Assembly (NCBI GenBank): GCA_038049695.1
Contig: CP142456.1
Span: forward strand, 44,124,001 to 44,188,000
Direction: 5' to 3'
DNA length: 64,000 nt
From: Cinnamomum chago
Taxonomy: Eukaryota; Streptophyta; Magnoliopsida; Laurales; Lauraceae
Shown here: positions 1 to 64,000 of the stretch, one piece after another
Position numbering within the stretch: the first letter of the stretch is position 1
Layout: each line of letters starts with the position of its first letter
Notes under the pieces: model-generated
What the model saw: the letters and a program-made list of their open reading frames with translations, nothing else
Databases searched by the model: none
What the model was told of the DNA's origin: nothing
Program-made: the position numbers and the translations under genes

Positions 1-389
1 AACAATGCGTCTAGAATGGCATTGAAGTACTTGCTTATTGTGTACCCCGAATGCTGGAATCGAATCTGCATTACTCGATTTCGCTCACTATGGCCTACAG
101 TATTTAGGAAGATGGCTACTTGTTCTTCTACAGACACTTGTCGAGTTGCACGTAGTAACCCTTCTCTTTTTAATAACTCACATAATTCTAGAAAGACACC
201 GTTCCTCATACGAAGTAAATCGTATGAATTTCGGCCATGACTGTTGATAATGTACTGAACAAATTCATGGCCAGATAGAGATGATTCATGTACTCGCTTC
301 CTCTTTCTTATCCGCTTTTTTTTATGGCCTTGATCCCATAACAGTAAAATTACAACAATGGATATTACTTCTAATTGCATAAACATCAT
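1..389 (-). CDS. PIF/Harbinger transposase, N-terminal part (runs off the window)
   Basis: An open minus-strand frame runs from an ATG pair at 384-389 to the window edge, about 129 codons without a stop. It has a basic stretch (HKKKRIRKRKR), then GHEFVQYIINSHGRNSYDLL and the block LELCELLKREGLLRATRQ, VSVEEQVAIFLNTVGHSERN, RFQHSGYTISKYFNAILDAL. That block is the conserved N-terminal region of plant Harbinger transposases (the helix-turn-helix-like part before the DDE_Tnp_4 nuclease). The DDE catalytic residues would lie beyond the left edge, so activity cannot be judged. The start is uncertain: two adjacent ATGs and one slightly further in are all in frame, and the first residues are hydrophobic and unlike the family. 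The frame is clean over its visible length, unlike the Myb partner gene. Confidence 0.85.
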   Translation of the reverse strand, partial: MMFMQLEVISIVVILLLWDQGHKKKRIRKRKRVHESSLSGHEFVQYIINSHGRNSYDLLRMRNGVFLELCELLKREGLLRATRQVSVEEQVAIFLNTVGHSERNRVMQIRFQHSGYTISKYFNAILDAL

Positions 390-680
390 CTTCATCTTTT
401 TTATCCATAACTTCTGAACTGTTACATGGTAAATTGACAAAAATTAGAACATAAAACTACCATAAGTAAATAACACATAACGGTTATCACATGATTAAAA
501 ACCAATAGTCGCACATCTCAATTGAATAACATTAAAATCAAACTTGAAGATGTACCATGACATAAAATTAACATAACAAAATAATATACCATGACATAAA
601 ACTAACATAACATTCAAATGTATCATGAGCAAAAAAGCAAACTCAATCCCATTTCATAAAGCAGTTTAGTAACCACTATC

Positions 681-1020
681 CTAAATAGAGCTATCTAACT
701 CCGCCATGAGGAATGCATGGTGCCTATCCTTAGTTGCTAATGCAAGGAATTGACTGGCCACTTGTGGATCCCTAAGTAGCCTAAGCGCCCTCATTTGTAA
801 AGACTGCTCCAAATCTAACTCCAAAATGACAGCAACTACATCAGCTTGACTTGGCCCTAATTGGGTCATCCTGTCAACAACAAAAATGAGGGTGTTGGTT
901 AAGTCCTTCACAACATGTACAATATCAACATCAGATTTCGTGTCACCATCTGCTCTATTTTTGTCTCGCACAATGCGTCTAGAACTAACAGTTGAGTGCT
1001 TCTTGGTACGTGGTGCTTTG
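681..1020 (-). pseudogene. Myb/SANT-like Harbinger protein, C-terminal part
   Basis: Reading down from 1020, the frame gives a basic linker (APRTKKHSTVSSRRIVRDKN), an acidic stretch and the C-terminal block MRALRLLRDPQVASQFLALA ending in DRHHAFLMAELDSSI and a stop. This tail is typical of the Myb/SANT-like DNA-binding proteins that accompany Harbinger transposases and are thought to bring the transposase to the element ends. The N-terminal half is at 16543-17229. The two halves are separated by a 15.5-kb retroelement nest, and joining them at the duplicated CTTTG restores the sequence order. Residues encoded above 1020 in this frame belong to the inserted LTR, not to the protein. Confidence 0.75.
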
Positions 1021-1825
1021 TGTCGCGACCCCGGACCGGGCCCAAAGGACTGATCCGGGATCGGGACGCTAATGGTGATGATAAGGTAGCACATCATCGG
1101 TTTAATGCCCTACATTCATTTAATTTTCCACAGGTGTCTGCGGTGAGGATTATCACAACCATATATAAACATTTCTATTAAGTGCGGAAGCGTGTAGCAA
1201 ATCAAATATCCAATCCATCTTTAATCACAAAGATGATAACACAAGTATAGTACTGTATCAGAATGAGCAATGATCATTAGCGTGTTATCCAAAAGTAAGT
1301 TAAAGTTCATACAAAGATCATTTAATTACATTTCCCAAAAGTAGAGGCCAATAAGGCATATATGAACAAAATACCAATTCCCAAAAGAATGGTTAAAAGT
1401 TTCCCAAAATGTTATCTCTCTATCTCAAGGGCACACTGTCGTTTCATGTGATGCAATGCACTTCAAGACAAGTAATTATTTCAAGTGTAATTCAATACTT
1501 TCGGGAAAACAAAGCACGTGGTATAAATAAAGTACAATAAGCAATTAGAATTTCGGGTAAAGTATAGGGTTCAAGATTTATTTGAAGTGAATAGGGATCC
1601 CGTATGTCGATCTAATAACAATTTGGTACTCTTTGAGTTTGGGGACATTCCGGGCTTTTTATACACTTTGAATTTTCAAAAACTTTGAATGACATCTTCG
1701 TGATATGGTTTCTTTCTCAAATGGCCTCATACATTGCTTAGTAAATCTCCCTGACATAGAGGGGTTCTCAATGAATAGTCCCAAAACGTTTAAATAGTTC
1801 ATCATTGTCCCAAACATAGCCTTTG

Positions 1826-2100
1826 ACCGACAAAGCTCATCGCTCGAGCGAACCGGAGAGTTCGCTCGAGCGAGGAGCTCTCTGGAATGGTTGTCTGGGT
1901 GGGTTCGCTCGAGCGCAGTTGAGGTCGCTCGAGCGAACTCATTGGCTCGAGCGAAGTTTTACTGCGCTCGAACTAATGACTCTCTGGAACGAGTTCTGGG
2001 ATGTCCGCTCGAGCGAACAACCTACTGGAATGCTCCGAACCCTTTTCTGGACACTTCGCTCAAGCGAAGTGTCATGTTCGCTCGAACGAACTGTCCAGAA
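1826..2100. repeat. Cluster of CGCTCGAGCG palindromes in LTR family Z
   Basis: About nine copies of a 10-14 base perfect or near-perfect palindrome, core CGCTCGAGCG and often extended to TTCGCTCGAGCGAA, lie within 275 bases with irregular spacing. Variants differ by one base, such as CGCTCAAGCG. The same motif occurs at 4420-4640 in LTR family Y, and family X has a different palindrome at 12505-12630. The function is unknown; the motif could bind a protein dimer or fold in single-stranded form. Confidence 0.9.
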
Positions 2101-2829
2101 ACTGATTTCGTAGCAGTTCGGCTCCTCTCTATCTCTTCCTTCTACAACCTCTTTCTAGCCGCTTTTATACATCCATTGAGGAGTCTAAAACTTCATTCCA
2201 ACTGTCACGCCCCCAAACCGAAACCTCGGGGGCGCGAATGAGATTAAGGATAGTTATATTTTTCTCCCAAGATCCGCGTGTGTGAAGACAACACATGTCA
2301 ATACCCTCTGAATATTTTACGGAAGCTTTCGTGGCGTTGCGACCCGGAGTCCGTGGCCATCGGATTCCGCGTCACACTCAACCTTTAGCATATAGCTATT
2401 CTGTCAAGAATCATATCAGACTGGAGTAAACCATCACAACAAAGTACAAAGCTAACAGTAACTGGATATTACATTCCCATATATGTTCAAGTTACAAATT
2501 ATCAATGTACATTAATTAAGAAACCCAAGAAAAAGGCTAATAAAAGTCATACAATGACAAGTTAATAACCACTACCCAAATATGACGTAGCTCCGATGTC
2601 AAGCTCAATGTCTACATGACATAGCCGACAAAACAACCTGCAAAACATGGCTCCACAGCCAACAAAAGCACTCATCTCGAGACGAAGAAGTCTGGACCTG
2701 AGTACCAAAAGTAGTGGGTCGGACATGACGGTCTGGCAGGTGGATGAAAAGATAATAAATATACTGAAGAACAAAACATATGATAAATCATGCTATTTGA
2801 TCAAATGCTGCATATAATTAAACGGGTGA

Positions 2830-3205
2830 AAAATCGTGGATCTCTAACAAAACATGTATTCGTTTCAAGCATGGGTAAAACATGAAGATCTAACAAAATA
2901 TATATCCATTTACATCATCTATAAAAGCATAGATATTTGACAATCGAGTGTTCGTCTAAAACATGCATAAATATAGTGGTCTGACAAAACAAACGTTCAT
3001 TTGAAACTTAGGTAAAAGCATAAGTATTCAACAAACCGGGTGTTCATTTAAAACATGTGTAACCAAAGAAATCTGACAACACTAATGTTCATTTAAACAT
3101 ATTTCAAGCATGGATATTTAACAAATCGGGTATTCATTTAGAACAGGTATAACCATAGGAATCTGGCAAAACACGTGTCATTTAAAACATATTTCAAAGC
3201 ATGGA
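2830..3205. repeat. Diverged tandem array in the left LTR of family X
   Basis: Loosely repeated units of roughly 80-100 bases contain TTCATTTAAAACATGTGT, a 'cat(g)gatatttaacaaa' segment and 'aatctgacaaaac'. The copies differ at many sites. The same array is present at 11030-11520 in the other LTR, so it belongs to the family. Confidence 0.75.
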
Positions 3206-4419
3206 TATTGTTAGACCCCGACCCAGACCAATTCGATTAGTGTGCGATTAGTATGTGTTTAGTCTTAAGTGAGTTTAGTTGTTGTTGGGTTAGAAATGAT
3301 TAGTTTAGTCTTGGACATAGCTTTGGGGATTTGGAGAACGTTCAGTATTAGTTAGACACACTCGGAAAGGCCCGAGCGCACGTGTAAGTTTGGAAGATCG
3401 TATTGGTTTCCGTGTGATTGTGATTTTGATTTCATTTGAATGATGTTTCTACGTGTTACAACTTTCGTTTTAAGCCCATTCTTGTTTGAAGCCCAAAAAC
3501 CCATGTTTTGGTCCAAAGAGGGTAAAATTGTCTTTCTTGCACAAATTTGGACACAATTTTTGAGATCTCAAAACCATGTCAAAAATATACTTTTTGGAAA
3601 CTAGATATTTCGGTGATTGTTTTATCCTTCTTCATCGAAATCATCCAAGGCCCACAAGTTAGTGTTTTGGTCATTTCAAAATTCAGGTTATTTGGGGCCC
3701 ATTTCCTCACTAAAGCCCCATCTCCCTCTCCTTTCATTCATTTCCCCCAATTCCTGCAACCTCTTAACCTAGGGCAAGGAAAGCTCTTCTTCTCTTCAAT
3801 CTTCTTCATCTTGCATGCTTGGGCTAGAGAGCTCCAAATAGAATTCCAAGCTTATCACCTTCTTCCTCTTCTTACAAGCTTTCCATTGGTACCAATTTCA
3901 TGGAACTTCTTGTGAGACAAGCTCTTCATCTTCTTCACCTCTTCTTGTTTAGCCATTGCTAGGTAAGAGTTTCAACCCATAATTTTCATGGAGTTATTTT
4001 GGTTCCTTAAGGTCTTGTTTTTCATTTGAAAACCCCTTTTTATGAAAATGAGTTCTTTGCTTTCATTTGTGTTAAGTTTGGAATGGTTTTTCTTTGGGTT
4101 TCTTTGTAGTGTTGGCTTAGCTTGAGTGAAGTGCTTGAGAAGGATTATTAGCATTGGTCAAGGCAAGTAATCTCTATAGGATTGATGCATGTGTATTTTG
4201 ATTTCATTGTTGTTTAGAAATTGTGCATATAAACTTGTTTATGAACTTCATGATCTTGCTTCTTGTGGATTTAATGTTTGAAATGGTGAGAAATGAACCC
4301 TTGGTGAGCATGAAGGCTCAAGGGATTTTATGTGATTGATGGATGAGAAGAAGGAGAGAAATGTAGTGGAAGTTGTGCAAGCGGAAGGAAATTTCCGCAC
4401 TCAGCAAGCACAAGCAGCA

Positions 4420-4640
4420 GCTTGTCCGCTCGAGCGACCCCTGGGTTCGCTTGAGCGACCAAGCCTCTGCTTGGTCCGAGCGCAGACAGAGAGTTGTCCG
4501 TTCGAGCGCACCTTACATTCGCTCGAGCTACCGTCTCGCTCGAGCGAAGTGTCAACGCTTTATCATGTCCGCTCGAGCGAAGTGTCTCGCTCGAGCGAAG
4601 TGTCATCAACTTATAAAGTTCGCTCGAGCGAACCCGCCAG
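4420..4640. repeat. Cluster of CGCTCGAGCG palindromes in LTR family Y
   Basis: About eight copies of CGCTCGAGCG or one-base variants occur in 220 bases, several followed by AAGTGTC. It is the same motif as at 1826-2100 but in a separately inserted LTR, so the cluster belongs to the LTR group rather than to this locus. Confidence 0.9.
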
Positions 4641-5349
4641 ATTCAGGAAGAAGATTTATTTCGTTTCTGTACTTTCTTGAAGGTTGAAAACTAGACTATG
4701 TTAAGGATTTTAGCTTGACATTGTGTAAATGGAGCTTGGAAATGCAACCCAACTTCAGGGACACCAATTCTTGTATTTTTTGACATTTGAGGGTCCCAAT
4801 TACACAAAGGTCAACCAGTAGCCTTAACATATGCTTGTCAGATTTCGTGTTTGAATTCCGTTTTGGTACGATAAATGCCATCGTGTACTAGTTTTGGACT
4901 TCCAGTATAAGCTTGTTTTGAAGAATTGTTTCAAGAAAAAGGGGATCATTTCCTAAGCGTGTTATGCATATTTATTATGCCTCTTGCTAGTCGTGCTCGT
5001 CGTGTTTTGATAAGTAATTTCCCCCTTTTTATCTCGACAAGTTTTGATAATATCTCGCGTGTTTTGTGCATTCATGAATTAAGTAAACACCACTGAGCTT
5101 AGACTGCCCTTTCAGTTTGATCCACTGTCTGGGGGTCTTTAAACATGTAGACTGTCTGCAGACTGGTCGTGTATTTATTACACATCGTGCGTGTCCGGTT
5201 CCGCGGCCGAAAATTCCCGTATATGTGGGAATCGTGTCGTGCTTATATTATGTATATCGTGCTTGTCGTGCGTGCTTGCTCTTTTCATTATATAAATGAT
5301 AGAGAAAAGATGGGCTCCTTGTGGATGCTAACTTTTCATGATATATTAT

Positions 5350-7339
5350 GCATATCAGATCTGAAAGGAGACTAATCATGGCTGATATGAGTTTTCAGAG
5401 TTTTTAAAACTAGAAATCAGATCTGATTCCAGCCATGTAACCATGCATAAAAGTCCATGAAATCATGATCAACATGTGTCTAAAACAAGGAGATGATAGA
5501 AGACTATTACCTTGATGATTTGTATGCTTCAAATCTCTGAAAAAGGAAGCTTCAAAGTTCTGAAATCAACCTGCAATCAGCAGCACAGGTGCAGGAATTT
5601 TGTGCAGAATTTTTCTTCTTTGATCTTCTCTCCTATTCCACTTCCAAATCTGATTGGTAGTGATGGTGGGATCAAAGTATGGAATCCTAAGAAGGGTTTT
5701 CTGAATCACATTTTGTGGAATAGATAGTTGCTGGTCTTCTCTCTCCAAGGAAGAAGATGAGGGCAGCAACCTAAAGGGGCTGGGCGTGAATACTACTTCT
5801 TGGCTTGGGCGGCCAATAGAACTCCAACCTGTTGCACGTCTGGAATTATTTCTGGTTGCTGGTATCACGTGGCTAACATGCCAAGGGGAGAGAGGGTAAT
5901 ATATATATATATATATATATCTCATGCCTTTAAGAGATCTCTTTCTAATAGGAATGACTATCCCTAAAAAAATAGCAACCAGCCCCTTTAATTGTGCAAC
6001 ACTTACTAAATTAAAGATACTAAAATTTAGTAACCTTTAATCAATGGAATTCTTACCCAAAGAGGAGTCTTTCCTTCCAAGTAAAGATACCTAATCAAAC
6101 TTGGAAACCTCCCACAAGGGGCTCCACTTATGGCTGGCCCACAAGATAGCTAAACACACCATGGCCCACTAGTCAATAATTTAGCTAGAGTTAAATTCAT
6201 GTATGTCATCAAGAGCCTATTAGAATTTAAACTCAAAATTATTCTTCCACAAAATTAATTCAACCACATATCATCTAATTAGGAAACCATGCCAATATAG
6301 GAAAGTGGCTAGAAGAGGGACCAAAAGACATATTTGCCCTTGGCTCCCAAAATGACCAAAATGTCCATGCTAACCCCATAGCAACATTAAGATCATTTTA
6401 ACCCTAACTCATTCCACTAGAGAGTTATGGTTGCACTCCAGGGACAAATATTAAACTGCAAATAAGCTCATCATAAATAGACGATTGTCTTTGACCTACC
6501 AAGTACAATGACCATAATGCCCCTCTATGTAACATCCATAATCAAGTAGGTTAACCAATGTACTATCTACCTTCTTGATTACATCTCAACCTTAGAACTT
6601 CATACCCTTGACTTAATCATCATCTGGATATCATTCTCTTGATCCAGGGAGCGACCCACAAGTTCAATATCCATATGGAACATCCATATACTAAGATCTT
6701 AGATTCTGATGATTAATCGGATAATTCTAAGGGGACGATCATTCCATCATGTGATGGCATAGATTCCATATTGCATTTGCACATCCCAACTAATCAAGCC
6801 CGAGCACCCAAAACACAGAGCTGTTGACCCATGAACAGGATCTCACCCATAGTGAATTAAAGCACAAGAACTTGACTTCGTCAGTTCATCCACAAATGCT
6901 CAAGATTAAGAGCACTGGTCACTCAGTAGCAAGAGGTGATTTGATCTCTCTCTGTGATAGTACTATTTTAGAGATCACACCTACAAGTGGTCCTGTTCAA
7001 TGCATGACACATGCACTAATGAGATAAATCCGGAAAAACCCTCCCGTGACTTAGGTAAGTCACCCTGAATACAGGAGAGTATCTCATTATAACTTATACC
7101 AAGATGAAGTGCCCAACTCCATCTCTCAGTTATGAACAAGTTTATTGTTTCAAGTGTCCATGACTCAGACCTAACTGTGTGTAGCCACTACACACCTAAG
7201 TCATTACTAGAAAACAATGGGCCTTATACAACCATACATATACACAAGTAATAAGAGAAAGATGTCATTCCAATAAATATCCAGTTACAGAGATGAGAGT
7301 GCAGTCAGTGGGCTTTAGGGCATACACCAATCCCAACAA
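5350..7339 (-). mobile_element. Copia-type solo LTR inside family Y
   Basis: The right end, read on the minus strand, begins TGTTGGGATTGGTGTATGCC at 7339, a start familiar from plant Ty1/copia LTRs. The left edge, about 5350, is estimated from where Y-like sequence gives way. A candidate ATTAT repeat flanks both sides but the left junction is not certain. No coding sequence is present. An (AT)n run lies at about 5900-5922. It is a fossil. Confidence 0.55.
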
Positions 7340-8561
7340 TTATGTATTCATACTAGTTTGTTTCGGTATCTCAGCTTTGTTCGCATTCTTGAAAATGTAC
7401 CTCAGTTTTGGTAGTATTTCATATCAAGGATTTGCTTATATGTTTTCTCTAAAAGTTATTGTTCATGTTCACGCCTAAATTGATTACCTGCCAAACCGTC
7501 GTGTTTGACCCTTGTTTGTTGGTGCCCAGGTGCAGGAGACGTTGCCTTTGAGGAGGAGCGTCGGGAGGAGGCTTGTGAGCCAACCCCTGTGAGAGAGTGG
7601 CAGCCCGACGATGTCATCTAGACGTCGGGCGGGTTCTTGAGTCTCGTCACCTTTTGTCTTGAGGTTTCTTTTGGTTATATTTTGGAGAATTGTATTGGCC
7701 TCTGTTGGCCTCTTATGGAATTGTAACAAACTTAACTTACTTTGGATTAGTCTCACAACTTGAATATTAATGGGAATGCCATGTTAGTTTCTTTCTTTGA
7801 TACTATGTCTTGTTTATTATTGTGATAGCACTTAAATATTGTATTGGTGCTTATCGTGAATGTGTTATGCTACACGCTTCCGCAAACTTGATCGTGTGAG
7901 TCAGATTCCGCGTGTCCTTGGGAATCCTCACCGCGGGAACCTGTGGGAAAGCAAAATCTTCAATAGTAGTTGTAACAACCACGTCGCGGGCCCGGGGTCC
8001 CGTTCCCTTGTGGCTGGAACGAATGAGTGAGGGGAGAGAGAAGAGTCAACTATTAACATGGGTGGGTGTGGGCCCCACTACACTCAAAACTTGCAAGGGT
8101 AAAACATCTATTTGTGGGCCTCGGATGCGATCGACGAAGAAGAGAAAAATACTTCTCATAAAATCTAGTTTTCAAAAAGTATAATTTTGGCATGGTTCTG
8201 AGATCTCGAAATTTGGGTCCAGATTCAATGTGAAAAGACCGATTTTGCCCTCAGGGCTGGAAAAACTGATTTTCGGAGCTTCGAATGGGTACGGAGTGAA
8301 CACAAAAGTTGTAGAGGTTAACAAAATAAGTCAAATGAGGCTAAAACAAGAATTATCAGGAATTTCGAATAACCTCCCAATCACGCGCAAAGTCACTAAA
8401 AGAACCCCCAAAGGGTCCCACTAATCACAAAGGCACTCAAAATTCCCCAACAAATCATTCTAGCTCACAAACTCAACCCAACAAATACTAATCCCACTAA
8501 AAGAAACTAATCCACAAATAAAACAACACTAATCCAGGAAATTAGGGGTCGGGTTCTCACA

Positions 8562-10401
8562 TCCTCCCCCCCTTAGAACATTTGGTCCTCCAAATGAACT
8601 AAACGACTCAAAAATAAGTGGGGACATTAATCCCACACTTCAAAAACAAAACCTCAAACGACTGCTCCAAATTGGTCCTCTCAGAAGCACTGAACTGGCC
8701 GGATCATCCTCGTCGTAGAACTCTTCGGTCAACTATCAACAGTTGTCAGACATTCGACTACTAGCTCGAATCTGTTACTACTTACCAATCTGACTGCTCA
8801 AGGAATTTGTTATCTCTGACTCCTTCTAAGTTTCACCAAGTCTCTCGCTTCTAGCCACCCTGATACATAAAATTCTTGGAACAATTCTGTCGACTTCATC
8901 ACAACTGTCGATGCTAGGGTCTCATGTCAAATGCACCATCTTCAAGGAGAACTCTTGCTGACTCTAACTGTTTATGCTCGGTGCTTTTGATCCATTGCAC
9001 AACAATCAGTCTCTAACACTATCATGCTTGTCTCTTCACCATCCTTGAACATTTGAAGCTCTAACTGTTTCTGTTTGTTACTCTTGATCCACTGCACCAC
9101 AGTCGGTCTCTGCCAGTCTTGGGCATGCCTTTACCTTAGAATATTGTCTTATTCTTCTATCTGCCCTTGGCTTCGGAAAATTGGTGACGCTGGGTATTAC
9201 CAGATATCTCTTACTTTAGGTAATGTCGTCCAGTCCTCTGTACTCTTCTGTCATTTCTGTCAAAGTTATCGAAATTAGGCCTCCTGCCAATGCACAATCT
9301 TCGAGGTCAATGACTTGGAAATCTGTCACTCCTTCATATGCCAAGCTGATTCCATCAAACATTTGAACGGTCCTCTGAACACTTCACTCATCTTTATCTG
9401 CGCATTGAAAACACACTGTTCACAACTCTGTAGGTTTCCAGCTCTGACTAGACCTGCTAACACTTTAACTGTCATGCTACTCCACTTGTCCAAACTTCGT
9501 GAGGTGTAATTCTGTCAAATTCATTCTTCCCTGAATCCTTCAACTGTCATTGTCCATAAGTGATGATTCTCCTGCTCGTATTTGTAATCTGCCCAAACTG
9601 ATGTTCTACAAGTCGGTAAAGTCCACTAAATCTTCTCTATCATGTGATCAGGTAATACTCAATTCCCCATCTAACTCTCTACACCACTGCTGAAAATTAA
9701 TTTCCTATGCTTTTAACCATCCACTGACACATCCTGCTGAGTCGACTCACCATCATAACTGCAATTATTAAACCTCCTCAAACAATTCTCCGTCACAAGC
9801 TCATCAATGTTCGAGAAATTCCTAACTTTTCACATCTTCTTAAAGCTGCACCACTGAAAATCACTTCAAACCTCATAAAGTTCACCACTTATTCGGCTTA
9901 TGGAGTCTTCTGACTTAGGAAAATAATCCAAGTTTATCCAAAAATTCCCACTTACTTGCCTGATGCATCCTCTGACGGTACACGATCAACTGTAATTGGG
10001 TCTCGATATGCTGCTCACATTCCTTACTGACGAACAATTGGTTGCAAATTCCTTCTCTAGCTCCATCTGTGACATCGAAAAGCTGAAAATTCTGCCCATA
10101 TTCTTCGAGAAACACATGCTAAGTCCACAAAACTCTGACTCTCTGGCGCGAAAACAAGGAAAAGGTACTAAATGTGGGTGCGGAGACACTAAATTCTCCC
10201 CCACTAGAAAGAATTTGGTCCCCCAAATTCTCTAACAACAAGGGCAAGAAAAGGAGACACAAATAGTCTCCCCCACTAGAAGAAAAACAGAAACGAACTC
10301 ACAGAAACAATACTAAACAAAAGAAAACGAGTCCTCAACACACGTCTTAAGGTTCCTAGAGTGTTTTATTTCCTAGAAACATGCCCTCTCTGATACCAGT
10401 C
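8562..10401 (-). mobile_element. Interior of family X: primer site, purine tract, no genes
   Basis: This 1.84-kb stretch between the two X LTRs is pyrimidine-rich on the plus strand and holds only short chance frames. The purine tract of the minus strand lies next to 8562 and the Met-tRNA-like primer site next to 10401. No capsid, protease, reverse transcriptase or integrase block is recognisable. Confidence 0.7.
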
Positions 10402-11029
10402 TGTCACGCCCCCAAACCGAAACCTCGGGGGCGCGAATGGGATTAAGGATAGTTATATTTTTCTCCCAAGATCCGCGTGTGTGAAGACAACACATGTCAA
10501 TACACTCTGAATATTTTGCGGAAGCTTTCGTGGCGTTGCGACCCGGAGTCCGTGGCCATCGGATTCCGCGTCACACTCAACCTTTAGCATATAGCTATTC
10601 TGTCAAGAATCATATCAGACTGGAGTAAACCATCACAACAAAGTACAGAGCTGACAGTAACTGGATATTACATTCCCATATATGTTCAAGTTACAAATTA
10701 TCAATGTACATTAATTAAGAAACCAAGAAAAAGGCTAATAAAAGCCATACAATGACAAGTTAATAACCACTACCCAATTATGACGTAGCTCCGATGTCAA
10801 GCTCAATGTCTACATGACATAGCCGACAAAACAACCTGCAAAACATGGCTCCACAGCCATCATCTCGAGACGAAGAAGTCTGGACCTGAGTACCAAAAGT
10901 AGTGGGTCAGACACGACGGTCTGGCAGGTGGATGAAAAGATAATAAATATACTGAAGAACAAAACATATGATAAATCATGCTATTTGATCAAATGCTGCA
11001 TATAATTAAACGGGTGAAAAATCGTGGAT

Positions 11030-11520
11030 CTCTGACAAAACATGTATTCGTTTCAAGCATGGGTAAAACATGAAGATCTAACAAAATATATATCCATTTA
11101 CATCATCTATAAAAGCATAGATATTTGACAATCGGGTGTTCGTCTAAAACATGCATAAATATAGTGGTCTGGCAAAACAAACGTTCATTTGAAACTTAGG
11201 TAAAAGCATAAGTATTCAACAAACTGGGTGTTCATTTAAAACATGTGTAACCAAAGAAATCTAACAAAACTAATGTTCATTTAAACACATTTCAAGCATG
11301 GACATTTAACAAATCGGGTATTCATTTAGAACAAGTATAACCATAGGAATCTGGCAAAACACGTGTCATTTAAAACATATTTCAAAGCATGGATATTTAA
11401 CAATTCGGGTATTCATTTAAAACATGTGTAATCATATAAATCTAGCAAAACCGATGTTCGTTTGAAACATATGTAAAAGCATAGGTATTCAACCAACCGG
11501 CATTCATTTAAAACATGTGC
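11030..11520. repeat. Diverged tandem array in the right LTR of family X
   Basis: This is the counterpart of the array at 2830-3205, with the same units of about 80-100 bases containing TTCATTTAAAACATGTGT. This copy continues for more units because the left LTR is cut off at 3208. Confidence 0.75.
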
Positions 11521-11799
11521 GTGTACAAATAACGAGAAACAATATAATAATAAGTGAATTTACCTTGGAGAATATTAACACTTGTTTAAATAATAACTTT
11601 CATAAAGGAAATGAATCATTTATCGGAAAAACAAATAAGCAATATAAACATGTCGGGTATCCAAGGAATCGGGAACTGGCAAGATGGCAATCACAAAAAG
11701 TTAAGTCCTCTATCACCGAAGTGACAAGAGTATAACGGGACGTTGGTTTCAGTCACACAAGGTGAGGAGACTCAACGCAAATCATATATACAATATAAA

Positions 11800-11875
11800 T
11801 ATACGGGACGGGACCACGGTAGCGAACCGGGTATCGGGACGGGACCACGGTAGTAAATCGGGTATCGGGATCCAA
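11800..11875. repeat. Short GC-rich tandem repeat
   Basis: Two copies of a unit of about 35 bases reading 'cgggacgggaccacggtag' followed by 'aatcgggtat' lie in the right LTR of family X. Confidence 0.75.
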
Positions 11876-12504
11876 ACTGCAGCTGGCGGGACGGGAGGGG
11901 GATCTCCAGGTCGGTGGATCAAACCGACAAGGTTATCCAAGCTTAGTGATGCCGACTCATAGGTCAAATAACAAATCGAGACATATGTAAGCAAATCAAG
12001 TACAATAAATAAACGAGCAAGACGGGGGTGCTCAAGGGCACACTGTCGTTTCATGTCGGGCAATACATTTCGGGACAAATAACTGTTACTAGTGTAACTT
12101 CAATGCTTTCGGGAAAACAAGTCATGTAATGCAAATCTTGGAAATGAGGTGAAACAATGAACTATTACAATTTCAGGAAAAATATAGGTTTCAAGATCTA
12201 TTTAAGTGAATAGGGGTCCCGTATGTCGATTGTAATGATAACTTGGTACTCCTTGAGTTTGAAGACATTCCGGGCTCCTTATACACTTTACAATTTTCAA
12301 ATGCACAATATCAAGCTAAAAACTCTTAATCACATACTAGTTTTCATTGGTTCAAATACCCACTTCATTTTTCAATATTTGATCACTAAGATAAGTATAC
12401 CATTGGATTCCTTGCTTCAAGAGCTTTCCAACGGTATATAGAACTTCCAAATCCGATATGGGAATCAAAAGTTATAGGCGTTTCAAAGTGACCCTTTTTT
12501 TCTT

Positions 12505-12630
12505 GCAGGTTCCCGGTGTCCGGACGCCCGGAAGCAAAAAAGGGCGCCCAGGTCTCTGTCTCCTGGCGTCCGGAGGCCTGAAACCTAGCGTCCGGACGCC
12601 AGGAGGCAGAAACCTCCCAGGCATCCGAAA
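12505..12630. repeat. Cluster of GCGTCCGGACGC palindromes in LTR family X
   Basis: Four or five copies or near-copies of GTCCGGAC, GCGTCCGGACGC and GGCGCC occur in about 120 bases. They lie about 300 bases beyond a block (12190-12300) that also stands about 260 bases before the CGCTCGAGCG cluster in family Z (1570-1680). The position within the LTR is therefore comparable while the palindrome differs. Confidence 0.8.
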
Positions 12631-14192
12631 TTTTGCTGTTTTTTTTTTTTATATATCCTTTCCCTCCTTTCTCTTCCACTTGCACTCTTATACAACTGAG
12701 CTTTTCCTTGCTTCAACAAACATCCAAACTAAAATAAAAACTCCCATCAAACTTCAACGAACATTAAATCCAAACACCTTCTTCTTCGCATTTAACAACA
12801 AACAAAGGGAAGAATCTCCAACTTACACAAGGGTCCATTTGAGCAAAAAATCTAGAGATAAATAAGGACTATTGATCACATTTCCATAACAATAGATGAT
12901 TTAGCAAAACTCATTAAATGAGCATCTATTTCAAATCAATGCAAGCTAGTAAACATAAACATGGGTGGAGAAACCAACCCCATTCATTATAAAACCATAT
13001 GAACAAACTTTGACCAAATGAAATGCATACATTTCCAAGAGACTTAGCAAGAGAGAAAAACCCATTAATATGCATTTTCGAAATCAATAGAAATGTGGCA
13101 AGAAGCATATGTGAAAACATATATCAAATTATCAAGAACAAGTAATAAAATTTAGGATTTCTCATAAAACTTTGATAATATTCAAACCATCCATTCATCC
13201 ACTTGCCTTGGGTTCCAATAAGCTAAACCAAGCCTCCAATCACCTCTCAAGCTCAAGATCAACAATCTCTACAAAAACCCCCAAAACAAACCCTAAAATG
13301 GGTTAAACAATGAAAGACAAGGAATGGGCTCAAACCAAGCTAGGAAATAAAACCTAAGGGAAAGCCATTGCACATAAAAGGAAAATGGGAAGGAGTCTTT
13401 ACCTCTAGAGTCATCAATCAACAAGAAGAAGCTCGAAATAGGGGCTGCCCACCTTGGTTTTGCACAAGAAATACATCCATGGGAAGCTAAAGAGATGGGG
13501 AAGAAGATGGCATGGTGGGGTTTCCAAATGGCAAGGTTTCCTCCATGAAATGAGAGGAGAAAGCAAGAAGAAAGGGAAGGGGAAGCTCAGTTGCAGAGCT
13601 CCCCTTGTGGCTGGAACGAATGAGTGAGGGGAGAGAGAAGAGTCAACTATTAACATGGGTGGGTGTGGGCCCCACTACACTCAAAACTTGCAAGGGTAAA
13701 ACATCTATTTGTGGGCCTCGGATGCGATCGACGAAGAAGAGAAAAATACTTCTCATAAAATCTAGTTTTCAAAAAGTATAATTTTGGCATGGTTCTGAGA
13801 TCTCGAAATTTGGATCCAGATTCAATGTGAAAAGACCGATTTTGCCCTCAGGGCTGGAAAAACTGATTTTCGAAGCTTCGAATGGGTACGGAGTGAACAC
13901 GAAAGTTGTAGAGGTTAACAAAATAAGTCAAATGAGGCTAAAACAAGAATTATCGGGAATTTTGAATAACCTCCCAATCACGCGCAAAGTCACTAAAAGA
14001 ACCCCCAAAGGGTCCCACTAATCACAAAGGCACTCAAAATTCCTCAAAACTAGAGAAAAACCATTCTAGCTCACAAACTCAACCCAACAAATACTAATCC
14101 CACTAAAAGAAACTAATCCACAAATAAAACAACACTAATCCAGGAAATTAGGGGTCGGGTTCTCACACAAACAACATCAAATCACTCACAAC

Positions 14193-15333
14193 CATGGTTC
14201 AAAATCTCGGCCGATACCGGTTCATATCGGCCGATATGAACCGGTATCGGCCGATACCAAGCCGATATCTCGCTGAGATATCGGTCTCGGGTTAAATTCA
14301 CCATCATCTCGGCCCATCTCGGCCGAGATGATCTTCATCTCGGGATTTCAATATCTCGGCCGATATATCGGCCGAGATATATATAAAGGCTTGAGAAACC
14401 CTAATTTTTATATTTCTTCTCCCATCTTCATCTTCTTCTCCTCTCTTCTCAACTCTTTACTAGCCATAGCAGCCACCATCTCTCTTGCATATTTTCAAAT
14501 CTCACTTCTATTTTTTGAAGAAAATATTATCTAAGGTAAGAGGAAATCAACTTAAAGCATATTATGTGTTTTTTTTTTTATAGATGAAGGCATGAAGCAT
14601 AGAGGTTTGTCACTTACTCACTTGTGTAATTGTGTTGTTTTCTTCATTTAGAAGTTAGATCTACATACTTTCTTGCTAGATCTACTCATACACATGATTT
14701 TGAACTTTTTTTTTCAATTTTTTTTATTTTCGGATTTTTTAATATTTGAATTATAATATATCATTTTTTGGGGATTTCATCATAAATATGTTGTTTTAAT
14801 GATTCATGATCATTGTATGGTGTGTAAATGATAGATCTACATACTTTTATGTTAGATCTATATATTTAGGATTTTGAAAATGATTTTATTAATTTTTGTT
14901 TTCCAAAAAATAATTGTTGTTACTTGTTAGGATATTTGTGATACCAAAGGCTTAATGACTTGTTAATATTGTGTAGATGATAGATCTACATCTACTCATA
15001 GTCATAAACATGATTTAGATTTTTATTTTAATGTTTGCATTATATGAAATACTGGAAAAAAGACAGTGAACTGCGAGTCTGCGACACAGATAGGACTCAT
15101 AACTTAAGGTGACCGAGATTTTGATTTATTGTTGTTATTAATGGAAACAAATATAGTTTTCCAGCATTTTCTAATATTCTGGATTTTTTGGATATTTTTG
15201 CGAATTTTTTTGGATTAAAAAAAAATTCACACCGCGATGACCGCGACGGACCGATATCCGCGACCGATACCGATATCATATCGATTTTTCGGCCCGGCCG
15301 ATACAGCGACCGAGACCGAGATTTTGAACCATG
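14193..15333. mobile_element. hAT-like non-autonomous element 1 (perfect TIR and 8-bp TSD)
   Basis: Terminal inverted repeats of 18 bases, CATGGTTCAAAATCTCGG, match perfectly at 14193 and 15316-15333. The 8-bp target duplication CTCACAAC is at 14185-14192 and 15334-15341. An 8-bp duplication with short TIRs points to the hAT superfamily. Both subterminal regions are full of TATCGGCCGATA-like motifs and the middle is AT-rich. No transposase frame is present. It sits in LTR family Z, 25 bases from the right end of X. Confidence 0.9.
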
Positions 15334-16542
15334 CTCACAACATCCATCCCATTCTCCTCCATCAACATCACATTCAATACAAGGACAGAAAGAAGGAAAC
15401 CATTTCACATAAGAGTGCATTTGGAACAAAACAAGAGGAGATTAAATGTCATTCACCAATACACTTCTATGATATAAATGCACCATTAATACTCTATCAT
15501 GAACATTTATTTCAAAACAAAGCAATAAATAGGCATGAGTGGAAAATACCAACATCATTGAAAGCTTATAAAAATCAAATCATTCACTTGCCTTGGGTCT
15601 TCTAATCAATGAAATCAAGCTCTAATACTCTTCCAAGCCAAAGATCCAAGCTATGAACAAAATCCCCAAAAACAAATCCTAGAATGGTCAAACAATGAAA
15701 TAGAAAGGGAAACCTTACAATAATGAAGATGAAGCTTCTCTATGGCAAGAAGAATACAAATCTAGAAGAAGGAAAGGATTACTTACTTGTAGGTTCTCCA
15801 AATTGCAAGGTTTAGTTCAATAAAGATCTCAAAGTTGGTGGATTTCTCTACAAATGGTACCAAAAGGAAGCTTGCAAGGTGGGGAAGAGAATGATAACCT
15901 CCATTTCTTGATTGATGCAAGTTTGGTGTGGATTGGAGGTGGAGAGAGCAAGAGGAAGAAGAAAAGTTGCCAAACAAACCCTAGGCTGCCTTTTGTGCTG
16001 GAAAAAGTGGAATGAGGAAGATGGGTCTCCTTATATAAGCAAATGGAGATGGGTCCCACTACTTAAGACATTCAAGGGCTGAAATCTTGGCTTTCGGGGC
16101 TTCTAATGAATTCGACGAAGAAGAGAAAAGTAATCATGGAAATATCTAGCTTTCAAAAAGTATATATTTCGCGGGTTTCGGGAATATCAAGTTTTGAGTA
16201 CAGATTTTGTGTGCAATGACTGTTTTGCCCTCAAGGCTATGAAATCGGGTTTTGGGGTCTCGAACAAGGACGGGATCAACATGAAAGTTGTAGGGATTAT
16301 CAATACAAATAAAATGAGATTAAAATAATGAATGCAAAATCTACGATAAATCCTCAAGCGCATGCAAGGTCATAAAGAAGGAACCCCCAAAGGGCCCCCA
16401 CTAAGCACAAGCAATCAAAATTCCCCAAAACTATATCAAAAGCTATTCCAAGCCCAACCTAACCAAAATCCCCTAAACACTCTTAGAACTAAAACACAAC
16501 TTAATCAATACTAATCGGGTTCACTCGGGTCGGGGTCTTACA

Positions 16543-17229
16543 CTTTGGAGATACCCTCATCCCTTTTTTTTTCGTGCTAGAAGATTCAGTTGTCATATCT
16601 TTATCATGGTTGGATTTAGGGGCTTCCATTGGATGTGATGGACGCAGATTAGTCAATATGACATCTCTGCCATCTGCAATTGAGTCTCCATATATAATAG
16701 CAAATTTTTCGTAGTCGGGAAAACTTCTTCCTCGATAGTATTCATAATCAGGGTGTGCCTGAGTTGCACAAATGAGACAAACATATTAATTAATTAGTTA
16801 TTAATAGTTAATAAAAAAACTCAAGATATATATTTGCTCACTTACCTTGAGGTAGTCATTTCAAACTTGGTCTTCTGCCGTTACCCTTTTTGTGATGTCA
16901 TCCCATCCAAAGCCACTTAAGCCCATGAGAATCTTGATATGATTATAATGACTTTTTATTGTTCTTAGGTGGTTTCTAATTTTAGTTTTATCATACTCAT
17001 CGCCAAATTTCTCTTTCATCTTTCGTTCAATCTCTCTCCACCCCTCTGAAGTAAACCCAATCCCATCTTTTCGCCCAAGGGTTATTTGTTCTATTAGCAC
17101 ATTAGTCAAGAATTCGTCTGCAATCTCTGTCCAAGTGACATTCTTCTTATCTCTTTTACCACGCTTCGCTCTAGAAGATTGTCCAACATTAATGCATTGA
17201 ACTTCTTCGTCAATGATATCATTATCCAT
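16543..17229 (-). pseudogene. Myb/SANT-like Harbinger protein, N-terminal part
   Basis: From ATG at 17229 the minus strand encodes an acidic start, a basic patch, then VTWTEIADEFLTNVLIEQI, GIGFTSEGWREIERKM and TKIRNHLRTIKSHYNHI with GLSGFGWDD. This is the Myb/SANT-like DNA-binding domain of Harbinger accessory proteins. The expected W of the 'VW.DYLK' motif is a stop codon (TGA) at about 16857. A donor (GTAAGT) follows DYLK near 16845, and a second exon resumes with HPDYEYYRGRSFPDYEKFAI at about 16755. In a run of nine A bases at about 16564-16572 the frame no longer matches the C-terminal half at 681-1020. At least two defects make it a pseudogene, on top of the LTR insertion at the CTTTG site. 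Confidence 0.8.
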
Positions 17230-17605
17230 TTCTATATAGAATAAAAAACTTAGTCAAGCAGTTATTAATAGTCATACACAATGTGGAAATTGATATGTTA
17301 TGTTTTGTTTCAATAGTGATATCTTTAAGACAGGCTGTTATAAAAGATCAAAGAAACAACAAATGTCAACAAACATTTCCAAACATACTCCATATCATGA
17401 GATTAATATAATTTGAAAAAGGGAAAAATAGATATCAAATAACTAGAGCACGAAAACCTAAAACAAGAAACACATTCCCAAACATAAATTAATTATCATT
17501 AGCCTAATTCAATGCAGGAACCAAAATCTACACAAGAGTGGATTTACCCTGCTGCATCATGCCTTTACACACTAAAAAAAAATTGGGTAAAGGGCAAACA
17601 ATGTA

Positions 17606-17790
17606 ATAGAATTCCCACTTATAGACCACTTATGTACAAAAGTTATGTAATAGAATTCCCACTTACAGACCACTTATGTACAAAAGTTATATAATAGAAT
17701 TCCCACTTACAGACCACTTTTATGTACAAAAGTTATGGACACACTTTCAGATACACTCACAGACCACACTTTCAGATACACTCACAGACC
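17606..17790. repeat. Compound minisatellite
   Basis: Three tandem copies of a unit of about 46 bases (containing 'cagaccacttatgtacaaaagttat' split by 'aatagaattcccactta') are followed by two copies of a 25-27-base unit around ACACTTTCAGATACACTCAC. It lies in otherwise featureless DNA at 17230-18117. Confidence 0.85.
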
Positions 17791-18117
17791 ACTGGGCCTA
17801 CTTATCCCTTCTTCCCATTCAAATCGTTCCTGCAACAGAACATGTCTCAAACAGAGACCAAGTTTCTCGCCTGGGATATTAAATATACTGCCATCGTGGG
17901 CTACACTGATCAAACTGTTGGAAAATAGGTGGGCCATTCAGATAGGTTTCAAAAACTTTTGACCCACTTGATGCAGGGATCAACTATCTAGAAGGCAACA
18001 AACTCAATCCAGGATGCAATCCCTCAAACTCATGAATCATGTACAGCAATATTACCTATCTAGAGGATAGAAAACAGCACCTAAACATACAACCACGAAA
18101 TCCACAACATACAAGGA

Positions 18118-19676
18118 TGTAGATTATACCTTTGGAGCTTAGTTGTGCTCTAATGGAGAATTTGAATTCTTTCTTTGATGATGAACACCTTCACTAATCA
18201 AATCAGAATCTCCAACACCTTTTGATCTTCCACGCTATGACCCGTATCAAATTCTCTTTTCTCAAGAATATGGTGGAATCTCCAAGAGAAAAACCCTAGA
18301 GGAAACTAGAAGAGAAACTAGAAGAGGGAGAGGAAGAGGAGTGTGCAACACTTGCACTAGGGATCTTGGGCGTGAATTCCAAGATGGGATCATGCATTAG
18401 GGACATCCAAGGGCTCCTCTCCTCCTTTTATAGCATTCAAGCCACCTCCTCTAACTAATTGAAATAGAAGTCTTACTTCCACTACAATTAGTTGCTTACC
18501 AAATCACAATTAGAAGTCTTAATTCAAATATGATCAATAACTTCCTCTTTTACTAATTAAAATAGAAGTCTTACTTCCATTAATAATTAGTAACTTACTA
18601 TTACCACTATTAGAAGTTTCACTTCAAATAGAAATAGTAACTTTCTATTTCCTTTTAAAGTTCTACTATAATTAGTATCTTTCTAATAACTTGAGCTAAC
18701 GTGGGGACCACTAGGAATTCCTTAGAAAGCTGGCTCCAACTGGGACACGCGACCCCGCATCTCATGTGCAATTCGGGCCCACAGTTAATTACAAATAACT
18801 CCACTATATAAATGCAATTGAACTCCAGTCTTAGGAATATATTACAATGAAAACCCTAAACTTCCCAATTACCACAAGTACGCCTCTCCATCTATATCCA
18901 TGGATCAATTGGACCTGTCCACCAAATTAAATCCATATCTTATTATCCTTGAGCCCCAATTAATTATAGTGATCATTTGGTACCGATCCAATTAACTCTT
19001 AATTGGAATGGGTGCGCACTTACTAATGATAAATCCATTAATTGGCTCAAGGGGATATTAAAGATAGATTCCATCTTGACCATTGAATGTTCCCACAACT
19101 CTACTATCACGTACCCAAATCACCGAGGTGTTGACCTACAATTGGCCTCACTCATTGGTGACTCAAAGCAAATGAATAGATAGAAACTTGAGTTCATTAA
19201 TGTCTCAGGATTGTGAGCCTATTGCTAGGGAATTATAAGAGCATACCTTAAAGTAAAGACAGTGTATATAAGGTGCATCTCATGGTCCTTCAATACATCT
19301 AATGTACCAGCACCATGATCCAGAATCTTACATTCTGATGATCAAGACAAATCACACTATCTCATAGTGATCAAAATGTTGCAACCTTGTCATATGAGAT
19401 GCCCAATCTCATCACTGGTTGTGAAGATATTTAAGTATAAGATTTGCAATACATGTCTCCTGTATGTGGATCTCATCCACACACATATATTACATCTAGT
19501 ATACTTGTGGACTCCGATTCATCTCATGAATCATTATGTCATTCGTATTGGTTATGTGCAAGTATATAATTAAACATCATTCATCTCATGAAAGGAAAGC
19601 ATGATTGTATTGATAAATAAAGAAATTAATCAATTTATTACATCATATACTTGGTATTGAGACCATAAAACTAACA
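18118..19676 (-). mobile_element. Copia-type solo LTR (approximate left end)
   Basis: The right end on the minus strand begins TGTTAGTTTTATGGTCTC at 19676, a copia-like LTR start. The left end is placed at the TG of 'tgtagattatacc'. No internal coding region and no clear target duplication were found. It is a fossil, comparable in type to the LTR at 5350-7339. Confidence 0.45.
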
Positions 19677-20099
19677 CAAACTTCAAATCAGACTCCACCA
19701 TCAAGGTCGCCCAAGCCCCCTCTACAAGATGTATGGTTCAGATTACCATTGGTGACCCACCTAGGCCCCACAGTATCCAAAAAACGGAAACCCCTTTTTC
19801 TTCTTCATTACCGTTATGCCCTTTTTTTGGTGACCAAACAAGAAGCACGTTCCAAAAAATAACCAGATGACCAAAATGAGAGAGAGAAGGGCCATACCTA
19901 GAGTTCTTGAGCAGCACCGTGCTAGGAAGATGAATGGGCGAAGAGGGTTTCGAACTATATATAAGGATGGGAACGTATGTCGCAGGGTTGTTTCAAATAA
20001 AACAGGAGAGGATAAAAAAATGAAAATAAAGGCAGATGGGTTTCGAACCCAGCACTGCTGTGACGGAACGTCACTTGTTCCGACTGTCCGCCCTTTTTT

Positions 20100-20317
20100 A
20101 TGTGGTTTTTTTTCATGTGCAAATCACGTGAGATTCATTCTACTACCCCCTCACATGTGAAAATCTGAGTACAAAAATGGCCCCTTTTTACACATCATTT
20201 ACACATCAAAATTTCACACGTGATGCGTAAATGACCTCAACCAAACATGAAGGTGTGTAAATGATTCGCATATGAGTTATTTACATACGTAAATGCTCTC
20301 AACCAAACAACCCCTAA
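20100..20317. mobile_element. MITE terminus, GGGGTTGTTTGG family
   Basis: Read leftward from 20317 the sequence starts TAGGGGTTGTTTGGTTGAG, followed by several TTTACGTAT and TTTACACA motifs. The same order of motifs starts the element at 53877. Only this end is clear; the left end may lie anywhere in 19680-20100. The B-box-like string around 20040 (GGTTTCGAACCC) lies next to it. Confidence 0.5.
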
Positions 20318-20383
20318 GGGATTACCCATGTAGATTGGGGTATCACACAAATCAACTAAGAAGACTGGTCGATCTCAATGATC

Positions 20384-21100
20384 AAAATGGTGGTTGCGGC
20401 GGGCGTAGCGACCGGTGGGTCAAAATGCTATGTAGCGGCGTAGCTGTGTGAATAAAAAAAGTTGTCATAATTTTTTTTTTTAAATATCCAAAAAAAAATC
20501 CAAAATATAGGAAAATGATAGAATTTGATGCTTTTTTTTCTTATAATAACTAAGGTAGAGGAGTGTAGCGGTCCCTTCAATGCATAGATATTCTATATTG
20601 CTGAATGATTATTAAAAAAAAATTGATCTAATTTTTTTCATGTATTCATATTGGTTAACCATACCAAGTTAGATTCTATCATGCATTTCTGAACTCATAA
20701 TTCAAATAAGTAATTTAGTACAACTGTATGTAACAAAGGATATATAAATTATAAAATAATGCTTAAATAAAGTTTAATATTCAAATTTTAAGTTCAAGAA
20801 AGTAAAAAAAATTACCTTTCATCAAAACAAACAGTGTGTTTTTTGTTGAGTGTAGAGAAAAGAATACCTCTACTAAAGGGGGTGTCTAATAGGATGTACC
20901 TATAAAAGATCCTTTAAGAAGAACTCTCTGTATCGACTATAATGCAAGGAGATCATGTGTTTTTTGGTGTTTTTTTAGACATAGAAGGGTAGACGAGTTT
21001 CTTAAAAATGTTATTTGTAGAGAAGAAGAAAAGAAATAAGTCATATTATGCATTTTATCCTTTTTAAAAAGTATGAATCTTTCTCACTCCGTAGCGGCAG
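20384..21100. mobile_element. hAT-like non-autonomous element, relic (copy 6)
   Basis: About 350 bases (20740-21100) are the reverse complement of the left half of the hAT-like element at 57128-57782, including 'gtgtctaatagg', 'agaactctctgtat' and 'aaagtatgaat'. GTAGCGGCG motifs flank both ends. The left end (ATCAAAATGG) resembles the family terminus. The right terminus has decayed and no duplication was found. Confidence 0.6.
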
Positions 21101-22353
21101 GAGTGGACCCTACGGTTGTGAGCAGTGCTAAATTCACACCTGATAAAGCAGCAGCTACATCCATAGTGAATCCATCTGTATATTAGGATCAAATTCATGA
21201 TAATGATGGTATGATATCTGTAAGTGCCTAAATCGTACGGACTTTGATTAGGTGAGTATGAAACTCATAATATGCTGTTAAGCTTCTTTGGGAAAGATGA
21301 ATCGCCTTAAAACCTGAAAGGGAAGGAGAAACAAGGATCAGAGACCCTGGTTGCCGTCAGCCAAAGGCTCTCCGATGCCTGAGTTAGTGCTATAACTGAA
21401 CAAATGATGGAGAAGAAAGGCAAGTGTGCTTGTATTGAGTAGCATGGCATTGTATTGCATTATCTTACGTACCGGAGAGGGGGTTCTTACCCTTGTATAT
21501 AAGTGGAAGTTTCACCTGCCGCTCCCTTAGTGGGGGTAGGTGGAGGTACTGTTCAGTCGAATCATGAGATGACTTCTCATATCAATGTGGATGTGATCGA
21601 TAAAGACGACCCCTTATCATTATCCAGCGCTCATCTTGTCTGTCAGCACGTTCTGCAACGTAGCCGTAGTTTTATGAAGTACAATCATGATCTAGTACTC
21701 ATCTTTGTGGGCATACAGAGCTGAAGATCATACCGAGACCATATTTGGATGCATCCTAGCACTGTTGCCAAGGTGCCTCATGCCGAGACCAAGGTGAGCC
21801 TAGCTAGTACTCTTACCGAGGCTAGCTCAAGCTTAGTGCCAGCTGGCACTGTTGCCAAGCTGGATGTATCTCGGCACTATTGCCGAGCTTGGACACCGAG
21901 ATCGGAGTAAGCTAAGTTGGTACTATTACCGAGACTAGCTTAATCCTATTCTTAGGAAACCCCCCCCCCCCCCACACACACACACAATTGCCCCCTAGCT
22001 CGTGACCTCTTAGAGTCTTCCAACTTTTTGAGGTCGGGAGCTAAGTATCGTGTCGGGAGAGTCTTGGATATCAATTTGAATTTCATCTCAGTGTTGGCTA
22101 GCTGATGACGTCTGATCTTTATCATGAAGTTTGTTCATTTCCCCGAGACAATAAATATCTCATCGTTGTCCCTTCGTCTGCCCGAGGCGATAAATAGCAC
22201 GCTGTTGTTGCTTCGCCTGCCCATGGCAATTAATAGAGCGTCTGAATCACAGCGGGAGATGAACTGGCAGTACCACATGTCTGCATCTGGTTGGTCGTCC
22301 AGCGAATTCGAAGCGACGCCTGCTTTTCAGAATTCGAATGGGCGTCATTCTTT

Positions 22354-24760
22354 CTATAAATAGGGTTTTTCCTTCTTCGTTTCTTTACTTTGGCATTCAT
22401 CAGAAAGAGTTCCTGCTGCAAGAGAGAAGAAATCCTGCCGAAGCTCTATTTTAGCGAATCTGAGTTTGGAGTTCGTCTTTTTCTTCCTTCTGTGAGTCTT
22501 CTTCCTCATCTCTTTCCTTTGCACACCTTCTATTTTCTGTTAGGGGTTCTGCCTTTGGGTTTAGGGTTTCCGCCCCTTGCTTTCTTCCAGTTTCGTCATT
22601 CTTAGGAGAATGGGATCATATAGGAATTGGCTGGACACCCTTGAGGCCATGGCTGGGTTGAGGGAGATGTATCGGATTCCAAATAGCATCCAGACCAAAC
22701 TAGACAACCCGAGGAACCCTTTCGAGGGTTATTCCTTCCGCGATGGCTGGATGCCATTCCTTCTGGTTTCAATGATCGAGGGAGGGGTTAGATTCCCCGT
22801 CCACCCTCTTCTTAGAGCTTGCCTGGCTACGTGGCACCTTGACCCCTATTTTGGTTAATTTCCAACAGCTCAATAACATTTTGGGCATTAACCTCAGTGT
22901 CCATGACATCGAGGATGTATATGATCTCTGCAAGTCCGTGGGAGACGGTCACAGCTACTACCTCCGGGGGAAGCCGAAACTGGAGCCCTTTGTCTATGAC
23001 CTAGAGGACTCGAACAGACACGCCGAGGACGATCGTCTACTCGTCTTCGGTAAATGGGAGTTCGGCGAGGCGGAGAGGTCGTATAAGATCCCTTATCACT
23101 TCGGGGTTCCCCCAAGTAAATATTGACCTCCTCAGAATGCTTTTGTTTTCTTTTTTTTCTTGTCTTGTCAAGCTGACACTTTCTCTTGTCTTACAGAGGT
23201 CAGTCAGAGGAAGCAGGGGGCTGAGCGCGCCGGCTGGAGGAGAAACAACAGCTGGTTAAAGCTCGTGCGTGAGTACCAAGGCCATCACGGGCGCGATGCT
23301 TGGTCCTTGCTCGGGTACAAGCCAAGGTACCACACTTATATTAAGAGGAAGGAGCCCGCACTCACTCTGACCGACGCCGAGGGCTGAAGAGCTTCAGGCG
23401 CCGAGACATCCAAATCGCCTGCCGGCTCGGAGACCGCTGACCTGTCCCAGCTCGTTGAGGCCTACTCGCCCCCCCCCCCCCCCCAACCGAGAAGCAGAAA
23501 GGGGAGAGGAGATGGAGCAACGACGCCCTGTACTGAAGGTCAAAGACTCCTAGGTGCTAAGTTTTTTGGAGGCCAAGATTCCTCCACTTCCACGCCCACT
23601 GTTGTCGACCCCACTCCCGCCCCTGTAGCTTCGGGTAGCTTCGGGGCTCCTTCTTCTGCTGCTTTGGGCTCAACTCGGCAGCGCTCCGCCAAGACCGTAA
23701 GGGAGGGAGGTCGAGTGAAGAAAAGGCCCTGGTTCGAAGGCCAAGGCATGGGAGCCCCGCAGCGCTCCACCGAGGAGGCAAGGGAGAGGGCCCAAAAGGA
23801 GAAGAGGCCCAGGGGCTAGGCTCCTCAGCCTGCGAGGCCAACCTCGTGGCTCCTCAGCCTGCGGGGCCGACCCCGTGGAGGCCAAGTCTTCAGCTCGGGC
23901 CTGGGAGGCCCATGACCATGGAAGACCGTCTATCCAACAGCCCTCTCGCCGTTGCTGCTCTCGCCAACACATGTGTTCTTCCTCTTGACATGTAGAGGCA
24001 CAAGGGAGCAGATGACGCGTCACTACTGATTTCTTCTTTGCAATCAGTCTTCTCGGTAAGTCTTCATCCTAGATCTGTGGTGTTTGACTTCGTCTGCTTT
24101 TCTTCTGACACTTGATTTTTTTCTCAGATTGCGCAGAGGGTTCAAGTGGTCCTGGACAGGACCCATGAAAACAGCTCCAAGGTCGAAAAGATGGAAGCAA
24201 AGAAGAAAAAACTGGCAATGGCCTTGGAGGGAAGTAACCAGGAGCTAAAAGCGGCGGAGGAGAAGATCAGTAGCTAAGGGGCAGAGCTCGAGTTTGCGCT
24301 CAATGAGATTTGCAACCTGAAGGCCAAGACCCACGAGCTGAAGGGTGCGGCCGTGGCTAAGGCGAAGAGGGCACTCGAACTTGAGGCCGAGCCGGCGAAA
24401 CAGAACGCCGAGCTCGAATTGGCGCATAAAGAGAAGACTAAAATCCAAGCTAAACTCGATGCAGCTTTCCAGGACGGGGTGGATGCGGCAACTAAAGAAT
24501 ACGAAGCCCAAATCAAGAAGATAAGATCGGCTTTGTTCGAACTTAGGTGTCGGGCTGCATTGAAGAAGGCAGGGATCCCCGAGGATCACCCTGTTTATCA
24601 CAACCTGCCCGAGTTTTCTCGCCCTGAGCCTGAGCCGAGTCTTTCCCCCACTTCTGAGGTCGCACCAGAGCCTGTCTCGACTCCTCTGCCTGAGGTTACT
24701 CCTCAAGCTGCTGCGGCTAACCCTTTAGATGTCAATGAAGAGGCCACTGCTGCTTGAAAC
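22354..24760 (+). mobile_element. Antisense accessory gene of the Tat element (Transposase_28-like)
   Basis: This gene runs opposite to the element. A TATA-like CTATAAATAG at about 22356 precedes a first ATG at 22610. The protein opens with a conserved plant domain (GYSFRDGWMPFLLVSMIEGG, RFPVHPLLRACLATWHLDP) that matches my memory of Transposase_28, continues at 22839-23126 (DIEDVYDLCKSVGDGHSYYL), and later has a long Lys/Glu/Ala coiled coil and an acidic Pro-rich tail ending near 24757. Pyrimidine tracts followed by CAG suggest introns. Antisense extra reading frames of this kind are known from Tat retrotransposons; their role is unclear. The block is interrupted in several places and is treated as a fossil. 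Confidence 0.6.
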
Positions 24761-25179
24761 TTTTTGATGTATTTTTTCTTTTTCTCTTGTAATAGCGGAA
24801 ACAGTGTACAAAATTTTGTAACTATTTCTTTCAATCAATGAATATAACTTCTCTTCCACACTTGCCTTCGATCTTTCTATTGAAAATAACATGTATGCGC
24901 TTGACCTCTATTCCATAACTGGGCTCTTGGCATAAACGTCTGATCCTTTGACCAAGTAGTTGAGTTCGGTTCAGTAACTAGAACTAAAAAACCATTGGGC
25001 AAATGACTTCAATTCCATAACTAAGAGCAGCCCCGCCTAATCGTAATCGATTTAACAGTCGGAATTCCAATTGGACTTAAGTTCTATAACTCAAGAAGTA
25101 CCTGTATTTTGATGAAAGAAAAACCTTAGTTCTGTAACCGAACTTAATCTTCAGGAGTAGCCAACGAGTTCTTCAACTG

Positions 25180-25400
25180 CATAGTTGGTTCCGCAACCAA
25201 ACTATGATAGCCGTCGAGTTCCATAACCTGGCGCATTGTACGTTTAGTCCCGTGACCGAACTGGCTGGTTCCGTAACCGAGCCGAGATTTTCACCGAGTT
25301 CTGTAACTTGGCACTATATAGCTGGTTCTATAACCGAGTTGAAACCACTGAGTTCTGTAACAAGGTGTGCCTTAAACCGTTTTAAGGTCTTTCCTCACCT
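25180..25400. repeat. Interspersed 'gttc-gtaaccga' repeats
   Basis: Near-copies of CGAGTTCTGTAAC and GGTTCCGTAACCGA recur at roughly 20-45-base spacing inside the Tat element. The repeat starts more sparsely from about 24900. Confidence 0.65.
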
Positions 25401-25539
25401 CTCTAATGCTCTGTAGCAGTTAGGTAAGTAGGTAATTGCCGAGTTTCACAACTTGGCAAGAATTAGGGTTGTCGTGACTGAAACTGTCCGGGTCGTCGCT
25501 GGTGCTATCATCGAAGCCACTGTCAGAGCTGTCACGATT

Positions 25540-25910
25540 AAAATTATCCGAATTGTGGCTGGTGCTATCACCGACGCCATTGTCGAAGCTTTGTAAGTTG
25601 AGGCTGGTGCCGCCACCACGGCCTAATGCTAAAGTTGTGCAGCCGAGGCTGGTGCTGCCACCGAGGCTAATGCTAAAGCTGTGCAGCCGAGGCTGATGTT
25701 TCCACCAAGGCCGCTGTCGAAGCTTTGTAAGTCGAGGCTGGTGCTGCCACCGAGGCCTAATGCTGAAGCAGCCAAGGCTGGTGCTACCACAGAGGCCACT
25801 ACCGAAGCTTTGTAAGTCAAGGCTGGTGCTGCCACCGAAGCCACTCTTGAAGCTCATGGTTGAAGAGGCCAAGTTGAGGCTGGTGCTGCCACCGAGGCCA
25901 CAGCTGGAGC
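25540..25910. repeat. Tandem repeat rich in 'gaggctggtgctgccaccg'
   Basis: Units of roughly 45-75 bases contain GAGGCTGGTGCTGCCACCG and AAGCTTTGTAAGT. On the minus strand one frame reads as repeated GLGGSTSL. It lies between the gag remnant and the antisense gene of the Tat element. Confidence 0.8.
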
Positions 25911-26052
25911 TTCTATCGAGCTTGTGTTTCTGCCCAGCTGGTGCTATCACCGAGCTGAGACTCGAGGACGAAGGCTTTGTATGGCGAGTCAAGGAACTGT
26001 TTCCAAGGTCATCGTTTCTTATTTGGAGGATTTATCCCTCCCAGGCTCAAGC

Positions 26053-26677
26053 TCAAGCCTTGTCTTCTTGTTGTTTAATAACTTGGTACACCCTGGCCTT
26101 CAGTACTTTCACTGTGACCACGGGGAACCGAACTAGGTCCTTTCGAAGCTTGTTGCCTGGCAGTAGAGCTTGTCTGAAGGATGTGAGGGCCACTTCCTCA
26201 GCGGCGTCTTTCACTTGGCTGTAAACGGTCCAGCACCTTTTGGAGAACTGAGTAATGTTCTCAGTCCACCTCATTCTGATAGCCATGAGGTCGTCGTCTG
26301 TTTTTTGGATGACTCTGCGCGCCTGGAACCTTTCTATGAAGGAGTTTCGGAGCTGCCGCCAGCTCGAAACCAATCCCTCTGAGAGCACGCAGAACCACTT
26401 TAAAGGGATTAACGAGATCTGGCTATAGCTGGAGTTTTACCTCGTGGGGGAGGTCCCAACAGGGGAACACTCTGCTGAGGAAGAGCCGTTAGAAGGTTAT
26501 TTCGCCGGGGGGGAGGGGGGGTGCCGTCACCCCTTTCGACGATGAACCTGACTGAGCAACAGGTCCCTCTGCGCTTGCCGCATCAGACCTTCCCCAGGAT
26601 CTCCTCTGGCGGGGGACCGCTGGTGGTAGTGATGGGGCTTTTGAACGTCCTTCGTCGTTTCTGGCTTTTGGAGGCAT
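26053..26677 (-). mobile_element. gag remnant of the Tat element
   Basis: Downstream of the right LTR on the minus strand lies a Pro/Ser/Arg-rich start (MPPKARNDEGRSKAPSLPP), then a capsid-like block with WRQLRNSFIERFQARR, LMAIRMRWTENITQFSKRC and EEVALTSFRQALLPGNKL. This pattern is typical of retrotransposon gag (capsid) in the Tat lineage. It is only the first part of a gag gene, broken and not followed by pol. Confidence 0.7.
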
Positions 26678-27478
26678 GATTTTTGTGAATGTGGTTTGAA
26701 ATCTTTCCCCATAAACGGTGTCAATTGTAAGTGCCTAAATCTTACGGACTTTGATTAGGTGAGTATGAAACTCATAATATGTTGTTAAGCTTCTTTAAGA
26801 AAGATGGATCGCCTTAAAACCTGAAAGGGAAGGAGAAACAAGGATCAGAGACCCTGGCTGCCGTCAACCGGAGGCTCTCTGATGCCTAAGTTAGTGCTAT
26901 CACTGAACAAAGGATGAAGAAGAAAGACGAGTGTGCTTGTATTGGGTAGCATGGCATTGTATTGCATTATCCTGCGTACCTGAGAGGGGGTTCTTACCCT
27001 TGTATATAAGTGGAAGTTTCACTTGGCGCTCCTTTAGTGGGGTTAGGTGGAGGTACTGTTCTGTCCAATCATGAGATGACTTCTCATATCAATGTGGATG
27101 TGATCGATAAAGACGACCCCTTATCATTATCCGACGCCCATCTTGTCTTTCAGCACGTTCTACAACGTAGCCGTATGGAAGTACAATCATGATCTAGTAC
27201 TCATCTCTGTGGGCATACCGAGCTGAAGATGATACCGATATCAGAGTTGGACGCATCCTGACACTATTGCCTAGGTGCCTCATGCCGAGACCGAGGTGAG
27301 CCTAGCCGGTACTCTTACCAAGGCTAGCTCAAACTTGGTGTCAACTGGCACTGTTGCCAAGCTGGATGTATCTCGGCACTATTGCCGAGCTTGGACACCG
27401 AGATCGGGGTAAGCTAAGTTGGTATTGTTGCCGAGACTAGCTTAATCATGTTCTTAGGAAAACCCCCCACACAATATC

Positions 27479-28384
27479 CATCTAACCGTGTTAAGTGAAT
27501 GACAACTTAACCGCAAGCATAGTCTGAAAAATCTCCCTCATCATGCATAGATGGTGTTTGCATGTCGGGATGCCTTCCCTTGTAGCCTCAAAATCATGAG
27601 TCACACCATCAGTCCCTCCTATCGAGTCATTTTCATAATCCCAACTAAATGTTATACTAGATCAAGGTAGCATACCATAGCATACAAGCTTAATCAAGGT
27701 ATATAAAGAGAATGTTGAAAAAAAAAAGAAGTCTGGAGAGATTATCTCCCATCTGAACCATACATGGCACTATGAGAAAAATAATTGTGAATACATTTGA
27801 TTTCAACTTAATCTTGTACCCCTCCCAACCACCCACAGGGAAAAAGAAAGCTTCCTAGTGAAGGTTGTAGATGCAGAGGAAGCACGGATCTAAATGAGCT
27901 GGCTGCTACAAATGCAATAAGGACAGCGTCAGCTTGATTCAGGCACTGGTGTAGAAATCTGTTTCACTCGTCAAGATCCAGGGGCAATGATGGACACCCT
28001 GGATGTAGAAGATGATGATGGAGAATTGTAGATCTAGTGGAAGGAAGATTTATTGAAAGTTATTCCAATTGATATCTCATGTCTATATATAGCCCTTTGG
28101 GGCATGAGTGATAAGATCTCCATTCAAATTCAAATTGAGAGATGACAAGGATAATAGGTTTGATCAAACTCTTTTAATTTGAATTTGAATGGAGATATGA
28201 TAAAGATAGAGAGTTGGATAAAACTCAAATTATTCTTATCCATATCACCATGAGATTCTTTGTGAGTGTCTCTTTGTGGGTGGAGTGGGGTCCACCCACA
28301 TTTAAACACAAGTGGACCCCATCACAAATGCCAACACCTAGAATCTTCTTGCCCATTCTCGAGGCAACAGTTCTTTCGGGTCGA
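27479..28384. other. No recognisable gene; AT-rich and LTR-like sequence
   Basis: The stretch contains short chance frames only. Around 28010-28330 a TATA-containing, copia-LTR-like stretch ('tctatatatagccc', 'ggaccccat') precedes the hAT remnant, but its limits are not visible. Confidence 0.4.
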
Positions 28385-28675
28385 GTCAAACTATGAATGA
28401 GTTAATGGTGTATCTTCAAACTGATCCGGTTGACGTCCTAGAGGATGACGATGTTAGTTTCGACCTTTTGGCCTAGTGGAAAGCAAGTGAAACAATATTT
28501 TTTTACTTTCCGCCATGGCCCCTGATTTACCAACAATTTCCCTGTTTACGGTTGCATCGTAACAAACTTTTACTGTAGGTGGATGATTTATCAACGACAA
28601 GATAATGGGGTTATTGGAAGAAACAATGGAGTCACACGTGCCTACGAGATTGATTTTTTGCATAGAAAAAGAGGC
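28385..28675 (+). pseudogene. hAT transposase, C-terminal dimerisation region
   Basis: In the plus strand NELMVYLQTDPVDVLEDDDV is followed by SFDLLA.WKASE, then 'PPWPLIYQQFPCL', 'VDDLSTTR' and 'SHTCLRD.FFA'. These follow the order of the plant hAT dimerisation domain (EL..YL, D.L.WWK, LS.MARD.L.IPVS, VASE..FS..GRV, LRDW). Several stops (for example the first W of WWK) and frame slips make it a dead remnant. Only the last quarter of a transposase is present. Downstream, at about 28915-29000, GC-rich 'cacggcacggcc' motifs resemble a hAT subterminal region. Confidence 0.7.
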
Positions 28676-29449
28676 AAAACTTGATGCCAGATGACGAAAT
28701 GGACCATACTTATAAGTTTTATGTTTTTTTTCGTTTATAAATTTTATTTCAAGTAGGAAATTATCATCAAAGTTGTAAACTTTATTTCAATAAAATTATC
28801 GTACTTGCAAGATGTCCTTTTAATTTGTAAATCTTATACCATCAATGTTGGAAACTTTTTAAGAATTATCATCAAAATTGCAACTTTATTTCAATTTTTT
28901 AAAAGACATCGAAAAAAGAGGAAGCCCGTGGGCTAGGCCAACACGGCACGGCCGTCACATTTCACGGGCCGGTACAGGTGGGCCAGCAATTTTACAGGAC
29001 ATACCTTAAATCTCTAATCTAAGCGATGACACCAAACTTGATGTTGATTTGACTTTTATATTTATTTTAAAATATAAACGATAAATTATAAGCATTTCTA
29101 GCACGTAGAATGTCTCAAAACATATGACTCACCACTCCTTCGCGAATTATGTCCACTACCAGCTACACTGCACAAGTTTTATATAACACAACTCACTAAG
29201 TGATACGCAAACTAATTATTAACGGTGCAAGGTGGGTGGATGTAACCAAGAGGAACCATAACCATCATCAATCCAAGCCTACTACCAAACCACTCTAAGT
29301 AAGGGTCCTGTTTAAATCCGTTGTCAGATCTGAAGCGATGCGATTGTCAATGTCTCAGAACAGAAATTTCCAGCATCCGAATATGCAGTAAAACATTGAA
29401 ACTAATACAGCACCATTTGAAGCTCCCAACATAAATAGATTATCAGGAG

Positions 29450-29632
29450 AGAACAGCTCCTTACCTGAATGGTAAGGAGAGAGTTCCCACCTGGCTGCCC
29501 ATGGTTTGAACTTTGGGTACACCTCTTCTCGCTTGTGCGAGCTCCTTTCCCACTTGTACAGGCTTTCTTCCCACTTGAGTGGACTATCTTCCCGTGTGGG
29601 CTCTAAAAATTAATAATAATAATAAAAAAAAA
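29450..29632 (+). mobile_element. SINE with 13-bp target duplication
   Basis: AGATTATCAGGAG is duplicated at 29437-29449 and 29633-29645. The body ends in a TAA/A-rich tail (29611-29632). A B-box-like GGTTTGAACTTTGGG lies at about 29507. No coding frame is present. The perfect duplication and the tail are the signs of a LINE-dependent short element. The A box is weak, so the tRNA origin is less certain than for the SINE at 29941. Confidence 0.8.
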
Positions 29633-29940
29633 AGATTATCAGGAGCTGCCCTCACGAAATCCAAACCATAAGCAGAGCCCATCGTTGCATTTTTCACATT
29701 AGAAAAAGCTAGAACAAGGTCCGCCCAGCAACAATTTGTGAGAAATTGCAACCAGCACATACACGGGTGTCAGTTTGTAAGCAAGATTTACCACACGTAA
29801 TTAGGCGGAGACTGCATTATTACTCTGCTCAATGCATGTACCTATCCCAATTGAAAGTTGGTTGTCCGGTCCTCAATCTGTATCACTACATGATAACCAA
29901 TAAAGATCACAAACACCAGACATTCAAGGTTGGGTCATTG

Positions 29941-30124
29941 AAACCCCAAGGGGTAGCTCAGTTGGCCTAGGACTACGGTTTGCACCCGAAGGTTGTAGAT
30001 TCGAAACTGCACTACCACACTGGGGCTACAGGAGAGTTTACCCGGCTTCCCTCTGGGCCCGGAGGGATTAGTCCAACCCAAATGGTTGGGAACCCTCTGA
30101 TATCAAAAAAAAAAAAAAAAAAAA
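29941..30124 (+). mobile_element. tRNA-derived SINE with 15-bp target duplication
   Basis: AAGGTTGGGTCATTG is duplicated at 29926-29940 and 30125-30139. The head has an A box (TAGCTCAGTTGG) and a B box (GGTTGTAGATTCGAA) at tRNA-like spacing, then an unrelated body and a tail of more than 20 A. It lies about 450 bases beyond the eEF2 stop codon, outside the coding region. Confidence 0.92.
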
Positions 30125-30572
30125 AAGGTTGGGTCATTGGAAGCATTCAAGTCTTCAACATGCAAGTATGGCCATTAGAACAGGAACCAAATCTGTGAAA
30201 ATATGGGCCACAGTTGGTTATGCATATACCATAATCGGATACCCAATAGAATCTGCAAATGATTATTCACCAACTAGGGATGAATCCAAATACATTCCCA
30301 AACCCACATTTGCAACAATTGCCTACCACCACTGACCCACTTGCACGATCATCATGGGATGGATCAGCATTCTACAATCAGCATATACAAGATTTAAAAA
30401 GTATACTAGGAACTTTTAAATTTTGCATAGGTTCAACAAAAAATTATAACAAAGTAAATAAATATCATCAACTGCTCAAAATATAATCTCTACCAGAATC
30501 AAACTATAGCAAAATAGATTTAAGTAAAATATTTCAATAAAGTACTCCAAGGATCAGAATCAATTGGCCACC

Positions 30573-33013
30573 TCACAGCTTGTCTTCAAATTCAGAAAGT
30601 GGGGTCATCTGGTCCTTGAGACCCTTTCTCTTGCGAATTTCAGTCACAAGCTGCCCTGCCTGCGTCTGCGGATCCATAGGATCAGACGACATCATGTCCC
30701 AATGATCAAAGACACACTGTGGGAAGGCCTGCCCAGAGGTAGCTGCCCTCAAAGTGCCTGAAAACCCGAAAGACTCAATGACCGGCAAGTATGCTTTGAT
30801 GTTATAAAGAGGAGTCCCTTGCCTCTGCATCTCCTCAAATACATGGCCTCGCTTCTGGTTCAGAACACCATAGATACCGCCAAGAGCCTGTTCCGGGGCT
30901 TGAATCTCCACCAGATAAACCGGCTCAAAGAGCCTTGGTTTGGCAGTCAACTGAGATGCATAAATAACCCTCCTGGCTGTTGGGATGACCTGCCCACCAC
31001 CTCTATGGATCGCATCTGCATGAAGAACCACATCACAGACTTCAAAGCATATCCCACGCATGTTTTCTTCTGCCAGTGCACCTTCCTTGGATGCCCACTG
31101 AAATCCAGCCACAACCGAATCCTTGATCTCGTTAAGGTACTGAACTCCCTTACACATGTCGACAACCATGTTAGGTCCAGTAGTTTCAGGACCAAAACAC
31201 CATATCTTCTTTGCGAGATCCTTGTCCCAACCAAATTCCTCGGAAAGGATCTTGGCCCGGACTTTTGGATCATCCCTTGGTCCAATGCGGCCTTCATCAA
31301 TGGCCTCAGCAAGACCATCCTCCATGGGGCGGGCCTCCATGTACAGGCGGTTGTGTTTGTTTGGAGACTTACTCATCACGGTTCGACATGATTTCTCAAG
31401 AACTGTCTCCCGGAAAGAGACAACAGGTGGGGAGACATTAATTTCTGCACCACCCATGAAATCTTCCTGCAAATCTTTCAAGCAAATTTCTAGGTGGAGT
31501 TCTCCGGCACCTGCAATAATATGCTCACCAGACTCCTCAATCGTGCACACCACCATGGGATCCGACTTTGCCAGACGTTTCAGACCTTCTACAAGCTTAG
31601 GAAGATCAGAAGCAACCTTACATTGCACAGCAACACGAACTACAGGTGAAACAGAAAATTTCATTGCTCGAATCGGATGTGCATCAACTTCTTTTTCATT
31701 AGTCAGAGTAGCATTCTTGGTGATGAACTGATCTAATCCAACCATAGCAACAGTATTACCACAAGGCACATCCTCAACTGATTCCTGCCTCTTCCCCATC
31801 CAAATAACAGTTCTCTGCACACTCTTCACATATAGATCCTTCTTCTGGCCAGGAACATAGTTAGGCCCCATGATTCTCACCTTTGAACCAGTTGCAACCT
31901 TCCCAGAAAACACCCTTCCAAAGGCAAAGAACCTACCCTTATCTGCTGCTGGGATCATCTTTGAAACATAAAGCATCAGAGGCCCTTCAGGGTCACAGTT
32001 CCTGATAGCATTTGCATATATGTCGTCAAGAGGTCCCTCGTACAGGTTCTCCACACGATACCTCTGTGCCTTGGCAGGCGATGGGAGGTGGAAGATCATC
32101 ATTTCTAGCAAAGCCTTGCTAGCTGGCAGCCAAGTCTGCATGACCCGCTTCATCAATGCCTTCCCCATCAGTTCCTTCTCGTCGGACTTCATGGTGACAC
32201 CAAGCTTTTGTAGCATAGGCCATAGTTTGTCCTTCTGATCGGTCATGCATATGTTGATGATCTGCTTGATGGGCTCATAGCAAAATTGAACAAAGCCCCG
32301 CCTACATGTAGGGGAACCAGTATTCTTGCTCGTCCATTTTTTGGTAGCTGGATCGAAGTAATTTTCACCCCAAAGCCTCTCCATCATCTTGGTTTCATCA
32401 ACCCCAAATTTGGACGCATACATTTTTGCAAAGTTAGTGAGAGTGAAGGCCCAACCATGTAGACCAGCAGAGAAAGCAACAGTTCCTTTCTCAGGATAAA
32501 CCTGAACATCACCAAGTAAAGGATCTTCATATGTAGCCATGATGACGTTGGCATTTTCAATGACCCGTTGGAAGGTCTGATAGGCTTCCTCTCCTTCAAC
32601 CTGAAGCTCAAGGAAGCAACGATCCATCTTGTTCACAGTCAAGACTGGCCTGATCCTTTCTCCCAAGGCTTGTCGGAGAACTGTTTCAGTTTGGACACAG
32701 ACACCTTCAATGCAATCTACCACAACCAGTGCACCGTCTGTGATACGTAAGGCTGCAGTGACCTCAGAAGAGAAGTCAACATGCCCAGGGGAATCAATGA
32801 GGTTGATCAGATACTCATTCCCCATCCTTTCACCCTTGAAGTTCTTTACTTCTTCATCTGCCATCTCATAGTAAAGAGAGATGCCAGTGGATTTGATTGT
32901 GATGCCACGCTCTGCTTCATCCGCGCGTGTATCGGTCATCCGAACATCTCCTGCAACTTCTTGTGCAATAATACCAGCGGCCGCCACCAATGAATCAGTC
33001 AGGGTGGACTTGC
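30573..33013 (-). CDS. EF2: eEF2 exon 3 (most of the protein)
   Basis: The exon runs from the splice acceptor TTTGCAG (33020-33014) to TGA at 30575-30573. It encodes residues 31-843: end of the P-loop (KST), switch regions, domain II, the ribosome-translocation domains IV with the diphthamide histidine, and the C-terminus. The single exon of 2,441 bases is uninterrupted. AT-rich sequence with TTTATTGAAA-like signals follows the stop at about 30500-30540 and probably holds the poly(A) signal. Confidence 0.97.
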
Positions 33014-36000
33014 CTGCAAATTCAGAAATAGGAGGTCAATGTTTCTGACACATCTATGCAGTGTACAGATCATGCTCCAATGGCATTTGGACCTGTGTAA
33101 ACAGCAACTAAGATTGTCCATTCGGTTTTGGGTAGAAAACCCAATATACATTCATAATGTGATTCAACAAAAATCATCAATGGATCTTCTTTTTTTTGGG
33201 GGTGGGGGGGCGGGCACAATGGGAACAAGCAGTTCAGATTGGAAAGTATTGAGTTATGCAGGACTATTCAATAAAAGGACCTTGCAGTCTTGTGTGCACG
33301 CAAAAAGAAAGATGCTTATAGGCAGTTATTTGCAGCAGAAAAAATTAGGGCATGTGGGCAAACTTGTCATATATTTAAAGTAATACATGCAAATGTGTCA
33401 CACAGTCAAAGTTTTATGGCAAACTTGTCGAAAAAGGTTCAAATTTTAAGCATTGAGAAAAACAAGAGGATGGTGTCTGGTGGAGAATGGGCTACTGTTG
33501 TGAGGAACAGGGGGCAGGAGAGGTTCATGTGCAGTGGGAAGATCTAATCTCAGTGTTTGCACTTCGTAGGTAACTTGCTAGAGTCTACTAAGGTGGAGAG
33601 GGTTAAGGCAGCATTTTCATCCTTGGGGAAGGTTATGGATGCATTCACCCCTGCCTATAGTAGAAGGATAGGTTTCTTTCTGTTCTGATTTAAAGAAATA
33701 AGGATAGCAATCAAAGCAGCTGAATCAACGAAGGCAGTTTGAGGGGAAGCAGACTAGTTGTCAACCTAGCTAAATTCAGGTGGAATTACAGGACCAGTAG
33801 TTGAAGGTTTCCAAAGCCAATCCAGGGGCCCCTGAGGTATTTTCAGATGTTCACAAGTCCTCTGGTTCTAATAGTGTTGCCCTCAACCATTCAGAGGGCA
33901 GCAAAGGGATAAAGATGTAGAGGCAGGTCATTAGCTATGCTGAGGCTGTTGAGGGAAAGAAAACTCAATGCATTTAAGTTAGCAGGGAGGTTATCTTCAG
34001 AAATACTCAGTGGCTTTCAAACAACCTAGTGGGGACAGAGGAAGGAACGAACCATATCCTCGATTTCAAGCTTATGTGATGTCTGGGGTATTACCGTACT
34101 AGCAATGTCAAGGTGGGCAGGCACCGTAGAGCAGTAGAAGCATCAGTGCGCAGATGGTGCAAGTTTTGTGAGATGTGGGGTTTCTGGTCTCTGAATGGAT
34201 GGTGGGGCGTTGATGATGATTGGCTGGGTTAGATTTCTGGATGATCGTGGATGGGTTTCTGGTAGGGCTAAGGGAGATGGGTTGGACGGTGGAGGAGGAT
34301 GCCGATGGGTAATGAGATGCGTGGACGATGACAAACCGGGGAAGACGATCGTTTCTCCGGCGACCGGATCTCGGCTCTGATGCCAATTTGGCGCAGCCCC
34401 GATCCGCAATTGAATAGTAGATCAATCTCCGAAAGGATTGATCGAATCCAACAAAGGGATTCCACACAAAAACAACAATCACAGCCATGAGCTCATGGGA
34501 ATAACTCACGTTAACTTGAATTAATTGAATAGAGCATAAACATTACAATAGGGTATCTTGTGTATATATAGAGTAGCATTGTTCCTAAATAAGCAATTAG
34601 GAAATATCTAATCCTAATCAGCATATAAATTTGAAAACAATCCTATTAAGCAAACTAAGCAATATTACTAATCTAGAAAATCAAAGAATCATGTGTAATA
34701 TGTGGACCCCATCAGGTGGGTCCATCAAGGCTTGCTGGTCCTGGTCTTGGATCGGGACCAGACTGCATCAAAACAGTTTGGCGCAGCCACGCCAAACCAA
34801 TGCATAGACAGTGTGTAATGCAGACTGAGAATCAGATGCCTAAGACAACTAATTGATTCATTGGTGACGTCTATTTGGTCGCAAGAAAAAGTTGGTGCAG
34901 ACCATTTGGTTCATTGGTGGTGTCTATTTGGCCACTCGCAAAAGTTGGTGCAGCCCCTCGGTTAGTGCGATTTAGAAGCCCCTCGGTGCTGCTTTGTTAG
35001 TCAACATTACTGTCTTGGTGAGCTGGTGTGGCCAATGAGGCATGTGTGGTGCTATGATGCTGATGCTTAGTGCTGTGTGCATGTGGTGGGGGTGTTGTTA
35101 TAGGCATGTCGTGTTGTGTCTTTAGGCCGGCCAGGTGCTGTGTGCATGTATCCAGGCTCATGCAGCAGAATACACCACACTCTGTGCATGCGGTGGGGGT
35201 GTAGTTATAGGCATGTCGTGTTGTGTCTTTAGGCCGGCCAGGTGCTGTGTGCGTGTATCCAGGCGCATGCAGCAGAATACACCACACAAGGCACACATTA
35301 ATGCCCATGTGCAGGAGCAGCCGACCCGTGCAGTGCGTGCTCTGGTGCGTGCTCTTAGGGCTACCTAAGAAGGCTGATCCCCTGGTGGGCTGTCCCATGG
35401 ACCAATGCATGCAGTGATGATGTGATTAACCCTGTATGACTTCCAAAGCACGAGTTAAGCACATGTAAGGCCTTGGTGGCCACAGTTGACCCTTGTGGTA
35501 CCGGGCCCGACAAGAGGACCAGTTGGATATTTTGGCTTACTCCCACACTTGTTGGCATTGCCAGATGGCTGAGTATGACTTGGCAGCCATATGGCAATGT
35601 GGTTGTGCAGTCGCTTGAGCAATTATGCATGAGAAAGGTTTTTATTCAAGCAGCTACTAAATGACTAGTGGTTGCATGGCAGGTTGCATGCAACCCAGAC
35701 AAACAACAGTCATGGGTAGTTTGTCCTGGTTGCTTTGGCAAGTACACATGGGCAGGCAGGCAGGCAGGCAGCCTCAATTGGCAGCCCATGATTGGTACAG
35801 ACTTCTTTAAATGCCTGCATGGTTGCAGAGATTTGCAGAGAAGACCTTAGAGAGAGTTGCATACAGTTGTTTTCTTTGTAAGGGAGTTGCTCCCAAAATT
35901 TTGATTAATAATAAAGAAAAGAAAGCTGGCTATATCATTCAAGAGTGATTGTTGTGTGCGGTGTATTCTGCCTCTCTTCAGTTTTTTGTGCTCTTGTGAG

Positions 36001-38238
36001 AGCGCTAGGATTGCTAAGGCAGGCTAAGTGATAGGATTGCAGAGAAATTATTGGAGACCTAGGAGAGAGTTTCAAAGAGTTGTTTCCTTTGTAAGGGAGC
36101 TGCTCCCATTATTTTGATTAATAAGAAAGAAAAGGCTGGTGCCTATATTATTCAAGAGTGATTGTTGTGTGTGCTATATTCTGCCCCTCTTGAGTTCTTT
36201 ATGCTCTTGTGATTGTGATAGGATTGTTAAGGCCGACCATAGTTGTCAAAATCGTGCGATACACGATAAATCGTACGATTCGTATCATATCGGCACTTTT
36301 GGGGCGTAATCAGTTGATTCATTAACGAATCGTCCGATACGATCTGATTCGGCATGAATCGCATGAATCGTGCGATTTTTTGTGGGCTGGAAAACAAAGA
36401 GCCCAAAATCTATTTGGGATGGTTTCCATTAAAAGAAATTAGAAGCCCTATACTATTCGTGAATCTGTTCAACTGTTCCTTCTTCATTGTTGTATCTGTG
36501 CTGCATTTATCCTCTGGCCGCATGATTTCTTCAGCTACTTCAACCCAAACAAGGAAGACTGCCAGGTTTGGTCGACTATGCTCCTCCTCCCTCCTCGACT
36601 CGCCTCGCCTCGCCGCTGTCTGTGTTCGCAGTCTTCATTTGTTAGAAGCCAAAGACCTTTCATCACTCCAATGAGAGAAGAAAAGAGCAGCAGCCGAACT
36701 GTAGAAGTTCAGGCTCCTTCATTCTCTGCCAGCTGCCTTTCGTTTGCTTCAATGAGAGAAGCGGAGCAGTGTCCGGGTGCCTTCGTTTGCTGTAGCCAGA
36801 AAAAAGAAGAGCAGCAGTCGAATTCTCTTTTTCCATCTAACCAGTCCAGGTACGCATTTTAAATTTTATATTTTTTCTCCCAACCCTCCACATGTCGACT
36901 CTTTCTTCCATCTGTCTCTTTTCTTTTTCTTTTTCTCATGACCAGTGGGGCCCAACTGGGTCATTGATGGATCTATATCCAGCTTTTCTTCTCTGTAGAA
37001 CAGTGGGGCCCACCTAAGAGATCCAACTAATCCCTACTGAATGGACTTTTGGGATTTCACTGGTGGGCCCCACTTATTTTTGCTTAAAAATAATTTGAGA
37101 TTTTTTTATCCACCTGAGGGGCCCACCTGAAAATCTCAATTGCTACATGGGCCCCACTGATTGTAGGATCTTGGTAAAAAAAAATTCTGTGCCACGGGTT
37201 TGTTTTTTTTTTTTTTTTCCTCATCAATATGTGGGCCTCACACCTTACTGGCATTGGCTGCTTGATTTATAGTGTGGGCCCCACCAGTGGACATGCAACT
37301 CTTTTTTATATCTTAATCATTGTTAGCGATTTAGATATAGTACATTAAGATGCTAGTATTTGTCATGTATTGATGTTGATAAGGATGGAAAATATATAGA
37401 TTTTGAACATTTATAATTTTTCCTAGGTTTTCAATATTTGTTGATAAGGATGGAAAATATATAGATTTTGAACATTTATAATTTTTCCTAGGTTTTCAAT
37501 ATTTATTTGGATTTTTTTCATCTTAGAAAAAGTAGAAAATATCCTACGATTCGCGATTCGATTCGATCCAACACCTTGAACGATTCATGATACAATTAAT
37601 GATTTGACAACTATGAGGCCGACTAAGTAATCGGATCCTTAATGCTGCATGTGGTTTTCTAGCGCAAAAAATTACCCAGTGATACTAGGCTTGGTGAGAA
37701 GTTCCTACTATCTTTTCCTAATCTGGAGATAGTGATGCCAACAATCAAGATCTAGAATTTGAATTGACCATCTTATTTTATCCCTGGAACCCTAGATCCC
37801 TAGCTCTTTGTCCCGATCCAAGACAGTTTGGGTCAGCTGCTTTGGGATTACTACGCAGGGTGGGATGGCAGGGTGTTCGAGGAATCGGGAAAGAAATTTG
37901 GAAAGGTCTTGAGGGTGGCAAAAGAAACATTGATTAGTCAAAGCTGGAATATGGTAGGATATGCGTGCAGGTTAAGTCGTAGGATTCAGAAGTACAGTTT
38001 AAAGTTTGTTTCTTATTCATATCTAAAAGCTCCCCAAAACCATGAAAATTCTTACAGGTTTCATTAACGCTAAATAAGCTTTTAAAAATATAAATGCTAA
38101 ATAAAGAACCAAAGAAAGAAAAACAGTAAAAAAATATTAGAGGATTTTATTAGAAAAATTACCTTAGATGCAGACTACACCAAAAAAGGGCCCTCTTAGT
38201 TTCCCTCGCACGGAAGTGGTACCCTGGGACCACTTCCG

Positions 38239-38283
<45 letters not shown>

Positions 38284-38323
38284 AAATGAGAACGAGTCGA
38301 TATCTACCCTGGGACCACTTCCG

Positions 38324-38355
<32 letters not shown>

Positions 38356-41252
38356 ATGAGAACGAAGTCGATATCTACCCTCTCGATCCTCCCTAAACAA
38401 GAGAGGGTTGTTATCAACACTCCACGGTCCTTTCAAACACGAAAAACCCTAGTTCCCCTATCTTCCTCTTCCGCTCTTCCCCAAACCCAATGGCGTTCGT
38501 AATTCAAACTAGGCTTCATCAAATCTAGAGGGTTAATTTTTTTTTTCAAACTAGGCTTCATCAAATCTAGAGGGTTATTTTTTCCTTGAAACGGGTTCTC
38601 TTCTGAAACTAGAAGAAATGTGACTTGGGGAGATTTGCAGTGGTTCCGTTCTGGGATGAAGAGGAAGAGGACATTGAACGTTCTGGGATGAAGAAGAAGA
38701 GGACATTGAAATCCTCATATTATCTTAAAAAAAAACCCTATCTCCAAACCGATAGGGCATTTTCTTTCTCTTGATTATTGTGCTCGCTCTTATTTAAAAA
38801 TTAAAAAGAATTTTAGGAAAAATCCCGAAATTTGGCCATTCCTCGCAAAGGGTCCCGCAGATTGTGCAACACAAACTCGGTCTTCCCGTCACTTTTTCAT
38901 TTTATTTTTGTACTTTCTTTGAGCGACGATAGCATAGCCCAGAAAATTTTGAGCGACGCCTCGTGTATTCTTCTTCCTCGCCTCCTTCCTAATTCTCCAT
39001 ATCCCCCACTCCATTTCTCGCCCAACCCACCACCCAAAATACTTCCATCATCCTTCGGTGTAGGGAGAGGATGATTATCACCTCTCACCTTTCTCTTCAA
39101 ATGTCCTAGAATCTCTTGGTCGCTTGATCGAACTTCACCCCTGCAGGCAACCCTGGTAATTCATGAATTCCCCCTGCATAATTAAAAAACCAACCATTTC
39201 TTATTGTTATTTGTTTTCTTCTTCTTCCCATGCAACAAAGAAGAAGAAGAAGGTATTATGATTAGAGTTGTCTGAGCGACACTAGTATATGATTAGAGTT
39301 GCTCCAGTCAGACACGAGGAACGCTAGCATTGCTCCTGTCAGACATGAGCGCTGCTAGTGTCGCTCCCCTCATCATTTGAAAAAAACGGAAGAGGTCCAA
39401 ACAAACCCCGTTTGTGCTGCACAATCTGCGGGGAGCCTTCGCGGGGAATGGCCAAATTCTGGGATTTTTCCCGTAAAATCCTCAAAACGAAAAAAAAAAT
39501 TTATATTAGGGGTGTGATAAACTAGAGAATATTAGACGACAAAAACCCATTTCAGGTTTCATCTCGATATTTGATTTGTAACCTGTATTAGGGATGTGGC
39601 AAAATGGAGAAGATTAGGCTACAAAAACCCATTTCAGGTTTTCATTTGGTCTTCCCCGCCCATTGGGCTTGGTGAAGAGAGGAGGAAGATGATGGGAAAC
39701 TAGTTTTTTTCGATTGCAACCCTCCCCTGTTTAGGGAGGATTGATAACAGGAAATGGTCTGACCACTATCGCTAGGGAAACTAAGAGGGCCTTTTTGGTG
39801 TAGTCCGCATCTAAGGTGATTTTTCGGGTAAAAATCATCAAATTTTTAATATGACCTCTTAGCAATGCTTATTTTCATTCAACCAAATTGCTTGAATCGT
39901 AAATTTTGATGAAGCAAGTTTCATATCATAAGATTCGCTTGAATGGGATTCCTCGAATAGATGCAAATCATTTTCCTTAAGATTAAATATGAACAGTAGG
40001 ATTCTAACCAGGTTGTTTTAGAGGGTCGCGGAATGTTCTACTAGCAGTTCCAACTCGTGGGGTGCATTGAGATGCCTACTTATCCGTGGGGGTTGGGTAC
40101 GTGGAAAGGCCTCCTTCTAGATAAGTGTCAACCAAACATTCAGCCCCATCAGATTTGATTTAATAGCCTCGAAGATTAGTGCTTTTTTAACAATACATTT
40201 CTTTGAGATTCAATTCAATGGTGGATAAAGATTTGATGAAAGTTTAATTGGGCCTGGTGCCAGATCATTGGGGGATGAGTGTGAAAGAGCTTACACTGAT
40301 CAGAAGTGGGCCGACTACAAAAAGTTGTCACCCGCAGGAGAACATTTCTCCAAGTGGGTTCTTTGCATGTGTCATTTGGTAGATGGAGGATGGAGAGAGA
40401 GGAAGGATGGTTTCTTTCTCTTGGATTGTGTCATATAAGAGAGTCCTTCGTCAATCTATTATGGGGAGTTGTTCAGCCTGCTTTCAACATTTTTTCTCTG
40501 TTGGACGGAGAAGACACTCACCGTCTGAAAACCTTATCAGCAAAGGCCTTTTATCCAACGTTGGAGGGTCTACCCCAAATAACGAGCAGCTTCTCTTGTT
40601 TGTTTAGGGTTGGCTCCTCGTGTGGAGGTGTTTTGTTGGGTGGCAGTTGCAAGGGGTTCCATGATGGAAATTCTGAGAAGAGACATCATGTACGAAGATA
40701 TTTCATATACTTGTGTGATGTGCATGGAGGAAGTAGAATCTATTTAACGCACACCCGGATCCTCGATCGAAAATAGATCAACCTCCCAAGGGATTGATTG
40801 AATCCAAAGATGGATCCTTTGAATTCAGCCACTAGGGCGTACTCACGATAATGGTAAAGAACAGAACTGAAGAGAAAACTCACAAATATAAGTGTGGGAA
40901 CCACCCAAGAATAGTTTCGGAATATTTTTATTTTCCTAAATATTTGTTAATAGGCTTTTAATTTTATTTAAGAGTTGTAATTAGGATAAGTTTGCTTTTC
41001 TTATTTGTTAGTAGGTTTCTAAAATTTCTTAGTTTACTATTTTGATTAGATTTTCTTAGCCCCTAAGTTTACTTTTCTTATTTATATTGCATTGTAGAGA
41101 TTTATTTCTCAGACTTTGATGACTAATAGAATTTAAGTGGGTGATTTATCCCTTGAGGTGCGTCCTCGTGTTGAAATATCTGCGGAGATCTCATATAATG
41201 TCCGTGAACACGTGCTTCGAGACTTCCACAGAAGCCCTAACCCTAGGGCCCA

Positions 41253-41313
<61 letters not shown>

Positions 41314-44300
41314 CATTTGCTTCTCGGGTTCGGCCTAAACCGACTCAGACCCAACAATGGGCCTGCACATGTCCTACGCATGAGGGAAGAAACAAGGATT
41401 TTGACTTCTTACTTGTAGTTGGACTGCGAGTATTAAAAGAAAAAATGACTTCGGCTGCAACGAAGTCAAATGTGCGGCGAAGACAAAACTGTTGCGGCTG
41501 ACTGTGAGGGTGAGCTCAATGCTAGCAATGGCGAACTTGATGATGATCATGATGATGTTGGTGTGCGATGATGGGGGAGCTTCTGTGGTGGCACAACTGT
41601 TTTCAGTGTTTTGGGTTTGGCAAGACTGTTTTGGGTTAAATTGGCAAGGTTTGGAGTGGATTCGGTGGGCCTTAGCAATTAGGCTAGAGAATGGAAGGGG
41701 TTTTGATTGGTTTTGGGCACTAGAATTTGGGGTTTTTCTAGTGAATCGGACTCAGATTGAGGGGTTCTTGGTTCGGGGTGTTTGATTAGGGTTCAATAGG
41801 TTGGGTTAGTGGGTTAGGGTTATATGGGGTCTTGGTAGGGAGGGAATTTGGGTTTGAGGGTTTCGGTTTTGGAATATGGGTTGGGTTTTGGTTTTGATTA
41901 GGGTATTCAAGGACAATGGGGCTACAATTGGGTTCTGGTGGAATCAGGTGCTCATGCGTCGTGTAAGTAGGAGTGGGGTGGGTTTAGTAGGCTCGGTATA
42001 GGTGTTGATGAAGTTCAAAATTGTGGGTATAGTAGCCGAGGGGATGGTTTGAAGGTGGGATAGAACAGTTCTCTTCTCGACGATTTGCCTTCAGCTGTGG
42101 TGCCCATTGACATAGACCCAGATCCTTGATCGAAAATAGATCAATCTCCCAAGGGAATGATCGAATTCAAAGATGGATTCAGCCACTAGGGCGCACTCAC
42201 GAAAATGGTAACACTGTAACTAGTGCTACAAAATTCAGTTCGTTTTGGCCGAAAATTCAGAATAATTTTAGTTTGCTCACTCTACCAAAACTAATAGGAC
42301 GCCTGTTATTCATTCCAATTCGTCCAATTGGGGTCCGAAATTTTATGATTTTGGCCAATTCGTCCAATTATTCATCCCAGCATGTAGGTTGCCTTTAAAA
42401 TATAAAAAACTGAAAACAGAAGGGCCTAAACTCTTTTTTTTTTTTTTTGGCCTTTTGGCTTAGAGAAATTAGTGGGCTCCACTATGGAGCTGGAAATCCA
42501 AATAACTACATGGGCCCCATCTCCAATAAAATTTTATTCCAATAAAAATATTTTATTTTGAATAAGCTAGCCACTCTAATATAAAATAGATCGTCAAATA
42601 TAAAGTGACATTGATTTAGTACAATAAATTAAATGTAACATATATTATATTTTCATTTTAATATATATCATATTTTTTTCCAATATATTTCACCAAAATT
42701 TCCGAATCAACAGAAACATCTCATTTAGATGCCAAACCGAAATGGCATCCGAATTGAATTTCACGCCAATGACCGTAATTGAAGAGAAAAGTAGAGATAA
42801 ATTGATTGATAATAATAAGCATAAGCAATTACAAAGGAGAAATCATTTATATATCAGTGTTACGAATTTTGGCTCGGATCGTCCGAAATTTCCGAATAAA
42901 TTCGATTCGGTCCCTCTAACGAACCGAATAACCCCCGCAAAAATTCGTTCCAAAATTCATAGTAGTTCAGACAATTCTGACCAAAATGAAGGAATTCAGC
43001 CGAAATTGGTGAATAAACAGAATTCGAACGAATTCTGTGGAGTTACTTAAAAATAGAAAAAATAAAATCTGAGAGGGTTGAACGTAATTTTTTAACTTAA
43101 AAAGTAAAAAAAAAATATTCAGGAGGAGGTAAATATAACTTTGTTGAACTTAAAAGTAAATGTAAAAACCCTAACCCAAAGTCCCTTTCCCCTTTTGTTC
43201 TATGAAGTAAGAAAAGAAAAGAAGTATCTGCAATCACGTTCTGCTAAATCAACAAAGAAGAAGAAGAGGGGAGGGGAAGGAGGAAGAAGAGGAAAGGCAG
43301 CAGCTGAATCTGCTGCTGCTGCTCGGCTCATCTGATAAAAAAAAATGAAGAAGAAGAATAAGGAAGTAGGAAGACGGGAGACAGGAGACAGGAGAGGGGA
43401 GAAGGGGGAGGGGGAGAAGAAGAAGAAAGAACGAAAAATGACCTGCTGCTGCTCTGGTTGTCTGCTCCACCAAGCTGCTGCTCCTGCTCGCTCAACCCAC
43501 CTCCCTGCTTTTACCGTCTGACCCACCTCCCTGCTTTTTATTTATTCTGTACTGCTGCTTCCTGAATCCTGACTCACCTGCTTTTTTTTTTTAATTTTGT
43601 TCTCCCTTTTGAACCGAGCTGAGTTTGCTGGTCTTTTTTATTATTAAAATTTTTTTTTCAACTAGTGTTTGCTGGACTGGGTAAGGGTCTGCTCATTTCT
43701 GGTCTAGCCCATGTCAATCAAACACATGCTATATCATGAGTTGATTTAGAAAAATAAACTAAATGTATGAAACCATATTTTTAAATTATGATATTAATCT
43801 TATATTTTTCTATATATATTATATATTTTTCCGAAATATAAATCCAAAACATTTCACCGAAATTCCGAATCGAATTGGACAAAATCTTTCAATTTGGAGG
43901 CCAAACCGAATCAGCGTCCGAAACGAATTTCTCAACACTGCTGTATATACAGAGTAGGATTGTACCCTCATTTGCTAAGACTTTCCTAACCAATTAAAGA
44001 AACCTAAATAAAAGAGGAAACTCAAATATTAGCAATAATAGGAAATAGAAATAGAACCAAATTAGAACTCCATAGTAGCTCTTGGTCGAATTGGGCATCT
44101 GGACTGAACCCAATGGACCGGGTTGACCAATGGGTCAATGCGTTTGCCAAGTTGACTTAGGTCTGGTCCATACTGCATCATTATTGATCATCTCCTTTCA
44201 TTACAAGGTTGTTGCTCATATATGGAGTCATTTTATTTATAGTTGCTGTCTATCTTGGTGTTCCCAAAGTGCCTTAGCAGAGCTAGCAAAAGCTTGAAGA

Positions 44301-46307
44301 TTCGGGTCATTCCATGTGTTGCACGTTTTTTATTCAGAGGACAATTCCTTTATCCATTATTTGGTCAATGAGGAAGGAAAGGAATGATAGGATTTTTAAA
44401 CGGAGTTACTTCCTAGGCTGTAGATCTACTCCCAATTGTAAGCCTTTAAGATTGTTATCCGAGGAATCCTTCACAAGGATGTAAATATCGGCCGATACGA
44501 ATCGTATTGGCCGATATATCGGGCGTATCGGCCAAGACCGATACGCCACAAAGGATTTATCGGCCGCCACGGGTTATCGCACCCGTGGCGGCCCGTATCG
44601 GCCGATACTCAAGAGCATCGGCTGATACATGCCGCCACGCTACGTGGCGGCCGATACGACGTGCGGGGGTTATAAAACCCCCCCTTTTGAACTTTTTAGG
44701 GTTTTTTACCCTTCTCTTTCATCTCTTCCCCTCTATGGTTGCTGTTTTCACCTCTTTGTGAGCCCCAAAGAGCCGTCGGACAGCCCTCCGGGACTCGGCC
44801 TCTTTATCAGTACTTTTCATATATTGAATGATCTATCATGAATGCATGCAACATATAATGTTTATGTTCATATTAAGCTAATTTTGATCACCAAAGTTTT
44901 ATGCTTAGGGTTAGGTCTCACCACAGTGACCCTAACAATTAAACACTGAAGTATTGATATTTGATTGTTCAATGTTCACTGATGACCTAACTCTTAAGTC
45001 TTCTTAATTCTTATGCCTTTATTTCATGTTCTAATTTTTTTCTATTTAGCTTTCCATTACTTTTTAAGTTAACATGACTAAGAAACATGAATACATGTGA
45101 AAAAACTAATCATTACTATTATTTTCTATTTATACAGCGATACAAGACCTCATATATTGAGGGCACCGCTACGCCCCCTTTTCTTACTTACTTTTGCAAA
45201 AGAACCACATTTTCTTTCATTTTACAATTTTCTGGATTTTCTGGAATTTTTTCAGATTTTTTTGGCGATTTTTTAAAATCGCACCGCTACGTATCGCCCG
45301 CTTCGTATCGGTTTGGCGGCGGGCCGCTACGCCCGCCGCTACCGCTATTTTCATCCATGGTCCTTCAAAATAATAGAGGGGATGTGTTGTCCATGTTTTC
45401 CAAGTCCTTGGGAGTTAAAGCTTCAAATGAAGCAGAGGTCGTTGCAATTCTAGAAGTGTTGCAGATGCTCCCTGCCTACTTTCATGGGAGGCTTGTGTTG
45501 GAAAGCAACTCTATGAATACAATTTTCAAGGGTTCCCAGCTCTACAATGTAGACTTGGAAGTTTCAGTGGTCCTCGGTATAGTGCTCTTATACATGTGTC
45601 CCTTTCTCTTTTTTAGAGCTGCTTCTATGCATATGATTTGATGTTCTAATAAAATATGCCATTATCGATAAAAAGAAATTGTCAAAAAAGAAAAACCAAG
45701 TGTCTCTTTCTCTTTTTTGGAGCTGCTTATATGCCATATGATTTGATGTTCTAATAAAATACAGCATTATCGATAAAAATAAATTGTCAAAAAAGAAAAA
45801 CCAAAAGTGGTCTTTACTCTATTTGAAAAGAGGCAAGAAATTTTAAAGGTTGATTCAATCAGAGAACCTTCCTAACCAAAATTTAAAAAAAAAAAAACAA
45901 AAAAAAAAAAAGAAAGCATCGACAATATGATAAAAAAGAACATGGTAAATAGAAAAATGTGTACCAACCTGTAACATATGCATCGAGTAGAATTGCCCAC
46001 AAATCATTAATATATATATGCATGAGGGAGATTATTGCTCACAATATCATTCAGAAATCAGAATCCAAATAAAGCTCTTATATTTGCAAATAACAATATC
46101 AAAAGTAACCATGGTAAGATTCCATACCATGATCAACATGGGCAATAACGGACATATTACGAATATTATGCTTCAAATCCATGATCCTACGGAGCTCCTC
46201 TGCTGTAAATTTCACCTGCAGACATAGAAAATATTCCCCACCATCACCAATTGAAAGCGAGTGATGCCAGTATTTTTTTTTTTTGTAAAAGAATAAACCA
46301 TTACCAT
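30573..46307 (-). CDS. EF2: Translation elongation factor 2 (eEF2), three exons with CDS
   Basis: eEF2 is the GTPase that moves tRNA and mRNA through the cytosolic ribosome. The coding sequence joins 46307-46305 (ATG), 46215-46128 and 33013-30573, with GT-AG introns of 89 bp and 13,114 bp. It encodes 843 residues, the standard plant length, without a stop or frame break. Motifs: P-loop AHVDHGKST (26-34), switch I with [24 protein letters not shown], the diphthamide loop [12 protein letters not shown] near residue 700 and the C-terminus EFEDKL. An intron directly after the ATG is usual in plant eEF2 genes. The second intron splits the Gly31 codon of the P-loop (G then GC) and is full of transposable elements. 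Expected constitutive expression is family knowledge; the promoter was not located. Confidence 0.97.
33440..34080 (+). pseudogene. L1-type LINE ORF1 with RRM-like domain
   Basis: The plus strand encodes [17 protein letters not shown], then [35 protein letters not shown] and IGFF, with further '[13 protein letters not shown]' and a Gly/Arg-rich continuation. This is the RNA-recognition motif (RNP2 FVGNL, RNP1-like RRIGFFLF) found in ORF1 of many plant L1 LINEs. Several in-frame stops (for example after GKI and after IGFFLF) show that it is dead. It has the same strand as the ORF2 pieces at 40290-45660, so it may be the 5' part of the same element. Confidence 0.65.
34090..34770 (-). mobile_element. 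Chromovirus fragment: LTR and leader
   Basis: An LTR of about 382 bases (34389-34770), starting TGGCGCAGCC and ending GACTGCATCA as read here, matches the LTRs of the element at 54948-61477 (shared 'gtagatcaatctcc', 'gattgatcgaatccaa', 'ctaagcaatattactaatct'). The sequence left of it, with 'ctctgatgccaatt' at the junction, corresponds to the primer site and leader. The rest of the element is absent. It is a fossil. Confidence 0.7.
35085..35290. repeat. Tandem duplication, unit about 118 bp
   Basis: Two adjacent near-identical copies contain GGTGGGGGTGT, 'ggcatgtcgtgttgtgtctt', 'ggccggccaggtgctgtgtg' and 'atgcagcagaatacaccaca'. No coding sense is apparent; the copies lie in an LTR-like part of the eEF2 intron. 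Confidence 0.85.
35845..36235. repeat. Tandem duplication, unit about 200 bp
   Basis: Two diverged copies (35845-36035 and 36045-36235) share TTCTTTGTAAGGGAG or its variant, 'tgctccca.attttgatta', 'ttcaagagtgattgttgtgt' and 'ctcttgtga'. They resemble the 3' part of a retroelement LTR. The second copy ends at the hAT-like insertion at 36238. Confidence 0.75.
36238..37615. mobile_element. hAT-like non-autonomous element 2 (8-bp TSD)
   Basis: Termini CATAGTTGTCAAAATCG and the reverse complement CATAGTTGTCAAATCAT are inverted repeats. The 8-bp duplication AGGCCGAC is at 36230-36237 and 37616-37623. The subterminal regions repeat CGTACGATTCG-like motifs. The middle is AT-rich apart from a stretch with several 'gtgggccccac' motifs. 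No transposase is present. A 65-bp internal tandem duplication lies at 37376-37505. Confidence 0.9.
37376..37505. repeat. Perfect or near-perfect 65-bp tandem duplication
   Basis: Units 37376-37440 and 37441-37505, both beginning TTGATAAGGATGGAAAATAT, are identical by eye except at the last bases. They are internal to hAT-like element 2, so the duplication is younger than most of that element's changes. Confidence 0.9.
38143..39827. mobile_element. Mutator-like non-autonomous element (outer), long TIRs
   Basis: Inverted repeats of about 55-60 bases contain GAAAAATCACCTTAGATGC and GACTACACCAAAAA followed by 'ggccctcttagtttccct', at about 38154-38213 and 39772-39820. Long TIRs with no transposase suggest a Mutator-type MITE. 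Exact ends and duplications could not be fixed. Two (ATT)n runs (38239-38283 and 38326-38354) lie beside a repeated 'aaatgagaacga' segment. A second element is nested at 38814-39477. Confidence 0.7.
38814..39477. mobile_element. Mutator-like non-autonomous element (nested)
   Basis: Inverted repeats of about 60 bases contain GGAAAAATCCC, 'aatttggccattcc' and 'cagattgtgca.cacaaac', at 38816-38876 and 39412-39475. They end in the same 'gattttac.ggaaaaatc' pattern as the outer element, so the two look related. No coding capacity is present. Confidence 0.75.
40290..40745 (+). pseudogene. L1-type LINE ORF2 fragment (zinc-binding region)
   Basis: The frame near 40600-40740 reads [44 protein letters not shown]. 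This matches the zf-RVT region of plant L1 ORF2 (A/PP+V..F.W.....+..T...L, C..C...EES..HL). Sequence before it ([20 protein letters not shown]) fits the preceding ORF2 linker. Frame slips are present. The piece stops at the insertion at 40746; the following motif residues (INHLLFH-like) appear at about 44183. Confidence 0.6.
40891..41250 (+). mobile_element. Copia-type LTR fragment
   Basis: The fragment starts TGTGGGAACCACCCAAGAAT and parallels 47832-48110 over its length ('aggattag..tttc', 'ttaggcccctaagttt', 'atattgcattgtagaga'). Its right end merges into the (CT)n tract. It is a fossil. Confidence 0.5.
41255..41309. repeat. (CT)n microsatellite
   Basis: About 27 uninterrupted CT dinucleotides. 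Confidence 0.98.
42218..43940. mobile_element. hAT-like element with AATTCGG-type subterminal motifs
   Basis: The left end (AGTGCTACAAAATTC then GTTCGTTTTGG) and the reverse complement of the right end (CAGTGTTGAGAAATTCG then TTTCGG) are imperfect inverted repeats. Both ends and a block at 42870-43020 are rich in AATTCGG/CCGAATT motifs. The flanks CTGTAACT and CTGTATAT are a decayed 8-bp duplication at best. It may be two elements nested, given the internal block. No transposase is present. Confidence 0.5.
44183..45660 (+). pseudogene. L1-type LINE ORF2 C-terminal region with RNase H-like domain
   Basis: At 44183-44473 the frames give [10 protein letters not shown] and '[11 protein letters not shown]', typical of the linker of plant L1 ORF2. 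After a hAT-like insertion (44474-45359) the RNase H-like part follows: [52 protein letters not shown]. The order and strand fit with the ORF2 piece ending at 40745. It is dead through insertions and frame slips. Confidence 0.7.
44474..45359. mobile_element. hAT-like non-autonomous element 3
   Basis: Termini CAAGGATGTAAATATCGG and, reverse-complemented, CATGGATGAAAATAGCGG are inverted repeats. The flanking octamers ATCCTTCA (44466-44473) and GTCCTTCA (45360-45367) match at 7 of 8. The left side carries TATCGGCCGATA motifs like element 1, while the right side carries CGCTACG/GCGGCGGGCCGC motifs like element 5. The right 300 bases align with 57470-57780. Confidence 0.85.
45596..45804. repeat. 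Tandem duplication of the LINE 3' end, unit about 104 bp
   Basis: Units 45596-45699 and 45700-45804 share 'tttctctttttt.gagctgctt', 'atgatttgatgttctaataaaata' and 'attatcgataaaaa'. An A-rich run at 45882-45915 follows and may be the LINE tail. Confidence 0.85.
46128..46215 (-). CDS. EF2: eEF2 exon 2 (residues 2-30 and part of Gly31)
   Basis: The acceptor CTGCAG lies directly before GTG AAA TTT. The exon encodes [17 protein letters not shown] and [13 protein letters not shown] and ends after the first G of the Gly31 codon at donor GTATGG. The sequence is the standard eEF2 N-terminus. Confidence 0.97.
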
Positions 46308-46358
46308 CTTCACTGGTTGTAGGGATCAGCGAACAAAAACACACGAGCAGCTAACTTT
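46305..46358 (-). CDS. EF2: eEF2 exon 1 end: 5' UTR and lone start codon
   Basis: The ATG at 46307-46305 is followed at once by the donor GTAATGG, and the 89-bp intron ends with CTGCAG before Val2. This is the usual arrangement in plant eEF2 genes. A further acceptor-like CATTGCAG ends at 46359, so 46358-46308 may be a short 5' UTR exon with another intron upstream; this is inferred only. Confidence 0.8.
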
Positions 46359-46359
46359 C

Positions 46360-46940
46360 TGCAATGTTTGATAAGGAATGGCTCAGAAAAGTATCCACTA
46401 AAAGCTGGGAAAATACAAATGACAATAGCAGCAACAATTTACAATAAATAGTTATAAAAACACAAAATAACCATCCATAACACTAGCTTCGCATATGCAA
46501 TTTATTTATGTCAAGCACATTTTTCCTTTCTTTTTGGTATATAAGGCAACACACTTTGACGAAGGTTTTCATCTTAGTAAAAAGAGAAATGTTGAAAGTA
46601 CTGAAGCAGGTCAGACCACATCACTAATGGACCAGTGAAAATCCATAAGGCCTTAGACCCAGAAGTTCCATGGACCACCTGGGCCAGGTACTACACAAGG
46701 AGCAAGGCCCACAATTCTCGATAGCAGCCACATGGGTATATAGCAGCACCACTTGGCACATTCAGGATAATTTTTCAGGTTTAGAGAGTTTATTTTTATT
46801 TTACTTTTCATAGGATTTTTGTTAGGAAATTATAAGTTAAGGAAGTACAATTGTTTTAAGATTTTTTGTTTTCTTTTAAGAAAAGGGGAGAGAAATATAA
46901 TTAATTCTCCACTGGGAGAGATCAAAAGTGGAAACTAAAG
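46360..46940 (-). promoter_or_regulatory. Possible eEF2 upstream region (promoter or 5' UTR intron)
   Basis: This sequence lies directly upstream of the eEF2 start. It is AT-rich and no clear TATA box, GC box or first exon could be fixed. If the acceptor at 46359 is used, the true promoter lies further right. Confidence 0.3.
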
Positions 46941-46949
46941 CAAATTGTC

Positions 46950-47070
46950 CAAGCCGTAGCTCAGCTGGTTGGGATGTTGTGCGTATGGGAGTGCAAGTGT
47001 TCAAGCCCCCATTCTAGTAAAAAGAAAAAACCTTGTTTCACTTTTTCAAAAAAATAATAATAATAAATAA
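46950..47070 (+). mobile_element. tRNA-derived SINE or fragment
   Basis: The head has an A box (GTAGCTCAGCTGG) and a B-box-like AGTGTTCAAGCCCCC at tRNA spacing, followed by a T/A-rich body and 'aataataataataaat' tail. Most of it, lacking the first bases, is repeated at 47448-47560 within a tandem duplication. No clean target duplication was found. Confidence 0.7.
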
Positions 47071-47757
47071 TGAAAATAATAAAGCGGATCCTACTCAATA
47101 CATACATGTGCATTCTCCCTGTTTCTGCATAAATTCAATTAATAATAAATTTTTAAAGGTTCTTTCTTGCAGTTGCATTCATCTTTGATCTTTGGGCGAC
47201 GAATCCCGGATTGGCATCAAGCTTAACTTGGGTTTCAATCTCCTGGTCAATTCCATTATCATCTCCATCAAATCCCTGTTTCTGCATAAATTCAATTAAT
47301 AACAAAGTTTTAAAGGTTCTTTCTTGCAGTTGCATTCATCTTTGATCTTTGGGCGACGAATCCCGGATTGGCATCAAGCTTAACTTGGGTTTCAATCTCC
47401 TGGTCAATTCCATTATCATCTCCATCAAATACCTAATATAGTTACAGCTGGTTGGGATGTTGTGCGTATGGGAGTGCAAGTGTTCAAGCCCCCATTCTAG
47501 GAAAAAGAAAAAACCTTGTTTCACTTTTTCAAAAAAAAAATAATAATAAATAAAGAAAATAATAAAGCAGATCCTACCTCTATACATACATGTGCATTCT
47601 CCCTGTTTCTGCATAAATTCAATTAATAATAAAGTTTTAAAGGCTCTTTCTTGCAGTTGCATTCATCTTTGATCTTTGGGTGACAAATCCTGGATTGGCA
47701 TCAAGTTTAACTTGGGTTTCAATCTCCTGGTCAATTCCATTACATCTCCATCAAATA
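46964..47757. repeat. Complex tandem duplication: SINE block twice, second block three times
   Basis: Order: SINE block (46964-47118), block T (47119-47273), T (47274-47447), SINE block (47448-47600), T (47601-47777). Block T, about 155 bp, reads on the minus strand as an open stretch with DNGIDQEIETQVKLDANPGF and AQRSKMNATARK. An AG before and a splice-like 'aag' after suggest it might once have been an exon, but no protein family was recognised. The third copy has a different frame because of small changes. Confidence 0.85.
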
Positions 47758-47831
47758 CCTAATATAGTTACAGATTTGAAAAGCCCACTGATGCAGAAGC
47801 ACAGTTATATTGGAGACTGACTCGTGGCCCA

Positions 47832-48110
47832 TGTATGGGACCACCCAAAACTACTCAGAGATATTATTATTTTTAATTTTTTCTTAATCCAAATGTAATT
47901 AGGATTAGGTTTCTAATTTAGATAGGATTATTATTCTTGTTTCCTAGTTTGAATAGGATTGTTTCTTAGGCCCTGAGTTTCTTTTATTATATATATTGCA
48001 ATGCAGAGATCATAATCTCAGATTTTAGAATTAATACAATTTTCCCTTTCATGGGTTTTATCGTTGGAGCATGCCTTCATCGTGTGATTGTTTTTGCGGA
48101 AACCCTAGTT
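47832..48110 (+). mobile_element. Copia-type LTR fragment
   Basis: The fragment starts near TATGGGACCACCC and parallels the LTR fragment at 40891 ('aggattaggtttctaat', 'ttaggccctgagtttc', 'attgcaatgcagagatcat'). Neither a partner LTR nor a duplication is visible. It is a fossil. Confidence 0.45.
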
Positions 48111-48286
48111 GTGCCTAGGCACCTGTGATCCTAACCCTAGGATTATGGTTATCTTCATATTAACATGCGAAAACATGTTCAGCAGATGAAAGATCCAAAC
48201 AAATCGCAAAAAAGATCGACCTATGACAGTCACCAGGTGGGTGACCACATAGACGCATATAGATGGATAGTAAAAAGGAACATATG

Positions 48287-49012
48287 CATAGTTCTCACTT
48301 CCCAGAACCCTATGATTCGTATCAATTCCTAAGGACAGATTCGTATCTATAAAATGAATCTCATTTCCTAGTGAATATTAGGATTCAAGTGTGATTTTTA
48401 TGATTCGATAGATGTTTTATTGAATCCTACGATTCATCTAGGTGGACATAGCAACTGCCGAATGGATAATGTTAACAAGTTTAAAAACTTATTAGTTTTT
48501 CTAGTTTTAGGCTAATGTTAAACAGTTTTTTTTACTTTTTTATTAGTGTTTCTAGTTTTTAAGAGCTTATCTTGTTATTTAAAAAAACAATTAATAACTT
48601 TTGGGATATTGAGGCAGTTTCAAACATAAAGTTTGACTGTGCTATGGATCTTGTCCTACATTTGTTTTCTATTTTTTCTTAATAAATGCTTCTTTAGCTT
48701 CAAAAGTGACTTAGATGATTTGGATTTTATTTTCCCTTAAGTAATGTTGATATCCTAAATATATTTAACTAGTCACACCAATATCATTTATGATACATAA
48801 ATATATGTCAATGTTGTTTTTCATATGTTTGTATCATAGTCTTATTTGTCAATGTACTCATGCCTGTATGGATGGAAAATGGATGGATTCAGAATGAGAA
48901 TAACTAATTTTCCTACTCATCTTTAAATTTGTTATTTTCGTTTTTTTACAGGAAAATAAAATACCCTACGATTCACAAACGATTTGCGATAAGATTTCAA
49001 TTTTCAGAACAA
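48287..49012. mobile_element. hAT-like relic with GATTCGTATC motifs
   Basis: The left end (CATAGTTCT) and right end (reverse complement CATTGTTCTGAAAATTG) are weak inverted repeats. Motifs such as 'cctatgattcgta' and 'cctacgattcac' repeat near both ends around an AT-rich core, as in element 2. The flanking octamers do not match. Confidence 0.5.
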
Positions 49013-49019
49013 TGTTCAG

Positions 49020-50137
49020 ATCAGCAGTCCAAACTACAAATGCAATGAAGTACATGACCATCTGAAAAACAAAGTGGCCTATTTTCAGAGCAAAGAATCT
49101 ATATCATGTTCTCCACTAATGAGGCACATAGACACTACAAAACAGCATAGACTGACCTGTGATCAAGAACCATGAGCAATAAGCACTCCAGAATGCAGGA
49201 ATGAAATTAGAAATTTTGGATGCATTGGATATCCAGTATTCTCTCCTTCACCAGGAAACTAAAGGATAAAGCAATGTACAAAAATGCATTCACAACCTAT
49301 TTAAGAGAAATAAAATGCATCCACGTTTGGCACCTCGCAGATTATTTGCATGCTGCAAATATCCTATCCCAAATCTCAAGGCTCAGGGAAAGAATTCCCA
49401 AATAACAGTTAAAATTTTCTTGGTACTGAAGATTTAAGGGTCCAGACACCCCAAAAGTGGATTCAGTAATTTTAATATCAACAGCTAACGAAACCTATAA
49501 TCAAAAAAAGAACACATCTAATGAAACCTCATTTAAACTGGGAAATCCACTCTCGGGAACAGATTTAAGGCGTCATTTGCCTTTTAAGCATGGGTATTAT
49601 CTAATGAAATATTAATCTACTAACAGGAACAGATGTAAATGGGTTTAAGGCATCATTTTGTCTTTTTATGCATGGTATAGGAAAATGGGTTTTACATACG
49701 TAAATGTTACTTGTGCAAATCTTACCAAATATGAAACAAAACACAAAACCAAGAGATAAGTTTGCCTATAACGATGGCCACCAGGTTGCACCAGATGATT
49801 TCTCGATCTATTAATATTAATATTAAGTAAAAGAGGTTTGAATTTTGATTCTCTCCGCGGAGTGTTGCTAGTGACATGAATGGCTGAGTTGTACAATTAG
49901 GAGACCCAGCATGCTGACCAGGCCAAATGGTTTCATGAAATAGAGGGTGCAAGGGTGAGGATTAATCATATGCCAAAAATCAGATCCATCAACCATTATT
50001 TGTCATATGCCTGAGTAAATTGTCAAAACAAAAACTGTGCATGGCTCATGGACATTTGGTAAGGAGGTTCAATGATCCATACTGATCATATCGTAGGTCC
50101 TACACTGATTGGACTAGTGCAAATAATATCACTGGGC
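49020..50137. other. No recognisable gene
   Basis: Only short chance frames are seen. Two copies of 'ttaaggc.tcattttg.cttttaagcatgg' lie at about 49562 and 49645 and may be ends of a small MITE. Confidence 0.4.
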
Positions 50138-50145
50138 TATCCATA

Positions 50146-51002
50146 ATGGTTTAAAAAACCGGCCGTTATGAAATGGTAACGACCTATGCCATTAAATTAT
50201 TTTCAATATAACGGTCAAAGCAGTCACATTATCAGAAAAAAAAAAAAAAAAAAAAAAAGGGTAAAAAATGTCCATAATGGTTACAACAGCCGATATTTTG
50301 AATAGAACGGTCATAACATCTGATATTTTGAAAATAACGGTCACATAATATCGACCGATGATGGGTTTTTTTATAATTTTTTTCCCTTCTTTTTTTCACT
50401 TCTTTCTTTCCCAAACCATTTGTGGAGCTTTTTGAGAGACTGCTAGAGTTTTCCAAGCCTCCATTTTCACCAAAACTCAAGTGATTTGCAAGATTTAGGT
50501 CAATTCCTAGTTTTTAAGAGCTTATCTTGATGTAGTAGTAAATATTACTTGAAAGTTGAAATTCGCTCTCAACTTACTTTGTGATTGACAATTTGGGTAT
50601 TGCAAACTATTGATAGTTTCTTGACTTCAAGAGTTTAACACTAATGGTATGTTCAAAATTACGGATGGAATGCATACTATAAAATTTGTGATATTTCAAC
50701 TTATTTTAGTATATACATGTAAATCTCTTTAATTCAAAACAGACTATCCAAGTTTCAGATAAGACAACGACATAGGATGTTATGACTTAGGAGGACCAAT
50801 ATTTTTCTTTAAAGTATTTACTAATGAAAAAAAAAACATCATTTTCTAGCATTTTATAATATTCTAGATTTTTTGTATAATTCTTTGGGATTTTTTTGGG
50901 GTAAAAAAAGATACGCACCTCAATAGATTGTGATGACCGTGAACTGTGACGCGTTGTTGCATCATTACGGTTTTCAGGACCGCAACCGCGATTTTGAACC
51001 AT
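50146..51002. mobile_element. hAT-like non-autonomous element 4
   Basis: Termini ATGGTTTAAAAAACCGG and the reverse complement ATGGTTCAAAATCGCGG are inverted repeats. The flanks TATCCATA (50138-50145) and GATCCATA (51003-51010) match at 7 of 8. Subterminal motifs are of the AACGGTC type. The core near 50830-50910 ('cattttctagcattttataatattctagattttt') is shared with element 1 at 15160-15230. It contains an A run at 50236-50258. Confidence 0.8.
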
Positions 51003-51067
51003 GATCCATATGTAAAAAGTTGCTAAAAGGGTCAGCAATACTTGTCATTTTTCTTTTGAGGGACCAT

Positions 51068-51453
51068 GTTGGAAGATTAATCTCAAATTAGTGACTATTG
51101 TCCACGTGTCTCAAGGATGGTTGAGCAGGCTAATAAGAGGTCTAGTTAGGCAATACATGGACCACGTTGGTCACGCGTTAAAGTTGTCTGACATGTGACT
51201 TATTTCATTTATTATTCAGGTCCTAAATCCTAATCCGACCAAGGGCCTGAGAGTTAGGGACATTACAATCCCATTTGCAAAAAAGACGCCTATGTTATAT
51301 CATTGTTGCATCTCTCCCTCCTAGCTAATGAGTCACCTTTGTAAATACAAACTGCTCATGAGCACTGCTCCTTGTGTATTGGTTCAATTTAATTTAATTA
51401 AATCTCATGGTTGATTGATCAATGTAGAACCAATGTATAACTCCACAGTTAAT
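51068..51453 (+). mobile_element. Possible copia-type solo LTR
   Basis: It starts TGTTGGAAGATTAATCTC and ends near ATAACTCCACA, a plausible copia LTR start and end. No matching duplication was found. Confidence 0.4.
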
Positions 51454-51579
51454 AATATTAAAATCACTTGCACGGTGCTCACCTTTAAATGTCAAGAATC
51501 ACCCAGGATATAGCTTAAGGATGAAGCAGTGTATATGGTAATATCAGATCCAACTGGAGTAAAAGAGGCCAGTTAGTTC

Positions 51580-51815
51580 TTAACAAATACAAATTCTACG
51601 GTTTTCAAATATTTTAGATTTTTGGACATTTTTCAAAAAAACTTGGATAAAAAAATGATGCCAATACAGCAAAAATGCTGCTACATATAGGCAATACACA
51701 TTCAATATGTACTGGTTTTTGCCCAACAAATACATGGACAGATACGAATGTATTGGTTTTGCTTGACAGATAAAGGGACCGATACCAGCATCTGAAACTA
51801 TCATTGGTATAAAAA
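51580..51815. mobile_element. hAT-like core fragment
   Basis: The segment with 'ttttcaaatattttagatttttggacatttttc' matches the shared AT-rich core of the hAT-like elements, followed by 'gggaccgataccag'. The ends are not resolved. Confidence 0.4.
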
Positions 51816-53565
51816 AAAAAACATTGTCAATGAAGTTATCCAAAAAAACTATACACTTCAGGCCATTTGGATTTCACATTTATCCCACATCTAAACGCCC
51901 CTAGCTATCTCTAGCAAGCTTATCAAGACAACACCAGAATTACAACTGCAACAAGTTTGGTTCGATTTTATTTTCAATCTTTACGTGCCAAGAACATTTA
52001 TGGAAACAAAGAAGGCTTGTTCACATGTAAATAATCCCATAAGTAGGATTTTTTATCCCTGCATGACCATAAGTAGGATATTTGAAGTATCAATACTTCC
52101 CCCAGAGCAGCGAAATTCGGTTTGGTTCAGGAAACTGGTTGAAACTATTTGGTTCAGCCAATGGTCTGAACTGAAGACCCCATTATAAAAAAAATAAAAA
52201 AGAAACAAACAAACAAACAAAATAAAAATAAGGCTGGATTTTGCCCGCGATCAGCCTAAATTGACATTTCGAGCCCAAGGGGTCTGAGGCCACTTTCATT
52301 TTTATTTTAGTTTTAGTTTTCTGTATATACCCCCCTAGTTCTAGGATTTGTAGATAGGCCACTGTGATTTCAGCTTTTAGCAATGCATCCCTGCGTTTTC
52401 TTTTCAATACCTTTCATGTCACCAAAATCCGTAGCCTTACAACCATCATCATCAGCAGCATCAAATCCTTGTCCCAACTATGTTGGGGTCAGCTCCATGA
52501 CAAAAATTTTCCTCTTCGGGCAGCCCTTGGTGGGCCATCAACTTGCATACCCAAACCTTTTCTTATCGGCCGTTGTCAGCCTGCTTTGGAAGTGCCCAAA
52601 CCATCTCTAATTTCATCCCCTATTGATGTTGCTATCCCTAAACGCTCTCCAAATCGCTCATTTCTAATTTTATTCTTCCTAGTTGTACCACACATTCAGC
52701 TCAACATTTTCTTTCCTGCTACCTCCATTTTGTACATATGTTGCTTTTTTATTCGCCAACATTCTACTCTATAGGTCATAGTTGAACCAATCATTGTCCC
52801 GTAAAATGTTGTTCCCTTCAATCTTGTTGGCATTCGTCAGTCACAAAACGCTCCAAAAGCAAGTCTCCACTTCAACCATCCCGCTTTCAACAAATGTTTG
52901 ACATCTTAATCAATCTCTCCTTCCTTGCTAATTATCGAGCCAAGATAACGAAAAGAATCTCTCTGTGGTATCTCCTGGACTTCAATTCTCACAATAGTTT
53001 CAACTCTTTATAAATGCCCACCAAAGTTGCAATCCAATTATTCTATCTTTGTACGGCTTATTTTAAAAACTTTGGATTCTAAAGCCTCCCGTCATCTCAC
53101 AAGTTTTGCATTCACACCATTTCTTGATTCATCCACCAACACTACATCATCAGCAAACAACATACGCCAAGGTACCTCCTCTTGAATATGAGAAGCCAAC
53201 TCATCCATAATCAATGCAAAGCAATAAGGGCTTGGGGTTGACCCCTGATGCAAACTTATGGTCATTGGGAACTCACTGTCTCTCCACAAGTAGCTCTCAC
53301 ACTCGTGACCCCTCCATCATACATATCTTTAATCATTTCAATATAGCCTCTTGAAACATTCCTTTTAGTTAAAACCCACCAAATTAAATCTCTAGGTACC
53401 CCATCATAAGCTTTTTCTAGATCGATCAAGACCTTATCCATATTTCTCCTCTTTGCTTGATATTTTTCCATTATTTGGCCAAGTGAGAAGATAGCTTTCA
53501 TAGTTGACCTTCCTAGCATAAAACCAAATTGATTTTTTGATATCTTGGTCTTCTATCTAAGTCTT

Positions 53566-53669
<104 letters not shown>

Positions 53670-53876
53670 TTCATGATATGGCTCATAAGTTTAATCCCAT
53701 GGTAGTTGGTACAGTTTTGTATATCCCTTTGTTCTTATATATAGGTACTAAGACACTTCTTCTCCATTCATCCGGCATCTTCAGTCATTAATATCTTATT
53801 GAAGAGCCATTTTAACCAAATCCCCCCAACTTCTCCTCAATCATTTCAAAGCCTCTATTGGAATGCCATTTAGACC

Positions 53877-54703
53877 TTTAGGGGTCATTTGTCTACACCC
53901 ATTTACGTATATAAATGGTGAATATGCATAATATTTACGCATCAGTCATGTTTGTCTACAAGTATTTACGTATCTTGTGTGTAAATTAGATGTGTAAATG
54001 ATGTGAAAATGAGCCCATTTTCACACCAAGATTGGAACACTTGTTCAAGTGGGAAAAGAGAATACCAAGCCACATGTGATTTCAAAGAATACCCATTGGA
54101 GGCGGACAGTTTGGCTTTGGGGGAACTTCCATCAAAGAGGTATTTCTATAATTGATTAATATTAGCATAAAGCCGGTGAGATGCATGGTTTAAGTTTTAT
54201 GCAAATTGAATAATGAATTAAGATAATATTGAACTAAATATTAATAATAATCCTATTTTCTTAACCATCAAACTATAAACTCATATGTCCTTAACCAAAC
54301 ATGTTGGAATGCATTTTTTTTAAGGTGATCATTGATAGAAATGTATATTTTTGAAAAGTATATTTCATGTTGAAAGACATGATCTTTTTTAAGGATCTAA
54401 AATACAAATGAAAACTTTGATATAAATTAGACCTTTTTTGTCTCATTTTCAAATCATTATTAGTAGAATATAATTTAATGATTAATAAGTATCATTTACA
54501 AAATCGTTTAATACATATACACATATCATTGAAACAAACACAGAAAAATGAATCACATGTAAATGATGCGAAAATAGTGTTATTAGACAAACGTTGTAAA
54601 AAGAAACACGTGTAAACGTTACATACTTAAAAATTAAATATTCATTATTTACATGTGTAAATTGTATTTACATATCCCACGCGTAAAAGACAAACGACCC
54701 GCT
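53877..54703. mobile_element. MITE of the GGGTCATTTGTCT family in the RTE LINE
   Basis: The left end GGGTCATTTGTCTACACC and the reverse complement of the right end GGGTCGTTTGTCTTTTACG are inverted repeats. Subterminal TTTACGTAT and TGTGTAAAT motifs recur on both sides. The MITE separates LINE residues KTRKASG from NGIPIEALK. The target duplication is not resolved. The end at 20317 belongs to the same family. Confidence 0.75.
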
Positions 54704-54947
54704 AGCCTTTCTTGTCTTCATTTGTTTCAACGCGTTCCTCACTTCGACCACCCTAATTCTGCAGAAAAAAATATGCTCTGCTAACAAAGTATCGACTCTT
54801 GTTCTTATGTCTCCTACATAGTCTTCATTTAAAAGCTTGCTAAAATATTCCATCCACCTTTCAACCACCATAAGCTTTTAGAATGAAATGACACTTTAGC
54901 CCATCTCTTTATCCCAATATGCATAATTTAAAAAGCTCGGACTTATT

Positions 54948-55314
54948 TGATGCAGCGATCAGGTAGTAGATCAATCTCCCAAAGGATTGATCGAATCCAA
55001 GGATGGATTCCAGCCACTAGGGCACAATCGAAACCATGAAACACTCCATAACTCACGTGAGTAATTCTCAGAGAAATCTATTATTCATTATAAAGCATGA
55101 AAAAATAACAATAGGCTATTTTGTATATATAGAGCATAATGTTTGCTAATAAGGAAAGCTACTAATTCTAATTAACAATAAAATTAGAAAGCTAGCAAAC
55201 TAAGCAATATTACTAATCTAAAAAATTAGAAAACGTGAGGCACATGTGGACCCCATCAGCTGGGCCCATCAAGTCTTGTGGGTCCCTGTCTTGGATAAGG
55301 ATCGGACTGCATCA
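54948..55314 (-). repeat. 3' LTR of the chromovirus
   Basis: This LTR of 367 bases is aligned by eye with 61109-61477. The minus-strand purine tract abuts it at 55315. Confidence 0.93.
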
Positions 55315-55329
55315 ACTCTCCCCGGCTTA

Positions 55330-55480
55330 AAAGAACTCGAGCGGTGAGTTAATCGCTTGATAGTGCTCATAAAGATCTAGATTTAGACACTGGAAGTCGG
55401 TAGCAATAATCCAAGTAGCATCGGAAATGGGCAGATTTTGCCAACGAACAAGGAACTTCTAAAATCCTCCACGACGAGTA
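55330..55480 (-). mobile_element. Chromodomain-like end of the integrase region
   Basis: The minus strand shows KFLVRWQNLPISDATWI and a short acidic tail. This resembles the chromodomain (Y.V+W+..P...ATWE) at the integrase C-terminus of chromoviruses, thought to guide insertion toward marked chromatin. It lies just inside the 3' LTR, as expected. Confidence 0.65.
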
Positions 55481-55773
55481 GAAACAATCAGATCATCAAG
55501 AACATCAATGATTTTATCAGGCGGTGGCGGAGCAGCTGGCAACGCAATGATTTGCTCATCAGAATCGTCCTCATTATCATGCCCACGATAGAGAGTGAGA
55601 TCGGCAACATTGAATGTGGGCTGATACCAAGATCAGATAGCAACTTGAGAGATTATGCATTCGAACCGAGCTTCTTCAATACTTTGAATGGACCGGTATT
55701 CCTCGGATATAACTTCTTGTTTGCTCCTAGGGGTAACCTTTCAGGATGAATACGGACCATAACCATGTCTCCT

Positions 55774-56612
55774 TCAGAAAACTCTAGAAAACGACGACAT
55801 TGTCAACATGAGCCTTGTAACTGTCATTGCTAGCTGCAATATGTCGTCGAACTTCATCATGTATTTGTTGCATGTGTTTGATGATGTTATCAACTTCAGC
55901 ACAAGGGCATGCTTCAATAGGCAATGGGGCAAGATCAATAGGTAAGCGCGATCGAACACCTGTGACTGCTTCAAATGGTGAGATGCCTGTGGAGCGATTA
56001 ATTGAATTGTTGTAAGCAAATTCAGCCATAGGTAGAATATAATCCCAGGTTGTGTGATATGATCACATACAAGGCATCGTAACAATTGTCCAATGCTTCT
56101 ATTAACAACTTTAGTTTGGCCATCAGTTTACGGATGGTAAGTAGTAGAGAAGTGAAGCTTTGTCTTGGCTATCATTCACAATGTCTTCCAAAAGTAATTC
56201 ATAAATTTAGTGTCGCGATATGAAACAATTGTCTTGGGGAGACCATGAAGATGGATAACTTCTTTGAAGAATAGTTGAGCTACCTGTAAGCATCCGATGT
56301 GGTGTTGCATGGAATGAAATGTGCCATTTTAGAAAAACAATCAACAACAACAAAGATGGAATCAACTTTCCGTGCAATCTTTGGAAGGCCTAACACAAAA
56401 TCCATGCAGATATTTTCCCATGGGACACGAGGAATAGGTAAAGGCTGATATAAACCTGTATTCTTCTTATTACCTTTAGCCAATTGACAGGTGCGACATC
56501 TTTCACATATGCAGATAACAATAACTCTCATGCGCGGCCAATAGAAACGATCATCCACAAGAGCGAGTGTCTTGTCACATCTCAAATGACCACTACAACC
56601 TCCTGAATGCAA
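55774..56612 (-). mobile_element. Integrase region of the chromovirus
   Basis: The minus strand has the zinc-binding part (HSGGCSGHLRCDKTL, CERCRTCQLAKG) and the core start ([28 protein letters not shown]), then a later block with WDYILPMAEFAYNNSIN-type and 'GISPFEAVTGVRSRLP' residues. These are standard Ty3/gypsy integrase features. Broken. Confidence 0.85.
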
Positions 56613-56771
56613 TTTACGAACAACATGTTCTCGAATGGAAGCAGCAGAGAGGAAAAGTTTGTTACCTCAGAATAAGAAATCATCATGTATGTTGTAATGA
56701 GGGTGCTTGTCCATGTCGCCGTTAAGAAAATCCGCGTAGATTGTGCCGAAATCCTTGTCATTTATGTACTC

Positions 56772-57127
56772 CTATTTTATTTGCTCAAAACCAGTGACAG
56801 TGACTGTCATAGTAGTGAGGAGATGTTTCCGGCGACTTAAAGCATCAGCTACCAAATTTTCTTTGCCAGCTTTATGGCGGAGACTGAATGTGAATTGTTG
56901 AAGGTAAGAACTCCAATTAATGCGACAATCACTGACATGCTGTTGTGACTGTATATGCTTCAAAGCCTCGTGATCGGAATATAAGACAAAGTCGTTGCCA
57001 ATCAAGTAATGACACCAATGTCGCAATGCTTGCACAACGGCGTAGAATTCTAAATCATAAATAGAATATCCGCGTTTGGCATCAGAGAGCTTTTCGCTAA
57101 AAAATGCAATCGGGTGACCCTCTTGGC
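56772..57127 (-). mobile_element. RNase H region of the chromovirus
   Basis: The minus strand reads HPIAFFSEKLSDAKRGYSIY, FYAVVQALRHWCHYLIGNDF, YSDHEALKHI and ADALSRR, the RT-linked RNase H of Ty3/gypsy elements. The hAT-like element at 57128-57782 interrupts it at its upstream side. Confidence 0.9.
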
Positions 57128-57782
57128 CATGGATGAAAATAGCGGCAGCTACGTCCGCTACGGGGTGAGAAAATTTCATACTTTCCAAAAAAAAATTAAA
57201 TGCATAATAAGACTTATTTCTTTTCTTCTTCTCTCCAAATAACATTTCTACACAACTCTTCTACCCTTTTATGTTTAGAAGAACACCAAAAAGCATATGA
57301 TCTCGCCGAATTACAGTCGATATAGAGAGTTCTTCTAAATGATTCTTCTCTAAGTACAACCTATTAGACACCCCCTTCGGTAGATGTATTTTTTCTAGGT
57401 ACTCTCAAGTCTTAACTTCATGACATAGTTTTTTCTTTTATAAGTCTTTCATTAGTTTCTAAGTTAGTATAACTAAGCAACATGAACACATGTGAAAAAA
57501 ATGATCATTACTATTATTTTCTATTTATATAGCGATACAAGACCTCATACAGTGAGGGGACCGCTACGCCCCCTTACCTTAATCACTTTTGCAAAAAAAA
57601 AAAAAAAAAAAATCATTTTCTTTCATTTTACAATTTTCTGGAATTTTTTCAGATTTTTTTGGCGATTTTTTCAAATCGCACCTTTACGCCGCTACGTATC
57701 CCCGCTACGCTACGTATCGCCCGCTTCGTAGCGTTTTGGCAGCGGGCCGCTTCGCCCGCCGCTACCGCTATTTTCATCCTTG
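57128..57782. mobile_element. hAT-like non-autonomous element 5 (perfect 8-bp TSD) in the chromovirus
   Basis: Termini CATGGATGAAAATAGCGG and the reverse complement CAAGGATGAAAATAGCGG are inverted repeats. The target duplication CTCTTGGC is at 57120-57127 and 57783-57790. Subterminal motifs are GCTACG/CGTAGC types. Its right half matches element 3 and its left half matches the relic at 20384-21100. It inserted after the chromovirus and so is the younger of the two. Confidence 0.92.
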
Positions 57783-57940
57783 CTCTTGGCTAAGGACTCC
57801 TCCAGTGCCAATCAGAGAAGCATCACAAGCAACTTCAAAGACTTCGTTAAAATCCGGAAGTCGTAGGCAGGGGCTTCTGTGATCTTACGCTTGATTTCTC
57901 CAAATGCTCTAGTTGCTGCACTTGTCCATTTAAAGTCACC

Positions 57941-58612
57941 CTATTTCATACAATTAGTGATTGGAGCCATAATACTGTTGAAATCTCGAATGAACCTTTT
58001 ATAGAAAGTGGCAAGTCCGTGAAAACTACAAACTTCAATGAGAGTTTGCAGAATAGGCCAATCGAGGATAGCTTGAATCTTGGATGGGTCCATTGCAATA
58101 CCATTAGAAGAGACAACAAAGCCAAAGAAAATCACAAAATTGCTCATAAAAGTACACTTCTTCAGATTCGCATATAAGCGTTCCCGGCGAAGAAGCTCAA
58201 ATATGCTCTTCAAGCGATTAAGATGCTCCTGTTTGGACTTGTTGTAGATCAAGATATCATCGAAGTAGACAACAACAAACCTTCCAATGATTGGTTTCAG
58301 CAATTGATTCATAACACCCATGAATGTGATAGGAGCATTAGAAAGACCAAAAGGCATGACCAGCCATTCATAAAGACCATTTTTAAAGGTCGTCTTCCAT
58401 TCATCACCTGGTCTAATTCTAATTTGATGACAACCACTGCGAAGATCAATCTTAGAAAAAACAGAAGTACTAGTCATAAGATCAACCATATCATCAAGTC
58501 TAGGGATAGGGAAGCGATACTTTAAAGTGATTTTATTGATGGCATGACTATCCACGCACATAGGCCAGCTTCCATCCTTCTTTGGTGTAAGAAGAGCAGG
58601 TAGGTACGTCAC
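57941..58612 (-). mobile_element. Reverse transcriptase region of the chromovirus
   Basis: The minus strand has [57 protein letters not shown] and [14 protein letters not shown]. The YFDD box and the surrounding order are those of Ty3/gypsy reverse transcriptase. The family call rests mostly on this block. Confidence 0.93.
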
Positions 58613-58665
58613 ATGGACTGAGGCTTTCCCGAATATTGCAATAAATCATCAACTTGTTTCTTGAG

Positions 58666-59610
58666 TTAAGCATGTTCGGAAGGGCTCATCCGATAAGCAC
58701 GAAGATTAGGTAGAGATGCTCCAGGAGTTAAATCTATTGCATGCTGGATGTCTCGCATTGGCAGCAATTCATTTGGAAGCTCATCAGAAAGTAAATCAGA
58801 AAATTCATTCAGCAACGGTTGTACCTCTTGGGGAGTGGACGGCTTAGAGTCTTCATTTGATGCGGTCACCTGTCTGGCAACCAAAGCATACATCACACCT
58901 TGCTCTTTACTTTCAACTTCAAATTTGCGCATGGTGAGGATGTGAGGAGAGGCAATAGGAGTGGTTTGCTTAGCAGAGAATGGAGTTTCCATGGGCTTCA
59001 ATTGGATTCGGCGTCCATTCCATTTAAAAGTATAGGTGTTGTTCGCGTGATCAGTGATGACCTTCAAGCGTTTCAGCCAAGGTCTGCCAAATAAGATGGG
59101 GGCAACATTCATCAGAATAACATCACACAGGACATTATCTTCATACGAGCCCATCTTTAAGGGAACAATGCATTGGCGATTGACGGGAATCGAATAATCA
59201 TTTACCCATGCAACTTTGTAAAGCCTCGAATGCTTTATAGTTGGCAACTGAAGTTTGTCAACTGCCTCTTTGGATATGACACTCTGCACTTCCACCATCA
59301 ATGATGGCATTGCAAGCTCTTCCTTAACAAGTGACTCTTGTTCTGAAAATTGGAGCTTGGTTTTAATCGTCTTTCTCAATACCATCTGCAACCAATCGAC
59401 AGCAGTGAAGGAAAAGCAAAGGGCTGTCATCATCAGCTGTGAATACCTCAAGTGCATACTCTGGTTCTGGTGGAAGTTGTGCATCAAGTTTCTCCATTTC
59501 AATTTCCTCATCATACTGTTCTTCATCATAAGGTTCACCTTCACAATGCAGATTCCTATGAGGACATTCTCTAGCATAATGACCCTGGTATTTGCAAGAA
59601 TGACAAACAA
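58666..59610 (-). mobile_element. Zinc knuckle and protease region of the chromovirus
   Basis: Near 59610 the frames show a CX2CX4HX4C zinc knuckle (CHSCKYQGHYARECP). Later come QVIS-like and VAPILFGRPWLKRLKV residues, the 'LGRPWL' block after the aspartic protease, and the run-in to reverse transcriptase (LTPGASLPNLRAYRMSPSEH). The catalytic DTG-type triplet could not be placed with certainty. Confidence 0.75.
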
Positions 59611-59911
59611 TGTCGTGCTTAGCGGCTATTACAGTGCCTTTAGCAGTATTCTGATTGGGTTGCCACTTCTGAATGGGCTGAGGATTCTGTCCACCTAGTG
59701 GTGGAGCTTGTTGCTACCTTTGGATTTGGTTTGAGGTGGTCAGAACCCTTCCTATGGCCCCGATTGAATGTAGAATCTGGACCCTTTATGTGGGACTCCC
59801 CCACTTGGTTACTAAAACGTCGCCGAATTTGCTGACGCAATGTTTGCTCGATGTGTCGCGCCTTGCTAGAGATTGCATCAATAGTGGCGAAGTCAAAATA
59901 CGGCCAATCTA

Positions 59912-60610
59912 TCATGGATATCTGGGCGCAATCTTTCCCAATAACGGGTGATCATCTTCATTAGTCTTGCATCGAATACAAAGCCCATGGAACTTATGAG
60001 TGTATTCATCTATGGTCATAGAGCCTTGCTGAAGATTGATAAGCTCGCTATTAAAGGAATCAATATAGTCAGAAGGCAAGAACTTATCTTCTAGTCTCTC
60101 TTTCAAAATTTCCCAACGGGTGATAGGAGGGTGACCCATTTGCACATTGTGGTCATCAATACTTTTCCACCAAATTCGAGCAGGACCCTTTAACTTCATA
60201 TTGACAAAAGTGACTCGTTGAGGATCTTCAATGTGATACCAAGTGAAATAATCCTCAATTGAAGTAAGCCAATCAAGAAGGGCGTCACCTTCACCAGAAA
60301 AATCAGCAACCTCTAATTTGATTTTCCGCGAGAGATCTTGGCGCGGGCCACGTGGTATATTGTCAGTGGCCTTGTCTGCAAAGAGACATTGAAAGAATTC
60401 TTGGATTGATTCTCGGGGAATATTATCCAATTGGTGAGAGTGTGAACCAAAAGTGCTAGAAGATTCGCCATGAGGGTTTGAAGGAGCCTTTGCAAGTTCA
60501 TCAACTGTGAGTTGTAAGGCATCGACCCGTTCATATAAATCCCTTATGCAGTCATCGCGCTGAATGCCAGTGAGTCTACCATGAAAAATTTGCCCGGTGC
60601 AAGTAGACAT
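59912..60610 (-). mobile_element. gag (capsid) region of the chromovirus
   Basis: The minus strand has a predicted helical start (RDLYERVDALQLTVDELAKA), then KLEVADFSGEGDALLDWLTS, IEDYFTWYHIEDPQRVTFVN, KLKGPARIWWKSIDDHN and SDYIDSFNSELINLQQGSM. This is the Retrotrans_gag capsid pattern. It begins about 500 bases inside the 5' LTR after a GC-rich leader. Confidence 0.9.
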
Positions 60611-61108
60611 GGACGAGGGCTGTTCTATTTTCAGAAGTGTTTCTTTTTTTCTTTTTTCTTCTTTTTTCTTTTCCAGGTTGGACCCAAACGCAAGTCAGGC
60701 CGGAACTACAGGCTAGAGCCAAGGATAAAGCAAAGAGAGAGCCCTTTGTAGCCTTGGAAGAAAGGGGTCGAGTGTGATGGGATAGATGTCTAAGGGTTTG
60801 TGTGATTTAGGGTTAGGTTTGGGGATTTTGTTAGGATTCGATGGGAATGGTCAGAGGTGGGCTCGATTGGTCCTAGAATGGTTTTGGGTGTTTGGCGGGG
60901 GGGAGCGTGACTGAGGCTTTCAATTAGGGCTTGTTTGGGCTCCACAGTGAGGTTGGGTTGTTGGAGATGGGGTGCGGAGGTGAGATTTAGGGTTTTGGCA
61001 GTAGGGTGAGGCTCGGTGAAGGATTTTTGGAGATGGAACGGAGGTGACAATAGAAAATCCGGGAAGGACGGGCGTCTCCCCAGCGATCACTTCAGCTCTG
61101 ATACCAAT

Positions 61109-61477
61109 TGACGCAAGGATCAAGTAGTAAATCAATCTCCCGAACGATTGATCGAATCCAGGGATGGATTCCAGCCACTAGGGCACAAGCGAAACCATGA
61201 AACACTCTCCATAACTCACGTGAGTAATTCTCAAAGAAATCTGTTATTAATTGTAAAGCATGAAAAAATAACAATAGGCTCTTCTGTATATATAGAGCAT
61301 AATGTTTGCTAATAAGGAAAGCTACTAATTCTAATTAACAATAAAATTAGAAAGCTAGCAAACTAAGCAATATTAGTAATCTAAAAAATTAGAAAACATG
61401 AGACACATATGGACCCCATCAGCTGGGTCCATCAAGTCTTGCGGGTCCCTGTCTTGTATAGGGATCGGACTGCATCA
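61109..61477 (-). repeat. 5' LTR of the chromovirus
   Basis: This LTR of 369 bases starts TGACGCAAGG. The primer site abuts it at 61108. A TATA-like 'tatatatagag' lies near 61290, in an AT-rich part. Confidence 0.92.
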
Positions 61478-61636
61478 TTATTTTTCTCTAAAGCTTGTAA
61501 CATTGACAGTATTTCGTGGGAGAGAGTAATCCTACATAAATCCCTTTTTATCCATATGGGACCCATTTCATTAAATCCGATAATAACAGCAATCAACACC
61601 TATACTTATAAATTATAATTGGTTATAGTTGACCCA

Positions 61637-61717
61637 ATCCATGCATGGCCTACTGTTGGATTGATCCATGCATGGCCTACTGTTGGATTGATCCATGCAT
61701 GGCCTACTGTTGGATTG
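61637..61717. repeat. 27-bp unit, three tandem copies
   Basis: Units 61637-61663, 61664-61690 and 61691-61717 all begin ATCCATGCATGGCCTACTGT and are identical by eye. Each contains the palindrome CCATGCATGG. Confidence 0.97.
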
Positions 61718-62046
61718 ATGAAAGTTTCAAAATATTGATTAGGCTTCACGTGCATAAGAGTTATTAAGAGAGCGAGCATTGGAACTTGGGATAAAATAAC
61801 GGAGTTTTGTAAATACTGCCATACTCAATAAATAATGACATACTCATTTTTGTTTAATGTATGTGAGGGCAAAACTATCTTTTTTATAAAAATTCAACAC
61901 AAACCTCATGGTGATTGTCCATTCTCGTTAGGGTTACTAATTTTGGAAACATGGAAGGTATTAGAATGAAAAAGCAAGAATATATCACTAAATACTCAAA
62001 CCACAAAGGTCTATGTACAAATTTTATAAAGCTTAGGGGAGTATTA

Positions 62047-62081
62047 AAAATAAAATAAAATAAAATAAAATAAAATAAAAA
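62047..62081. repeat. (AAAAT)n microsatellite
   Basis: About seven tandem copies of the pentanucleotide. Confidence 0.95.
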
Positions 62082-62146
62082 ACTCCTTTTTTAAATGGTA
62101 TTTTAGCCTATTTCATGTTTCTGCCAAGGGTGTGCAGAATGCCTTT

Positions 62147-62265
62147 TTGTTGAATTAAATTGACTTTTGGCCGAAATGTCTCCTATTTGGGTAAAATTGG
62201 TTGAATTAAATTGATTTTTGACCAAAATGTCTCCTATATGGGCAAAATACTTGGGATTTTGATCT
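62147..62265. repeat. Tandem duplication, unit about 60 bp
   Basis: Two copies contain TTGAATTAAATTGA and 'aaatgtctcctat.tggg.aaaa', adjacent and slightly diverged. Confidence 0.85.
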
Positions 62266-62289
62266 TTTACCAAAAGAGGAATCAATTTC

Positions 62290-63460
62290 AGCCCTAAAGG
62301 GCATGGTGCACACAGGTAGCTGATAGTGTTCTTCCTTTCTTTCCTTCCTTTTTCAGAATCAGCCTATCCAACCCAAAATAGGTATGGTCCACAATGACAA
62401 TGGCCATCATTAGAGATGCAAGTGCCTTACATTGAGTCTTAGTTCTCTTAGGAGAGGACGAGGACTCGAACTCTCTGCCCATCGCTATAAATCCATCAGC
62501 CCACCCATTGAAATCTAAACAAAGCAAAATCACCATCCCACCTTGCTCAATCATCAAGGAATGTTTTGCTCCAATCAAAGTCACCAATTATCGGATTTTA
62601 TTATTTTTTTATATTAATCACTTTTCTATAATTTTTCATATTTTCGTGATTAACATGCATATAATTTTTCAATATTTTTCGAAAAAAACTCTAAAATCGA
62701 ACTTCGGACAGCCAAAACATTCTCAGTTTGTACTTAAACCTTAACAGGTTCAAAAACGAAATTGACAACTATGTGAAACCCCAATCGAATGTTGAGTCTT
62801 TCTAAACGATATCTAATAACTCAGCGATTTTCTCACTATCCAGCCACTTGCCCCTCAATAACACACATGCGTAAGGGAGAGAGAGTCCTCTTTCACCGAC
62901 TTAGATAGGTACTTGTGCCATTGCATTCATAAAGTTTTGTCGTAGAACTCTATAGCCAAGTAGAGTTTTATTTTAGAGTTTTCAAAGAATGGGATCAGAC
63001 TAAGATGATGATAATGATGAACTTGGTGTTTTCTTTCTGCAGTCTAAACCCTTTTGTTCCATAGGCTATCAATGGATCCCGGACCAGCCCAAAACCAAGA
63101 GCACCTTGAATCTGATAACAAGTAATTTGGACTGTCCAGCAGGCACCTGACTAACCGGGCACACACAGAGAGGCACATCATTTCAACCAATGGTTGCTGC
63201 CACATCATAGCTCATAAACTACCAGACCCAACCCCTCATTGTTTTCATCTGTTTATGCCTTTTGAATATGAAATAGTAAAAGAAATAATTCACATTTGTC
63301 ACATTAACAATAGGCTAAGCTTGATGTCAGAGAACTAATTTACATTCTGGTCACATTAAGTTAAAGGGCTTGGGCTTTTAATGGACCAAGCCTTATCAAG
63401 CAGGCCCAGGCCTCCCATACCATTACTGTTTTGGCCCATAGACCGTGTCCCTTGAGTCCT
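62290..63460. other. No recognisable gene
   Basis: The minus strand has an open stretch at 62294-62587 (FNGWADGFIAMGREFESSSS, QCKALASLMMAIVIVDHTYF) that reads rather like a protein, but no family was recognised and it may be chance or an exon fragment. The remainder shows nothing. Confidence 0.3.
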
Positions 63461-63469
63461 ACCATATTT

Positions 63470-63785
63470 ATTGGGCCCAGACCCCGACACATGTAGTTTC
63501 AGCCCAATTCCAGCCCTATTTGTTCCAAGGGGACATGTGTGTAATGCTGTGGAAAAGTAATCCCACAAACTTATGTTTCCACTTTTCCAAAGAAAAATGA
63601 TTAAAAAAACCCCACCTCCCCCACCCCACCCTTCTTTCTTTTACTTCTATCTTTATTGGGCCGAGCCCCGACCCACGTAGTTTCAGCCCAAGTCCAGCCT
63701 GTTGACAGCCTTATTTGTTCACATACGGGGACATATGTGTAATTATGAGGAAAAGAGCTCCCATGGACTTCAACTTCCCCTTTTC
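63470..63785. repeat. Diverged direct repeat, about 80 bp, two copies
   Basis: Copies at about 63470-63560 and 63655-63760 share 'ttgggcc.ag.ccccgac', 'gtagtttcagccca', 'cc.tatttgttc' and 'ggggacat.tgtgtaat'. Confidence 0.8.
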
Positions 63786-63854
63786 CGAAGAAAAATTATT
63801 CCAAACACCCACGCCTTCCCTTTCCTTCTTCGCTCTTTCTCCCATCCTTCTCTA

Positions 63855-64000
63855 AGGGCATGTTTGTGTAACACTTTTTCACGGAAAAGTGAACAGTTTT
63901 CCTCGGAAAACTCATTTTTCCGGTGTTTGGTGCCGAACAATTCCGCGGAAACACTTTCCTACCTCGTCAGCATTTTCCTTGATAATGGCGGAAATGGGTT
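63855..64000 (+). mobile_element. Possible MITE start, cut by the window edge
   Basis: GGGCATGTTTGTGTAACAC opens a stretch with repeated GGAAAA/TTTTCC motifs (CACGGAAAAGTG, CCTCGGAAAACTC), as in plant MITE termini of the 'GGGC-TGTTTG' type. The other end lies outside the window. Confidence 0.45.

Follow-up and report, generated by a model that had tools for sequence, protein, structure and literature searches.

Long introns in related plants

Long introns have been published for magnoliids and Chloranthales, as set out in the Chloranthus spicatus genome paper (PMC8626473). The eEF2 gene of Cinnamomum chago described here resembles the Chloranthus genes in that the exons are conserved and the introns have grown by repeats; the genes with long introns were expressed in that study. 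The two cases differ in the inserted material. LTR elements are named as the major contributor in Chloranthus, whereas the recognisable insertions here are LTR-like fragments and short elements of non-autonomous type, with no coding domain detected in them. The conifer Picea glauca also has a few very long introns per gene (PMC4108047), and this is the pattern seen here. Unlike C. chago, Picea glauca is a gymnosperm. Its genome is also much larger.

In Arabidopsis, the EDM2/IBM2 pathway keeps transcripts from being polyadenylated prematurely within heterochromatic transposons that lie inside genes (PMC10241880). The introns on which it acts share with ours the presence of transposon sequence within a gene's intron. 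By analogy, an intron like the one described here might be tolerated through this published mechanism. Judged by titles and, for LOS1, the openings of abstracts, the few papers found on plant eEF2 intron structure or on LOS1 held nothing on point, which is no claim of absence from print, and the phrase "13 kb intron" did not occur in the 8 listed of 33 literature matches.

The eEF2 gene and its protein

The window, by which we mean the whole stretch of DNA analysed, is 64,000 nt long (Cinnamomum chago GCA_038049695.1, CP142456.1:44,124,001-44,188,000, forward strand). The genome comprises 1.06 Gb in 14 contigs, among which the window lies at C6:44124001-44188000. Its eEF2 gene has the following parts, in window coordinates.

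46305 to 46307, minus strand: eEF2 coding exon 1, the start codon only (3 nt)
46216 to 46304, minus strand: eEF2 intron 1 (89 nt, GT-AG)
46128 to 46215, minus strand: eEF2 exon 2 (88 nt; codons 2-30 and base 1 of Gly31)
33014 to 46127, minus strand: eEF2 intron 2 (13,114 nt, GT-AG with GTATGG..TTGCAG, phase 1)
30573 to 33013, minus strand: eEF2 exon 3 (2441 nt; two bases of Gly31, 812 codons and the stop codon)

The spliced coding sequence has 2532 nt and encodes 843 amino acids with no internal stops. The original prediction, that three exons join by GT-AG rules into an eEF2 of this length without visible defect and that a 13.1-kb intron interrupts Gly31, is correct to the base. Intron 2 splits the Gly31 codon as G/GC, inside the AHVDHGKST motif. 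This motif (residues 26-34) is accompanied by RGITIKS (66), NKMDR (158) and DAIHRGG (697), and solved eEF2 chains align with the exon-3 protein along its full length (1-812). The full-length frame, the GTPase motifs and an 11-residue loop place the protein in the eEF2 family; the loop tested here is presumably the carrier of the diphthamide histidine.

No tRNA or Rfam features were found in the 64-kb window. An open frame of 159 amino acids at 24278-24757 lies in a GC-rich stretch, is rich in charged, coiled-coil-like residues and gave a Pfam match only below threshold.

eEF2 paralogs and the shared intron position

When the genome was searched with the exon-3 protein, other eEF2 copies were found on C7 (96%), on C4 (92%) and, in two frames, on C9. 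At least three full-length eEF2 genes are thus intact, the window copy included, and one is broken. A single essential eEF2 is not supported, there being two other full-length copies and the frame-broken one. The C7 and C4 genes read through to 843 residues with the ATG supplied by hand, and this ATG, followed by GT as in exon 1 of the window copy, is visible in their DNA. The region 46295-46374 matches C7 at 76%; it spans the start codon together with the adjoining upstream DNA and the beginning of intron 1.

Exon 2 is present in the DNA upstream of the C7, C4 and C9 copies, 89%, 80% and 80% identical to that of the window copy, respectively. All four copies have intron 2 at Gly31, and therefore the position of the intron is family-wide and only its length is peculiar to the window copy. 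The same finding led us to reject transposons as the cause of the split P-loop codon. In the paralogs, intron 2 measures 476 nt (C7), 208 nt (C4) and 258 nt (C9), so that the window intron is about 28 to 63 times longer. The donor sites read GTATGG (C7), GTATGA (C4) and GTATGC (C9), against GTATGG in the window copy, and the acceptors of all four end in GCAG.

The reading frame of the broken copy (C9:55625953-55628386) meets a stop after residue 200, and near coding position 1278 its alignment to the C4 copy shows a 2-nt gap. It is either a young pseudogene or a sequence error. Downstream of the window gene, at 29941-30126, lies a short repeat, two copies of which (82-83%) occur in the 10-kb stretch holding the start of the C9 copy.

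Repeat content of intron 2

We identified 11 repeat segments in intron 2, covering 7,422 of its 13,114 nt; this 56.6% is a lower bound, as the best 40 of 169 to 3487 candidates were scored per search. Ten of the 11 have copies elsewhere in the genome, and the remaining one, 40744-40857, was matched within the window only. The original prediction of at least ten insertions is borne out. The elements and their nested parts are listed below; no strand is assigned where none is given.

34163 to 34777, minus strand: LTR-like fragment (1258 first-look candidates; best 91% over 383 nt)
36238 to 37615: non-autonomous hAT-like element (1,378 nt; 13-nt perfect terminal inverted repeats)
38132 to 39848: outer inverted-repeat element (its two arms match at 85%; it has relatives on C12, C5 and C9)
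38796 to 39487: inner inverted-repeat element, inside the outer element
40039 to 40312: dispersed repeat (copies 75-78% identical)
40744 to 40857, minus strand: LTR-like end fragment (matches 42116-42211 at 84% in the same orientation)
40890 to 41259: dispersed repeat (copies 70-83%; short pieces also 71-86%)
42107 to 44180, minus strand: LTR-like element split by two inserts (in a relative on C4 the outer ends are only 200 nt apart)
42219 to 42771: insert A in that LTR-like element (copies 71-78%, one partial copy 82%)
42855 to 43941: insert B in that LTR-like element (at best 86% over about 430 nt, with short pieces reaching 93%)
44474 to 45364: non-autonomous element with inverted ends (2710 first-look candidates)

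About 43% of the intron showed no repeat among the best 40 scored candidates per search. The stretches without a listed match (33014-34162, 34778-36229, 37624-38130, 39849-40038, 40313-40743, 41260-42106, 44181-44473 and 45365-46127) may hold further repeats that were outranked by others.

The element at 36238-37615 is assigned as hAT-like from its terminal inverted repeats and an exact 8-nt target-site duplication (36230-36237 and 37616-37623). C2 and C1 each carry a near-full copy, with 90% identity across the left 1.2 kb and 86% across the remainder, and a six-frame scan found no Pfam domain within it. Across the whole intron, comparison of 12-nt words with their own reverse complement within 4 kb gave 76 matches (overlapping words counted separately, simple repeats kept in), where 100 Markov-1 controls averaged 5.5. 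Of the matches in intron 2, one has an exact 8-nt duplication just outside it; the 100 controls together have none.

Several levels of nesting had been proposed. Nesting is shown for two levels, not for more: one inverted-repeat element lies within another, and a single LTR-like element holds two inserts. The three relatives of the outer inverted-repeat element lack the inner element and have only 7-18 nt between their halves; they are continuous across the insertion point, so the inner element came later. The element at 44474-45364 is a putative Mutator-like element; its inverted ends are imperfect, and its flanking 9-nt duplication matches at 8 of 9 positions (by eye, without a control). Its right half (44946 to about 45361) is 95-99% identical in 32 of the best 40 of 2710 candidates, the window included, and this makes it the youngest family in the intron; longer matches among the same 40 reach 89%.

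No transposon domain scored E 0.01 or lower in six-frame Pfam scans of intron 2, where the only hit, to Spo12, was sub-threshold (E 0.0042, 17.4 bits against 20.5). Ten of the 31 open frames, scanned singly, gave sub-threshold Pfam matches only; one of these is to RVT_3, at 45081-45638 (E 0.02, 15.3 bits against 21.6). With no Pfam domain above cut-off, we rejected the idea that autonomous elements fill the intron. The LTR-like fragment at 34163-34777 carries, at 34373-34385 and in the gene's sense, a primer-binding-site-like motif.

The intron also holds several exact or near-exact tandem duplications, such as one of 65 nt at 100% and one of 107 nt at 95%, of a kind that might arise if repeats had been collapsed or misjoined and part of the length were an artefact of assembly. 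There are no N letters in the intron, the target-site duplication is intact and the nested elements have clean joints, and we give an assembly artefact next to no chance.

Repeats also occur in the rest of the window. Further copies of the intron's LTR-like family lie in the same orientation at 54964-55315 (71%) and 61053-61477 (69%). The remains of a Ty3-type LTR retrotransposon occupy 56772-60694 (minus strand), where the matches to gag, reverse transcriptase and RNase H fall in separate frames, and a 77% relative of the intron's 45009-45362 sits between the reverse transcriptase and RNase H frames. Upstream of the gene, at 47116-47434, are two 157-nt tandem copies that are 98% alike.

A 308-kb sample, made up of 20 random 10-kb stretches, six beside the paralogs and the rest of the window, matches 6.5% of intron 2, every match lying inside the window. 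As far as this sample goes, and no further, the repeat families of intron 2 appear not to be among the commonest of the genome. Positions 1-27000 of the window match 12 of the 26 sampled 10-kb stretches, against 0 of 26 for intron 2, and so hold higher-copy repeats.

Intron length against other genes of the genome

Two families that we take to be essential in this genome, the chaperonins and the tRNA synthetases, served for comparison. For the chaperonins (PF00118), 65 of 88 listed matches were used; left out were a full-length match without splitting, two that fell in long unrelated frames, and 20 weak matches close to the profile's start. Twenty-two pairs of exons that adjoin in the profile, with at most 8 positions of gap or overlap and some of them from near-duplicate loci, gave introns of which 11 are at least 1 kb, three at least 2 kb and one 6.2 kb. 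None of the 22 reaches 10 kb, under an adjacency rule that drops pairs spanning a missed exon, where the longest gaps fall.

Among 24 matches to the aminoacyl-tRNA synthetases (PF00133), five adjacent pairs are 5.5 and 4.3 kb apart on C3, where one of the two matches of the 5.5-kb pair contains a stop and is doubtful, and 2.7 kb (C4), 2.3 kb (C12) and 2.1 kb (C11) apart elsewhere. Ordered matches extend over 93.8 kb on C3 and 73.4 kb on C11 if each run is one gene, with missed exons in between and seven stops in one of the C11 matches. An intron of 13.1 kb is in the upper tail yet not out of place for this genome.

The weight that the original prediction gave to the case is reduced by the multi-kb introns of other essential genes and by the published long introns of magnoliids, Chloranthales and conifers. 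The spare eEF2 copies weaken the argument that an essential gene tolerates a long intron. What stands in favor of the original prediction is that 0 of the 22 measured chaperonin introns reach 10 kb.

Selection on the coding sequence

The window copy and the C7 copy differ by dS 0.909 and dN 0.0215. With C4 as outgroup and 73 ambiguous sites excluded, we count 118 synonymous against 15 nonsynonymous changes for the window lineage, and 115 against 17 for the C7 lineage (Fisher p 0.71). A gene unconstrained for K=0.02 per site would be expected to show about 39 nonsynonymous changes, and 15 or fewer has P 9e-6; if all of the approximately 10 nonsynonymous differences at ambiguous sites are assigned to the window lineage, 25 or fewer has P 0.01. 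When all 15 are taken as neutral (upper bound 24.7), the unconstrained time is at most K 0.0126 per site, and adding the ambiguous-site differences raises the bound to 0.019 per site. The C9 copy was uninformative as a yardstick of relaxed selection: its counts of 43 synonymous to 18 nonsynonymous, which include its two stop-class changes, are no different from the 36 to 10 of C4, which leave out that copy's one stop-class change (p 0.39).

The nearest scored relatives of the inserts, the 44474-45364 element excepted, differ by 9-26%, from which insert ages can be taken as upper bounds only. Half of this distance exceeds the unconstrained bound, and it can thus be argued, not proven, that the eEF2 coding sequence was constrained also after the insertions, with the same exception.

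These data bear on whether the locus might be wholly or almost silent, with the long intron impairing splicing or inviting silencing while C7 and C4, both full-length, supply eEF2. Several features of the intron would suit such a state. The LTR-like fragment in the sense of the gene and two more in the same orientation could end transcripts early, as could 16 AATAAA motifs on the gene's strand (a raw count, without a control), and retention of intron 2 would bring a stop after residue 39 (that of intron 1, one after residue 31). The undamaged frame and a synonymous to nonsynonymous pattern like that of the short-intron sister speak against this, as does an unconstrained time bounded at about K 0.013 per site, or at 0.019 once every ambiguous nonsynonymous site is assigned to this lineage; a silencing more recent than this would fit the data. 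We consider a silent locus unlikely, and a dead gene is not supported. The purifying selection shared with C7 argues against a dead locus, and its strength lends indirect support to the original assumption of a functional one.

Probable growth of the intron and its possible consequences

We assign a probability of roughly 0.87 to the reading that the window gene is a functional member of the eEF2 family in which an intron of shared position has grown by transposon insertion. Lengthening by transposons is indicated both by the short introns of the paralogs and by the further copies that the inserts have in the rest of the genome. We infer growth in the window copy and not loss in three copies. 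Intron 2 would have gone from a few hundred nt to 13.1 kb in this copy alone, piecemeal and through transposons that are mostly non-autonomous, namely LTR-like fragments, a hAT-like element, and inverted-repeat and putative Mutator-like elements. Some inserts would have entered earlier ones, with decay and small duplications following, and the inserts were probably neutral or nearly so. As the GT-AG sites are kept, the spliceosome most likely removes the whole stretch as one intron, and the intron is probably spliced and the window copy expressed.

By analogy with the mechanism given for Arabidopsis intronic transposons in PMC10241880, heterochromatin over the inserts might be read by an EDM2/IBM2-type complex, which would govern what share of transcripts reach full length instead of ending prematurely. 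LTR-like fragments in sense orientation are present, as such regulation would have it. Other genes of this genome have multi-kb introns as well, however, so that a special role is not needed, and we find a regulatory intron quite improbable. Equally far-fetched is a division of work between the two closest eEF2 copies (dS about 0.9), in which the 13-kb intron would tie the output of the window copy to chromatin state or growth rate, for example by termination in the sense LTR-like fragments. If this were true, a core translation factor would have a transposon-built switch.

Transposon insertion in a functional gene remains our preferred reading, and the original interpretation as a whole is partly supported. 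This is ordinary transposon-driven intron growth, unremarkable in this genome, and current views of plant introns are unchanged by it. The eEF2 family of C. chago offers a clean comparison within one genome, with a single intron position at which one intron is long and the others are short, and with measurable selection on the coding sequence. In this comparison the long intron is accompanied by no detectable change in protein evolution relative to the nearest sister.
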